DNA of 44,922 nucleotides, from positions 1 through 44,922 of IMG/VR virus record IMGVR_UViG_3300015189_000006; one strand, given 5' to 3'. Shown piece by piece: positions 1-44,922 of this stretch. The notes beneath the pieces were generated by a model. The model worked only from the letters and a program-made list of their open reading frames with translations, searched no databases and was not told the origin of the DNA. The DNA comes from a virus. A program made the position numbers and the translations under genes. The first letter of the stretch is position 1; each line of letters begins with the position of its first letter.

Positions 1-137
1 GCAATCGCTGTGGCTGCGCTGAGGCTTACGGGCGGCAGGACTACTGCCGGATCGGGGTGGCGCTGCGTGACGCCGAGCAGGCCGCCTACCGTGCGACGAA
101 GGCGGATATGTATGTGCCGCTGGCGGTGCAGCCATGA
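1..137 (+). CDS. Partial Cys-containing protein (3' end)
   Basis: The reading frame is open from base 3 to a TGA at 135-137, so only the last 44 or so residues are present. They contain spaced cysteines (CGC, then YC) and a polar, helical tail ending PLAVQP. The stop overlaps the ATG of the next gene (ATGA), which marks it as part of the same operon. I do not recognise the family. If the molecule were circular this frame would be in register with the last gene of the window, but the two protein stretches look unlike each other. Confidence 0.6.
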   Translation, partial: NRCGCAEAYGRQDYCRIGVALRDAEQAAYRATKADMYVPLAVQP

Positions 138-388
138 ACGGAACCGAAGTCACCGGGATCATCCGAAACGTCGGCTACGGGATGCGCGATCTGAGCCGTC
201 CGTGCCTGTGGTTCGAAGTTTTCACGAGCGAGGGCACCGCCTCTCTCCAGATCTTCACCGGCGAGGCCGCCGACAAGATCATCACGGACGCGCTCGTCTA
301 TGACGTGAAGCAGCTCGAAGGCAAGCCGTGTTGGGTGGCGGTCGGCGGGAACTCGATGACGTTCCTCCGCATGTGGAGCAACCCATGA
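134..388 (+). CDS. Hypothetical phage protein, 84 aa
   Basis: A compact 84-residue protein with alternating hydrophobic residues and several aromatics (LWFEVF, CWVAV), which suggests a small beta-rich fold. It begins at an ATG overlapping the previous stop, and its own stop overlaps the next ATG. No domain is recognised. Its place in a run of small early genes suggests an accessory role during infection, which is inference only. Confidence 0.65.
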   Translation: MNGTEVTGIIRNVGYGMRDLSRPCLWFEVFTSEGTASLQIFTGEAADKIITDALVYDVKQLEGKPCWVAVGGNSMTFLRMWSNP

Positions 389-468
389 GCGCCGTGGAGT
401 GGAGCCTGTACTCGCTCGGCCTGGCGCTCTACACGGCGACTGCGGCTGTCCTGTTGGCGGTGGCGTGA
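385..468 (+). CDS. 27-residue membrane peptide
   Basis: A tiny frame from an ATG that overlaps the previous stop (ATGA) to a TGA that overlaps the next ATG (TGATG). The product is 27 residues and almost wholly hydrophobic after the first six (LGLALY, then AAVLLAVA), so it would form a single membrane helix. Stop-start overlap on both sides is the main argument that it is translated. Function is unknown. Confidence 0.5.
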   Translation: MSAVEWSLYSLGLALYTATAAVLLAVA

Positions 469-830
469 TGACTAGTTCTCTGGCACGCATCTACACCCCG
501 CAGGACCGGCTGAGCGAACGGGACCGTCTCCTGTCCCGAGTGATCGGACTAACGGTCTCCGAGGTCGGGCTGACCAACAACGACGAGCAGGATCTCTGGC
601 AGCGCGTGCGTCTGCTTGGGGAGCAACTGCTGGACCGCGCTGATGCGGCGGTTGCTGCACGGGTTGCACTCGCGGCCCACAGCGACCGCATCGACCGCCA
701 TATGAAAACGCACCGCGAGTGTGTCATCCGCCAGGAGTGCGGCACCTACCGCTCGCTCGTTCGCCAACACTGCCGCCTCCAACGTGAGGCTGACCGCCGC
801 TTCCGTGATCTCGTGGGAGGCTCACGATGA
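468..830 (+). CDS. Hypothetical helical protein, 120 aa
   Basis: Starts at the ATG of a TGATG overlap at 468 rather than at the upstream in-frame codon. The 120-residue product is charged and strongly helical, with Ala/Arg-rich heptads in the middle (residues about 45-75) and three cysteines near the C-terminus (positions about 88, 94 and 103). No enzyme motif is visible. It ends in an ATGA overlap with the next gene. Confidence 0.65.
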   Translation: MTSSLARIYTPQDRLSERDRLLSRVIGLTVSEVGLTNNDEQDLWQRVRLLGEQLLDRADAAVAARVALAAHSDRIDRHMKTHRECVIRQECGTYRSLVRQHCRLQREADRRFRDLVGGSR

Positions 831-1243
831 CGACAACGACAGACCATGAGGATCGCGCCGTCTGGGTGCCCGCACTGATCGCCTGGGCCGAGCAGGAGCG
901 CGACCATTACGAGGCTCACGCCTTCCGTCTGCGCTGGGGGGGGCAACTGACCAACGCTGCCGACTACATGGCGCTCGCGGCGTCAGCCCAACTGATCGCT
1001 GACCGGGCGCGGGTGCTGCTGGTGCCGGCCTCGCAGCCTGTCGGACTGGCCGACGCCTGCGCCGCGCTGCCGGACTGGACGCCTCCGGTGTTCGCGCCGG
1101 CCTCTGACGAGCCGCCGGCCCAGCTGGTGCCATTCGTGGGCTGGATACGGCTGAAGTTTGGGGCGTTGCTGCCGGGCCTGTCCGTGGAGACGTGGCAGGC
1201 CATCGGCTGTCTGATCCTGATGGCGCGCGGGCTGCGGCCATGA
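827..1243 (+). CDS. Hypothetical protein with C-terminal hydrophobic helix
   Basis: 138 residues. The first 65 are helical and polar (a WAEQERDHYEAHAF segment). A Pro-rich linker follows near residues 80-100, and the last 40 residues include a hydrophobic stretch ending IGCLILMARGL that could associate with the membrane. ATG overlaps the previous stop and the end overlaps the next start, so it belongs to the same translationally coupled series. Family not recognised. Confidence 0.6.
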   Translation: MTTTTDHEDRAVWVPALIAWAEQERDHYEAHAFRLRWGGQLTNAADYMALAASAQLIADRARVLLVPASQPVGLADACAALPDWTPPVFAPASDEPPAQLVPFVGWIRLKFGALLPGLSVETWQAIGCLILMARGLRP

Positions 1244-1443
1244 GCCTGGGACTGAGAGCTTCGATCATCCTGGCGGCCGTTGTAGGCTCGCTCGTTGGGT
1301 CCGGCCTCACCATGATGAGCCGTCCGCAGGCACCCTCGTTTGGCGGTCCCGGTTGCCAGTCGCATGTCATCGAGATCCCTGCTCGCGAAGGGTTCGCCGG
1401 CGCGAGTCTCCTACTTGCCTCGTGTCCGCCGGTGCGGCCATGA
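1240..1443 (+). CDS. Small membrane or exported protein, 67 aa
   Basis: Begins at ATG 1240 inside an ATGA overlap. Residues about 5-27 form a hydrophobic segment (IILAAVVGSLVGSGL) that could be a signal peptide or membrane anchor, followed by a short polar tail with two cysteines. An upstream in-frame start exists but would add a tail overlapping the neighbour. Function unknown. Confidence 0.5.
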   Translation: MSLGLRASIILAAVVGSLVGSGLTMMSRPQAPSFGGPGCQSHVIEIPAREGFAGASLLLASCPPVRP

Positions 1444-2078
1444 GCAGCACCGTCACGCGCATCCCGTCCACTGAGGCCGGCCCCGTTGCCAGCCGATTCA
1501 AGGCGCTGATTCAGCCCTACTGCCAGCGCGTAGAGATCGCCGGGTCACTCCGCAGGCGGTTGCCCACGGTGGGGGACATCGAGATCGTCGCCGTGCCGCG
1601 CGTGGAGACTGTCGAGACGATCGTGCCGGACCTGTTCGGAGAGTCCGTCAAGGTTGAGCAGATCGACCGGCTTCACGAGTTCCTGGAGCGCGCTCTGGCG
1701 GACGGCATCGTCAGCAAGCGGCCCCGGTCAGACGGTCTGACCTTCTGGGGGCCGAAAGCCAAGTACATGGTCTTCGAGGGGATGCCTCTCGACCTGTTCA
1801 CGCCCGACGCGGATCGGTTCGGAATTATTCTCGCGATCCGAACCGGCCCCGCGATGTTCTCCAAGCGGCTCGTGTCGCCTGATGACGAGCAAGTCCAGGT
1901 CGGCAAGCTCGGCAACGGCCGGCCGGTCATGAAGCGCGGGCTGATGCCGCGCCGATTCCGGGTGCAGGACGGATGGCTGACTTCCCGAGTCAGCGGCGAG
2001 CGCATCCCCACGCCCGAAGAATTCACCGTCTTTGAGTTGCTCGGCCTTGACTACGCCGAGCCGTGGCAGAGGTTTTGA
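1440..2078 (+). CDS. DNA polymerase X-like nucleotidyltransferase
   Basis: Residues 31-50 carry the nucleotidyltransferase signature of family X polymerases: a GS motif (AGSLRRR, residues 34-40) followed by GDIEIV with two candidate metal-binding acids, D46 and E48. A third acid lies in PLDLF at D118, where the family has its third carboxylate. The C-terminal FELLGLDYAEP resembles the end of the PolX thumb. At 212 residues it lacks the N-terminal 8-kDa lyase domain and the PHP exonuclease of bacterial PolX. Likely roles are gap filling or a nucleotidyl-transfer step in phage DNA processing; the sequence cannot distinguish them. It is coupled to its neighbours by an ATGA overlap. Confidence 0.75.
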   Translation: MSSTVTRIPSTEAGPVASRFKALIQPYCQRVEIAGSLRRRLPTVGDIEIVAVPRVETVETIVPDLFGESVKVEQIDRLHEFLERALADGIVSKRPRSDGLTFWGPKAKYMVFEGMPLDLFTPDADRFGIILAIRTGPAMFSKRLVSPDDEQVQVGKLGNGRPVMKRGLMPRRFRVQDGWLTSRVSGERIPTPEEFTVFELLGLDYAEPWQRF

Positions 2079-2080
2079 CG

Positions 2081-2359
2081 ATGGCGCTCCACTTCGATGA
2101 CCCGACCCCCATCCGCTTGCATCCCGCCGACCAGGCCGACGACACGCCGGCGCTGTTGCTGGCCCTGGCCGAGACGCTGCGCTCGCTCAACGCCGAGACC
2201 ACCTATCTCCTGTCCGTCCTGACCGACCAGTCGCGCGACGTGGGCCGGCGCATCTATCTGGCCGAGGCGCAGGCGCGCACGGTCCTGGAGACGACTGGTC
2301 GCGCTCAGGAGTCAGTCGAGCGTCTCACGCGCTCCCTGCGCGCTGCTGGGAGGCTCTGA
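2081..2359 (+). CDS. Hypothetical coiled-coil protein, 92 aa
   Basis: The ATG at 2081 is preferred over an upstream in-frame GTG at 2063 because AGAGG lies about 9 bases before it and the GTG would overlap the previous gene. The 92 residues are Leu- and Arg-rich and helical, with a probable coiled coil from about residue 25 to the end. No enzyme motif is seen. It ends in a TGATG overlap with the next gene. Confidence 0.6.
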   Translation: MALHFDDPTPIRLHPADQADDTPALLLALAETLRSLNAETTYLLSVLTDQSRDVGRRIYLAEAQARTVLETTGRAQESVERLTRSLRAAGRL

Positions 2360-2877
2360 TGGTCGCGCAGCTACGCGAGCCTGTGCAAACGCTGCCGTGG
2401 CTGATGACGCCAGACGTTCCGCCGGCCGAAATGATCGCGCGGGTTGGTGGCCGGCAGGGATTCACCCGCGCAACCGATGGCACGTTCACGGTCAGCGCTG
2501 TAGGGCACCACATCGGGCCAATAGCTCAGCGCATCGTGCTCAGCTACGCGCTCAGATTCCAGACACGGGAGCAACTAGCGGAGCGCTGGACTCTCTCTGT
2601 TCGCCATGTCGGCTCGGTCATCGCGGGCGACGCTCATCACTGGTTCACGGCCCCGGTCCGTCGATGGCTGATCTCGCAGGGGATCGGTGATGAGCGAATG
2701 CAGCGAGACGCTTTGCACGGGCGCTTGGAGCAAGTCAACGCCGCGCTGACACGGATTGCGGCAGAGGCGTCTGTGATGCTGAGGCCGCCTGTTCCCTTGT
2801 CTCAAACGGCGCAGGCCCGCGTTACGCTGGACCTGTACCTGATCTCCGGTGCGTGGCTCAACGAGGACGCTCCGTGA
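2359..2877 (+). CDS. Hypothetical protein with possible HTH
   Basis: 172 residues. A segment near residues 68-90 (TREQLAERWTLSVRHVGSVI) fits a helix-turn-helix of the kind found in phage proteins that recognise DNA by sequence. The rest is helical and unassigned. It lies just upstream of the recombination gene bet in a tightly overlapping operon, so a role in replication or gene control is possible. Confidence in the HTH is modest because it rests on one pattern. Confidence 0.6.
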   Translation: MVAQLREPVQTLPWLMTPDVPPAEMIARVGGRQGFTRATDGTFTVSAVGHHIGPIAQRIVLSYALRFQTREQLAERWTLSVRHVGSVIAGDAHHWFTAPVRRWLISQGIGDERMQRDALHGRLEQVNAALTRIAAEASVMLRPPVPLSQTAQARVTLDLYLISGAWLNEDAP

Positions 2878-3077
2878 GGCACCCGCGGGAGATCAACCGG
2901 TCGGTCGGAGCCTTCGAGATACTGGCCGGCCCGTGCTGCGAGAACCGAGAGTGCCCGTCGCGCGAGTGCTGGCCCTATCCAGGCGAGTCCCTCGACCAGA
3001 TGAAAGCACGGCTCAGGGCGAAATACAACTGGCCCGCGATGGCGGCCAGCACGGAGGCACAGACCAATGGCGATTGA
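2874..3077 (+). CDS. Small Cys-rich, possibly zinc-binding protein
   Basis: GTG start at 2874 overlapping the previous stop. The 67-residue product has four closely spaced cysteines ([12 protein letters not shown], residues about 21-32) that could bind one metal ion. Its 3' end overlaps the start of bet by 11 bases, so the two are probably translationally coupled. Function unknown. Confidence 0.55.
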
Positions 3078-3939
3078 GACGAACGCAATGGCGGTCCGCG
3101 ACGAGCAGACCACCGCGCTTGCTGTTGGCGGCTGGGACCGTCAGCAGATCGAAGTCATCAAGACCATCATCTGCCCCGGCGCCAGCGATGCGGAACTGAG
3201 CCTCTTCGGCGAGGTCTGCAAGCGGACCGGCCTCGATCCTTTCGCCCGTCAGATTTACGGGATCATGCGCGGCCAGAACGTCAAGCAAGGCAACAACTGG
3301 AAGTGGGTCGAGAAGCTCAGCATCCAGACCAGCATCGACGGGTTCCGCCTGATCGCTGAGCGCTCCGGCCGGTACGCTGGGCAGCTGGGGCCGCTCTGGT
3401 GCGGCGAGGATGGCAACTGGCGCGATGTGTGGCTGTCCTCCGACTTCCCGGCCGCTGCGAAGGTCGGCGTGATGAAGGAGGGTTTCAGGGAGCCGCTGTG
3501 GGCCACGGCTCGCTGGGACTCCTACGTCCAGACCTACAACAAGGATGGCAATCAGATCGTCGGGAATATGTGGCAGAAGATGCCCGATGTGATGCTGGCG
3601 AAGGTAGCCGAATCGCTGGCCCTGCGCCGTGCTTTCCCTGCCGAACTGTCTGGCCTGTACACGTCCGACGAGATGGCCCAGGCCGACCGCAACGCGCCTG
3701 CCCCGCAAGCTGCGGTGATTCAGGGGCCATCACCACGCCGCATCAAAGCCGAGGGGAAGTTGCGCGCGGGCCTGACGATGGCGGCGAGCCTGGGCATTGA
3801 GAGCGAACCGATTGACGTGGCCGCGCTGTCCGACGACGACTTGCAGGGATGGCTGGATTGGCTCGCCGTCTCGATCAAGGCGGTGCAAGAGCAGCAGCCG
3901 GCCGCTGAGGCCGTCGATGCTGAGGCGGTGCCTGTCTGA
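3067..3939 (+). CDS. bet: Single-strand annealing protein, Bet/RecT type
   Basis: 290 residues with the conserved core of the lambda Bet (RecT superfamily) annealing proteins. An N-terminal section ends in [19 protein letters not shown], followed by the core segments [13 protein letters not shown], a TARWDSY segment and [16 protein letters not shown]. These proteins bind single-stranded DNA and anneal complementary strands during phage recombination and replication. The last 70 residues are variable and acidic. No lambda Exo-type partner is adjacent; the PD-(D/E)XK protein at 7573-8034 is the only nearby nuclease. ATG start; the stop overlaps the next ATG. Confidence 0.92.
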
Positions 3940-4163
3940 TGGCGCTGAACTCGATCCAGCGGCTCGATGCTGCCGACCATCTCGTTTCGCTCATCGCCAC
4001 GGCCTTGACGCTCGGGCACCCTCAGTCGATGCGCATGGCGCGCATCGGCCTGGGCGACCTTATCGGGCTGCACGAAGAGCAAGTCAAGCTGCTGACCACG
4101 CGCCTTGAGTCGTGGATACGGAACCAGCAGGGCGCGCTCGTGGCTCCTGGGGCGGGTGGCTGA
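3939..4163 (+). CDS. Hypothetical protein, 74 aa
   Basis: A 74-residue helical protein whose ATG overlaps the stop of bet. It has a hydrophobic patch (LVSLIATALTLG) and a polar C-terminal half, with no recognised domain. Position between the annealing protein and the replication protein suggests a helper role in DNA metabolism, by context only. Confidence 0.55.
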   Translation: MALNSIQRLDAADHLVSLIATALTLGHPQSMRMARIGLGDLIGLHEEQVKLLTTRLESWIRNQQGALVAPGAGG

Positions 4164-4166
4164 CCC

Positions 4167-5018
4167 ATGCCGAACCGCATTCTGCACGAACGGATCTGCG
4201 TGTCCGAGACCATCGCGCAGCTCACAAGCGACGAAGAACGGTTCTTTTACCGCCTGATCGTGCAGTGCGACGACTTCGGACGCTTCGATGGGCGAGCATC
4301 GGTCATCCGTGCCCGGTGCTTCGCCTTGCAACTCGACACGGTGTCTGACGAGGCCGTTGCGGGCTGGCTGGACGTGCTGACGAGCGTCGGGCTTGTCGCC
4401 ATGTACGAGGTTGACGGCCGCAGTTTCCTTCAAGTCACGACCTGGGAACGGTACCAGCAGACGCGCGCAAAGCGGAGCAAGTACCCCGACCCGATGGACG
4501 ATCCGCAATCACCTGATAGCAACGGATATCACGCGCCTGCATATGTCCCCGAGAAGCGAGAAGCGAGAAGCGAGAAGCGTAGTTCGATACACGAGAAGCG
4601 AGATGCGAGTTCGGAGATCGACGACGATCCAGAAATCGGCGCTGACGCGCCGCCCACACCCGCGACCGACACCGAAAAGCCGAAGCGGCGGAAGGCTGGC
4701 ACACCGGTCCCCGACGAGTTCCCACTCGAAGAAAAGCACTTCGAGTACGCGGCTGGACTGGGGCTTGACCGGGCGGTTGCCGAAAACGAAACAGCGCTGT
4801 TTCTGAGCTACCACCAGTTTCACGGAACGCTTGGGGCGAATTGGTACGCCGGGTGGCAAAAGTGGATCCGGGACGCCGTGGGCAAATTCGCGCCGCGAGC
4901 AAGTCCCGGGCATCGCAACGGCAGTTCGAGGCCGCCGCCGAACGGGCCGGCCTCGAAGGTGATGACTCCGAGTGACGACCCATTCCAGACTCGGTACGGA
5001 TCGCTTCCACGACGCTGA
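4167..5018 (+). CDS. Phage replication protein, DnaD/winged-helix type
   Basis: The first 100 residues match the winged-helix N-terminus of phage replication initiators: RILHERICVSETIAQL, then FFYRLIVQCDDFGRFDGR, and LQVTTWERYQQTRAKRSKYP. A low-complexity charged linker (residues about 128-180) follows, encoded in part by a 7-bp tandem repeat. The C-terminal segment (NWYAGWQKWIRDAV, about residues 228-242) resembles the DnaT/DnaD-type end that contacts DNA or the helicase loader. It probably recruits host helicase to the phage origin. No phage helicase or loader is visible in the window, so host factors would be needed. Confidence 0.8.
   Translation: MPNRILHERICVSETIAQLTSDEERFFYRLIVQCDDFGRFDGRASVIRARCFALQLDTVSDEAVAGWLDVLTSVGLVAMYEVDGRSFLQVTTWERYQQTRAKRSKYPDPMDDPQSPDSNGYHAPAYVPEKREARSEKRSSIHEKRDASSEIDDDPEIGADAPPTPATDTEKPKRRKAGTPVPDEFPLEEKHFEYAAGLGLDRAVAENETALFLSYHQFHGTLGANWYAGWQKWIRDAVGKFAPRASPGHRNGSSRPPPNGPASKVMTPSDDPFQTRYGSLPRR
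4551..4578 (+). repeat. Four tandem copies of the heptamer GAGAAGC
   Basis: Four perfect GAGAAGC units lie inside the linker of the replication protein gene, with a fifth, near-perfect pair about 15 bases further on. Because 7 is not a multiple of 3, gain or loss of one unit would shift the reading frame and remove the C-terminal region. Confidence 0.85.
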
Positions 5019-5038
5019 TTCAGGCCCAGGAGGGCAGC

Positions 5039-6220
5039 ATGGTCAAGACCACGACGATTGAGAGCTTCCAGGCCGCAGACCGCGACGACGAGCAGCAGCC
5101 CGATCCGCCGAGGAACTACCTCGCCGATCTGGCCGAGCGCATGGTCCGTGACCGTGAGGGCGCCGCACCGCACGTTGGCGATCCCTTCGAGGGCATGAGC
5201 CTGGACGTGGACCCTGCTGATGCCTTCGGCCTGGTCGAGGGGCAGGTACGGGCCTGGCTGTCCGAGGCTGGTCGCTGGGCCACCGAGATCGATATCAAGC
5301 ACAAGACCGACCAACTCATGGCCGAGGCGCAGAACGCTCGCCCTGGCCCTGTGACGAGCGAGGCGCGCTACAGCGTGGCTCCTGACGGCACCGTGACCGA
5401 CTACCAGCCGCTCGAAGCGCCGGCCGAGTTGCCCGAGATGCCTGCTCACGGCCTGCGGGTGCCGAAGTCCACCGAGTTCGACAGCGACGGCTGGGCTGAC
5501 AGCACGGCGCTCTACCAGCGCGCTCAGGCGCTCATCGAGCGGCACCCTGACGAACTGGAGCACCTGGAGGGCATGTCGCTCAGCTTCCTGTGGAAGCTCA
5601 AGGGCGGCAAGTCGCGGGGCCGGCCGATCTATGGCCAGTGCGTCAAGGCCGGCGGCTTGCTGAAGCACTTCGCCACGTCCACGTTTCTGATCTGGCTGGC
5701 CGCTGACCACGTGCTGGCGGCACGCTACGGGGATCGGGAGATCGAGGCGCTGCTGTTCCGCCAACTGCTCGCGGCCGGCGTCGCGGATGTTGACGAGAAC
5801 ACGGGACGTGGTGGGGGCGCAACGCTGGTACCCCCAGATGTCCAGGCTTACGCGGCTGAGCTTCGGGTCTACGGACTGTGGGAATCGACGCTGAAGTCTG
5901 CGGCGCAGGCGTTCAGGCAGGCTCCCCTGTTCACTGGCGAGCCGTCCGACTTCGAGCGCCAGGAGTCGCAGCAGGCCGGCTACGCCGAGGATGTCCAGGA
6001 AGAGCACGAGGCCAAAAACGGGGCTTTCGACGCGTCTCTACTCGAAGGGGCAAGCCAGGAAGAGCACGAGGCGTCCGACACGCCTTCGCTCGCCTGCTCG
6101 ATCTGCGGGGCCCCGATTGAGGCGGATGCTCTGCCACCACAGGATGCGGAGATCCCGGCCGTCGTGCTCTGTGAGGCCTGCGGTGAGGACGGCATCATCG
6201 AAGACGAGGCCGCTGGCTGA
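5039..6220 (+). CDS. Phage metallopeptidase-like protein lacking the zinc motif
   Basis: 393 residues. The middle (about residues 180-300) follows the pattern of phage putative metallopeptidases: KGGKSRGRPIYGQC, then FLIWLAADHV, a helix, and later PDVQAYAAELRVYGLW. In that family the helix carries an H-E-x-x-H-type zinc site; here it reads ALLFRQLLAAGV, with Arg, Gln and Ala at those places. The C-terminus holds a zinc-ribbon pair (CSICG about residues 350-354, and CEACG about residues 379-383). An internal duplication gives EEHEA twice, 20 residues apart. It may be a non-catalytic binding protein. Family assignment is by remembered pattern, so moderate. Confidence 0.6.
   Translation: MVKTTTIESFQAADRDDEQQPDPPRNYLADLAERMVRDREGAAPHVGDPFEGMSLDVDPADAFGLVEGQVRAWLSEAGRWATEIDIKHKTDQLMAEAQNARPGPVTSEARYSVAPDGTVTDYQPLEAPAELPEMPAHGLRVPKSTEFDSDGWADSTALYQRAQALIERHPDELEHLEGMSLSFLWKLKGGKSRGRPIYGQCVKAGGLLKHFATSTFLIWLAADHVLAARYGDREIEALLFRQLLAAGVADVDENTGRGGGATLVPPDVQAYAAELRVYGLWESTLKSAAQAFRQAPLFTGEPSDFERQESQQAGYAEDVQEEHEAKNGAFDASLLEGASQEEHEASDTPSLACSICGAPIEADALPPQDAEIPAVVLCEACGEDGIIEDEAAG
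5995..6072 (+). repeat. Exact 18-bp direct repeat, 60-bp period
   Basis: CCAGGAAGAGCACGAGGC occurs at 5995-6012 and again at 6055-6072, in frame, giving a repeated Q-E-E-H-E-A peptide. This is a sign of a recent 60-bp duplication in the acidic linker before the zinc ribbon. Confidence 0.8.
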
Positions 6221-6609
6221 TGGCAGGGCAGAGCAAGCGGGGGCCGGCCAGCGTGCCGGCCCCGATCCTGAATGCGCTGTCGCTCGCTGACGTGGCCCTG
6301 GAGGGGTGCAACGACGCGCACGGCGATGACGAGGTTCGTGAGGCGCGTCGCGCTCTCTCCGAAGCGCTGCCACTGGCTCAGACGATGTACGCACCGGAGA
6401 CGATCTACGACCTGTGGCCGAGCGACCCATCCCTGCAAATCAGCCGCGTGGCCCAGGAGTTGATTCACGCATCTGGGAAGTGGCCGCACACTCCTGACAC
6501 GGAACAGGCGTTGCGGCTTGCGGTAGCCCGCGCGGTGGGCGCGTTGCAGTCAATCCGTCTCGTGCCCACCGAGGCATACCCGCGCCACGTTGGCCGGAGA
6601 CTGCTCTGA
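6220..6609 (+). CDS. Hypothetical protein, 129 aa
   Basis: ATG overlaps the previous stop and the TGA overlaps the next ATG. The 129 residues are mixed helical, with WPSDPSLQISRVAQELIHAS in the middle and a basic end. No motif recognised. It belongs to the coupled early operon. Confidence 0.55.
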   Translation: MAGQSKRGPASVPAPILNALSLADVALEGCNDAHGDDEVREARRALSEALPLAQTMYAPETIYDLWPSDPSLQISRVAQELIHASGKWPHTPDTEQALRLAVARAVGALQSIRLVPTEAYPRHVGRRLL

Positions 6610-6839
6610 TGCGAATGCCCGGCATCGCCCTGCCGCCGCTGCCTGAGCACCTGGAGGACATCAGAGCCGCCGTCGCCGCGCTGACTGACTACGAGCGCCG
6701 GCTGCTGATGCCAGCCATCGGCAACGACAACATCCGCCGCAACAGTGAGCGGCACGCCGAGATCGCCAGCCGCGTAGACCGCGAGCGCAACAGGCGGCGG
6801 CCTGACACGCGACAGTTGAGACTGGAGGGTGCGGCGTGA
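6609..6839 (+). CDS. Hypothetical basic helical protein, 76 aa
   Basis: 76 residues, with a hydrophobic helix first and then an Arg-rich segment (residues about 48-67) that could contact nucleic acid. Its 3' end overlaps the GTG of the methyltransferase gene, and the GGAGGG used by that gene lies within it. No known domain. Confidence 0.55.
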   Translation: MRMPGIALPPLPEHLEDIRAAVAALTDYERRLLMPAIGNDNIRRNSERHAEIASRVDRERNRRRPDTRQLRLEGAA

Positions 6840-7573
6840 CGCTCGTGCTCAGTCTGTTCCCCGGCATCGGCCTTTTAGATCATGCCTTCGAGCTTGAAGG
6901 CTTCTGCGTGGTGCGCGGGCCGGATGTGCTGTGGGGCGGCGATGTGCGCCGCTTCCACCCTCCAGCAGGCCGGTTCGACGGTGTGATCGGCGGGCCACCG
7001 TGCCAGATATTCAGCAATCTTGCTCGTCTCGTTCATGCCAACGGCCATGAGATTCGATTCGGGAACCTCATCCCAGAGTTTGAGCGCGTGGTCGCCGAGT
7101 CGCAGCCGTCGTGGTTTGTGATGGAGAACGTAGCCCAAGCGCCAGAGGCAGCAGTCGAGGGCTATCGAGTCTCAGCATCCATCGTCAACAACCGATGGTT
7201 TGGCGGCGAGCAAGACCGTGAGCGACGAATCAGTTTCGGAAGCCGTCATGGTGGTGCTCTAGTCTACGACGTTCCACTCTTCGAGGCGGCTGGATATTCT
7301 CGGACGGTCACGAGCAATAGCGGTGGCCGTGGACGCGGACAGCCGAGTTCAACGGGCGCTGGTCGCGGAGCAAATGGGCAGGGGCACCGATTCCGTCTTG
7401 ATGACGCCTGCCGGCTTCAAGGTCTTTCGGCCGACTTCCTACAGGACGCGCCATTCACATCTGAGGGCAAGCTAAGGGCCATCGCCAACGGTGTACCGAT
7501 CCCAATGGGGCGAGCACTGGCGCGGGCGGTTCGTCGATCGCTTGGACTTCCTCTGCTCAGTGAGGACGTCTGA
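6836..7573 (+). CDS. DNA (cytosine-5)-methyltransferase
   Basis: A short (245 aa) C5 methyltransferase. Visible motifs are the SAM-binding LSLFPGIGLLDHAF (residues 5-18), the catalytic GGPPCQ with nucleophile C56, the ENV motif with E97, QDRERR (126-131) and the closing AIANGVPIPMGRALA. The target-recognition region between the last two is only about 75 residues and Gly/Ser-rich, so the recognised site cannot be guessed. GTG start with GGAGGG 6 bases upstream. It would methylate phage DNA, perhaps to evade host restriction. The directly following gene encodes a PD-(D/E)XK nuclease, an arrangement reminiscent of dcm-vsr or a minimal restriction pair. Confidence 0.9.
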   Translation: MTLVLSLFPGIGLLDHAFELEGFCVVRGPDVLWGGDVRRFHPPAGRFDGVIGGPPCQIFSNLARLVHANGHEIRFGNLIPEFERVVAESQPSWFVMENVAQAPEAAVEGYRVSASIVNNRWFGGEQDRERRISFGSRHGGALVYDVPLFEAAGYSRTVTSNSGGRGRGQPSSTGAGRGANGQGHRFRLDDACRLQGLSADFLQDAPFTSEGKLRAIANGVPIPMGRALARAVRRSLGLPLLSEDV

Positions 7574-8034
7574 TGGGCCGCACCACGCTCCCGCCGCACG
7601 TCAGGGCCATGATCCCGGCCGCTGAGCGCTCAGCTCCAAAGTCCACACGGCAACTTGCGCAAAATCGCAAGTTGCAAGCATCACCAGATAGGGCGCTGGA
7701 CCAAACGGATGGCCGCTCGTCGCAGCTAGAGCGGCTGCTGGCCGTCGCCATCGCGCTCACAGGACTCCCAACGCCTGAGCGGGAGTACCGCTTTCACCCG
7801 ACGCGCCGTTGGCGGATCGACTTCGCGTGGCCGGCACACAGGCTCGCCGTCGAGGTCGAGGGCGGTATTTACCGAGGCGGCGCGCACACCAGCGTGACCG
7901 GCCTGAAGCGCGACATTGAGAAGGGCAACGCGATCACGATGGCTGGCTACCGCCTCCTGAGATTCCACGGCGACCAGATCAAGAGCGGCGAGGCCGTCCG
8001 GCTCATCGCGCAAGCGCTCGGAGTAACACCATGA
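7573..8034 (+). CDS. PD-(D/E)XK endonuclease, DUF559/Vsr-like
   Basis: 153 residues; the last 90 form a compact nuclease domain. EREYRFHP and WRIDFAWP supply a metal-binding D83, LAVEVEGG supplies E94 and E96, and GYRLLRFHGDQI is the closing strand-helix typical of this family. Many phages carry such a protein next to replication genes, where it may act in recombination or DNA repair. Its ATG overlaps the methyltransferase stop by one base, so the two products should be co-translated. Whether it cuts unmethylated host DNA, mismatches or branched DNA cannot be told from sequence. Confidence 0.78.
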   Translation: MGRTTLPPHVRAMIPAAERSAPKSTRQLAQNRKLQASPDRALDQTDGRSSQLERLLAVAIALTGLPTPEREYRFHPTRRWRIDFAWPAHRLAVEVEGGIYRGGAHTSVTGLKRDIEKGNAITMAGYRLLRFHGDQIKSGEAVRLIAQALGVTP

Positions 8035-8264
8035 TCGCCACCGAACGCGACCAGAAGACCAGCAGGCAGACCAGCGGCGTCATGCTGAAGCCCGGCCACT
8101 GGGCCTCTGCGCCGATTCACAGCTTTCACCACTGGACCGGCGGGACGGAGGTGGTGACTTATTGCGGGCTGGCCGCCAACATGGCAGACGGTGCCCGCCT
8201 CACCCGCGAGATTGTCTCGTGTATGCAATGCGGACAGGCCAGTCTGACGGCGATCCGATCATGA
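8031..8264 (+). CDS. Small protein with Cys pairs, 77 aa
   Basis: ATG in an ATGA overlap with the nuclease gene. The 77 residues contain YCGL and, 20 or so residues later, SCMQCG, a spacing that could hold one zinc ion; HSFHHW adds histidines. Family not recognised. It continues the coupled early series. Confidence 0.55.
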   Translation: MIATERDQKTSRQTSGVMLKPGHWASAPIHSFHHWTGGTEVVTYCGLAANMADGARLTREIVSCMQCGQASLTAIRS

Positions 8265-8389
8265 GCACCTGCACATCTCGCATCGTGATCTCGGCAGCGT
8301 CTGCCTGCGTCGGCATGGTTCTGGGGGCTGTACTGGGAATTATCGTCGGCGTCCTGGCTGGGGCCGACTGGGCGCGGAGGTGGCGGTAG
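8261..8389 (+). CDS. 42-residue membrane protein
   Basis: Starts at ATG 8261, overlapping the previous stop. Residues about 8-33 form one long Gly/Val/Ile-rich hydrophobic helix (VGMVLGAVLGIIVGVLAG), followed by a basic end (WARRWR) that favours a cytoplasmic C-terminus. Function unknown; it is too far from the lysin gene to assign as holin. Confidence 0.55.
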   Translation: MSTCTSRIVISAASACVGMVLGAVLGIIVGVLAGADWARRWR

Positions 8390-8662
8390 ATGTGCAACTG
8401 CGTTAGTCTGACAAATGCCGCGCTGGCAGAACACAACACGGAGCTAGGTACCGTCACGATCATGAGTGAGCAGCGGTGGTCGCGGCGCATCGGCATCACG
8501 ACCGACATCGTCGAGAAAAAGCGCGGGGCGAAGCCTGTTCGCATCGTGGCGACGTTCTGCCCGCTTTGTGGAGGTCCGTATGAGGCCGCCAGCAGCAGCG
8601 CCGCCACCGCCGAGGCCGAGCCGCGCGCCGGCCAGCCTCCGCAGACGGAGGGGGTGTCGTGA
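8390..8662 (+). CDS. Phage zinc-finger-like protein (CNC...CPLCG)
   Basis: 90 residues with CNC at the very N-terminus and CPLCG near residue 57, a pattern seen in small phage proteins of unknown role that begin MC-x-C and carry AEHNTEL. The ATG follows the previous TAG directly, with GGAGGT about 10 bases upstream. A single zinc site is likely. The tail is Ala/Glu-rich and probably disordered. Confidence 0.65.
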   Translation: MCNCVSLTNAALAEHNTELGTVTIMSEQRWSRRIGITTDIVEKKRGAKPVRIVATFCPLCGGPYEAASSSAATAEAEPRAGQPPQTEGVS

Positions 8663-8850
8663 CGCCTGAGCAGACGAAGTTGATCGGGATGTTCGAGAAC
8701 CTTCGGCAGAAGTTTGACCACGCGATAGTCGGGGTGGCTCTGGCTCAGGAGTACATGCGGCAGAAGGACTATGCGAAGGTCGATGCCACCCTGACCCGGA
8801 TCATGCAGGGGCCGGTCCGACCAGCCAGCGCCACCCACGACGCGCGATGA
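8659..8850 (+). CDS. Hypothetical protein, 63 aa
   Basis: GTG start overlapping the previous stop (GTGA). A 63-residue helical protein (FENLRQKFDHAIVGVALAQE) without recognisable motifs. GAGGGGGTG directly upstream provides a Shine-Dalgarno site. Confidence 0.55.
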   Translation: MTPEQTKLIGMFENLRQKFDHAIVGVALAQEYMRQKDYAKVDATLTRIMQGPVRPASATHDAR

Positions 8851-8868
8851 GGCGGGAGGGGCGGTGTG

Positions 8869-9099
8869 ATGCGAGTGCCACGGCATCAAGGGTGGGATCA
8901 GACCTTCATGGAGTGCACGATGGATGATCTTGAGGAGACGCTCACAGATGCGCTCAAGTCGAGGAAGAAGGTCTTCGAGGAGCGGATCACCATCCGGAAC
9001 TTCCAAGACACGGTGACCATCACGATCAGGAAGGAACGGTACTCTGCACCGAAGCAGCGCACCGCAGCTACGGCCGCCGCGAGTGGTGGTGGTGAGTGA
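8869..9099 (+). CDS. Hypothetical protein, 76 aa
   Basis: ATG 8869 is chosen over the GTG directly before it, with GGGAGG about 10 bases upstream. The product is charged, with alternating beta-like segments (ERITIRNFQDTVTITIRKER) that suggest a small beta hairpin. The stop overlaps the next start (TGATG). Confidence 0.5.
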   Translation: MRVPRHQGWDQTFMECTMDDLEETLTDALKSRKKVFEERITIRNFQDTVTITIRKERYSAPKQRTAATAAASGGGE

Positions 9100-9431
9100 T
9101 GGGTGACGAGATCGAAGAGATCAGGACGCGATGGCGAGCCGTTGGGGATGCACACGAACAGGGGCGAGAGATCAATCCGCTGGATCTCCTGCTGACTTAC
9201 GCTGCCGATACTCGCGCCCTGCTTGACGTTCTGGCCGCATCCGAGGCCCGCGCGGCGTCTGCGGAGGCTGAGAACCAGAGGCTCACTGATGCACTGGCAG
9301 GCATCCAGTTCGACCTTATCAACTGTCATCAGGCGGCAGGACGCAACGCCTGCGAGCACATCAAGGACGCCATTGTGATCGTCAATCGCGCCCTGCTCGC
9401 GCAGCCGTCCGCCGTGGTGCCCGATGCGTAG
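9099..9431 (+). CDS. Hypothetical coiled-coil protein, 110 aa
   Basis: About 110 residues with a long helix in the middle rich in Ala, Glu and Leu (residues about 38-70), consistent with a coiled coil, and two cysteines near the end. Start taken at the ATG of the TGATG overlap. Proteins of this layout are common in early regions of siphophages of high-GC hosts; function is unknown. Confidence 0.55.
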   Translation: MGDEIEEIRTRWRAVGDAHEQGREINPLDLLLTYAADTRALLDVLAASEARAASAEAENQRLTDALAGIQFDLINCHQAAGRNACEHIKDAIVIVNRALLAQPSAVVPDA

Positions 9432-9642
9432 GGCCGTCATCGACACGACCGGCCGCCTCGCCCTGGGCGATCAGGCTCGATTGGCAGGCTATGCGCCCGG
9501 CACTGTGGTTGACGTGCTGCTCACGAAGGCCGTCCAACTCATCATCACGCCGACCGATTTCGCAGATATTATCGACTTGAAAGCGAAACCGCCGCCTGCC
9601 GACATGGCGAGGCGAGCGATCACGCCAAGAGTGGTGCCATAG
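9424..9642 (+). CDS. Small AbrB-like protein
   Basis: 72 residues. The first 45 read as a swapped-hairpin DNA-binding domain: RAVIDTTGRLALGDQARLAG, then APGTVVDVLL and a closing LIITP strand. This resembles AbrB/MazE-type antitoxins and transition-state regulators. No toxin gene sits beside it. As the last early gene before packaging it could regulate the early-to-late change, which is inference. It overlaps the previous gene by 8 bases. Confidence 0.5.
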   Translation: MRRAVIDTTGRLALGDQARLAGYAPGTVVDVLLTKAVQLIITPTDFADIIDLKAKPPPADMARRAITPRVVP

Positions 9643-9699
9643 AAATCGGTGATATGATGAGCATGACTCATTGATTTCATTGATTGATCGAGGTAATCA
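9643..9699 (+). promoter_or_regulatory. AT-rich gap before late genes, ATTGATT repeats
   Basis: This 57-base gap is much less GC-rich than its surroundings. It contains ATTGATT at 9670-9676 and 9679-9685 and the inverted AATCAAT at 9695-9701, plus GAGG 6 bases before the terminase ATG. It is the only real gap between early and late genes, so a late promoter or regulator-binding site is plausible. I see no clear -35/-10 pair. Confidence 0.4.
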
Positions 9700-10032
9700 A
9701 TGGCAGGTACTGGCGGGCGGCGTCCGGGGGCCGGGCGAAAGCCAAAGCGGATCGATCCGGCAACGAAGTCACCGATCAGGGTGGCCGACCTGAAGCTTGC
9801 TGCCAACCTGCCGAAACTCGTTGATGTGGCGGTCGCGCTGGCTCTCGCCGGTGACAAGTCGATGGTTATCTATTGCATCGACCGCGTGATGGGAAAGGCC
9901 GTCCAGCCTATCGACCTGGATGTGAAGCGCACAGCCGACCGCCTCGCATCAGCTACCGGTGCCGATCCTGAATTCCTGATCCGTCGCGCGCAGCAGCTCG
10001 CAGACGAGAACACGGCCGGCACCGGCTCGTGA
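9700..10032 (+). CDS. terS: Terminase small subunit
   Basis: 110 residues beginning with the Gly/Arg-rich segment GGRRPGAGRKPKR seen at the start of many small terminases, followed by a helical middle and a polar tail. The small subunit recognises the packaging site and controls the large subunit. The assignment rests on this N-terminus and on its position directly before terL, with which it shares a GTGA overlap. The DNA-binding fold itself is not obvious. Confidence 0.75.
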   Translation: MAGTGGRRPGAGRKPKRIDPATKSPIRVADLKLAANLPKLVDVAVALALAGDKSMVIYCIDRVMGKAVQPIDLDVKRTADRLASATGADPEFLIRRAQQLADENTAGTGS

Positions 10033-11411
10033 GCAAGTACAGCGCGGCCGTACTTGCCGCGCTTCCCCTGGCCGCTGCCGAGTGGGAAGCCAACCAACGA
10101 CGGCAGGCCCAGGCGGATGCTGAGCGCGCAGCTCGTGCGCTGGACGCCGACGCGGTGACGACGCTGCTATCCCCGCTCCAGTGGGCCGAGCAGAACGCCA
10201 CCATCGTGCTCCCGACCGAGGGGCGCCAGGCATTCAGTGCCTACCCTTACCAGGGCCGTCTACTTGACGACCGCTCGCCGCGCCGGATCGTTCTCAAGGC
10301 CAGGCAGACGGGGCTATCGAACGCCATCGCCATCGAGGCGTTACACCTGGCGATCACCAGGCCTGACAGCACCATTCTGTTCGTGTCGCGCAACCAGCAG
10401 GCCGCTAGAGTGCTCATCAACTACGCCGAGCATACGATCAACGGCCTCCGCGAACCACCGACCTTGACCAACGAAACGCAATCGGAGATCGCGTTCGCCA
10501 ACGGCTCGCGCATCATCTCGCTGCCTGCCAGCCCGTCCACCGGACGCAGCATCGCGGCGACCCGTGTGTACCTCGACGAGTTCGGGTTCGTTCCATACGA
10601 CGAGCTGATCTACGAGAGCATCGCCGGCACCGTCTCGACGGGTGGGGACATGACCATCCTGTCCACGGCGAACGGCCGCACCAACCTGTTCTTCAGACTC
10701 TGGTCGGGGCTTGAGGGCGGCGAGTGGTCGCGGCACCGCGTGCACTGGTCGGACTGCCCGCGTTACGACGTTGCGTGGTGCGAGCGCACCCGTGCGGGGA
10801 TGACGCGTCAGTCGTTCGCTCAGGAGTACGACCTGGACTTCATCACGTCGGGCGACGCAGTATTTGACCCGGACGACCTGGCGCGGGCGCTGGTCGGATG
10901 GAACCCGGAGGCCTCCGGCTGCGGGCGGATCATCAACGCCTGGGACATCGGGAGACGCCGCGATCACACGGTGGGCATCAGCCTGGGCCTCAGAGATGAC
11001 GTGTGGCATGAGGTGGCCTACGAGCGGATGCTCGCCCCGTACCCGGTGATGCAGGCCGCTATTGAGCAGCGGCATCGTACACTCAGGGGACGGACGCTGT
11101 TGGAATCGAACGGCGTCGGCGATCCCGTCATTGAAAACCTGACCGTCCACGTCGAGCCGTTCGTGACGACCGCGAAGACGAAAATGCAGGCCATCAGTGC
11201 GTTGCAACTGCTCATCCAGCAAGGCCGATTCAAGTTCGGGTCGGAGCAGTTGGCCCGCGAGTTGGCGTTGTACTCTTGGGCTGACCAGGACTTGATTCAG
11301 GATTCGGTGATGGCCGCCGCCATCGCCGCGTTCGCCGCGCAGCAACACGAGACGACGGGCCTGGGCCTCCTGGGGATGGCGTCAGCACGCGACAGCAGGA
11401 TTCGACGGTGA
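10029..11411 (+). CDS. terL: Terminase large subunit
   Basis: 460 residues with both activities of the DNA-packaging motor. The ATPase shows a Walker A-like KARQTGLS (residues 90-97) and Walker B VYLDEF (180-185, with D183 and E184). A coupling motif is likely at LSTAN (211-215). The C-terminal nuclease has D306 in NAWDIG, E359 in LLESNG and D425 in LIQDS. It pumps DNA into the prohead and cuts it. GTG start. Length is normal for the family. It is followed by the portal gene after a 10-base gap. Confidence 0.95.
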   Translation: MSKYSAAVLAALPLAAAEWEANQRRQAQADAERAARALDADAVTTLLSPLQWAEQNATIVLPTEGRQAFSAYPYQGRLLDDRSPRRIVLKARQTGLSNAIAIEALHLAITRPDSTILFVSRNQQAARVLINYAEHTINGLREPPTLTNETQSEIAFANGSRIISLPASPSTGRSIAATRVYLDEFGFVPYDELIYESIAGTVSTGGDMTILSTANGRTNLFFRLWSGLEGGEWSRHRVHWSDCPRYDVAWCERTRAGMTRQSFAQEYDLDFITSGDAVFDPDDLARALVGWNPEASGCGRIINAWDIGRRRDHTVGISLGLRDDVWHEVAYERMLAPYPVMQAAIEQRHRTLRGRTLLESNGVGDPVIENLTVHVEPFVTTAKTKMQAISALQLLIQQGRFKFGSEQLARELALYSWADQDLIQDSVMAAAIAAFAAQQHETTGLGLLGMASARDSRIRR

Positions 11412-11421
11412 GGACAGCCTG

Positions 11422-12885
11422 ATGGCACGAAAACCCAAGCCAGCCGCGCCGGCTGCCACCACCACGCCCATCATCCGAGCCGTCGCTGCCGGCCGCGTGT
11501 CCACCGACCGCCCAGACAGCCCGTTCGGCTGGTCGCTCAAGGCCATCCTGCCGCCGCCGAACGCGATGGGAGATTGGCGCAGCCTGGACCTGGACTCCCG
11601 CACCCTTGACCGCATCTCGCCGCTGAAGCTGGCCGAGCTGCTGATCGACGTGTCCCCGGACGTGTCGAGAGCGTTGTTCGACTGGTTGAGAGAGGTCAAC
11701 GCCGGCTGGGAACTCACCGCCACCACCCCCGGCACTGACGAGCCGTTCCCCCAGGCCCAAATTTCCCTTGACGCGATGGTGGGCACGCTCACCGATCTCT
11801 ACGGCACCGCTGATGTCCCGATCAATCGGTTGTTCATGTCGGCATGGATGCGCGGGGCGATCCTGGCCGAGCTGGTGCTGGACGCCAGCGGCCGGGGCTT
11901 CGCTGACCTTGCGACCCCAGACCCGACCATCGCCCGCTTTCGCCCGACCACCGACCCGATCCGTGGGACCGTCTACGAGCTGGGGCAGATGCAGGGCGGC
12001 CAGTGGGTCTCGTTCGCCAGCCCGACCATCAGCTACATCCCCGTCGACCCCCTCCCTGGCTCGCCCTACGGCCGGCCGCTGGTGGCCCCCGCGCTGTTCG
12101 TGACGCTCTTCCTGATCGGCCTACTGCACGACTTGCGGCGCGTGATCGCTCAGCAGGGCTACCCGAGGCTCGACATCTCCGTCAATCTCGAACGGCTGGC
12201 CGCGGAGATGCAGGCTCAGGACATCCCGGCCGGACTGCGGCAGTCGTTCGTCGACCAGATCGTCAACCAGGTGGCGGCTGCCTACGCCGAGCTTGAGCCA
12301 GAGTCGGCGTTCGTGCACACCGACCTCGTGGTTGTGAATCGCCCCGTCGGCACCGTTGATACCCAGAGCCTGGGCGGGGTGGCCCCGATCCTCGACATGC
12401 TTGAGCGCTCGGCAAGTCGGGCGCTGAAGACGTTGCCGTTCATGCAGGGCTTGTCAGAGACGAACTCCGAGGCGATGTCGAACCGACAGTACGAAGCCCA
12501 CATGACGGCGATTCGGTCGATGCAGCACCTTGTCGAGACGCAACTGGGGAGCCTGTTCGGCCTGGCGCTCCAGGCGCAGGGCATCGTCGCGGATGTCATG
12601 CTCAGGTTCACGGAGAACAGAGCGAGCGAAGAGGAAAGGGACGAACGCACGGCCGCGCTCAGGATCGCAAACGCCCGCGCTCGCTACGATCACGGCTGGA
12701 TCGATCAGAATACCGCTGCCTTCGACGGCGCGGGAGTGGATCTAGCCGATCAGTCAGAACCGCGCGAGGCGGCAGCGGCTCCCGCTGATGTGGGGCCGGC
12801 CCCCGTGATTGAACCCGGCGGCAACCGCGCCGTGCCGACCAACGGCCACCGTTCGGTTGACGACCTCCTGGCGACGATCTCATGA
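11422..12885 (+). CDS. Portal protein
   Basis: 487 residues in the position of a portal, directly after terL. The pattern fits: an N-terminal disordered stretch, a mixed core with Pro/Gly turns (PDPTIARFRPT, then YIPVDPLPGSPYGRPL), a long hydrophobic helix VTLFLIGLLHDLRRVI like the portal stem, and a helical C-terminus ending in a disordered Ala/Pro-rich tail. Twelve copies would form the ring through which DNA enters and to which the neck attaches. Assigned from order and overall pattern. Confidence 0.85.
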   Translation: MARKPKPAAPAATTTPIIRAVAAGRVSTDRPDSPFGWSLKAILPPPNAMGDWRSLDLDSRTLDRISPLKLAELLIDVSPDVSRALFDWLREVNAGWELTATTPGTDEPFPQAQISLDAMVGTLTDLYGTADVPINRLFMSAWMRGAILAELVLDASGRGFADLATPDPTIARFRPTTDPIRGTVYELGQMQGGQWVSFASPTISYIPVDPLPGSPYGRPLVAPALFVTLFLIGLLHDLRRVIAQQGYPRLDISVNLERLAAEMQAQDIPAGLRQSFVDQIVNQVAAAYAELEPESAFVHTDLVVVNRPVGTVDTQSLGGVAPILDMLERSASRALKTLPFMQGLSETNSEAMSNRQYEAHMTAIRSMQHLVETQLGSLFGLALQAQGIVADVMLRFTENRASEEERDERTAALRIANARARYDHGWIDQNTAAFDGAGVDLADQSEPREAAAAPADVGPAPVIEPGGNRAVPTNGHRSVDDLLATIS

Positions 12886-13073
12886 CGCGCCGTGCTCCCA
12901 AGCCGAAGACGGGGCCGAAGATCCTGCCCATCGGCCACGACCAGCCACTGCCCGAGCTTGCGCCCGTCACGATCACTGACGAGGACATGGCGGCCGCGTC
13001 GGCGACCTGGGATCGGGTGATGCCGAAGCGCTATCGCAACCTCTTGAACGCGGAGGTCGTCAAGGATGGCTGA
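12882..13073 (+). CDS. Hypothetical protein between portal and minor head genes
   Basis: 63 residues, starting in an ATGA overlap with the portal gene. It is basic at the N-terminus (RRAPKPKTGPK) and helical at the C-terminus (AAASATWDRVMPKRYRNLL). Small proteins of this kind often sit between the portal and head morphogenesis genes; function unknown. Confidence 0.6.
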   Translation: MTRRAPKPKTGPKILPIGHDQPLPELAPVTITDEDMAAASATWDRVMPKRYRNLLNAEVVKDG

Positions 13074-13737
13074 CGAGTGGGAGTGGTCAGAGACGAGCCG
13101 CAGATACCGCGACCTGACAACGGGGCGCTACCTGTCGCCGGCGTCGGCGCTGACGCTGCGCAACGACGTGGTCAGCCGCCTTGAGGGCGACATGACGAGC
13201 CTCGCCCGTCAGCTTGCGGCGCGCGAGATCAGCGTGCAGGATTGGCAGATCGGGATGGCGGCGAACGTGAAGGAGGTCAACGCTTTGCAGATGGCCTTCG
13301 GACGCGGCGGCACGAACGCCATGCAGCCGGCCGACCGCGCTGCCCTGGCTGACATCGTGACGGCGCAGCAGGAGTACCTGCGCTCGTTCGCGGAGGACGT
13401 GGCGGCTGGCAACTTATCCGAGGCGCAGATCGCGGCGAGGTCGCGGATGTACACCAGCTCGTCAGTTGCCGCATACGAGCAGGGCAAGTCGTCGGCGTGG
13501 AACGTCGTGCTGCCAGCCCACCCGGGCGACGGCTCAACGTCCTGTCGCTCGCAGTGCCGGTGTAGCTGGTCGCTGGCGGACAAAGGCGACGAGGTGCACG
13601 CCACCTGGAAGCTCGGACCAGTCCAGAGCGAGCACTGTCGCGATTGTCAGGGGCGGGCGTCTCGCTGGTCGCCGCTGGTGATCGCACGGCCGGCCGCCGA
13701 GGACCGCGCCGCCAGACTATTTCGGAGAGTGGCCTGA
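13066..13737 (+). CDS. Minor head / head morphogenesis protein
   Basis: 223 residues directly after the portal region, where minor head proteins of the Mu gpF/SPP1 gp7 type occur. The C-terminal half has the pattern LPAHPGDGSTSCRSQCRCSW, then HCRDC, which resembles the Cys-containing end of these proteins. The N-terminal 130 residues are helical. It overlaps the previous gene by 8 bases and ends in a TGATG overlap. The role would be in prohead assembly or DNA ejection. Confidence 0.75.
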   Translation: MADEWEWSETSRRYRDLTTGRYLSPASALTLRNDVVSRLEGDMTSLARQLAAREISVQDWQIGMAANVKEVNALQMAFGRGGTNAMQPADRAALADIVTAQQEYLRSFAEDVAAGNLSEAQIAARSRMYTSSSVAAYEQGKSSAWNVVLPAHPGDGSTSCRSQCRCSWSLADKGDEVHATWKLGPVQSEHCRDCQGRASRWSPLVIARPAAEDRAARLFRRVA

Positions 13738-13973
13738 TGTCCAACGACTCGCCGCGCTGCCATGCGTGCACCGCTGAGGCAGTGGCCCGATTCAGAATCC
13801 GGCCGTACTCGGCGACGCGGACACTGTTCGACGCGCAGCCCCGCGACGTGCGGGCCTGTGCGGCTCACCTGGAGTCGGCCAAGAAGATCGGGACGGTCCT
13901 CTCGATGCGCTCGCTCGCGGCTGACCCGCGCGTCGCCCACGCCACAGACCCGAGATCGGGAGGCCCGCTATGA
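13737..13973 (+). CDS. Small Cys/His protein, 78 aa
   Basis: Starts at the ATG of a TGATG overlap (13737). CHAC near residues 8-11 and CAAH near residues 51-54 form a possible single zinc site of C-x2-C...C-x2-H type. The rest is unremarkable. Function unknown; it lies in the head module. Confidence 0.55.
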   Translation: MSNDSPRCHACTAEAVARFRIRPYSATRTLFDAQPRDVRACAAHLESAKKIGTVLSMRSLAADPRVAHATDPRSGGPL

Positions 13974-14152
13974 CGATGGTTGAGCAGCAGCAGCCCGCGA
14001 CAACAGACCGCCCGCCGGGGCCGATTGACGCCCGCTGCCCAGCCTGCCACACATGGGCTGCAACGGTGCCAGAGGGCACACGTTGGGTGCGCGTGAAGTG
14101 CTCGAACCGCCGTTGCTCGGCCTACGGAAAGGGCGCAACCCTACGCCTCTAA
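13970..14152 (+). CDS. Small zinc-ribbon protein, 60 aa
   Basis: CPAC (residues 23-26) and CSNRRC (residues 44-49) form a probable zinc ribbon within 60 residues. This resembles the small Com-type zinc-finger proteins of Mu-like phages, which regulate translation, but the match is only to the general pattern. Starts in an ATGA overlap. It is followed by about 100 non-coding bases. Confidence 0.55.
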   Translation: MTMVEQQQPATTDRPPGPIDARCPACHTWAATVPEGTRWVRVKCSNRRCSAYGKGATLRL

Positions 14153-14258
14153 GCGCACGAATCGCAACCGTGCTATTCTTGACGTAGCTGCATAGCGAGT
14201 GGGCGTGCGTCGCCCCCATCCCTGGAGCCTCCTGTTGGCTCGGGTTGGGAGAGCAGCC
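14153..14258 (+). promoter_or_regulatory. Non-coding gap before protease, possible promoter
   Basis: This 106-base gap in an otherwise packed operon contains TTGACG (near 14179) and a short GGGCG-TGCGT-CGCCC hairpin (14201-14215). No good -10 follows the TTGACG, so a promoter is possible but unproven. GGGAGAG just before 14259 serves as ribosome-binding site for the next gene. Confidence 0.3.
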
Positions 14259-15509
14259 GTGCCAGTAGGCAGCCAGACCGAAGACGCCAGTCCCGTCCTC
14301 GCCTTCCGGGCGCGGGCGACCGGTATGCCGTCCACGCCCACCATGCTCGCGGCCATCGCCGAGCGCGTCCCTGACCCGTCAGTCTTCGAGACGAACCCGC
14401 CCGTGTTCATGCGCGTCACCGCCAGCACCCGCGCGGTAGACGCGTACTTCACACGGATGAGTGAGTCGTCCCTGCGGAACTACGCGGCCGACGCCATCGA
14501 CGGCGTCTCCTTCCTCAACAGCCACAACATGCGCTCTCTCGGCTTCGGGCAGACCTTCGACGGCCGCTACGTCGCTGGAGCCAACGAGCGCACCGAGGTG
14601 GACCTCTACGTCCTGTCGGGGCTGAAGCTCAACGAGACCGCCAACGACGACTTCATCGCGGCCGTGCGCGGCGGCTCGATCAAGGATGTGAGCATCGGGT
14701 TCCTGCCAGGATCGTACCGCTGCTCGATCTGCGACACGAAGATGGCGCGGTTCTTCGGGATGGCGATCCCAACGTGCGGGCACTGGCCGGGCGACGAGTA
14801 CCCGGTCTCTGAGAAAGACCCCTCGAAGGGCACGCGGACCGCGTTCGCGTGGGTCGATGACGCCCACCTGTCTGAAGTATCCGCCGTTGGAGACGGGGCC
14901 ACGCCTGGCGCGCAGATCACCGAGGTCCGCGCCCGCGCCCTGGTGGCCGACGGCCGTGGTCCATCGGCCGTGCTGGCCGCGCTCGAAGAGCGCTACCTGC
15001 TGACTCGCTCGTTCCCCGTCCCTGCCATCACAACCCCGGAGGTGGTCCTCGTGGATCTGACCGACGCCGACGTTGCCGCTATCCGCCTGGCGCTCACCGA
15101 AACGGGTGCCGCCCCTGACGCTCCAGTGCCGACGACCGTCCGCGCGCTGGTGGACGAGCTTGCCACCCTCCGCGCTCTGCCGGCAGAGGTCGCACGGTTG
15201 ACCCCACTGGCTGCCGAGGCTGACACCCTGCGTGCACTTGCCGATGAGGGTCGGCAGTATCGTGCCGACCTCGTGGAGACCGCCATCAGCGAGGGGAAGC
15301 GTGCGATGGGCGCGAGCTTTGCCGAGGCGACCTATCGGGCGCTGCTGACCAGCGCGAGCATCGAAACGGTCAAGACGATGGCTGCTGACTGGAAGGCTGC
15401 CGGCGACCGCATGTTCCCGGGCGGCCGACTGAGCCAGGACGCGCCAATTGCTACGAACGGCGCGGCTGCCGGGGCCGTTCCTGACGCCGCATTCCGCACC
15501 GGCCGCTAA
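14259..15509 (+). CDS. Prohead protease fused to scaffold-like domain
   Basis: The GTG at 14259 is chosen because GGGAGAG lies about 7 bases upstream; an earlier in-frame GTG (14199) has none. The first 210 residues fit HK97-type prohead serine proteases: LNSHN with H89, and GGSIKDVSIGF with candidate nucleophile S145. A Cys/His cluster follows (CSIC near 154-157, then CGHWPG), probably a zinc-binding insertion. The C-terminal 180 residues are Ala/Leu/Glu-rich helices like a scaffold. The fusion suggests that the scaffold is delivered and then cleaved by its own protease during maturation. Confidence 0.85.
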   Translation: MPVGSQTEDASPVLAFRARATGMPSTPTMLAAIAERVPDPSVFETNPPVFMRVTASTRAVDAYFTRMSESSLRNYAADAIDGVSFLNSHNMRSLGFGQTFDGRYVAGANERTEVDLYVLSGLKLNETANDDFIAAVRGGSIKDVSIGFLPGSYRCSICDTKMARFFGMAIPTCGHWPGDEYPVSEKDPSKGTRTAFAWVDDAHLSEVSAVGDGATPGAQITEVRARALVADGRGPSAVLAALEERYLLTRSFPVPAITTPEVVLVDLTDADVAAIRLALTETGAAPDAPVPTTVRALVDELATLRALPAEVARLTPLAAEADTLRALADEGRQYRADLVETAISEGKRAMGASFAEATYRALLTSASIETVKTMAADWKAAGDRMFPGGRLSQDAPIATNGAAAGAVPDAAFRTGR

Positions 15510-15536
15510 CGGCCACCAGCTCACAGGAGGACGATC

Positions 15537-15971
15537 ATGCCGGCTGGCCGGTCGCAGGTTGCATATGACGATATTGGGTACGACGCTATCACCTTGAAGG
15601 CCGATGGCGTGTCGATTCTCTACGACGCCACACAGCCGAATGGGATCGCTGCGGCCGTCACCGGACGGGCTTGCACCCTCTCGGCGGCGGACACAGTCGC
15701 GCTCGCGGCCGACGCCGAGGCCGTGATTGGCAAGCTCATCAAGCTCGAATCCACCGGTGGCGTCGTCTGGGCCACGGTGCAGAACAAGGGCATGGCGACG
15801 TTCGGTGCGGGCACCGCCGCCGCCACCACCCCCGGCACCAAGATCGTCGGCGCGCTCCTGGTCGCCGCTAAGGGCTATGTCCGGTCAGCGGTCGCGGCGG
15901 AAAGCCCGAAGCAGCATGGGCAGATCATCAACGCCGCCGTCAGCACTGCCGTCGTCGTGGATCTGGGCTAA
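15537..15971 (+). CDS. Putative head decoration protein
   Basis: 144 residues, Gly/Ala/Thr-rich and beta-like (KLIKLESTGGVVWATVQNKG, then TKIVGALLVAAKG). It sits between the protease and the major capsid gene, the place of gpD-type decoration proteins in lambda-like heads. A strong AGGAGG lies before the ATG, which fits a highly expressed structural protein. The assignment depends mainly on position and composition. Confidence 0.65.
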   Translation: MPAGRSQVAYDDIGYDAITLKADGVSILYDATQPNGIAAAVTGRACTLSAADTVALAADAEAVIGKLIKLESTGGVVWATVQNKGMATFGAGTAAATTPGTKIVGALLVAAKGYVRSAVAAESPKQHGQIINAAVSTAVVVDLG

Positions 15972-16007
15972 CCCCACCCCCGTACACCAGACGAGAAGGA
16001 GGCCGCT

Positions 16008-17249
16008 ATGGCCGACGTGACCATTACGCGAGTGTCGCCGGCCGACGCGGCCCGCAACTTTGGTGTCAACTACTACCGCCGCGCATACGAGCAGGGAATC
16101 ACCGTCTCGCAGCTTCTGGAGCGCGACGATCCGTCCGCCGAGTACAGCGCCTCCGATCCTGACCGCCACCTGACCGCCTTCGAGCGCGTGCTGAAGGCGT
16201 CGGGTCTGCGCGTCGCGGCCGTCCCCGAGTCTGGAATCCGAGCGTCCACATGGGAAGAGGCCACGCACACCCCAGAGCGCCGTGCGCTGCTGCACGAGTT
16301 CTGCGCCACCATCTGGCGGTCAGCGTCGCGCTGGGAAGCGCCAAGCCCGCAGACCCGCGCTATCCTGCTCTCTGGTGACGCGGCCGTCAACTCGCTGGCG
16401 AACGCCTACAGCGACGACCTGACCATCCGCGCCAAGCAGTTGCAGCCGCCGATCCCGCTGGACGCCCTGGTCGCCCGGACCTCCAGCATTGACGGCGACG
16501 CCTACCGAAGCCTCTACATCACCGACGACATCAACACGGATGCCTATCGCATGAAGCGGGTGGCTGAGGGCGCCGAGATCCCGCGCACCACGCTGGTCAC
16601 CGGCGAGCACACGCTCCGCATCGGCAAGTACGGACGGGCGCTGCTCTCGACCTACGAGCAACTCCGCCGCCAGCGGATCGACCGCATCTCCTTCATTGTG
16701 CAGCGGATGGCCCTGCAAGCCCAGGTCGATAAGGCGTCTGACGCCCTGGCGATCATCGTCGCGGGCGACGGCAACGCCAACACGGCGGCCACTGTCGTCA
16801 CCCTGACGTCCCTCGATGGCGCGGCCGTGGCGGGAACGCTGACGCTGAAGGGCTGGATGATCCACAAGACCCGCTTCTCGCCGGGGTATGCAGCAGACAC
16901 CGTGCTCGGAACCGAAGCCAGCATCTCACAGATGCTCCTGCTCCCCATCGCAGCCGGAATGAACATGCCGTATGGGATGGTGCAGGCGGGCGCCTTCGGG
17001 ACCATGCGCCCGATCAACGACCAGTTGTCGGGCGGCATCCGCTACGGCATTGACGCGACCGCTCCTGCCCTGAAGCTGGTGACGTTCGACTCCAATCAGG
17101 CGCTTGAGCAGGTCGTGGAGATCGGCGGCGACGTGTCCGAGGTCGAACGCTACATCACCAACCAGACCCAGGTCCTCACGCTGAGCGAGGTCGTTGGCTT
17201 CGGCGTACTGGACGCCTTCGCATCCAGGATTCTCGACATAAACGCCTGA
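16008..17249 (+). CDS. Major capsid protein (HK97 fold)
   Basis: 413 residues after a very strong AAGGAGG, as expected for the most abundant virion protein. The first 100 or so residues are helical and polar, like the delta domain of HK97-type capsids. The remainder shows typical features: YITDDINTDAYRMKRVAEGAEIP, KYGRALLSTYEQLRR, AIIVAGDGNAN and a final beta-rich part. The preceding protease would remove the N-terminal segment on maturation. Confidence 0.88.
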   Translation: MADVTITRVSPADAARNFGVNYYRRAYEQGITVSQLLERDDPSAEYSASDPDRHLTAFERVLKASGLRVAAVPESGIRASTWEEATHTPERRALLHEFCATIWRSASRWEAPSPQTRAILLSGDAAVNSLANAYSDDLTIRAKQLQPPIPLDALVARTSSIDGDAYRSLYITDDINTDAYRMKRVAEGAEIPRTTLVTGEHTLRIGKYGRALLSTYEQLRRQRIDRISFIVQRMALQAQVDKASDALAIIVAGDGNANTAATVVTLTSLDGAAVAGTLTLKGWMIHKTRFSPGYAADTVLGTEASISQMLLLPIAAGMNMPYGMVQAGAFGTMRPINDQLSGGIRYGIDATAPALKLVTFDSNQALEQVVEIGGDVSEVERYITNQTQVLTLSEVVGFGVLDAFASRILDINA

Positions 17250-17291
17250 GTCAGATCTACGCACAAGCCACATGAATCGAGGGAGTTCGGC

Positions 17292-17699
17292 ATGTCAGAC
17301 GACAAGACGCCCGATCTGATCTGGGCGACCAGTGGGAGAATTGACGACCGGTTGGTGATCTGGGAGCGCGAACCCCGGCATCCTGGCGGGGAGGCGTTCA
17401 TCGGTGGCGCGAGTCCGGATTACGTCGCGCGCACCGAGGTCGTCGAAGAGCTGTTGCGAACGGGGGAACTGGTGGAGATCCCTGAGCCGCCAGACAGCCG
17501 CAAGAAGCCGCAGCCGAAGGATGCTCCGGCCGAGGGCAACCGCCCCGACATGCCGGGGTCAGTGACCCGCCTGGGCCGCGTGCTCGACCCTGAAGTGGTC
17601 CCGAACGCGAAGACGCCCACGGCGAAGAGCTTGCCCGTGCCGGCCGGCGTCGTGGTGCCGCCCGAGCCTGGGCCGGCACGCGAGAGCACCAGGCGTTAG
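17292..17699 (+). CDS. Hypothetical head-module protein, 135 aa
   Basis: The first 60 residues look folded (LVIWEREPRHPGGEAFIGG, then VEELLRTGELVEI). The remaining 75 are Pro/Lys/Glu-rich and probably disordered. Short proteins of this composition follow the capsid gene in several siphophages of high-GC hosts and may line the head. GAGGGAG precedes the ATG. Confidence 0.6.
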   Translation: MSDDKTPDLIWATSGRIDDRLVIWEREPRHPGGEAFIGGASPDYVARTEVVEELLRTGELVEIPEPPDSRKKPQPKDAPAEGNRPDMPGSVTRLGRVLDPEVVPNAKTPTAKSLPVPAGVVVPPEPGPARESTRR

Positions 17700-17702
17700 C
17701 CC

Positions 17703-18104
17703 ATGCCGTTCTCCGATGCCAGCCTTGCCGCGTTCATGGTGACGGATCTCGGCCCGTCCGGGGCAGCGTTCGGCCTGACCGCGATCTCGCCAGCAATCAC
17801 CGCCGAGGTGGCCGAGGTGGCGCTGCTCATCGGGCACCCGGTGGCCGACGAGACCGACGATCTGCTGATCCGCGCCTGTGCTCGCTGGCGCGCCTGGACG
17901 GCCGCCTACGGCGCTGCCACCAACGACAAGGATTTAAAAGCTGGGAGCGCCGACCTGAAGCTCTCCCAGCGGTTCGCGCACATCGAGCGCCGGCTCATGC
18001 TGGCGAAAACGGCCTGGCTGACTGAGGCTGCGCGCGTGGCGGCGGTGGCCGGCGGCACAAGCCTCTTCGCGTTCGGGCTGGCCTCGGGATTCCGAGGGCG
18101 CTGA
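17703..18104 (+). CDS. Putative head-tail connector protein
   Basis: 133 residues located where the first adaptor of the neck (Ad1/gp6-like) is expected, two genes after the capsid gene. The middle is helical (DDLLIRACARWRAWTAAYGAA), and charged. Assignment is by order only; no specific motif is visible. Confidence 0.5.
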   Translation: MPFSDASLAAFMVTDLGPSGAAFGLTAISPAITAEVAEVALLIGHPVADETDDLLIRACARWRAWTAAYGAATNDKDLKAGSADLKLSQRFAHIERRLMLAKTAWLTEAARVAAVAGGTSLFAFGLASGFRGR

Positions 18105-18110
18105 GTAGCG

Positions 18111-18719
18111 ATGCCCGAGCAGCAGGCAGGCATCAACCCAATGAGCGGACCTGGCGACTCGCGGCCTGTTCCAGACCCGACGTTGCTGACGGGGCAACTG
18201 ATTGCCCGCGAGGTCAGCATGCTTCAGAAGCTTCTGGAGACGCGCCTGGACGGCATGGACCGGGCGATGGCGCTGTTTCAGGAGAACATCACCCGAGTCC
18301 CTACGGATGTAGACAAACAGGTCGGGCACTTGAAGGCGCTCCACGAAGAGAAGTTCACCAGCATCGAAGTTCAGTTTCGGGAGCGCGACGTTCGGACCGA
18401 ACAGACCAGCCGAGACAGCAAGGTCGCGGTAGACGCGGCGCTTCAGGCGGCGAAAGAGGCCGTTGGCGAGCAGAACAGATCATCGGCGCTGGCGATTGCC
18501 AAGTCCGAGACGGCGACCGTGAAGCAGATCGACCAGCAGGGATTGCTGATTGCGACGGCGACGGCCGGGCTGAACGACAAGATCGACGACATCAAGGCGC
18601 GGCTAACGCTCATGGAGGGGCGCGGCAGCGGCATGGCCGCCTCGTGGGCGGTGGCAGCCGCATTGATCGGACTGGCAATCGGCGCGGTCGGCCTGGTGCT
18701 GGCCCTAACGCGCGGATAA
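18111..18719 (+). CDS. Coiled-coil protein with C-terminal membrane helix
   Basis: 202 residues. Most of the protein (about 30-165) is a charged helix with heptad character (MLQKLLETRLDGMDRAMALF, then RERDVRTEQTSRDSKVAVDA). The end is one hydrophobic helix, AAALIGLAIGAVGLVLAL. Similar coiled-coil/membrane proteins occur in many actinobacterial and related phages without known function. Together with the next two genes it forms a set of three membrane proteins placed, unusually, within the head-connector block. A role in lysis or virion membrane contact is possible. Confidence 0.6.
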   Translation: MPEQQAGINPMSGPGDSRPVPDPTLLTGQLIAREVSMLQKLLETRLDGMDRAMALFQENITRVPTDVDKQVGHLKALHEEKFTSIEVQFRERDVRTEQTSRDSKVAVDAALQAAKEAVGEQNRSSALAIAKSETATVKQIDQQGLLIATATAGLNDKIDDIKARLTLMEGRGSGMAASWAVAAALIGLAIGAVGLVLALTRG

Positions 18720-18731
18720 AGGAGACTGACC

Positions 18732-18875
18732 GTGGCTTGGACATGGCCGACGCTTGGACTTGGGACGGTGATCGCTGCCGTCGTGCTGATTGCCGCCTGC
18801 CTGCTGGCGTTCATGGGGCTGCTCTCGAAAGAGGCACTACTCGTGACGGCGGCGATCTGCGCCATGCGGCTCTAG
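18732..18875 (+). CDS. 47-residue membrane protein
   Basis: GTG start at 18732 with AAAGGAG about 8 bases upstream; the frame ends in TAG at 18873-18875. The product has a hydrophobic helix (TVIAAVVLIAACLLAFMGLL), a charged turn (SKE) and a second hydrophobic run (ALLVTAAICA). Two short helices joined by a charged turn would fit a holin-like or pinholin-like protein, but this is inference. Confidence 0.5.
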   Translation: MAWTWPTLGLGTVIAAVVLIAACLLAFMGLLSKEALLVTAAICAMRL

Positions 18876-18885
18876 GGGGCTGACT

Positions 18886-19377
18886 GTGGACGGCTTCGAC
18901 CCGAAGATCCTCCAGTACAGCCTGATGGCGGCAACCCTCGTGAAGGTCGTGGTTGACGTTGCCAACATCGCGACGCCGGCCGAGACGCCGCCGTGGATGT
19001 CTCCGCTTTTGGCGCTGCTTCTGGGGCCGCTGATGGTAGCTGCGCTCATGCTGGCGGCCGGCGTCCAGATATCGGCCCAGACAGCCGCTCAGGCGGTCAT
19101 TGCTGGCGTGCTGGCAGCCGGCACCGCTGGCGTGGCGTCCAGCCTCCAGGCGCGCACCAAGCCATCCAGCCACGCAACAGACGGCGTCGCCAACCCGCCG
19201 CCAGTTGACGGCCACTCGGCAACGGCTGAAGAGATCGCCGACGCACTGGAGCGGGCGCGGGAGAAACGGATCTCCGCCCGGCTGCATGAGCGGGCCGATG
19301 ACAACGCTGCCGCTCCTGACGACGCACTCATCAGCCGGCCGCCGACCTGGCTCCCGCAGTCGAGAGATCACGTCTGA
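18886..19377 (+). CDS. Holin-like membrane protein
   Basis: GTG start, with GGGGGCTGACT just upstream. The 163-residue product has two or three hydrophobic segments in the first 90 residues (SLMAATLVKVVVDVANIA, LLALLLGPLMVAALMLAAG, VIAGVLAAGTAGVA) and then a charged, soluble tail. This layout matches small phage membrane proteins proposed as holins. The lysin is 15 kb away, so the call is tentative. The stop overlaps the next ATG. Confidence 0.5.
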   Translation: MDGFDPKILQYSLMAATLVKVVVDVANIATPAETPPWMSPLLALLLGPLMVAALMLAAGVQISAQTAAQAVIAGVLAAGTAGVASSLQARTKPSSHATDGVANPPPVDGHSATAEEIADALERAREKRISARLHERADDNAAAPDDALISRPPTWLPQSRDHV

Positions 19378-19742
19378 TGCCGCTGACAGCCGAGGGCGCT
19401 GCGCTGAACGCCGAACTGATCCGAAACGTCCTCCTGCACCGTGCCACGGTGTACGGACGCTCATCTGGCGGAACCTTCACGGTCGTGCTGCGCGCGGACC
19501 TCGCCTGCCGACTGGAGCAGGTGAGCAGGCAGCCGGCGGCCACGAGTTCTCAACGCCGTGAATTGGCGGCGATGGGCAGTCTCCGCTACGACGCCGAGTA
19601 CACCATGCCAGCCGTGGCGCAAGTCGAGGTTGACACGCTCCCTGGTGTCCGCTGGAACCCTCTGGCTGCTACCGACTGGGCCGATGACCTGCCGGGCATC
19701 GGCCCGATCTCCCGCAGCGTTGACGTGACAAGGGCGCTCTGA
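19377..19742 (+). CDS. Putative head closure / neck protein
   Basis: 121 residues, beta-rich in the middle (HRATVYGRSSGGTFTVVLRA), in the usual place of the head-closure protein (Hc1) between the connector and the gp10-like gene. No diagnostic motif. Overlaps both neighbours by stop-start sharing. Confidence 0.5.
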   Translation: MPLTAEGAALNAELIRNVLLHRATVYGRSSGGTFTVVLRADLACRLEQVSRQPAATSSQRRELAAMGSLRYDAEYTMPAVAQVEVDTLPGVRWNPLAATDWADDLPGIGPISRSVDVTRAL

Positions 19743-20125
19743 TGAACGTCAAGATCACCATGACAGGATTCGTTCAGGCGCTCACGGCCGTTCAGGCCAT
19801 CGGCGCGGCGGGGAAGGCCGTGCACGGGCCACTCGCCACCTTTGGCAGCACGGCCGTGTATGCAGGAGTCATCGAGACGGGAGTGCGCGGCGGCCGGATG
19901 TGGAGACGCGCAGGCCCAGCCCTGATGTTCAAGAAGGGCGTCTCCGAGGCTGCCGCTGCGGCCCCGGCCATCCTCGGGCCGGCGATCTTGAAGGGGGCGG
20001 CGGCGGTGGGGCAGGCGAAGGCACGGATACGGACGCTAGGAGTTGAGCGCATCCGCGCCTACACGCCGGTGCGGTCAGGGAAGCTCAGGGCGTCGGTGCG
20101 CGAACTCAACCGGCCGGGAGGGTAG
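19742..20125 (+). CDS. HK97 gp10-like neck protein
   Basis: 127 residues ending with IRAYTPVRSGKLRASVREL, which closely follows the C-terminal pattern (a T/A-P-x-x-x-G-x-L-R-x-S stretch) of HK97 gp10-family proteins that act at the head-tail joint. The first half is Ala/Gly-rich and helical. The order head closure, gp10-like, tail terminator is conserved in siphophages. Confidence 0.65.
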   Translation: MNVKITMTGFVQALTAVQAIGAAGKAVHGPLATFGSTAVYAGVIETGVRGGRMWRRAGPALMFKKGVSEAAAAAPAILGPAILKGAAAVGQAKARIRTLGVERIRAYTPVRSGKLRASVRELNRPGG

Positions 20126-20127
20126 TC

Positions 20128-20601
20128 GTGCCGTTTGACATCGAGGCGGCTCTCAACGGCCTGACCGAACTGGTCAGGACCATCCCAGCCATCGAGAGCG
20201 TCCAGATCGGCGCTCCCGAGTCGCTATCTGCCAGGATCGTCACATGGGTGACCGTTGGCGACCCTGGCGAGATCGCCCCCCGACAGACGCAGGTTTACGA
20301 GATGCCGATGAACTTGATCGTCTGGTTTGGCTACGTCGTGGAAGGATCGGAGCAGGCGGCCGAGGCGCAACTCGCCGACTGGATAACCGAACTGGTACGG
20401 CGCGTCATCAACAACCGCATCGGCACCGTCACCGGCAACGCCGTCACCGTCGCAGTCAACCTCAACGGCGCAGTGGCGCGCATGGATCTACCTGCCGCCG
20501 CCGCTGGCGTGAGCGAGTACACCCTCATGGCCGGCCTCGAAAGCCGGACCTACCCTCTGGGCATCCGCGTGATCCAGAGAGAAACCATCGGAGGCATCTG
20601 A
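20128..20601 (+). CDS. Putative tail terminator protein
   Basis: GTG start at 20128, preceded by GGGAGGG. 157 residues with a helical N-terminus and alternating strands (ARIVTWVTVGDPGEI, MPMNLIVWFGYVV), then a helix and further strands ending YPLGIRVIQRE. This fits tail-completion proteins, which cap the tail and join it to the head. The assignment rests on order between the gp10-like and tail tube genes. Confidence 0.6.
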   Translation: MPFDIEAALNGLTELVRTIPAIESVQIGAPESLSARIVTWVTVGDPGEIAPRQTQVYEMPMNLIVWFGYVVEGSEQAAEAQLADWITELVRRVINNRIGTVTGNAVTVAVNLNGAVARMDLPAAAAGVSEYTLMAGLESRTYPLGIRVIQRETIGGI

Positions 20602-20602
20602 C

Positions 20603-20824
20603 ATGAGCGACAAGATCGCGTACAGGTTCACCGGGAAGAAGGATGCCGACGGTCTCCCCGTTGAGTATCTCGGCGGCATCCCGGCCGCTCACCTGACCGA
20701 AGACGACTACGCCGCACTGACGAAGGAGCAAAAGGAGGCCGTCAAGGCCAGCAGCCTGTACAAGTCGGTGGACAGCGCGCCATCGTCGACGGCCGTCACC
20801 CCTGCCCCGAAGCCGACGCCGTAG
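20603..20824 (+). CDS. Hypothetical protein, 73 aa
   Basis: A small protein with a folded-looking start (RFTGKKDADGLPVEYLGGIP, then LTEDDYAALT) and a Ser/Pro/Thr-rich end. Short proteins of this design between tail terminator and tube genes are frequent in siphophages. Function unknown. Confidence 0.6.
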   Translation: MSDKIAYRFTGKKDADGLPVEYLGGIPAAHLTEDDYAALTKEQKEAVKASSLYKSVDSAPSSTAVTPAPKPTP

Positions 20825-20826
20825 CC

Positions 20827-21033
20827 GTGGCCGCGCAGGAGCACCGGCGCGTACTCAACCAATCGGCAGCCGCCCTGCCTACGGCGCAGCCAGCCAGGAG
20901 CGCGGCCGAATGGGAGGCGCTGCGACGGTCGCTCCTGATGATCGTCGCGCAGTTCCGCGCAGCAGACGCCGACGGCGCGTATAGTATTGACATCAAGGTC
21001 GTCTCTCGGGACCGCGCGACGACCCCAGCCTGA
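20827..21033 (+). CDS. Hypothetical protein, 68 aa
   Basis: GTG start 2 bases after the previous stop. The product is Ala-rich and helical (SAAEWEALRRSLLMIVAQFR) with a short strand at the end. No motif. It is followed by about 70 bases without a convincing gene before the tail tube frame. Confidence 0.45.
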   Translation: MAAQEHRRVLNQSAAALPTAQPARSAAEWEALRRSLLMIVAQFRAADADGAYSIDIKVVSRDRATTPA

Positions 21034-21105
21034 GTCACAACCGCCAGATGGCCCCGCCGGTACGCCGGCCGCGCCCCGCCTGCTAGAGCCGCCACCGTCC
21101 CAACG

Positions 21106-22158
21106 GTGCTCGCCCTGGCTGATCCGCCCACGCGCCGACGGCGCTGCGGAGATCGGCAGGGTACAGCCATAGCCGGCGAGATTTGGCGCGGACAAGCAGC
21201 CGTAGCGTTGCAGCCTTCCACGACGGTCGTGCAGCCAGCAACACGCCGCGTGTACTGGACCGATCCGATGTTGACGGTCGAACGACCGCCAACCGTTCAC
21301 CGCGCGGCGTCCGGCCGCCGCGACAACATCTTTGCGGTTACCCAGGGCAGCATCGCGGCGAGCGGCTCATTGTCGATGCCGATGTCCGCCGAGGAGATCC
21401 TTGAGATCCTCTCGATGGGCGTCTCGGCCACCCCCGTGATCACCACCCCGGCGACGGGCGTGCTCACCCGACTGCACACGTACAAGCCCGGCGATCTCGC
21501 GAAGGCGACGATTGAGTGGTTTGACGGCAAACGCGGATGGCTTGGCAACGGCTTCATGGTCAACAGCCTGACCATCGCGGGGTCCGTTGACGGTGAGTCA
21601 ACGGTGTCGGCCGACTTGTTCGGCGCGGACCTAGCTGCCGGCACCGTGACGCCGGGCCTCGCCGAGCGCGACCCGACCTTCATTGAGGGCTGGAAAGCGC
21701 GATTGTTCATCGACGCCTTCGGTGGCACAGCAGGCACCACGCCTGCCCCGCTGACCATGATCAACTGGTCGGTGACGCTCAACAACAACCTGTCTCGGGT
21801 GTACACCGCCGACAACACCCAGGCTGCCAACCGCGTGATCTCCGGCGAGCTTGACGTGACGGCCTCGTTCACGGTCGATTCCGACTCGGCGGTCGCGATC
21901 GCGGAGTTCAATAGCTGGGTGGCCGGCACCAAACGGCTGGTCCGCCTGGAGCTGCAGGACGAGTCAGCGTTTATCGAGACGACCTTGCGTCGTTTCGTGA
22001 CCATCGACCTGCCGGGCGCGTGGACGGCCGTCAACATCGGCGGCTCGGCGCAGGGCGTCCGCGCCTACGAGTTGAGCCTACAAGGAATTTACAACAGCAC
22101 CATGGCAAGTATGCTGACCGTGCGTTCTCAGGCCGCGAGATTGTTGCCATGGGTCTGA
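21106..22158 (+). CDS. Tail tube protein
   Basis: The core (from about residue 25) fits siphophage tail tube proteins: GQAAVALQPS and RRVYWTDPMLTVERPP, then GSIAASGSLSMPMSAEEILEIL, LHTYKPGDLAKATIEW, GWKARLFIDAFGG and ITIDLPGAW-like closing strands. Tube rings stack on the tape measure. The start is uncertain: GTG 21106 is the only standard start upstream of the conserved part, but it adds an Arg-rich tail unlike the family and lacks a clear Shine-Dalgarno site. A shorter product from a non-standard codon just before GEIWRGQ (near 21177) is possible. Confidence 0.82.
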   Translation: MLALADPPTRRRRCGDRQGTAIAGEIWRGQAAVALQPSTTVVQPATRRVYWTDPMLTVERPPTVHRAASGRRDNIFAVTQGSIAASGSLSMPMSAEEILEILSMGVSATPVITTPATGVLTRLHTYKPGDLAKATIEWFDGKRGWLGNGFMVNSLTIAGSVDGESTVSADLFGADLAAGTVTPGLAERDPTFIEGWKARLFIDAFGGTAGTTPAPLTMINWSVTLNNNLSRVYTADNTQAANRVISGELDVTASFTVDSDSAVAIAEFNSWVAGTKRLVRLELQDESAFIETTLRRFVTIDLPGAWTAVNIGGSAQGVRAYELSLQGIYNSTMASMLTVRSQAARLLPWV

Positions 22159-22176
22159 TCCCCTGACGCATTGACG

Positions 22177-22197
22177 GGCCGGCGCACTGCGCCGGCC
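22177..22197 (+). terminator. GC-rich hairpin after tail tube gene
   Basis: GGCCGGCGC and GCGCCGGCC form a perfect 9-bp stem with an ACT loop, 18 bases after the tail tube stop. There is no T-run, so it may act as an attenuator or RNA-stability element rather than a full terminator. It would lower expression of the chaperone genes relative to the abundant tube protein. Confidence 0.6.
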
Positions 22198-22210
22198 GCC
22201 TGGAGGGTCC

Positions 22211-22756
22211 ATGATCGACACCCCGGAGTCCCCGCCACAGTCGCCGTACAACGAACGCGCTGGCCTGCCGTCAGTCGCCACCAGGCCACACATAGCTGAG
22301 GACGCGCCGTCAGGCAACGGCACCCACGATGAGGACGAGGACGCGCCCGTCAGGCTCGACAGCGTCACCCCGCGCGTGACGGCCAGCTCGGCGCGCAGGA
22401 TTCCGCAGACACGGGAGTGGGTCCGCTTCTCCGAGGCGTACAGCTTCATGGAAGTCAAGGTCTGGACCGATGCGCCCGCGAAAGTCATGGAGGGGCTGGG
22501 GCCGCAGACGGGCGACGAGACGACCGACGATGTCCGCCGCCGGGTGCTCGACACGCTCGGACGGCTGGTGCTGGCGCATCGGTTCGACGACGGGACGCCG
22601 TGGACCGATGACGAGGGCGAACTACCGCCACCACAGGACGCGCTGTTCTGGGACCGCGCGCCGCAGCCCATCGTCAACGCCATCGTGGACTACATCCGCA
22701 AGAGGATCGCGGACCATCCCACGCTCAGGCGCTCCGGAGCGACGCCGAAGCGCTGA
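22211..22756 (+). CDS. Tail assembly chaperone (G-like)
   Basis: 181 residues between tail tube and tape measure, the fixed position of gpG-type chaperones. The first 50 residues are acidic and disordered. The core has VRFSEAYSFMEVKVW and a long helical region ending FWDRAPQPIVNAIVDYIRKR. GGAGGGTCC precedes the ATG. The reading frame overlaps another frame that continues to 22965 (next entry), as in lambda G/GT. Confidence 0.75.
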   Translation: MIDTPESPPQSPYNERAGLPSVATRPHIAEDAPSGNGTHDEDEDAPVRLDSVTPRVTASSARRIPQTREWVRFSEAYSFMEVKVWTDAPAKVMEGLGPQTGDETTDDVRRRVLDTLGRLVLAHRFDDGTPWTDDEGELPPPQDALFWDRAPQPIVNAIVDYIRKRIADHPTLRRSGATPKR

Positions 22757-22965
22757 CGACCTGGCTAGTCGCAACAAACAAGTCCGGGCTGGACAGCAAG
22801 CTCAGTGACGATACGGTCTATCTGCTGAATCGACAGGCGCTTGCAGACCGCTGGCACACAACGCCGGTCGTCATTGAAACCTGGCCCGCCTACGAACGTG
22901 ACATCGCCCTCATGATGATGGACATCGAAGCGAAGGCTGAGAAGCGGAAGCCCCCCCGAAAGTAG
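22612..22965 (+). CDS. Tail chaperone extension in the -1 frame (GT-like)
   Basis: In the -1 frame relative to the G-like gene, sequence is open from 22612 to a TAG at 22963-22965. The part beyond the G-like stop has strong protein character: TTWLVATNKSGLDSKL, then YLLNRQALADRWHTTP and VIETWPAYERDIALMMMDIE, with a basic end. No usable start lies in this frame before the ATGs near 22911, so translation probably arises by a -1 frameshift from the upstream gene. I found no standard X-XXY-YYZ slippery heptamer in the overlap. The span given is the open frame; the true junction is unknown. Confidence 0.6.
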   Translation, partial: RGRTTATTGRAVLGPRAAAHRQRHRGLHPQEDRGPSHAQALRSDAEALTTWLVATNKSGLDSKLSDDTVYLLNRQALADRWHTTPVVIETWPAYERDIALMMMDIEAKAEKRKPPRK

Positions 22966-22984
22966 GAAGCGACCAGTGCCCACA

Positions 22985-23410
22985 TCAGAGCTTCTGAAGG
23001 CGGTAGACCCTGATCGCGTCGCCATACGGCGAGATGGTGATGACCTGGATGAACCCGGCCTCGGCGGGCTTGACACCTGTGGTGTAGGCGTTGTCGAGAT
23101 ACCCGCCAGACATCGGATCGGGCATCGTCCCGCGCATCGCAATCCCGCCGCCCGGCAGTCGCCCGACCGACGCATACACGGACGTGTGTCGCCCGAACTG
23201 GTTGTCCCAGACGATGATCGAGCCGCCGCACGGGTAGACCTCGACGCGCATCATGTGCTGGGGCGACACGTACACGCCCGCCATATCAGCCTGGGGAAAG
23301 CCGTACGACCCGGGCACGGGGCACTCCTGTGCCACAGGGGCAGCACTGGTCGGCGGCACGGGTATGAAGGCAACGGTCAACCCGAGAATGAGCGCGAGCA
23401 GGTAGCGCAT
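22985..23410 (-). CDS. Secreted protein of unknown function
   Basis: Minus-strand gene convergent with the tail chaperone. The 141-residue product begins with a clear signal peptide (MRYLLALILGLTVAFIPVPP, cleavage probably after SA near residue 23). The mature part has two cysteines (ECPVPG and YPCGG) that could form a disulphide, and is Gly/Tyr-rich and beta-like. It is encoded downstream of the nuclease gene 23414-24286 with a 3-base gap, so the two form a small inserted operon (moron). It may alter the host surface or be packaged; no domain is recognised. Confidence 0.65.
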   Translation of the reverse strand: MRYLLALILGLTVAFIPVPPTSAAPVAQECPVPGSYGFPQADMAGVYVSPQHMMRVEVYPCGGSIIVWDNQFGRHTSVYASVGRLPGGGIAMRGTMPDPMSGGYLDNAYTTGVKPAEAGFIQVITISPYGDAIRVYRLQKL

Positions 23411-23413
23411 GGT

Positions 23414-24286
23414 CTACGTCCCTTCTGTTGGTGCGGTCAGGCGCTCTTCGAGCAGCGCTCTGGCACCGCGATGGCGAATGTCGGCTTCCCACAGGTTGAC
23501 CACCCGGTATCCCTGTTCGGTGAGATCAACGAGTCTTCGAGCGTCGCGCTCAACTGTCTTCACTTGAATGACCCCGGTCGGGCCGTTCGGGTAGCGCGCC
23601 GGGTTGCAGTGGTGGTAGTCGCCCTGACACTCCACGACGATGCCAAGTTCGGGCAGGAATGCATCAACGACCCATCGGCCGATCCGGTGCTGGGGCAGGA
23701 ACACGATGCCCATGTCGGCGAGCGCGGCGTAGGTCGCGGCCTCAATCGACGTGGGCGACTCTATGCGAAGCCGCTGCGTGATCGCCGCCCCGAGACACGG
23801 GCGCGAACAATACCGCTTCCGGTAGGCCAGCGACGGCTTGTCATGCCACTGCTTCCCACACTCAGCGCACGTGTACTCGATCAGGTTCGTCCGCTCGATA
23901 GGCCACTGCACGCGACTGGCTGCAAGTTTACAGGCGCGCCCACAGTATCGCTTCGCGCTGCCGTTCGACGTGTTGACGACGTTGCTTGGCTTCACCGGGA
24001 AGCGGATAGCGCACTGTTCGCACGTCAACTCAACCCGGGCCGCATAGACCCTGGTCTCGCCGCGCGCTCTCGCAACTCCGTTGCACTGCTGGGAGCAGAA
24101 CCGCTGCGCCGACTTCCTCGTCACCGGCAGGAATGCAGCCCCGCATACCGAACAGTCTCGCGCCGTGATGGTCCGTCGTCCGAGAGCGGAGCACGCACGG
24201 GAGCAGTACCGCGCGGGACGATCTGCCCTCCGAGTGAACACGGTTCCGCACACCCGACAAACCCATGTTCCCACAGTTACAACCAT
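23414..24286 (-). CDS. Zinc-finger protein with Vsr-like endonuclease domain
   Basis: 290 residues. Residues 1-170 hold four C-x2-C...C-x3-C modules, each closing with YCS- or FCS-type pairs (CRVCG...YCSRAC, CSVCG...FCSQQC, CEQCA...YCGRAC, CAECG...YCSRPC). Residues about 185-280 follow the Vsr/homing endonuclease pattern: WVVDAFLPELGIVVECQGDY, HH, a DARR helix and GYRVVNLWEADI. The inserted, opposite-strand position among tail genes and this architecture fit a free-standing homing endonuclease, with the zinc fingers contacting DNA. The target site is unknown. Confidence 0.78.
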   Translation of the reverse strand: MVVTVGTWVCRVCGTVFTRRADRPARYCSRACSALGRRTITARDCSVCGAAFLPVTRKSAQRFCSQQCNGVARARGETRVYAARVELTCEQCAIRFPVKPSNVVNTSNGSAKRYCGRACKLAASRVQWPIERTNLIEYTCAECGKQWHDKPSLAYRKRYCSRPCLGAAITQRLRIESPTSIEAATYAALADMGIVFLPQHRIGRWVVDAFLPELGIVVECQGDYHHCNPARYPNGPTGVIQVKTVERDARRLVDLTEQGYRVVNLWEADIRHRGARALLEERLTAPTEGT

Positions 24287-24292
24287 GCGCTA

Positions 24293-24298
24293 AGTATA
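24293..24298 (-). promoter_or_regulatory. Extended -10 promoter for the minus-strand cargo genes
   Basis: Read on the minus strand, TG-A-TATACT lies 6 bases before the ATG at 24286. This is an extended -10 element. The expected transcription start falls on the ATG itself, so the mRNA would be leaderless or nearly so; there is no Shine-Dalgarno site before the ATG. No good -35 is seen, as is common for extended -10 promoters. Confidence 0.5.
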
Positions 24299-24311
24299 TC
24301 AGGTTTTGCAC

Positions 24312-27300
24312 ATGGCTGACATCCTGATCACCATTCAGGGGACAGACAATCTGTCCGGGCCAGCCGGCACAGCTGCCGCGTCGTTGGGCCGGCTCGAAGC
24401 GGCCGGCACCAAGACTGGCGGCGTCCTGGGAGCCGTGTTCAACAGCATCGGCCAGGGCGTCGGGATGGCGGCCGGGATGGCCGGCATCAACGGATTGACG
24501 GGCGCGTTCGGGCTGCTCGGCGGGGCCGCCGTTGGCCTGAACTCCAGTCTCGAACAGAGCAAGATCGCCTTCACGACCATGCTCGGGTCGGCCGAAAAGG
24601 CGGACGCCTTCCTCAAAGAGATGGCCGCGTTCGCTGCGAACACGCCGTTCGAGTTCCCCGATCTGATCGACGCCTCGAAGCGGATGTTTGCGTTCGGCTT
24701 CGAGGCCAAACAGGTCAAGCCGCTGCTGACCGCTGTTGGCGACGCAGTGGCGGCCGTTGGCGGCGGGTCCGCTGTGATCGACGGGGTGACCACGGCGCTC
24801 GGCCAGATGCAGGCCAAAGGCAAGGTCAGCGCGGAAGAGATGAACCAGCTTGCCGAGCGCGGCATCCCGGCCTGGGACATGCTCGCAAAAAAGATGGGCC
24901 TGAGCACCGCCGAGGTCATGAAGCTCTCTGAGAAGGGGCTGATCCCGGCGCAGACGATGATCGACGCCTTCATGGAAGGATCGGCATCCCGGTTCGGCGG
25001 GATGATGGCGAAACAGGCCATGACCTTCCAGGGGGCCATGTCCACCATCAAGGACAGCCTGACGATGGCGACGGCCACCGCGTTCAAGCCGTTCTTCGAT
25101 CTGTTGTCCACTGGGGCCGTCACGCTCTCCACGTTCGTGCAGTCCGACACGTTCACGACCTGGGCCGACGCCATCGCAACCACGATGGCCGACGTGGTCC
25201 GCCAACTCGGGGACGGGTTCCGCACGATTCAGCAGGTCTTTGCGGGCGAGTGGGCACCGGACGCCGACGCCATTGAGCCGTTCGCCAACATGGTCGGCAT
25301 CGCGGCTGTGGCCGTCCGCGATTTCATCAGCTGGGTGACGGGGTTGCCTGAGCCGGTCAAGGCGGCGGCGCTGGGGTTCGTGGCGGTGGTGGCGGCGGCC
25401 GGGCCACTGTCTGCGATCCTGGGGGCCGTGGGCGCAGTGCTGGGGGTTGTAGGCACCGCGCTGGCGTTCCTGGCCTCGCCGCTCGGGGTGGTCGCCCTGG
25501 CGGTGGCTGGGCTGGCGGCAGCGTGGTCCGTGAACTTCGGCGGCATCCAGGAGAAGACGGCCGAGTTCGTGGAGATCGTCGGCCGGTACTTCGACGGGTT
25601 CGTCATCCTGGTGCAACAGGCGCTCACCGGCGATCTGGCGTCGGCGTTCACCAACATGAAAGATATGGTGATCGCGCTCGGCGGCGAGTTGGGGCCGCTG
25701 TTGGCTGCCTGGGGCGCGGAGTTCGTCGCCTGGGTTGCCCCGATGATTCCGCCGCTCCTGGCCGCTGCTGCCGACCTGGGCCTGCAACTGCTAACCTGGA
25801 TCGGCGCTCAGGTGCCGGTCTGGACGGCCGCGTTCGTGGCATGGGGCACGGAGTGGTGGAACTGGCTCGTGCTTGCAGCGCCGCTGCTGATCGCTGCCGC
25901 CGTGGCGTTCGTCCAGCCGTTGACGGACTGGGTGGCGGCGCAGATCCCCCTGTGGACCGCACAACTGCTTTTGTGGGGGCAGGAGTTCGTGGCCTGGGTG
26001 GCTCCCATGATTCCGCCCCTACTTGCGGCGCTGGCCGACCTGGGCGGGCAGGCGCTCACCTGGATAGCGGCGCAGATCCCGCCGATCATTGCGCAACTCC
26101 TGCTCTGGGGTCAGCAGTTCATCGCCTGGGTTGCCCCCCAGATACCGCCGCTGCTGGCCGCGCTCGGGACGCTGGCGGTCGGGCTGATGGGCTGGATCGG
26201 ACAACAGATCCCCGGCATCCTGGCGCAGCTTGCGCTCTGGGGGGCGCAGTTCGTCGCGTGGGTCGCGCCCCAGATTCTCCCGCTGCTGGCACAGCTTGGA
26301 GGGCTGTACATCAAGGTGCAGGACTGGCTGCTCGCCCAGGTCGAGCCGATGACGAAAGAGCTTGCGAAGTGGGGATTCCTCTTCGGGGCGTGGGTGCTGG
26401 GGGTGGCCGTTCCCGAGCTTGCGAAGGCGCTGCCAGGCATCCTGGTGAAGCTGGGCGAGTGGACGCTCGAAGCGGTGACGGCGATCCCGGCGATCTTGCT
26501 CAAGGTGGGGGTGGCCGTCGCCCAGGGACTCTACGCGGGGTTCCTCGAGGCGTGGCCGATCATCAAGGGCAAGATCATGGAGGCCATCGGCAGTATCAGC
26601 CTGCCGAGTTGGACCAACGGATCTGGCGGCGGCGGACCCGGCCTTCAGACGCAGTCGTACACCGGGGCCGCGCCGGCTGGCGGATGGGAAAAGAAAGCGT
26701 ATGAGGCGGCCGTGGCGGCCGGGCATCCGAACCCGTCCGAGTTCGTGGCGCAGATCAATCAGGAGTCCGGGTTCAACCCGAACGCGGTATCGCCAGCGGG
26801 GGCGCGCGGCATTGCCCAGTTCATGCCTGGGACCGCCGCATCGGTCGGCGTAGATCCGATGGATCCGGACGCAGCGCTGGCCGCATCGGCTCGGCTGATG
26901 GCGAGCTACTACAAGAAGTACGGCAACTCAGCCTCTGCGCTGGCCGCGTACAACGCAGGAGAGGGGGCCGTGCAGCAGTACGGTGGCCCCCCACCCTACG
27001 CCGAGACGCAACAGTACATCCGGTCGATTCAGGGGGCGACACCCCAGACATCGGCCACGCCGCTGAACCAGATGCAGAGGATGCCTCTCGGGATGGGCAT
27101 GTCGGGCGGTCCTCCTGGGAGCGACCCGGGCCGCTGGCCGATGCTGATACAGGATGTCATCGACGTGGCCCCCGACTGGCAGACGGCGATGGCGCAGATC
27201 AAGCGCGACGGCGTCGAAACGTTCACGGGCGTCGGCGTCGCCGCGACCACCGGCAGCGCCGAGATGGTCACCTCCTCGACGGACGGCCTCGGGAACGTCA

Positions 27301-29915
27301 CGCGCATCTACTCCGACGCGACAGGCGTCATCGGCGCGACCATCACCGATGCGACGGGCCAGATCGTCAACACCTGGGGGGCGATGGCAACGACCGTGCC
27401 GGCCCAAACCGAGACGATGGCACAGACGGCCCTCACCAGCGTGACGAATCTCGGGACTGGCATCCTGACGACGATCACGGACGCTGCCGGGACCACCGTG
27501 GCGACCATCACGGACATGGGCGGCCAGGTCACGAGCCAGACCGCGACGATGGCGAACGGCGTGAGTCTCACGATGGGGGACATGGCGGCTGGCGTACTGA
27601 CCAGCACCACCGACCTCGGCACTGGCGTGATGACGACCGTCGGGGACATGAGCGGCAACTACATCACGACCATCACCGACCTGAGTGGGAACGTGACCAG
27701 TCAGGTGACCACGATGGGGACGGCCGTTGCTCTGGAGACGGCCACCATGAGCACGGCGGTCGCCACTGAGACGGGCACGATGGCGACGGACGTGCTGACC
27801 AGCGTGACCGACCTGGGCGACGGCGTCCTGACCGTGGTTCAGACCATGAGCGGCGATACCACGGCGACGATCACCGACATGGCCGGCAACGTCACCAGCC
27901 AGATCACGACGATGAGCGGCGAGGTGGTCACGGCGGCCGGCACCATGAGCACGGACACCGTCCTGGCCGCTGGCGAGATGCAGACCGGCGTGGTCGATGC
28001 AGCTACTACGATGGGGATCGACGCCGCAGCCGCAGCCGGAACGCTGGCGTCTGACCTGGGCGACTCGTTCGGGACCGTCGTGGATCTCGCTGGCGATGTC
28101 GTCGTCGGCCTGGAGGCCGTGGGCGAGGTCCGCATCCCAGCTCCCGATGTCAGCGACGTGGTCGATGCGATGGGTGAGATCGTGGACGCGGCCGAAGAGG
28201 CGGTGGACGCGATCAAGGACATCAACAGCGCGAGCAAGGGCGGGAGCAGTGGCGGCGGCGGCTCAGGACTCGGGAAGCGGGCGTCTGGCGGCCCCGTGAG
28301 CCGAGGCGTCGGCTACCTCGTTGGCGAGAACGGCCCCGAGATGTTTGTGCCGCTCTCGGACGGCACGATCATCCCGAACAGCCAGATGCGTGGCGTCTCG
28401 GGGAGCAGCAACCCGTACAGCCCCGTCGGGGCCACGATGGACGGGATCTCGGGCGACTTCGGCCTGTTCATCGTCCAGGACATCACCCGACTGACCAACG
28501 AGCGGGCCGAGGCGACCATCGCGGAGTTGACGCGGCTGCACCAGGATCTGGTCGATCTGACACTCGGAACCGCCGCCAACTTCAGCGATCTTGCCGACGA
28601 GATCAGCACGGCCCGGGTGGCGCTGCTGTTGGGGATTCGCGCGGTCGAGGTTGCCACGGTGGCCGGATCCACGCGGGTGGTGGCCGAGGTCGCCAAGCTG
28701 CCGAATCTGCTGACACAGATCAACGCGTCCATCGGGCGGATCAGCGTCGGGACCACGCCGCGCCCGGTACCTCCTGCCCCAGCGCCTGTCGTGGTGCCTG
28801 ACCCGCCCCGTCGCGGCATCGTGCCCGGGCCTGTTCCTGGAGCTGGTGGCGGACGGCCGGGCGTGGTGATGCCGATTGACCGCCCGCCGCTCCGTGGGGT
28901 GACTCCGGGGCCGGGCGTCGGAACGCCGCGCCCGATTGCGCCGCCCGACCCGTCCCGAGGGGTGACGCCCGGTCCTGGCGGCGCTCGGGGTGTGCGTGGA
29001 GACAGCGTCTTTGAGGGCGTGGTGTCGGCGGCAGCCGCGATGTACCAGCAGGTTGTGGGGTCCACGGCAAACATGCGGGTCGTCTCGACGGACAACGTAG
29101 AGCGGATGGCTGACGGCGTGACCACCTCGGCCGACCGGATGGGCGACGACGTGGGCAGCATCCTGACGGGAATCGAGGACTCGTCGTTCGACGACTTTAT
29201 CGCGGCGGCTGGCCGGGTCGATGACGCGCTGTTCGACATGGCCGCCAACGTGACCCGCTCGGTCAAAACCATGAGTCTGGACCTGAGCGACCTGGCCGAC
29301 GACGTCGCCGCGACGTTCGGGGTGATGACCGACGACATGCTGGACGAGATCGACCTGCTCGGGCCAGAGATGGTCACGGCGCTCGGGACCGTGCAGGCCA
29401 AGACCGTCAAGGCGACCGACGACCTGGCGAACGCGCTGGTCGCCAAGCTCGGGAGCACGAGAGGCGGCGCGGTGCAGCAGCTCACGCTCATGGGGGCCGA
29501 CATGGCCGCCGCCCTGGTCGGCGTCACGACCACCACCGGGAGCGGCCCGATCAAAGAATCCAAACTGCTGGGCGAGGAGATCACGAAGGCAATTGGCGCG
29601 GCGGTCACCGACAAGCGGCAAACCAACATCGTCAAGCCGCTGGTCGATGCTGTGGTCAAGGGCGTGAAGGATGCGTTGTCGGCCGGCGAGAAAGAGGCCG
29701 GCAAGGCTGACCGCGTGGTGTCGAGCGATGCGCTCGGCGGCCGGTCTCGCACGGACGGCCCGGGGGTGGCGGAGTTGATTGAGGAAGTACGCGCGCTGAA
29801 GGCGACGATTGCCCAGGCGCGGAGCATCGAGGTGAACTACGCCCAGGCCGGGCCGACGGCCAGTCTCACACATGACGTGGCCGTGCTCGAAAGCCTCTCG
29901 CAAGGTGGGACATGA
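24312..29915 (+). CDS. Tail tape measure protein with transglycosylase domain
   Basis: 1867 residues from ATG 24312 (an upstream TTG is less likely). The N-terminus is TP901-like (SLEQSKIAFTTMLGSAEKAD, NTPFEFPDL, MNQLAERGIPAWDML). Residues about 350-460 are hydrophobic, followed by about 5.5 copies of a 44-residue Trp/Pro repeat (464-727). Residues about 795-900 form a soluble lytic transglycosylase domain (INQESGFNP with catalytic E818, GIAQFMPGTA, ALAAYNAGEG). Next come three Thr-rich repeats (about 1039-1226), a GPVSRGVGYLVGENGPEMFVP motif and a Pro-rich RGVTPGPG linker. It sets tail length and should open peptidoglycan during entry. By about 0.15 nm per residue the tail could approach 280 nm. 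Confidence 0.93.
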   Translation: MADILITIQGTDNLSGPAGTAAASLGRLEAAGTKTGGVLGAVFNSIGQGVGMAAGMAGINGLTGAFGLLGGAAVGLNSSLEQSKIAFTTMLGSAEKADAFLKEMAAFAANTPFEFPDLIDASKRMFAFGFEAKQVKPLLTAVGDAVAAVGGGSAVIDGVTTALGQMQAKGKVSAEEMNQLAERGIPAWDMLAKKMGLSTAEVMKLSEKGLIPAQTMIDAFMEGSASRFGGMMAKQAMTFQGAMSTIKDSLTMATATAFKPFFDLLSTGAVTLSTFVQSDTFTTWADAIATTMADVVRQLGDGFRTIQQVFAGEWAPDADAIEPFANMVGIAAVAVRDFISWVTGLPEPVKAAALGFVAVVAAAGPLSAILGAVGAVLGVVGTALAFLASPLGVVALAVAGLAAAWSVNFGGIQEKTAEFVEIVGRYFDGFVILVQQALTGDLASAFTNMKDMVIALGGELGPLLAAWGAEFVAWVAPMIPPLLAAAADLGLQLLTWIGAQVPVWTAAFVAWGTEWWNWLVLAAPLLIAAAVAFVQPLTDWVAAQIPLWTAQLLLWGQEFVAWVAPMIPPLLAALADLGGQALTWIAAQIPPIIAQLLLWGQQFIAWVAPQIPPLLAALGTLAVGLMGWIGQQIPGILAQLALWGAQFVAWVAPQILPLLAQLGGLYIKVQDWLLAQVEPMTKELAKWGFLFGAWVLGVAVPELAKALPGILVKLGEWTLEAVTAIPAILLKVGVAVAQGLYAGFLEAWPIIKGKIMEAIGSISLPSWTNGSGGGGPGLQTQSYTGAAPAGGWEKKAYEAAVAAGHPNPSEFVAQINQESGFNPNAVSPAGARGIAQFMPGTAASVGVDPMDPDAALAASARLMASYYKKYGNSASALAAYNAGEGAVQQYGGPPPYAETQQYIRSIQGATPQTSATPLNQMQRMPLGMGMSGGPPGSDPGRWPMLIQDVIDVAPDWQTAMAQIKRDGVETFTGVGVAATTGSAEMVTSSTDGLGNVTRIYSDATGVIGATITDATGQIVNTWGAMATTVPAQTETMAQTALTSVTNLGTGILTTITDAAGTTVATITDMGGQVTSQTATMANGVSLTMGDMAAGVLTSTTDLGTGVMTTVGDMSGNYITTITDLSGNVTSQVTTMGTAVALETATMSTAVATETGTMATDVLTSVTDLGDGVLTVVQTMSGDTTATITDMAGNVTSQITTMSGEVVTAAGTMSTDTVLAAGEMQTGVVDAATTMGIDAAAAAGTLASDLGDSFGTVVDLAGDVVVGLEAVGEVRIPAPDVSDVVDAMGEIVDAAEEAVDAIKDINSASKGGSSGGGGSGLGKRASGGPVSRGVGYLVGENGPEMFVPLSDGTIIPNSQMRGVSGSSNPYSPVGATMDGISGDFGLFIVQDITRLTNERAEATIAELTRLHQDLVDLTLGTAANFSDLADEISTARVALLLGIRAVEVATVAGSTRVVAEVAKLPNLLTQINASIGRISVGTTPRPVPPAPAPVVVPDPPRRGIVPGPVPGAGGGRPGVVMPIDRPPLRGVTPGPGVGTPRPIAPPDPSRGVTPGPGGARGVRGDSVFEGVVSAAAAMYQQVVGSTANMRVVSTDNVERMADGVTTSADRMGDDVGSILTGIEDSSFDDFIAAAGRVDDALFDMAANVTRSVKTMSLDLSDLADDVAATFGVMTDDMLDEIDLLGPEMVTALGTVQAKTVKATDDLANALVAKLGSTRGGAVQQLTLMGADMAAALVGVTTTTGSGPIKESKLLGEEITKAIGAAVTDKRQTNIVKPLVDAVVKGVKDALSAGEKEAGKADRVVSSDALGGRSRTDGPGVAELIEEVRALKATIAQARSIEVNYAQAGPTASLTHDVAVLESLSQGGT
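25701..26492 (+). repeat. 132-bp tandem repeats in tape measure gene
   Basis: Units start at 25701, 25833, 25965, 26097, 26229 and (partial) 26361. Each encodes 44 residues of the pattern LLLWGQEFVAWVAPMIPPLL followed by a W-x-x-x-Q-I-P segment. They are diverged at DNA level, so the array is old. Unit number should change tail length in steps. Confidence 0.8.
27426..27990 (+). repeat. Thr-rich internal repeats in tape measure gene
   Basis: Three diverged units of about 55-66 residues, each opening with LTSVTNLGTG-type sequence, then ITDMxGxVTSQ and a TMxTxV stretch. They lie between the transglycosylase domain and the conserved C-terminal motif and form a long regular spacer. Confidence 0.7.
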
Positions 29916-32335
29916 CGGGGCTGGTGGATGGGGGCTTCGGCGCGTCGGAGTTGTGGCAGGCGGTCAAGCCGCTGGCCGTCACGAACCTCGTGACCAATCC
30001 GAGCTTCGAGGTCAGCACGGCCGGCTGGGCCGCAACCTCTGGGGCAATCACGCGGGTGGCCGGGGGCCGCTTCGGGGCGTGGTGCGGATCTTTGCTGGCC
30101 TCTGCTGCGAACGGCCGTGCGGACTTCGCGCTCCCCCAGGCGACGGCCGGGCAGCCCGTCACCGAGTCGGTCTACTTCAGGGCCGACTCGCCGCTGGTGC
30201 TCCTTCGGCTGGTGCAAGACGCAGCCATCGTCGAGCAGGCGCACCCGGGCGACAACCTCTGGCACCGCGTTGAGGTGACGGCGACGGCCGCGACGGCGAC
30301 GGTGCGCTCTCTCCGGGTGATCGACACCAGGACAGCAGCCTGGACGGCGGTCTTGATCGACGGCGCGCAGTACGAACAGGGGGTCGTGAAAGCCAGCACC
30401 CACTGTGATGGCGACCAGGACGGGTGCGTCTGGAACGGCGCGGCGCACCTGTCCACGTCGACGCGAGACGGCAGAGACGGCAGAGGGGGGGCCATCGTCT
30501 CGCTGGAGTCGCTGGGGTTCTACACGACGCAGATGCTCGGGATCGGCGCTCCCCCCGTTGACGTGGGCAGTCAGGAGTCGGCGCTCGGGGACGGCGAGTT
30601 GTTCCAGCGCTCACGCAACAAGCCGCGCGTCCTGACGCTGATGGGCACGATCTTTGGCACGGGCGGCGTTGGCGGACTCGCCAGCCTGCACACGATCCGT
30701 CGCGGCCTCATGGACGTGTTCCGACCAGACAGTCGGACGAACCGAGGCCCGATCACGCTCCGCTACTCGGGGGCGGCCGTGCCGAAGACGCTCCCGGCGT
30801 ACTACCAGAGCGGACTGGAGATGGACGGCATCGAGGCCGAATTCGAGAAGATCCCGCTCAGGCTGGTCTCCACCAACCCCGACTTCGTGGGGGAGACGGA
30901 TGAGCAGACCGCGATCACGGCGGCGCAGAGCGTCACGGCCGCCAAGATCGCGCACCGTACTGCTGACGGCACATGGTCAGGGATGGGGACGGGACTCGGC
31001 GGTGCGGTGACCACGGGTGCCAATGATGCGGTCAAGCTGCCTGACGGACGACTGGTGGCAGGGGGCGACTTCGCTGATGCCGGTGGCGTGTCTGCGGCTG
31101 ACAACCTTGCCATCTGGGACGGGACGACGTGGGCAGCGTTTGGGACGTTCGGCAGCGCGGTACATCAAATGACCGTTACGGCTGCTGGTGAATTGTGGGT
31201 GGTGGGCGGGTTCACCAACGCCAACGGAGACGCGAACCAGGACTACGTCGCGGTCTACAACATCGCAGCAGGCACATGGAGCGCAAAGAGCACGGGCGCG
31301 AATGATGTTGTCTACGCTGCGGCGTGCGACCCCACAACAGGGTACGTGTGGGTGACTGGCAACTTCACGTCTATTGGTGGCGTGGCGTGCTCAGGGTGTG
31401 CGTACTGGAATGGCTCGGGCTGGGTGGACGCTGACGGCGGCATCGCCATATCGGTGGGCATCCGCACGCTTTCACCCGGCCCCAACGGTGCGATGTACCG
31501 CGCCAACCACGAAAGCGTGATGGTGTGGAATGGGACCACGTGGGTCAGCATCGGCGCGCTGGTGCCTGCCAACCCGCTCGGCGGGGCGGTTGGCAGGCTG
31601 GCTTACGATGGCACGTACCTGTACGTCTATGGCCCGCTCCCCACATCCGTGGGGGGTGTGGCCGTGGGGAAAATCGGCCGGTGGAACGGTTCAGGGTGGC
31701 AGGCGCTGGGGATTGGCGCAGCTGGTGGGGCCAGCATCGAAACCGTGGCGGGCATCACGGGAGGTGGGCTGGCCGTTGCGGGGTTTGCTTGGAGTGGGAC
31801 TATCGGCGGCATCGTGACGCCGGACAGTATTGCCGTATGGAACGGCTCAGGGTGGGAACCGTTCCCGGCTGACCCGCCCGATACGGGCACCCACGTCAAT
31901 GACCGGTACCGCGTGTTCACGCATCCTGACGGCTCTCTGACTATGGCATGGCTATCGACGGCGGGGACATTCGCGGCTTCGCTCAGTGCTCCGGGCAGTC
32001 AGACGGTGACCAACTCTGGATCGAGCATGGCCTACCCGATCATCACCATTGCCTCAACCGCGTTGATCTACTGGATCAAGAACCTGACGACCGGGCACAC
32101 CCTGAAGTTCAACGGGCTGAGCGGGGCTATCAACGGCACCATCACCATCGACTTCCGTCCTGCCAGGAAGACGGTACGCAACGGTCTCGGGACCAACCTG
32201 ATCGGGTCGGTGGTGACGGGGAGCGACCTGGCAACGTTCTGTCTTGCCCCCGGTGACAATGTGATCAAGGTGTATGTCAGTGGGACCGTCACTGGCAGTA
32301 TGCGATGGCGGCCGCAGTTCTGGAGTGCAGACTGA
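29912..32335 (+). CDS. Modular distal tail protein with propeller insertion
   Basis: 807 residues. Residues about 20-160 resemble a carbohydrate-binding jelly roll (VTNLVTNPSFEVSTAGW, with a closing VLIDGAQYE). Residues about 175-345 are distal-tail-like (VSLESLGFYTTQMLG, then LMDVFRPDSRTNRGPITLRY). Residues about 350-660 hold repeated beta-propeller blades ending in the phrase W-NGS/T-G/T-W (for example CAYWNGSGWVDADGG, SIAVWNGSGWEPFP). The C-terminal 130 residues form a beta domain that again resembles tail-tip proteins. It would sit at the tail tip, with the jelly roll and propeller as likely receptor-binding parts. ATG overlaps the tape measure stop. Confidence 0.8.
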   Translation: MTGLVDGGFGASELWQAVKPLAVTNLVTNPSFEVSTAGWAATSGAITRVAGGRFGAWCGSLLASAANGRADFALPQATAGQPVTESVYFRADSPLVLLRLVQDAAIVEQAHPGDNLWHRVEVTATAATATVRSLRVIDTRTAAWTAVLIDGAQYEQGVVKASTHCDGDQDGCVWNGAAHLSTSTRDGRDGRGGAIVSLESLGFYTTQMLGIGAPPVDVGSQESALGDGELFQRSRNKPRVLTLMGTIFGTGGVGGLASLHTIRRGLMDVFRPDSRTNRGPITLRYSGAAVPKTLPAYYQSGLEMDGIEAEFEKIPLRLVSTNPDFVGETDEQTAITAAQSVTAAKIAHRTADGTWSGMGTGLGGAVTTGANDAVKLPDGRLVAGGDFADAGGVSAADNLAIWDGTTWAAFGTFGSAVHQMTVTAAGELWVVGGFTNANGDANQDYVAVYNIAAGTWSAKSTGANDVVYAAACDPTTGYVWVTGNFTSIGGVACSGCAYWNGSGWVDADGGIAISVGIRTLSPGPNGAMYRANHESVMVWNGTTWVSIGALVPANPLGGAVGRLAYDGTYLYVYGPLPTSVGGVAVGKIGRWNGSGWQALGIGAAGGASIETVAGITGGGLAVAGFAWSGTIGGIVTPDSIAVWNGSGWEPFPADPPDTGTHVNDRYRVFTHPDGSLTMAWLSTAGTFAASLSAPGSQTVTNSGSSMAYPIITIASTALIYWIKNLTTGHTLKFNGLSGAINGTITIDFRPARKTVRNGLGTNLIGSVVTGSDLATFCLAPGDNVIKVYVSGTVTGSMRWRPQFWSAD

Positions 32336-33467
32336 TGGCCGCTGAGTACCAGTTGTGGCTCTCCACGCCGTTCGGCACTCGCGTGGCAGCCCTGCCGCTC
32401 GAACAGGTGGCGAAGCTCACCTATGCCCGCACCGTCAACGCCGTGGGCAGTCTCGTGATCGAGTGTGAGCGGGACGCCGTGCCGGCCTCCTGGGTGACCG
32501 AGGACGCACGGATCGAGGTGTGGCGCCTGATGGCGGCACATGGACGCTCGAAGGCGAGGGGCCGTGGCTGCTGTCGAAGTGGGTCAAGGGGATCAGCAAG
32601 GACGGCGCGCGCACATGGAAATTGACGGCTGAGCCTCTGATGACGCTGCTGAAGAGACGCCATGTCCTCTACTACGCCAACGGCACCAATGCGCTGTACA
32701 CGCTGCCGGCCGAGCAGTTCCTGAAGGCGCTGTTTGACAACAACCTCGGGGCGAACGGCGACGGCTCGCCGCTGAACGTGGTCGGCAGCATCACGGGCCG
32801 CGACTGGGGCGCGTACATGACGTATGCGCCGGTGCAGTTCCTCGGCCCGACGATCACAAAACAGATGGCGTGGCGCAACGTCCTACCCGTGATGCAGGAG
32901 ATCGCCAAGTCGAGCACGGGGTCAGGCGTCCCGATGTACTTCGACCTGGTGCAGTCAGGGGCAATCTTTGAGTTTCGGGTGTACGTCGGGCAGCGCGGCA
33001 TCGACCGCAGCACGGGCACGGGCAGGCTGATCGTCTCGGCGGAGCGCGGGTCGCTGGGCGGCGACATCGAATATGGGATCGACTGGTCGGATTCAGCCAG
33101 TGTCGTGGCGGCTGGCGGCCAGGGGCAGGACGCGGCGCGGCTGGTGACACCACTGGCCGACGTGGCGGCTGTGGGCCGCTCCCCGTTCGGACGGCGCGAG
33201 GCGTGGGTAGACGCCACGCAGGTGACGACGTTCACGGGACTGGCGACCGAGGCGTACCAGGAGCTTCGGGCGCGCCGGCCCAAGCGCATCTTGACGGGCG
33301 ACCTGCTGAGCGTGCCAGGGGCGGTGTACGGGCTGGACTGGGGCTTCGGTGACAAGCTGATCGCGGAGTTCGAGAAGGAGTCGTACACGGCCACCGTGGA
33401 CGCCGTCACCGTCACATTGGACGGCGGCAAGGAAGAGATCAAGGCCGCGATCAGAGGCGAGGTCTGA
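32335..33467 (+). CDS. Gp37-like baseplate protein, apparent frameshift
   Basis: This region encodes one siphovirus ReqiPepy6 Gp37-like tail protein in two frames. The 5' frame (ATG 32335) runs MAAEYQLWLSTPFGTRVAAL through RIEVWR. The second frame opens at 32520 and continues APDGGTWTLEGEGPWLL to the stop at 33467. Joining them at about base 32526 gives RIEVWR-PDGGTW, as expected for the family. One extra C in the CC run at 32526-32527 would restore a single 377-residue frame. Causes could be a sequencing or assembly error, a real mutation, or a -1 frameshift. If real, the tail would lack an intact copy. The protein probably forms part of the baseplate hub. Confidence 0.75.
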
Positions 33468-34045
33468 TGTCGATCGACAGTGCGCTGATGCGGATGCTGG
33501 AGCGGATCGACCGTCTGGAGCGGGGGGCCGAGCGGCGGGGCACGGCAGAGATCCCGAGGGGCGTGCCCGTTGGGGTGGTGATCGACTACACGGGATCAAC
33601 GGCACCAGCGGGTTGGCTTCTCTGCCAGGGACAGCTTATCAACCGCACCACCTATGCGGCACTGTTTGCCGTCGCCTCCACAACGTATGGAGCAGGAGAC
33701 GGCTCGACAACGTTCGCTCTACCCGATCTTCGAGGACGTGTCGTGGCTGGCAAGGATGACATGGGTGGGACGAGCGCGAACCGCCTTACCTCTCCGATCA
33801 ACGGTGACAACCTCGGGGCGGCTGGCGGTGCGGAGTCTCACACGCTGGCCGTCTCAGAGATGCCGTCGCACTCGCACCTTCCAACCGACGGCGGGAACTA
33901 CTTCGGAAACGGAACGACTTCATCACTCGCAGCGTCGTCGGGCGTTGGTGGCCTTGTCACGATGTCCAGTTCGGGTGGTGGTGGTTCACACAACAACATG
34001 CAGCCAACCCTGGTCCTCAACAAGATCGTCTTCGCTGGTGTGTAG
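33467..34045 (+). CDS. Tail collar fibre protein
   Basis: 192 residues. A short helical start (ALMRMLERIDRLERGAERR) that could form a trimeric coiled coil is followed by a phage tail collar domain: PVGVVIDYTGSTAPAGWLLC, then YGAGDGSTTFALPDLRGRVV. The end carries the matching HSH and GSHNNMQPTLVLNKI motifs. Such proteins form short tail fibres or tips that touch the host surface. ATG overlaps the previous stop. Confidence 0.9.
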   Translation: MSIDSALMRMLERIDRLERGAERRGTAEIPRGVPVGVVIDYTGSTAPAGWLLCQGQLINRTTYAALFAVASTTYGAGDGSTTFALPDLRGRVVAGKDDMGGTSANRLTSPINGDNLGAAGGAESHTLAVSEMPSHSHLPTDGGNYFGNGTTSSLAASSGVGGLVTMSSSGGGGSHNNMQPTLVLNKIVFAGV

Positions 34046-34096
34046 CCGATCATCCAGGCTATTGACGATGGACGCGTTCAGCCCGGGAGGGATCTC

Positions 34097-36235
34097 ATGA
34101 CCGACACACTCCGGGTCGCGGGGATGGGATGGCCGAACGGAGCCGTCTCCGGCGGAAACGGTCGCATCCTGTCGCTCCCGTCCGACGAGATCCTGCTGCT
34201 GGGATCGGAACACTGGCACTACGACGCGGCGGTGGGTGCCGGCAAGCGCGTCCTCTTCCGGGGAATGGCTCGTCAGGGCTTTCGGCCGGCCGAGGTCCAG
34301 TGGGATCCGGGGCGCTACGTTGCGGAGATCCTTCGCGACGCCCGGCGCGTGACAGCGCCGATCACCGATTTCGTGGCCTGGAACGAGTCGAATCTCCAGG
34401 ACGAGCGGGGGGACACTCGCTCTGACCACGGCGACCTGACCGACCTGATGCGCCTGATCGGAGGGTTCGGCCTGGAAGTCGTCTTGCGGCTGCGACGGGA
34501 GTTGCCAGGGACCGCGCTGCACTTCGGAGCGTTCGCGCCAAAGGACGAGACCGACTACATCGACCTCTGGCGGCCGGCAGCCGAAGCGTGCGATGTGATC
34601 GACGTGCACGCATACGGCCAGGGCGAGGGCATCGTCGGCCACATCCAAAAGTACGCGGCGCTGTTCCCCGACAAGCCGATCCACCTGACCGAATGGCACA
34701 GCGACCTGAACGGCCCGGGGATGGACCGTGAGACGCTGAAGCTGCTCGCGGAGTACGCGGCCGTGCACGAGCAGTTCCGAGCCTACTACTTCCTGTGGCG
34801 GTGGGACGGGGCACCATCTCACCAGCGGGATCTCGCCGACGCCATCGCCGTTGAGGGCAACGACGAGCGGCTGGCCCTCTTCAGGAACCCCCCAGCAATG
34901 CTCGCCACGCCGACAGACGAGCCGCCGCTGGTGATCGACCCGCCGATCCACGAGCCTGCGACGGAGGACCCCGTCCCAGAGGGGACAGCCATGCCTGACC
35001 CCTACGAGCATTTCGCATTGGAGCAGATAGTATCTGCGTCCGAGTGCCCGCTGGAGAACGTGCGGGCCAACTGGCCGAGAATCGTGGAGCAGCTCGCCCA
35101 CTGTGGCATCAACGACCGGGCCACGCAGATTGCGGCCATCGGCACCACGGCCATCGAGACGGCCTCGACATTCCTGCCTGTACGTGAGGCGTTCTGGCTC
35201 AGCGAAGCATGGCGCGCGGCGAACCTTCGCTACTACCCGTGGTACGGCCGGGGACTGATTCAAATTACCTGGGAAGCCAACTACCGCGCTTTCGGTCAGA
35301 AGGTTGACGAACTCTGGCAGGCTGGCGGAGCAATCGACCTGATCGCCCGTCCTGACGATGCGATGGAGCCGGACATCGCTGCTGCCGTCATGGCCGTCTA
35401 CTTCCGCGATCACGGTGGCGATGGGTTGTGCCTGATCCCTGAAGCCGCGCGGCGCGGCGACTGGCGCGAAGTGCGGCGGCTGGTGCAGGGCGGCGCGGCG
35501 GGGCTGGACCGACTGGTAGCGATTGCAGCAGCGCTCGAAGGCGAAGCGCCACCAGTGAGCACTGAGCGACTGTACGGCGTCGATGTGCCGGATGGTGTGA
35601 TTCGACAGCAGGACTCCTGGACGTGCGCGGTACGGACCACCTACGCGGCGCTGTGGTCGCTGGCTGACCAGGGCGTCGGCGAGCCTGTCACCTACGGCGA
35701 CGGTGGCCCGCGAGATGTGTACGACTGGCTGGTGCCGGCCTACGATGCGCCAGACGTCGGACTGCTCGATCACACTGGGGCAGGATTGGCAGCGGCGCTG
35801 CGTGAGCACGGGTACGTGGCAGAGCACGCCTATCCCGTCTCGCTGGAGCAGGTGCTCGAACGAGCCGGCGCGATGCCTGTCATGATTGGTGGGGACGGCT
35901 TCAATCACTGGGCGTATGTGCGTGGTCGGACCAATGACGGCGGGCTGGCGCTGGAGAACCCGGCGCCCGGCCACGCTGGCATTGACGACTACCTTCGAGA
36001 CTCGTGGGGCAGACTCGGACCGATGGCAATGGTCTGGATAGAGCCGGTGGCTGTTGAGCCTGTGTCAGTGCCGGCCCCGCCAGACTACGCCACGCTCGTC
36101 GGAGTTGCGTTCAGCGAGCAGGGCGTCGTGGTGCCGGCCCTGGCTGCCGCGCTCGCCAACCCTGATGATGCCAACCTACGTACCCAGGTGGATTCCGTGC
36201 TGCGATTCCTGAGATCCAACCAACCGGCGGCGTGA
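34097..36235 (+). CDS. Three-domain lysin: TIM barrel, GH19-like, C39-like peptidase
   Basis: 712 residues; GGGAGGG lies before the ATG. Residues 1-265 look like a clan GH-A glycosidase barrel, with WNES (acid E97) and TEW (nucleophile E199). A Pro-rich linker (about 268-300) follows. Residues about 308-480 resemble GH19-type phage lysozymes: AIETAS with E354, and YGRGLIQITWEANYRAFG. Residues about 493-650 fit a papain-like C39 peptidase: QQDSWTCAVRTTYAAL with C510, and NHWAYVRG with H604. The last part is a short helical tail. It is the only lysin seen and follows the tail genes, so it should degrade the cell wall at release. Three catalytic domains in one phage lysin is unusual. Confidence 0.8.
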   Translation: MTDTLRVAGMGWPNGAVSGGNGRILSLPSDEILLLGSEHWHYDAAVGAGKRVLFRGMARQGFRPAEVQWDPGRYVAEILRDARRVTAPITDFVAWNESNLQDERGDTRSDHGDLTDLMRLIGGFGLEVVLRLRRELPGTALHFGAFAPKDETDYIDLWRPAAEACDVIDVHAYGQGEGIVGHIQKYAALFPDKPIHLTEWHSDLNGPGMDRETLKLLAEYAAVHEQFRAYYFLWRWDGAPSHQRDLADAIAVEGNDERLALFRNPPAMLATPTDEPPLVIDPPIHEPATEDPVPEGTAMPDPYEHFALEQIVSASECPLENVRANWPRIVEQLAHCGINDRATQIAAIGTTAIETASTFLPVREAFWLSEAWRAANLRYYPWYGRGLIQITWEANYRAFGQKVDELWQAGGAIDLIARPDDAMEPDIAAAVMAVYFRDHGGDGLCLIPEAARRGDWREVRRLVQGGAAGLDRLVAIAAALEGEAPPVSTERLYGVDVPDGVIRQQDSWTCAVRTTYAALWSLADQGVGEPVTYGDGGPRDVYDWLVPAYDAPDVGLLDHTGAGLAAALREHGYVAEHAYPVSLEQVLERAGAMPVMIGGDGFNHWAYVRGRTNDGGLALENPAPGHAGIDDYLRDSWGRLGPMAMVWIEPVAVEPVSVPAPPDYATLVGVAFSEQGVVVPALAAALANPDDANLRTQVDSVLRFLRSNQPAA

Positions 36236-36241
36236 AATTCG

Positions 36242-36304
36242 CGAACCGTTAGTATCCCACGGCGATACTAACGGTTCGACCCTCAATCATTAGTATCGCC
36301 GTGG
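36242..36304 (+). promoter_or_regulatory. Two mutually exclusive 15-bp hairpins
   Basis: CGAACCGTTAGTATC (36242-36256) pairs perfectly with GATACTAACGGTTCG (36264-36278). The overlapping CCACGGCGATACTAA (36257-36271) pairs perfectly with TTAGTATCGCCGTGG (36290-36304). The middle segment can therefore join only one partner at a time, as in attenuators and riboswitch expression platforms. The outer ends also carry GAACCGTT/AACGGTTC, the half-sites of the repressor operator at 41829. It starts 7 bases after the lysin stop. Confidence 0.75.
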
Positions 36305-36309
36305 AGCCG

Positions 36310-36505
36310 TGGTAGAGTGATGGCGGTGACCGCATGGGCGCGGATCGGCAGTATGAGCCGGGGTCATCAGGCTGAACCCCTGACCCCTCATAGGGCGGGA
36401 GAGCCGCTCTCCGCTAATTGGTAGACGAAGTCCCGGTCAGCTACCAGCCGTGGCAGCACGGTGCGGAAAGGGCACGTAGGTGTAAATCCTGCCGCGCCCG
36501 AACCA
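36310..36505 (+). ncRNA. Structured non-coding stretch with tRNA-like 3' part
   Basis: No convincing gene lies on the + strand here. Several hairpins are visible: GGGGTCA/TGACCCC (36360-36387), GGAGAG-CCG-CTCTCC (36398-36412) and CCGTG-GCAG-CACGG (36448-36461). The segment GTAGG-TGTAAAT-CCTGC (36476-36492) followed by CGCGCCCGA and ACCA closely resembles a tRNA T-arm, acceptor strand and tail, and AATTGGTAGA (36416-36425) resembles a D-loop. No normal anticodon arm is found and the span of about 113 bases is long. Together with the following terminator it could be a phage small RNA or a decayed tRNA. No function is claimed. Confidence 0.4.
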
Positions 36506-36535
36506 GAAGCCCCGGACCAAACGGTCCGGGGCTTC
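36506..36535. terminator. Strong bidirectional terminator hairpin
   Basis: GAAGCCCCGGACC and GGTCCGGGGCTTC form a perfect 13-bp stem with an AAAC tetraloop. It lies after the structured RNA on the + strand and 8 bases beyond the last minus-strand gene, so it can end transcription from both sides. The T-run is weak on both strands. Confidence 0.8.
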
Positions 36536-36542
36536 TCTGCGT

Positions 36543-36626
36543 CTACTCCTGGGCGGCCTGGATCTCGCGCCACGACGGCCCGGGCATGATCTCGTCATCG
36601 TCAGAGTAGCCGCGCCGGGGGCGCAT
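36543..36626 (-). CDS. 27-residue peptide at end of minus-strand operon
   Basis: ATG overlaps the stop of the upstream gene (TGATG), and the frame ends 8 bases before the terminator. The product is polar and acidic in the middle (SDDDEI) with a basic start (MRPRRG). Coupling to the gene before it and placement before the terminator support translation. Function unknown. Confidence 0.45.
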   Translation of the reverse strand: MRPRRGYSDDDEIMPGPSWREIQAAQE

Positions 36627-36961
36627 CAGTACCTCTCTCGATTGGCACGGACGAGGATCATCTCGTTCGCCGCCTCCAGGAACAGGCCACAGAACGCCCC
36701 CGGCTCGACGCCGGCGTCAGTGAGGAGCACCTGTACGCTCTCGTCGTTCAGGTCAACGGGCATTAGTGTCGTGACCGTCAGCAGATGATCGAGAATCGGT
36801 GCCTCCCAACGAAACACCAGCTCCCGCCACCGCCACCGGCTGCTGATGTAGCAGGCAACATCCTGGACGGTCAGCGGGTCTAGTTCGCCAGGGAACGCAC
36901 TGTAGAGCGTCTTGCGCAGGATCATGCGCACCGTCCGCTTGTCCTGGTCTGTGATCGCCAT
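36626..36961 (-). CDS. Hypothetical protein, 111 aa
   Basis: The ATG at 36961 is chosen because GAGAGGA lies about 9 bases upstream; the longer frame would overlap the neighbour. 111 residues, mixed helical, with DVACYISSRWRWRELVFRW in the middle and an acidic end. No domain recognised. It is the fourth gene of the minus-strand operon that starts at 37732. Confidence 0.6.
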   Translation of the reverse strand: MAITDQDKRTVRMILRKTLYSAFPGELDPLTVQDVACYISSRWRWRELVFRWEAPILDHLLTVTTLMPVDLNDESVQVLLTDAGVEPGAFCGLFLEAANEMILVRANRERY

Positions 36962-36963
36962 CG

Positions 36964-37164
36964 TCAGTTCCTCTCTACGCGCCGCACGGTGTAGGTCAGC
37001 GGCCTGGTGTGCGCGATCCACTCGCCGTGACTCTGCCGCCAGTCCAGCGGCCCGCCGGCGTCATGCTCAGCTTCGGCTCGCGCGGCCTCCGGTGTCTGGT
37101 GCGAGAGCGGCGAGACGCCGCCACCGCACCCGCTCGTGTCCTGCCAGGCGACGATGTAGGCCAT
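36964..37164 (-). CDS. Hypothetical protein, 66 aa
   Basis: 66 residues with strands at both ends (AYIVAWQDT and TYTVRRVERN) and a helical middle rich in Ala and Glu. The layout is like small phage proteins with a beta-alpha-beta pattern. It is 2 bases from the next gene and shares a base with the preceding stop. Function unknown. Confidence 0.55.
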   Translation of the reverse strand: MAYIVAWQDTSGCGGGVSPLSHQTPEAARAEAEHDAGGPLDWRQSHGEWIAHTRPLTYTVRRVERN

Positions 37165-37358
37165 CAGAACGCATCCACCAGGTCGTGCACGTCGCAGAAG
37201 TCGCCGTCAGAGCGGCGGTCATCGGGGCAGTCCGTCTCCATGCACGGCGACGGCGCGCCTGCGCGCATCTGGGCCACGTAGGCCGCGCCTTCGGGGGTGA
37301 GAAAGATCCTGACATCGCCGAGTCGGTCGTAGGTAGGCGTGTAGTTGGCGGCGCTCAT
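37164..37358 (-). CDS. Small Cys-containing protein, 64 aa
   Basis: Starts at the ATG of a TGATG overlap. Residues YTPTYDRLGDVRIFLTPEGA form a folded-looking start, and the C-terminal half has three cysteines and a histidine (CMETDC, then FCDVH), a possible metal site. Function unknown. Confidence 0.55.
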   Translation of the reverse strand: MSAANYTPTYDRLGDVRIFLTPEGAAYVAQMRAGAPSPCMETDCPDDRRSDGDFCDVHDLVDAF

Positions 37359-37732
37359 CACGCTGCCCGCCGCGCCGAGGCGTAAGCCACAGCCACGCTG
37401 TCAGACGCGAACGCTGCCCGGCCGGCTTGCTCACGAGCCTGCGCCGCCTCCCGCTCGACACTCAGGACGATGCGTGCAGCCCACTCGTGGGAGCAGCGCC
37501 GAGTCGGGTAGTGGACGCGGGCGACGCACTCGCAGGCGTCAGGGCGCACGGTGTAGGTGACGGTTGCGTCGGTCAGGCTCTTGACGGCGAACGTGCTGGC
37601 GTCGGTCTGCGCGACGTGGCCGAAGGCGATCAGCTCGGCAGCCTTGCCGATGCGGGAGCGGTCAGCGGGTGCGATGCTGAGCGCGCGGGCGATGACGGCC
37701 TGGACGGTGGTGAGCGATACTGCGTGTGCCAT
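37358..37732 (-). CDS. SWIM-type zinc-finger protein
   Basis: The ATG at 37732 has GGAGG about 7 bases upstream and is preferred over an upstream in-frame start. The middle of the 124-residue product reads VTYTVRPDACECVARV, followed by RRCSHEWAARI: the C-x-C...C-x-H pattern of SWIM zinc fingers, which bind DNA or proteins. It is the first gene after the minus-strand promoter, so it may regulate the operon or the lysogenic state. Confidence 0.65.
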   Translation of the reverse strand: MAHAVSLTTVQAVIARALSIAPADRSRIGKAAELIAFGHVAQTDASTFAVKSLTDATVTYTVRPDACECVARVHYPTRRCSHEWAARIVLSVEREAAQAREQAGRAAFASDSVAVAYASARRAA

Positions 37733-37797
37733 CTGAGTCCTCCATACGACTCTGGTGGTTCGCGGCTCGTCGGGTACCATCCGACGGGCCGCCACTT

Positions 37798-37872
37798 CTT
37801 ACTACTGCATCATACTCCCTGCGACATCATCTGTCAAGCGTTTATCCGATATCTATGCACTACTTACTACTG
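37798..37872. promoter_or_regulatory. Direct repeats CTTACTACTG flanking the minus-strand promoter
   Basis: CTTACTACTG occurs at 37798-37807, over the expected transcription start, and at 37863-37872, upstream of the -35. The 65-bp spacing is close to six helical turns, so a protein could bind both on one DNA face and form a loop. The HTH gene at 37903 or the repressor are candidates for binding. Confidence 0.6.
37809..37837 (-). promoter_or_regulatory. Near-consensus promoter of the minus-strand operon
   Basis: On the minus strand TTGACA (37837-37832) is separated by 17 bases from TATGAT (37814-37809). This is a perfect -35 with optimal spacing and a 5 of 6 match at -10. Transcription would start near 37802 and run through 37732-36543 to the terminator. 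Such strength suggests expression in the lysogen, for instance of genes useful to the host. Confidence 0.8.
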
Positions 37873-37902
37873 TCTGCTATGCTGACGGCTGAGGAGATCA
37901 TC

Positions 37903-38097
37903 ATGTCTCAGTCCGTGCTTACGGTTCCCGAAGTAGCTGAGCGCCTTCGCCTCAATGAGGAGACAGTGCGGCGCTGGCTGCGTACCGGCAAGATCCAGGG
38001 GGTACGGCTCGGCGGCACCCGCGCCGGCTACCGGATCCCAGCGTCCGAAGTGGACCGACTGCTCGGCACGGCGGAGGCCTCGCAGCCAGAAGCCTGA
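37903..38097 (+). CDS. Excisionase-like HTH protein
   Basis: The ATG at 37903 has GAGGAG about 7 bases upstream. The 64-residue product is one MerR/excisionase-type winged helix: LTVPEVAERLRLNEETVRRW, then LRTGKIQGVRL and YRIPASEVDRLL. Proteins of this kind (HTH_17) often act as recombination directionality factors or small regulators. It lies divergent to the minus-strand operon and shares its control region, and the integrase is 1.5 kb away. It could set excision or repress the neighbouring promoter. Confidence 0.8.
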   Translation: MSQSVLTVPEVAERLRLNEETVRRWLRTGKIQGVRLGGTRAGYRIPASEVDRLLGTAEASQPEA

Positions 38098-38213
38098 CTG
38101 TGGTTGCGCTCCGCGTTGTCATGGTGTCACACTGTCGAAGGTTGTGCTTTCACCTGATGACACCGACGTGTAGGTTGTCGTTGGTCGCTGGAAGCAGGGA
38201 AGATAGGACCGTG

Positions 38214-38453
38214 ATGGGGAAGTTCACCGATCTGCTCTATGCTCGTCCCTCATTCTTGGAGGGAATCGGGCGGCTGCTCGACATGGGCGGCACGCTCAAC
38301 GAATACAACCGGTGCGATACTCCTGAAGATGCCGACCTCGTGGCGCTGCGCTCGGACTGGGAAGCCCTCGGGCAGGACTACCGGGCCGCGTTGGGTTCGA
38401 TCATCCACGAATCGCAGGTGAGCGCCGAGCATGGCACCACGGCGGCGGGGTAA
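38214..38453 (+). CDS. Hypothetical protein, 79 aa
   Basis: Start taken at ATG 38214, since the longer frame begins in non-coding-like sequence. The product reads FTDLLYARPSFLEGIGRLLD, then GGTLNEYN and a helical end (DWEALGQDYRAALGSII). Proteins with this GGTLNEYN-type pattern are found in genomes of high-GC bacteria and their prophages, function unknown. It overlaps the next gene by 23 bases. Confidence 0.55.
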   Translation: MGKFTDLLYARPSFLEGIGRLLDMGGTLNEYNRCDTPEDADLVALRSDWEALGQDYRAALGSIIHESQVSAEHGTTAAG

Positions 38454-38907
38454 GGATCGCGAGCTCACGCCTCGGCAGAATCCGAGTCAAGAGCCAGAGC
38501 GCCCCAATACGTCACTCGAATACTTCGAGGCGACGATCACGGCCTACCGAGGCCCGCTGCCCCCCGTGGAGATGCTGCGGGATCTTGACCAGCTCGTCCC
38601 GGGCGCGGCTGAACGGTCACTGACGCTCTTCGAGGATCAAGCACGCCACCGTATGGACCTGGAACGCCGAGCCATCGGGGGGGACATCGTCCAATCCAGG
38701 CTCGGCCTCCTTGCCAGCTTCGTGTTGTCGCTGGTGACGATCAGCGGGTCGATCTATCTGATTGCCACCGGGCATAGCCTGGAGGGCTTCGGCACGATCA
38801 TCTCCACCATCGTGGCCTTGGTCGGAGCTTTCACCTACGGCACCAAGAGCCGCAAAGATGAACGTCGCGAAAAGGCGGAACAACAGCAACGACTGAAGTC
38901 CCGCTGA
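38431..38907 (+). CDS. DUF2335-like membrane protein
   Basis: 158 residues. The N-terminus is polar; then follows the pattern YRGPLPPVEMLRDLDQLVPG, a helix (AERSLTLFEDQARHRMDLER) and two membrane helices (LLASFVLSLVTISGSIYLI and FGTIISTIVALVGAF), ending in a basic tail. This matches the layout of DUF2335 proteins, which have no known role but are frequent in prophages and mobile elements. In a lysogeny region it could serve in immunity or exclusion, which is inference. Confidence 0.75.
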   Translation: MAPRRRGKDRELTPRQNPSQEPERPNTSLEYFEATITAYRGPLPPVEMLRDLDQLVPGAAERSLTLFEDQARHRMDLERRAIGGDIVQSRLGLLASFVLSLVTISGSIYLIATGHSLEGFGTIISTIVALVGAFTYGTKSRKDERREKAEQQQRLKSR

Positions 38908-38918
38908 CGGCGCCACCC

Positions 38919-39311
38919 TCAGATGGTGCCGGCAGACCGAGCACCAGCGGCGCGGAGTGCGTCTCTCAGGGCGATCCACGCCGCCCGCTCGTCATGTCCG
39001 TCGTACCAACACTCTCGAATCACGTCCACCGTGTGAGGGCCGAGGCGGCGGTAGACGGACAACCGCCGCACGTCGGCATCCTTCGTTGACAGCACCACTC
39101 TCCATGATATCGGCGGCTCTGGAAACAGGGCCAGCAGTATGTCAGGCTTGCTCTCCTGCACCAGCTTGACAATGGCGTCTCGGTGCGGTTGGAGACGCTC
39201 CAGGCGCTCGTCAGTCCCGTTCAGGACAGAGTTGACGGATGTGAACTGATGGTCATCCAACAAGCGGCGATAGGTGCTCAGCAGAAGGAGGCGGTCCGTG
39301 ATCTCTCGCAT
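38919..39311 (-). CDS. Hypothetical accessory protein, 130 aa
   Basis: Minus strand, convergent with the DUF2335-like gene. The ATG at 39311 is chosen; the longer frame has a poor N-terminus. The product is helical at the start (EITDRLLLLSTYRRLLDDHQ), has ISWRVVLSTKD strands and an amphipathic end rich in Ala and Arg. No family recognised. It stands alone between convergent and attachment regions, as lysogen-expressed cargo often does. Confidence 0.5.
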   Translation of the reverse strand: MREITDRLLLLSTYRRLLDDHQFTSVNSVLNGTDERLERLQPHRDAIVKLVQESKPDILLALFPEPPISWRVVLSTKDADVRRLSVYRRLGPHTVDVIRECWYDGHDERAAWIALRDALRAAGARSAGTI

Positions 39312-39361
39312 GGTTGTGATAGGCGCGGCGCTGCAACATACTGTGCACCACGCCCGGACCC

Positions 39362-39545
39362 TACCACCTACGTACCACCTGAGCCCTGAAACGATGCTCC
39401 GAAACAGTCTGCTAGGTGGTAGCCGCAACCCTGGTAGCCCCATGCCCAGGAGGGGCGCCGACCTCTGCCACATGTTCCAGAAGTTCGCGCGGACCAGATA
39501 AGGCGGGCAACCATTTGGCCCCGATTACCACCTGACGTACCACCT
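39362..39545. other. Candidate attP with repeated TACCACCT arm sites
   Basis: Directly downstream of the integrase gene, TACCACCT occurs at 39362, 39373, 39526 and 39538, and its complement AGGTGGTA at 39414-39421. The two pairs share the form TACCACCT-N3/4-TACCACCT with 11 and 12 bases between starts. Paired repeats on both sides of a central 145-base stretch are what arm-type integrase sites look like in phage attachment sites. The crossover core would lie between about 39381 and 39525 and cannot be pinpointed here. Confidence 0.55.
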
Positions 39546-39570
39546 ATGGGCCGAAACCCCATCGTAAACC

Positions 39571-40737
39571 TCAGTCCTGGAGGATGCCGTCAGCCGCCGA
39601 GATGGCGCGCTGGCGGCCTTCCAGCGAAGGTTGAGCGTAGATTCGCAGGGTGACCGAGGCGTCGGCATGGCCCAACCGATCCGCGACATCAGCCGCGGGG
39701 ATCCCAATCGCCAGCAGATGCGTTGCGTGAGCGTGCCGTCCGGTGTGGGTCGCGTGGTAGGGCACGCCGGCCCGCGCGCAGAGCCGCTCTAACCTCGCCA
39801 GCACGCCATCGTAGGTCCACATCCGTGCGCCGCCTCCATAGACGTGCTCGAAGACCCAGACGGCCCCAGGATGCTGCTGCTGGCGGTGCCGGAGCAGTGA
39901 GGCCAGCGCTTCCACGGACAGGCCGATGGTGCGCGACCTTCTGGACTTCGGCCATTCCTGAACCCGGCCATTCCGAAAGCGCGTGCGGCAGATGGTCAGG
40001 GTCTTGTCTTGCTCGCTGAACGCTTCCCACTTCAGCCCCAGCAGTTCACCGATGCGGAGGCCGCAGGTCAGGGACAAGACCCACAGCGTTTCCAGGCGAT
40101 CCCCCATCAGGACCGGCCTGAGCTTCGCCATCTCGGCGCGCGTCCAGATCTCCGGCCGCTTGCGCTCAGAGCTTGGCGTGAAGACGGTCCGCACCGGGTT
40201 GATGGTGATGATGCCGTTGTCGCGGGCATAGTCCAGCGCCCGGCGGAGCACACCCACGGCAGCGGTGACCTGCTGCGCCGTGATCGGTCGCACCTTCTGA
40301 GTCTTCTTCCCGGTGATCGGGTGGATCGGTGGACGGTCCGCGCCGACTTCCAACAGTTGCGCGACGATGGCCTGCACATGATCCTGGCGCAGGTCAGAGA
40401 GACGGAGGGGGCCGAGGGCAGCGAAGTAGCCGAGATAGCGCTGGTAGATCGTCCGGGTGGAGATCGACCAGTCCGACGATGCGGCGGCGATCCTGAACCA
40501 GTAGGAGATCCAGGCCATCAGCGGCGTGTTGCCTGAGTGCGTGGTGTCCGGCCGCGCCAGGCGCTCAAGCTCGCGGTTGAGCCACGAGACTGCCGCGTCG
40601 TAGTCAGCAAACCACGTCCACTCGGTGGATGCTGGAGGCCGGGCACGCCAGCGACCAGACGGAGCGTGCAATGCGATTGCACCAGTGCCCTTCCGGCGGC
40701 GCGGCGGTCTCGGGGCCGGCTTACGTGGTCGCGCCAT
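39571..40737 (-). CDS. int: Tyrosine integrase
   Basis: 388 residues with the full catalytic set of tyrosine recombinases: R228 (TCGLRIGELLGLKW), K264, H331 and R334 (HTGRHAHATH), H357 (LGHADAS) and nucleophile Y367 (RIYAQP). The N-terminus is basic (RKPAPRPPRRRKG) and is followed by an arm-binding segment with WRARPP and a core-binding SAM-like domain (about 68-170). It would integrate the phage at a host attachment site and, with a directionality factor, excise it. Repeats just beyond its 3' end are candidate arm sites. Confidence 0.95.
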   Translation of the reverse strand: MARPRKPAPRPPRRRKGTGAIALHAPSGRWRARPPASTEWTWFADYDAAVSWLNRELERLARPDTTHSGNTPLMAWISYWFRIAAASSDWSISTRTIYQRYLGYFAALGPLRLSDLRQDHVQAIVAQLLEVGADRPPIHPITGKKTQKVRPITAQQVTAAVGVLRRALDYARDNGIITINPVRTVFTPSSERKRPEIWTRAEMAKLRPVLMGDRLETLWVLSLTCGLRIGELLGLKWEAFSEQDKTLTICRTRFRNGRVQEWPKSRRSRTIGLSVEALASLLRHRQQQHPGAVWVFEHVYGGGARMWTYDGVLARLERLCARAGVPYHATHTGRHAHATHLLAIGIPAADVADRLGHADASVTLRIYAQPSLEGRQRAISAADGILQD

Positions 40738-40749
40738 TGACTCTCCGAA

Positions 40750-41247
40750 CTATTGGAGTGACACCGCCCGGCGACGCCGGACGTAATTCACCAAACAACG
40801 AACGAGCCACGTAAACACGATTCCCAGTGTGGCTCCGGTCAGCAGGTGCACGGCTGCCACCAGACGCAGGGTCGAAATACGAATGTGGATAATCTCAGGC
40901 TCTAGTGATGGGGATGGTTTTGGCACCACGCTCAGCGCTTCGATTGCCGCACGAATAGCCGCTATTTCTTCAAGGGTTACTTGCTCAGTGTGTGCTAACG
41001 TGGATTTCCATTCGTCCGTCTGCAGGTACTCGGCTACGTACAGAACCGCGAATGGCGTCCCCACCGCAACATGAAAAGCCAACCAGTTTCTTACGTAGCT
41101 GCCTGACGTCGAACCAGGGCCAAGCGCGTTGACCCAGACGATTGGACGGCCGGCGTTGGTCACCATCGCAACCACGTCGGCGTTCGATTCGCTGCGCCAC
41201 TCCTCAGCGTCATCCTCATCAGAAGACCAGGGGCTACCGCGCTCCAT
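40750..41247 (-). CDS. Membrane-anchored protein of unknown function
   Basis: ATG 41247 with GGTGGAG about 7 bases upstream; a GTG 18 bases earlier is possible. 165 residues: acidic start, then DVVAMVTNAGRPIVWVNALG, a region with FHVAVGTPFAVLYVAEYLQ that may contact the membrane, and a clear membrane helix near the end (LLTGATLGIVFTWLV) with a basic tail (RRRR). It lies between integrase and repressor on the lysogenic strand, a common place for superinfection-exclusion or anti-phage genes. That role is inference from position only. Confidence 0.6.
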   Translation of the reverse strand: MERGSPWSSDEDDAEEWRSESNADVVAMVTNAGRPIVWVNALGPGSTSGSYVRNWLAFHVAVGTPFAVLYVAEYLQTDEWKSTLAHTEQVTLEEIAAIRAAIEALSVVPKPSPSLEPEIIHIRISTLRLVAAVHLLTGATLGIVFTWLVRCLVNYVRRRRAVSLQ

Positions 41248-41352
41248 TACGCCGCTCCACCGCACTCTCGCCGTGCAAAGTAGGACAGATGTTCTAATCT
41301 CACCTTGTATCTACTATTGAGCGACGCTGAGTGGCGCACTAGCAACGCGCAG

Positions 41353-41799
41353 TTACGGAGTAATTTTCCGCAGGTCGGCGTCTGCCCGCACACCCATGAC
41401 CGAGACGCGCATCATCTCCAGCGCCTTATCCTGAAGATCAGGTGGAAGATCGACCACCGTGTCGAAGATCCGCCCGGCAATGTGCGCTCGCTCGGGGCCA
41501 AGCGTTCGGTAGATTCGGTCTTCCAGGGCAATAGCCGCCGGATCGAAGCTCACTCCGAGGCGCTCCGCGAGCGTGGAGCGAGACACGCTGAATGCCTCAG
41601 CAAACACCCCGATCTGCTCCGTGCGCATCTGCCGCTTGCCCTGCTCATACGGGCGGTAGCCGGCCAATGTCAGGCCAGCACGCTCCGCGGCCTGTTCCTG
41701 TGTCAGGCCGGCCGACTCACGCAGTTCCTTGAAGACGGCTGCGATGCGCAGCCCCTCCGGGGTCTTTGCGGCCAGGGTGATCTCCGCGATGCAGACTGC
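41353..41799 (-). CDS. XRE-family phage repressor (CI-like)
   Basis: GTG 41799 is preferred, with TTGGAG upstream; a TTG 18 bases earlier is also in frame. About 148 residues. The N-terminal part is an XRE helix-turn-helix: VFKELRESAGLTQEQAAERA, then LTLAGYRPYEQGKRQM. The C-terminal half is helical (a DPAAIALEDRIYRTLG segment) and lacks the Ser-Lys peptidase of LexA/CI repressors, so induction may not go through RecA-driven self-cleavage. It is divergent from the early operon across an operator palindrome and probably represses that operon and itself. Confidence 0.85.
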   Translation of the reverse strand, partial: AVCIAEITLAAKTPEGLRIAAVFKELRESAGLTQEQAAERAGLTLAGYRPYEQGKRQMRTEQIGVFAEAFSVSRSTLAERLGVSFDPAAIALEDRIYRTLGPERAHIAGRIFDTVVDLPPDLQDKALEMMRVSVMGVRADADLRKITP

Positions 41800-41824
41800 C
41801 ACTGAGGCGCACTCCAATCCTACC

Positions 41825-41853
41825 GCTTAACGGTTCTAATAGAACCGTTTCAA
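41825..41853 (-). promoter_or_regulatory. Repressor promoter with operator in the spacer
   Basis: On the minus strand TTGAAA (41853-41848) is followed after exactly 17 bases by TTAAGC (41830-41825). The operator palindrome at 41829-41849 fills the spacer and touches both elements. Binding there would block RNA polymerase, so the repressor gene is probably autoregulated. Confidence 0.6.
41829..41849. promoter_or_regulatory. Perfect operator palindrome
   Basis: AACGGTTCT and AGAACCGTT are perfect complements separated by AAT. The 21-bp palindrome sits between the repressor gene and the rightward promoter, as expected for a CI-type operator. A second, shorter dyad, TGGAA-GCG-TTCCA (41879-41891), lies inside the rightward promoter. 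Confidence 0.8.
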
Positions 41854-41872
41854 TATGTATCACAGGAAGCGG

Positions 41873-41902
41873 TTGACATGGAAGCGTTCCAGGTTGTATC
41901 TT
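41873..41902 (+). promoter_or_regulatory. Rightward early promoter
   Basis: TTGACA at 41873-41878 and TATCTT at 41897-41902 are 18 bases apart. The spacer carries the dyad TGGAA-GCG-TTCCA. Transcription would start near 41909 and read the ribbon-helix-helix and ParB-like genes. The main operator lies 24 bases upstream of the -35. Confidence 0.7.
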
Positions 41903-41940
41903 CGTTACTGATGCACTTTGCATCGCTCCGGAGGTGCAAC

Positions 41941-42150
41941 TTGGAACGTCGGGCGGTCACGAGCGGTGGCCTGGTGAAGACCACTGTACAGCTTACTGAG
42001 GAGCAGCTTCGGCGTCTGGATCGGGCGACGCCTCCACACGGATCTCGGTCTGATCTGGTGCGCCGCTACGTCGAGCAGGGTCTTGATCGCGATGATCGGA
42101 TCGCTCGGGTGGCTGATGCGCTTGAGCCAGCGGCGGCGGCGGCGGTCTGA
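41941..42150 (+). CDS. Ribbon-helix-helix (CopG-like) DNA-binding protein
   Basis: Start taken at TTG 41941, which has GGAGGTG about 6 bases upstream and lies after the predicted transcription start; an ATG at 41878 falls inside the promoter and is rejected, and a GTG at 41973 is possible. The 69-residue product has the RHH pattern: VKTTVQLTEEQLRRLD (strand and first helix), then GSRSDLVRRYVEQGLD (second helix). As first gene of the rightward operon it may act like Cro or as a partition-type regulator beside the ParB-like protein. The stop overlaps the next ATG. Confidence 0.75.
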   Translation: MERRAVTSGGLVKTTVQLTEEQLRRLDRATPPHGSRSDLVRRYVEQGLDRDDRIARVADALEPAAAAAV

Positions 42151-43058
42151 TGACACAGCTTCCAGTCGATGCGATCACGGTAGGCGAGCGCCGACGCGAT
42201 GACTACGGCGATGTGGCCGGGTTGGCAGCCAGCATCAAGAAGTACGGCCTTCTGCATCCCGTCGTGGTGGATGACGAGGCAACGCTGATTGCTGGTGGCC
42301 GCCGACTCCAGGCCGTCAGGTCGCTGGGCTGGGAGATGGTCGACGTTCGCTCACTCGGCGAGCTGACCGATGCCGAGCGCGACGAGATCGAGCTGGAGGA
42401 GAACCTACAGCGCAAGGATCTGACCGCCTACGAGCGCGCCAAAACGGTCGCGAGTCTAGCCGAGACGGCGCGACAGGTGCTCACTCAAACCTGTTCGGAA
42501 TCCGAACAGGTTTCCAAGCCAACGCGCGGACCCTCACGTACCGCAGGCTCTCTGCGAGATGTAGCAGCACGGATCGGACATTCGCCCTCGCAGATCGTGG
42601 AAGCACAGCAGCACGTCGAGACGGCCGAGGCATACCCCGAGCTTCAGGGACCGGGCTGGAAGCAGTACCACGTTCTCGAAGCACGCGAGAAGCTAGAGAA
42701 GCTACCCGAGCCTGAGCGGCCGAAAGCGGTCGCACTGGTGTCCCGGCCGGGCATTGACCCTCGATCAGCCACCGAGATGATCGGGAACCTCGCCACCAAG
42801 CCGGCCGAAGTGCGTGAGCGGATCTACGAGAAAGCCGAGAGCGCGGACCCGCGCGAGCAGTCGGACGCCATCACCGAAGCGTGGAACCGACCGGCCATGC
42901 CTGACCCGCGCCTTCCGATGGCCCTGGACATCGTCCAGGCGCTCAAGAAGGCGATGCGAGCCGTGCCAGAGGACGCGATGACTGCAGCAGGGCGCGCCCT
43001 GCTATTCGGCGCAGAGGAATGGGTAGCTGCGCTCAAGGAGTATCGCCGTGAGTCTTGA
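42150..43058 (+). CDS. ParB-like protein
   Basis: 302 residues. The N-terminal ParB/Spo0J domain is clear: LAASIKKYGLLHPVVV, TLIAGGRRLQAVRSLG with the GGRR nucleotide-binding box (residues 49-52), and IELEENLQRKDLTAYERA (80-97). Residues about 135-160 (SLRDVAARIGHSPSQIVEAQ) form the HTH. The C-terminus is helical. There is no ParA beside it, so it may act in gene regulation or origin function rather than partition. A perfect 27-bp palindrome lies inside the gene between the two domains. GTG/ATG overlaps link it to both neighbours. Confidence 0.85.
   Translation: MTQLPVDAITVGERRRDDYGDVAGLAASIKKYGLLHPVVVDDEATLIAGGRRLQAVRSLGWEMVDVRSLGELTDAERDEIELEENLQRKDLTAYERAKTVASLAETARQVLTQTCSESEQVSKPTRGPSRTAGSLRDVAARIGHSPSQIVEAQQHVETAEAYPELQGPGWKQYHVLEAREKLEKLPEPERPKAVALVSRPGIDPRSATEMIGNLATKPAEVRERIYEKAESADPREQSDAITEAWNRPAMPDPRLPMALDIVQALKKAMRAVPEDAMTAAGRALLFGAEEWVAALKEYRRES
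42487..42513. repeat. Perfect 27-bp palindrome inside the ParB-like gene
   Basis: AAACCTGTTCGGA (42487-42499) and TCCGAACAGGTTT (42501-42513) are perfect complements around one central A. The site encodes part of the linker between the two domains (residues about 113-121). It is longer than expected by chance. It could be a binding site for the ParB-like protein itself, like parS within or near par loci, or an RNA hairpin. It does not match the parS consensus of Spo0J. Confidence 0.8.
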
Positions 43059-43467
43059 GCTTGAAGTGCAGACACCAACCATTCCGCGGGATCAGCGCAT
43101 CCGTGAACTGTTCACAGACCAGGGCGGAGAGATGACCACCGTTGAGTTCGCACAGGTGTGCATCGACGATGGCGTCTGGTCTGAGTGGGAACTCACGCGG
43201 ATGGTCGTCAAAGAAGCTCAGGCGCAGATTCGCGCGGCACTACGGTCCCGAGACAAGGGCGGGCTGCCCTACGCCGGCCAGACCACGACTCGCAACGAGG
43301 ACGGCGCACCTATTTGGCGACTGCGTCAAGGCTGGCTGTTCGAAGACTACGAACTCAACGTCAAGGAGCACATCGCTCAGCGTGACGAGGCGCACTCTGT
43401 CGCGGTCAAGCTCTCGGCCGAGTGCGAAGTGCGGTACGGCGTCGTCATACCGGTTCCGGCGGTCTGA
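43048..43467 (+). CDS. Hypothetical protein, 139 aa
   Basis: GTG start overlapping the 3' end of the ParB-like gene by 11 bases. Residues about 20-60 are helical with MTTVEFAQVCIDDGVWSEWE, and the second half reads GAPIWRLRQGWLFEDYELNV, then a helix with AVKLSAECEVRYG. It could contain a small winged helix at the start. Similar proteins accompany ParB-like genes in some phages; function unknown. Confidence 0.6.
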   Translation: MSLELEVQTPTIPRDQRIRELFTDQGGEMTTVEFAQVCIDDGVWSEWELTRMVVKEAQAQIRAALRSRDKGGLPYAGQTTTRNEDGAPIWRLRQGWLFEDYELNVKEHIAQRDEAHSVAVKLSAECEVRYGVVIPVPAV

Positions 43468-43468
43468 C

Positions 43469-43837
43469 ATGGAAGCGTTGCTACGAGTCCGCGATGTCGC
43501 GGGGCTGCTGCAACTGCACCCGAACACGGTCTACCGCCTGGTAGAGCGTGGCGAGCTGGTTCCGACGCGGGTAGGTGGTTCGCTCAGGTTCTCGATGCGC
43601 GACGTGGAAGCCTACGCCGAGCGAGCGCGCGTGGTCCCGCCAACCCGGATCGAGGATGCGCGGGCAGACCTGCGAGTCATCCCGCTGCCTCCGGGCATGT
43701 CGCTCGACGACATCAACGTGATGACCGGGCGCACGCTCCGCGAGGACCTCATAGGAGCCTCGGCAGAAACAGCAGTCTCGCCAACTGCACGGCGCGGCGA
43801 TTCCGCGACCCAAAAGAAAGCCGCGTCTCAGCGGTAA
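43469..43837 (+). CDS. Second excisionase-like HTH protein
   Basis: Start at ATG 43469, one base after the preceding stop. The first 55 residues form an HTH_17 winged helix: LLRVRDVAGLLQLHPNTVYR, then LVERGELVPTRVGGSLRF and MRDVEAY. The remaining 65 residues are a polar, partly disordered tail. It differs in sequence from the HTH protein at 37903. One of the two is likely the excision factor; the other may regulate transcription. Confidence 0.75.
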   Translation: MEALLRVRDVAGLLQLHPNTVYRLVERGELVPTRVGGSLRFSMRDVEAYAERARVVPPTRIEDARADLRVIPLPPGMSLDDINVMTGRTLREDLIGASAETAVSPTARRGDSATQKKAASQR

Positions 43838-43848
43838 CTGAGCGCGGC
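43820..43848 (+). terminator. Hairpin spanning the stop codon, possible attenuator
   Basis: GCCGCG-T-CTCAG pairs with CTGAG-CGCGGC around a 6-base loop that contains the TAA of the HTH gene. The stem has 11 pairs and one bulge. No T-run follows, so it may act as a weak terminator or protect the upstream mRNA. Confidence 0.5.
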
Positions 43849-43869
43849 CCATTCCCCGGAGGGACATGC

Positions 43870-44055
43870 GTGACAAGTTCAACTGTAGCACCCATCGCGC
43901 CGCCTGTACAGCCAGTGTCGGCGCAGGATCGCTACCGCGAGCACGTCTACAGCGGCTGCCAGCCGTGCGCCGGCGGCCACTGGTGCACTCTGCGTGAGCG
44001 CTTGGACTGGCTCGCAGCTCGTGACGACACGCGGAAGGGGGCGAACCGTGGCTGA
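43870..44055 (+). CDS. Small Cys-rich protein, 61 aa
   Basis: GTG start with GGAGGG about 7 bases upstream. The product has CQPC and, six residues later, HWC (residues 30-39), a possible zinc site, followed by a helix RERLDWLAARDD. Similar short phage proteins carry C-x2-C-x4-HWC. Function unknown. Overlaps the next gene by 8 bases. Confidence 0.6.
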   Translation: MTSSTVAPIAPPVQPVSAQDRYREHVYSGCQPCAGGHWCTLRERLDWLAARDDTRKGANRG

Positions 44056-44383
44056 CATGCTCGCTTGCCCTGACTGCGGGACCGAGTTGCCCGCAACCGT
44101 TGTTGAGGCGCTGGGGTTTCTGTACGGCGGCACCGTGATCCGTGTTGACAGCCTCGCTGGCAATCTGGCGTGGGCGATCCGCGAGAGCGATCGCCGTCCT
44201 CCCACGTTCACGGACTCTCGCCTTGGCGAGATCGCCATCCGTCGATTCATGGATGACCTCGCACCTCACACGCTGATCGCCGCCGCACGGCACCACGAGC
44301 GCCTGACTGTCGGCACCAGCGAGTGCGGCCGGGCACAAACAGACCGGCTCGCCCGCGAGGATGTGGAGGCCAGCCGTGGCTGA
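44048..44383 (+). CDS. Hypothetical protein with N-terminal zinc knuckle
   Basis: GTG 44048 with GGAAGGGGG upstream; ATG 44057 is an alternative. The 111-residue product starts with CPDCG (residues 7-11), followed by a mixed alpha/beta region and a helical end (LIAAARHHERLTV). A further cysteine (SECG) near residue 93 could complete a metal site. Function unknown. Confidence 0.6.
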   Translation: MADMLACPDCGTELPATVVEALGFLYGGTVIRVDSLAGNLAWAIRESDRRPPTFTDSRLGEIAIRRFMDDLAPHTLIAAARHHERLTVGTSECGRAQTDRLAREDVEASRG

Positions 44384-44922
44384 TTCCAAGTTGCGAACCA
44401 TCGACCTTGACTCCCTCCTGCTCGCGAGAGGATCGCACGCCTCCATGCAGCAAGGCGCGTGCGTCATGGAGGCCGTGGCCTTCGTGGCGGGAGAGCGCTG
44501 GTCCGACCATCCGCAGTGCGCCTCGAAGGTGATCGGCGTGTTTCTGCGCTCGTGGAATGACGCCATGAGCGACGAGGACCGTCAGCAGTTGAAACCGCTG
44601 ATCCCGCTACTGGTCGGCACGGCCGCGAGTGACGGGGTCGAACTCCAGCGCTCGTGGAGCGCGCTAGACTGGTCTGTTCGGGTGAGTGCGCCCGCATGGT
44701 TGCGGCTCGCAGGTCTTATATCCGAGGCCGGAGCGCTGGAAGCGTGCGCGCCTATCGTGGATAGCGCCAGCGCCGCGCGTGCTCAGGCTGCACTGAACGT
44801 GGCGCGTGAGAAGGCCTACGCTGCCGGGGCCGCTGCATGGGCCGCTGCCGGGGCCGCTGCCAGGGACGCTGCCAGGGACGCTGCATGGGCCGCTGCCAGG
44901 GACGCTGCATGGGCCGCTGCCG
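44376..44922 (+). CDS. Partial phage protein with Ala-rich repeat C-terminus
   Basis: GTG start overlapping the previous gene by 8 bases; open to the window end (182 codons). The first 140 residues follow a pattern known from phage and actinobacterial proteins of unknown role: SHASMQQGACVMEAVAFVAG, DHPQCASKVIGVFLRSWND, then RQQLKPLIPLLVGTA and LRLAGL. The end is a run of AAAWAAARDA-type tetrapeptide repeats forming a long helix. The 3' end is missing, and the repeat itself may be why the sequence stops here. Confidence 0.7.
   Translation, partial: MADSKLRTIDLDSLLLARGSHASMQQGACVMEAVAFVAGERWSDHPQCASKVIGVFLRSWNDAMSDEDRQQLKPLIPLLVGTAASDGVELQRSWSALDWSVRVSAPAWLRLAGLISEAGALEACAPIVDSASAARAQAALNVAREKAYAAGAAAWAAAGAAARDAARDAAWAAARDAAWAAA
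44820..44922 (+). repeat. 12-bp tandem repeats at the window end
   Basis: Eight full 12-bp units from 44820 (GCTGCCGGGGCC, GCTGCATGGGCC and GCTGCCAGGGAC variants) plus a partial ninth reach the last base. They keep the reading frame and encode A-A-x-x tetrapeptides. Copy number is likely variable. Confidence 0.85.

Follow-up and report, generated by a model that had tools for sequence, protein, structure and literature searches.

The stretch of DNA analysed here (the window) is an entire virus record of 44,922 bases. One gene on its plus strand encodes a lysin of 712 residues in which a predicted barrel, a linker, a GH19-type domain, a putative cysteine peptidase and a tail follow one another, as listed below.

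34085–34090, plus strand: Shine–Dalgarno-like GGGAGG, a 5/6 match to AGGAGG, 6 nt ahead of the lysin ATG
34097–36235, plus strand: lysin gene, 712 aa, ATG start (PHROG_181 endolysin, E = 1.8e-21)
34097–34900, plus strand: predicted (β/α)8 barrel, residues 1–268, probable clan GH-A glycosidase, PF11790-like (Pfam, AF2, Foldseek against the PDB)
34385–34387 and 34691–34693, plus strand: codons of E97 and E199
34901–34996, plus strand: Pro/Glu-rich linker, residues 269–300 (from the sequence; no predicted secondary structure)
34997–35554, plus strand: GH19-type lysozyme domain, residues 301–486 (PHROG and profile comparisons)
35156–35158 and 35186–35188, plus strand: codons of E354 and E364
35555–36061, plus strand: putative papain-like (C39-like) cysteine peptidase, residues 487–655 (a 38% identical homologue), which also holds Q504 and N621
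35624–35626 and 35906–35908, plus strand: codons of C510 and H604
36062–36232, plus strand: C-terminal tail, residues 656–712 (a relative also has a weakly alignable tail after its peptidase domain)

The gene is confirmed as real. A 5/6 match to AGGAGG, as found before its ATG, precedes just 6% of start-like triplets on the same strand. An internal start at M299, ahead of the GH19 domain, has a weak Shine–Dalgarno match (4/6) and was rejected; a long antisense ORF (33986–35974) was dismissed as a presumed high-GC artefact because the gene on the other strand there has good homology. The residues named in an earlier note on this DNA all occupy the positions given there, namely E97 (AWNESN), E199 (HLTEWH), E354 (AIETAS), C510 (SWTCAV), H604 (FNHWAY) and the motif YGRGLIQITWEANY (residues 383–396). 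The tail at residues 656–712 is a possible wall-binding or anchoring segment.

The lysin gene closes the tail operon, 51 nt 3′ of the tail-collar gene (33467–34045), and the next likely gene (36626–37021) lies on the opposite strand. No holin gene was found beside it and no signal peptide was seen in its product; the holin candidate of the window (18886–19377; PHROG holin, E = 4e-5) is far away, the last of three consecutive plus-strand ORFs with membrane helices (18111–19377) beside the head genes. A DUF2335 membrane protein (38431–38907, plus strand; Pfam E = 5e-9; PHROG_3996 E = 7e-31) shows a weak spanin-family match over its second membrane segment. The suggestion that the phage has a single lysin needs qualification, as the tape-measure protein (24306–29915, plus strand) carries a separate wall cutter, an SLT lytic-transglycosylase domain at residues 807–894 (Pfam E = 6e-20).

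Elsewhere, a replication initiator (4167–5018), a tyrosine integrase (39571–40737) and a ParB-like protein (42150–43058) are encoded, a gene complement that suggests a temperate phage. The genome appears mosaic (10029–17249): the terminase is 69% identical to that of a contig whose capsid gene looks different (L008), and another contig (L010) encodes a major capsid protein with 60% identity to the one here. Relatives of three proteins disagree on the host, with the terminase pointing to Thermus phages and cyanophages, the portal to phages of Firmicutes and the capsid mainly to proteobacterial phages, and a terminase scan of GTDB contigs gave no match. A 447-aa ORF without family matches (22976–24319, plus strand) has a third-position GC content (GC3) of 0.61 against about 0.83 in its neighbours, which is odd for the tail region.

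The central domain is the most securely assigned of the three. PHROG endolysin family 181 matches residues 325–477 of the lysin, and six IMG/VR contigs encode relatives of this part (32–48% identity in the best segment), all small stand-alone lysozymes. Although the single sequence scores 16.7 bits against Pfam PF00182 (GH19), under the cut-off of 25.5 bits, a profile built from the seven viral sequences retrieves GH19 chitinases from the PDB at E = 1e-13, and hhalign matches the domain to the GH19 part of mycobacteriophage LysA at E = 1.4e-10. Both E354 and E364 are invariant in all seven viral sequences and align with the HET...E motif of the chitinases. With profile matches beyond chance and both predicted catalytic glutamates in place, the proposal of a GH19-like lysozyme stands, and the assignment of residues ~316–480 to a GH19-type lysozyme or chitinase is strongly supported and can be regarded as safe.

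Residues 487–655, by comparison, have no match in Pfam, PHROG, NCBIfam or the PDB. A homologous domain was found in a related phage contig, IMGVR_UViG_3300036900_000028, which was reached through its terminase (67% identical to that of the window in the scan and 69% over the alignment). The lysin of this relative (L015:5428–6645, 405 aa) ends, as does the window lysin, in the peptidase-like domain followed by a tail; in place of the barrel and GH19 domain, it has an SLT-type transglycosylase, which scores 17.2 bits against Pfam SLT, short of the cut-off of 21.3. The gene is preceded by an 80-aa ORF (L015:5018–5260) with two apparent membrane helices, which is holin-like. Just 5′ of this cassette lies the gene for a tail protein (L015:8–4063, plus strand) that carries a GDSL esterase at its C terminus (Pfam E = 2e-10) along with the GH-A-like motifs WQYVNEG, ITLHAY and PVVLDEG.

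In this one relative, the domain is 38% identical and keeps Q504, C510, H604 and N621. The cysteine is the sole one after residue 445 of the window lysin, the Q-x5-C spacing is exactly that of papain-like enzymes and of the N5 domains of mycobacteriophage lysins, and the NHW and NP motifs follow in papain-type order. An hhalign comparison with actinobacteriophage C39 domains (n = 10) pairs Q504 and C510 with Q15 and C21 of the mycobacteriophage C39 domains, at an E-value that is not significant (0.04; in a control with 200 column shuffles, 13 scored at least this high). The domain could instead be a wall-binding or structural module that retained these four residues by descent and has no peptidase activity, as would fit the absence of a family or structure match in the databases searched, the non-significant C39 comparison and the fact that the pair shares 38% of its positions anyway. 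The exact spacing, the motif order, the single cysteine and the pairing with the C39 glutamine and cysteine speak against this alternative, which we consider improbable. We therefore treat residues 487–655 as a putative papain-like cysteine peptidase, named by its signature and, given the non-significant profile comparison, left outside C39; of the C39-like domain proposed earlier, the conserved signature is upheld and the family membership is not supported.

For the N-terminal region, the Pfam family Glyco_hydro_cc (PF11790) matches residues 153–225 at 26 bits (gathering cut-off, 21 bits; E = 8.1e-6), covering only positions 122–197 of the 237 in the profile and leaving E97 outside the match; a six-frame search of the window with PF11790 did not detect the barrel. 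The AF2 model of the barrel alone has low confidence (pLDDT 48, pTM 0.49), as does the full-length model (pLDDT 48–49 for the two), and consists of alternating strands and helices. N96–E97 fall on a strand at residues 91–98 and E199 on a strand at 195–201; these would be β4 and β7 if residues 4–8 of the full-length model are counted as the first strand, and an H-A-Y motif falls on β6. Enzymes of clan GH-A carry their acid/base glutamate, which follows an asparagine, on β4 and their nucleophile glutamate on β7. Foldseek with the barrel model returned 14 PDB matches at E ≤ 1e-3; about half of the top 50 belong to clan GH-A (GH2, 26, 53, 5, 39, 51 and 128), and the rest include GH18 enzymes, viperin-like proteins and other TIM barrels. 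Searches of phage and plasmid sequences, IMG/VR and GTDB contigs found no sequence relatives of the barrel, and BLASTP could not align it with the GH-A-like region in the tail protein of the related phage.

On these models, residues 1–268 are likely to form a TIM barrel, which probably belongs to clan GH-A. The earlier call of a GH-A barrel is thus moderately upheld by the PF11790 match, the β4/β7 placement and the GH-A-rich fold matches, with low-confidence models and a lack of sequence relatives on the other side. The barrel might also be non-catalytic: the GH19 and peptidase domains may be the only two enzymes and the barrel a glycan-binding targeting module, comparable with the oligosaccharide-binding protein of GH128 subgroup VII (6ubc), which the full-length model retrieved as one of its fold matches. 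The barrel has no relatives in the collections searched against which its active-site residues could be compared, and a separate wall-binding domain was not recognised in the lysin, both of which leave room for this arrangement. We nevertheless find it distinctly unlikely, as in the model both acidic residues sit on the strands typical of GH-A, in NE and H-x-Y contexts.

The lysin could be a virion-associated tail component used for entry, the barrel stripping surface glycan and the GH19 and peptidase domains opening the wall. The gene's place as the last of the tail operon, 51 nt past the tail-collar gene and with no adjoining holin, would suit such a role, and the relative's tail protein, with its GH-A-like motifs and esterase, indicates that glycan-cutting tail parts exist in this group. 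The homologous lysin of the relative, however, sits right behind a two-helix holin-like ORF, the tape measure of the window already has an SLT domain, the lysin shows no recognisable structural domain and its GH19 part matches soluble endolysin families. The relative's holin-like neighbour, the separate holin candidate of the window and the tape-measure SLT domain lead us, short of proof, to favour an endolysin, so that the virion-bound entry enzyme, raised as an option in the earlier note, is disfavoured and appears unlikely. Most mycobacteriophage lysins combine a peptidase with either a glycosidase or an amidase (PMC3314691), which also counts for the endolysin role.

We consider the protein to be probably a modular endolysin that combines GH19, cysteine peptidase and GH-A-type barrel domains, is produced late in infection and lyses the host from within. 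Following export, presumably through a holin, the GH19 domain would cleave the sugar chain of peptidoglycan, and the C-terminal domain, most likely a cysteine peptidase, would cleave the stem peptide or cross-bridge, with C510, H604 and N621 in catalysis and Q504 in the oxyanion hole. The barrel, with E97 as candidate acid/base and E199 as candidate nucleophile, may hydrolyse a further glycan, either one linked to peptidoglycan or a wall polysaccharide or exopolysaccharide. More tentatively, all three parts may be active: the barrel as a GH-A endo-glycanase, the central domain as a muramidase or chitinase of GH19 and the C-terminal domain as a papain-like peptidase from a family that Pfam does not recognise. 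The barrel would then remove an envelope glycan other than peptidoglycan and thereby open the wall to the other two. An attack on a layered or glycan-coated envelope is speculation.

Mycobacteriophage lysins, in which Payne and Hatfull described 25–26 domain organisations (PMC3314691), are among the closest comparisons. The LysA proteins of Rockstar (gp9) and Microwolf (gp11), of the N5 Peptidase_C39_2–GH19 type, likewise combine a GH19 domain with a papain-like peptidase in one lysin, and their central part, GH19-type by sequence, is homologous to the window GH19. Their peptidase is N-terminal, whereas that of the window is C-terminal and without significant homology to it; they lack a GH-A barrel, and their C-terminal wall-binding domain is not recognised in the window lysin. 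Corynebacterium phage Zion LysA places a C39-type domain mid to C-terminally (about residues 201–380 of 481), with clear C39 homology, unlike the window peptidase, and with no barrel identified. The earlier note was right that the majority of phage lysins contain one or two catalytic parts, yet three predicted ones are on record in Timshel gp9 (Org-Y), which has two peptidase domains (N1 and N2) and a GH19 domain (PMC3314691). Timshel gp9 thus resembles the window lysin in having three predicted catalytic domains, GH19 included, and differs in pairing two peptidases with GH19, whereas here two predicted glycosidases accompany one peptidase. PF11790 (Glyco_hydro_cc, GH128-type), the Pfam family matched by the barrel, has been reported in putative endolysins of uncultured phages, for which the available portion of that paper describes no joining of it with both GH19 and a cysteine peptidase (PMC5968864), and is absent from the PhaLP table of lytic domains (PMC8310338). 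Searches for the whole three-part fusion found just small stand-alone GH19 lysozymes of about 200–300 aa. The lysin is therefore a new combination of a modular kind: GH19 plus C39 lysins, a lysin with three predicted catalytic domains and PF11790 endolysins have already been published, every piece is precedented, and the novelty, judged across the collections covered, lies in the joining of the three.

Base composition is consistent with a join of modules that have different histories. GC3 is 0.85 in the barrel, resembling most genes of the phage, and 0.75 in the GH19–peptidase part (permutation P = 0.0017, from a codon shuffle that ignores local correlation). This difference, and the pairing of the same peptidase with a different glycosidase in the relative, are why we view the fusion as an apparent product of shuffling. 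The two lysins document the exchange of glycosidases next to a fixed peptidase, and the peptidase-like domain common to these otherwise different enzymes may represent an undescribed family of endolysin peptidases. If all three parts are active, the protein would stand out as one of the rare natural lysins that unite a peptidase with two distinct glycosidases, and the extra glycan carried by the host would be revealed by its barrel.
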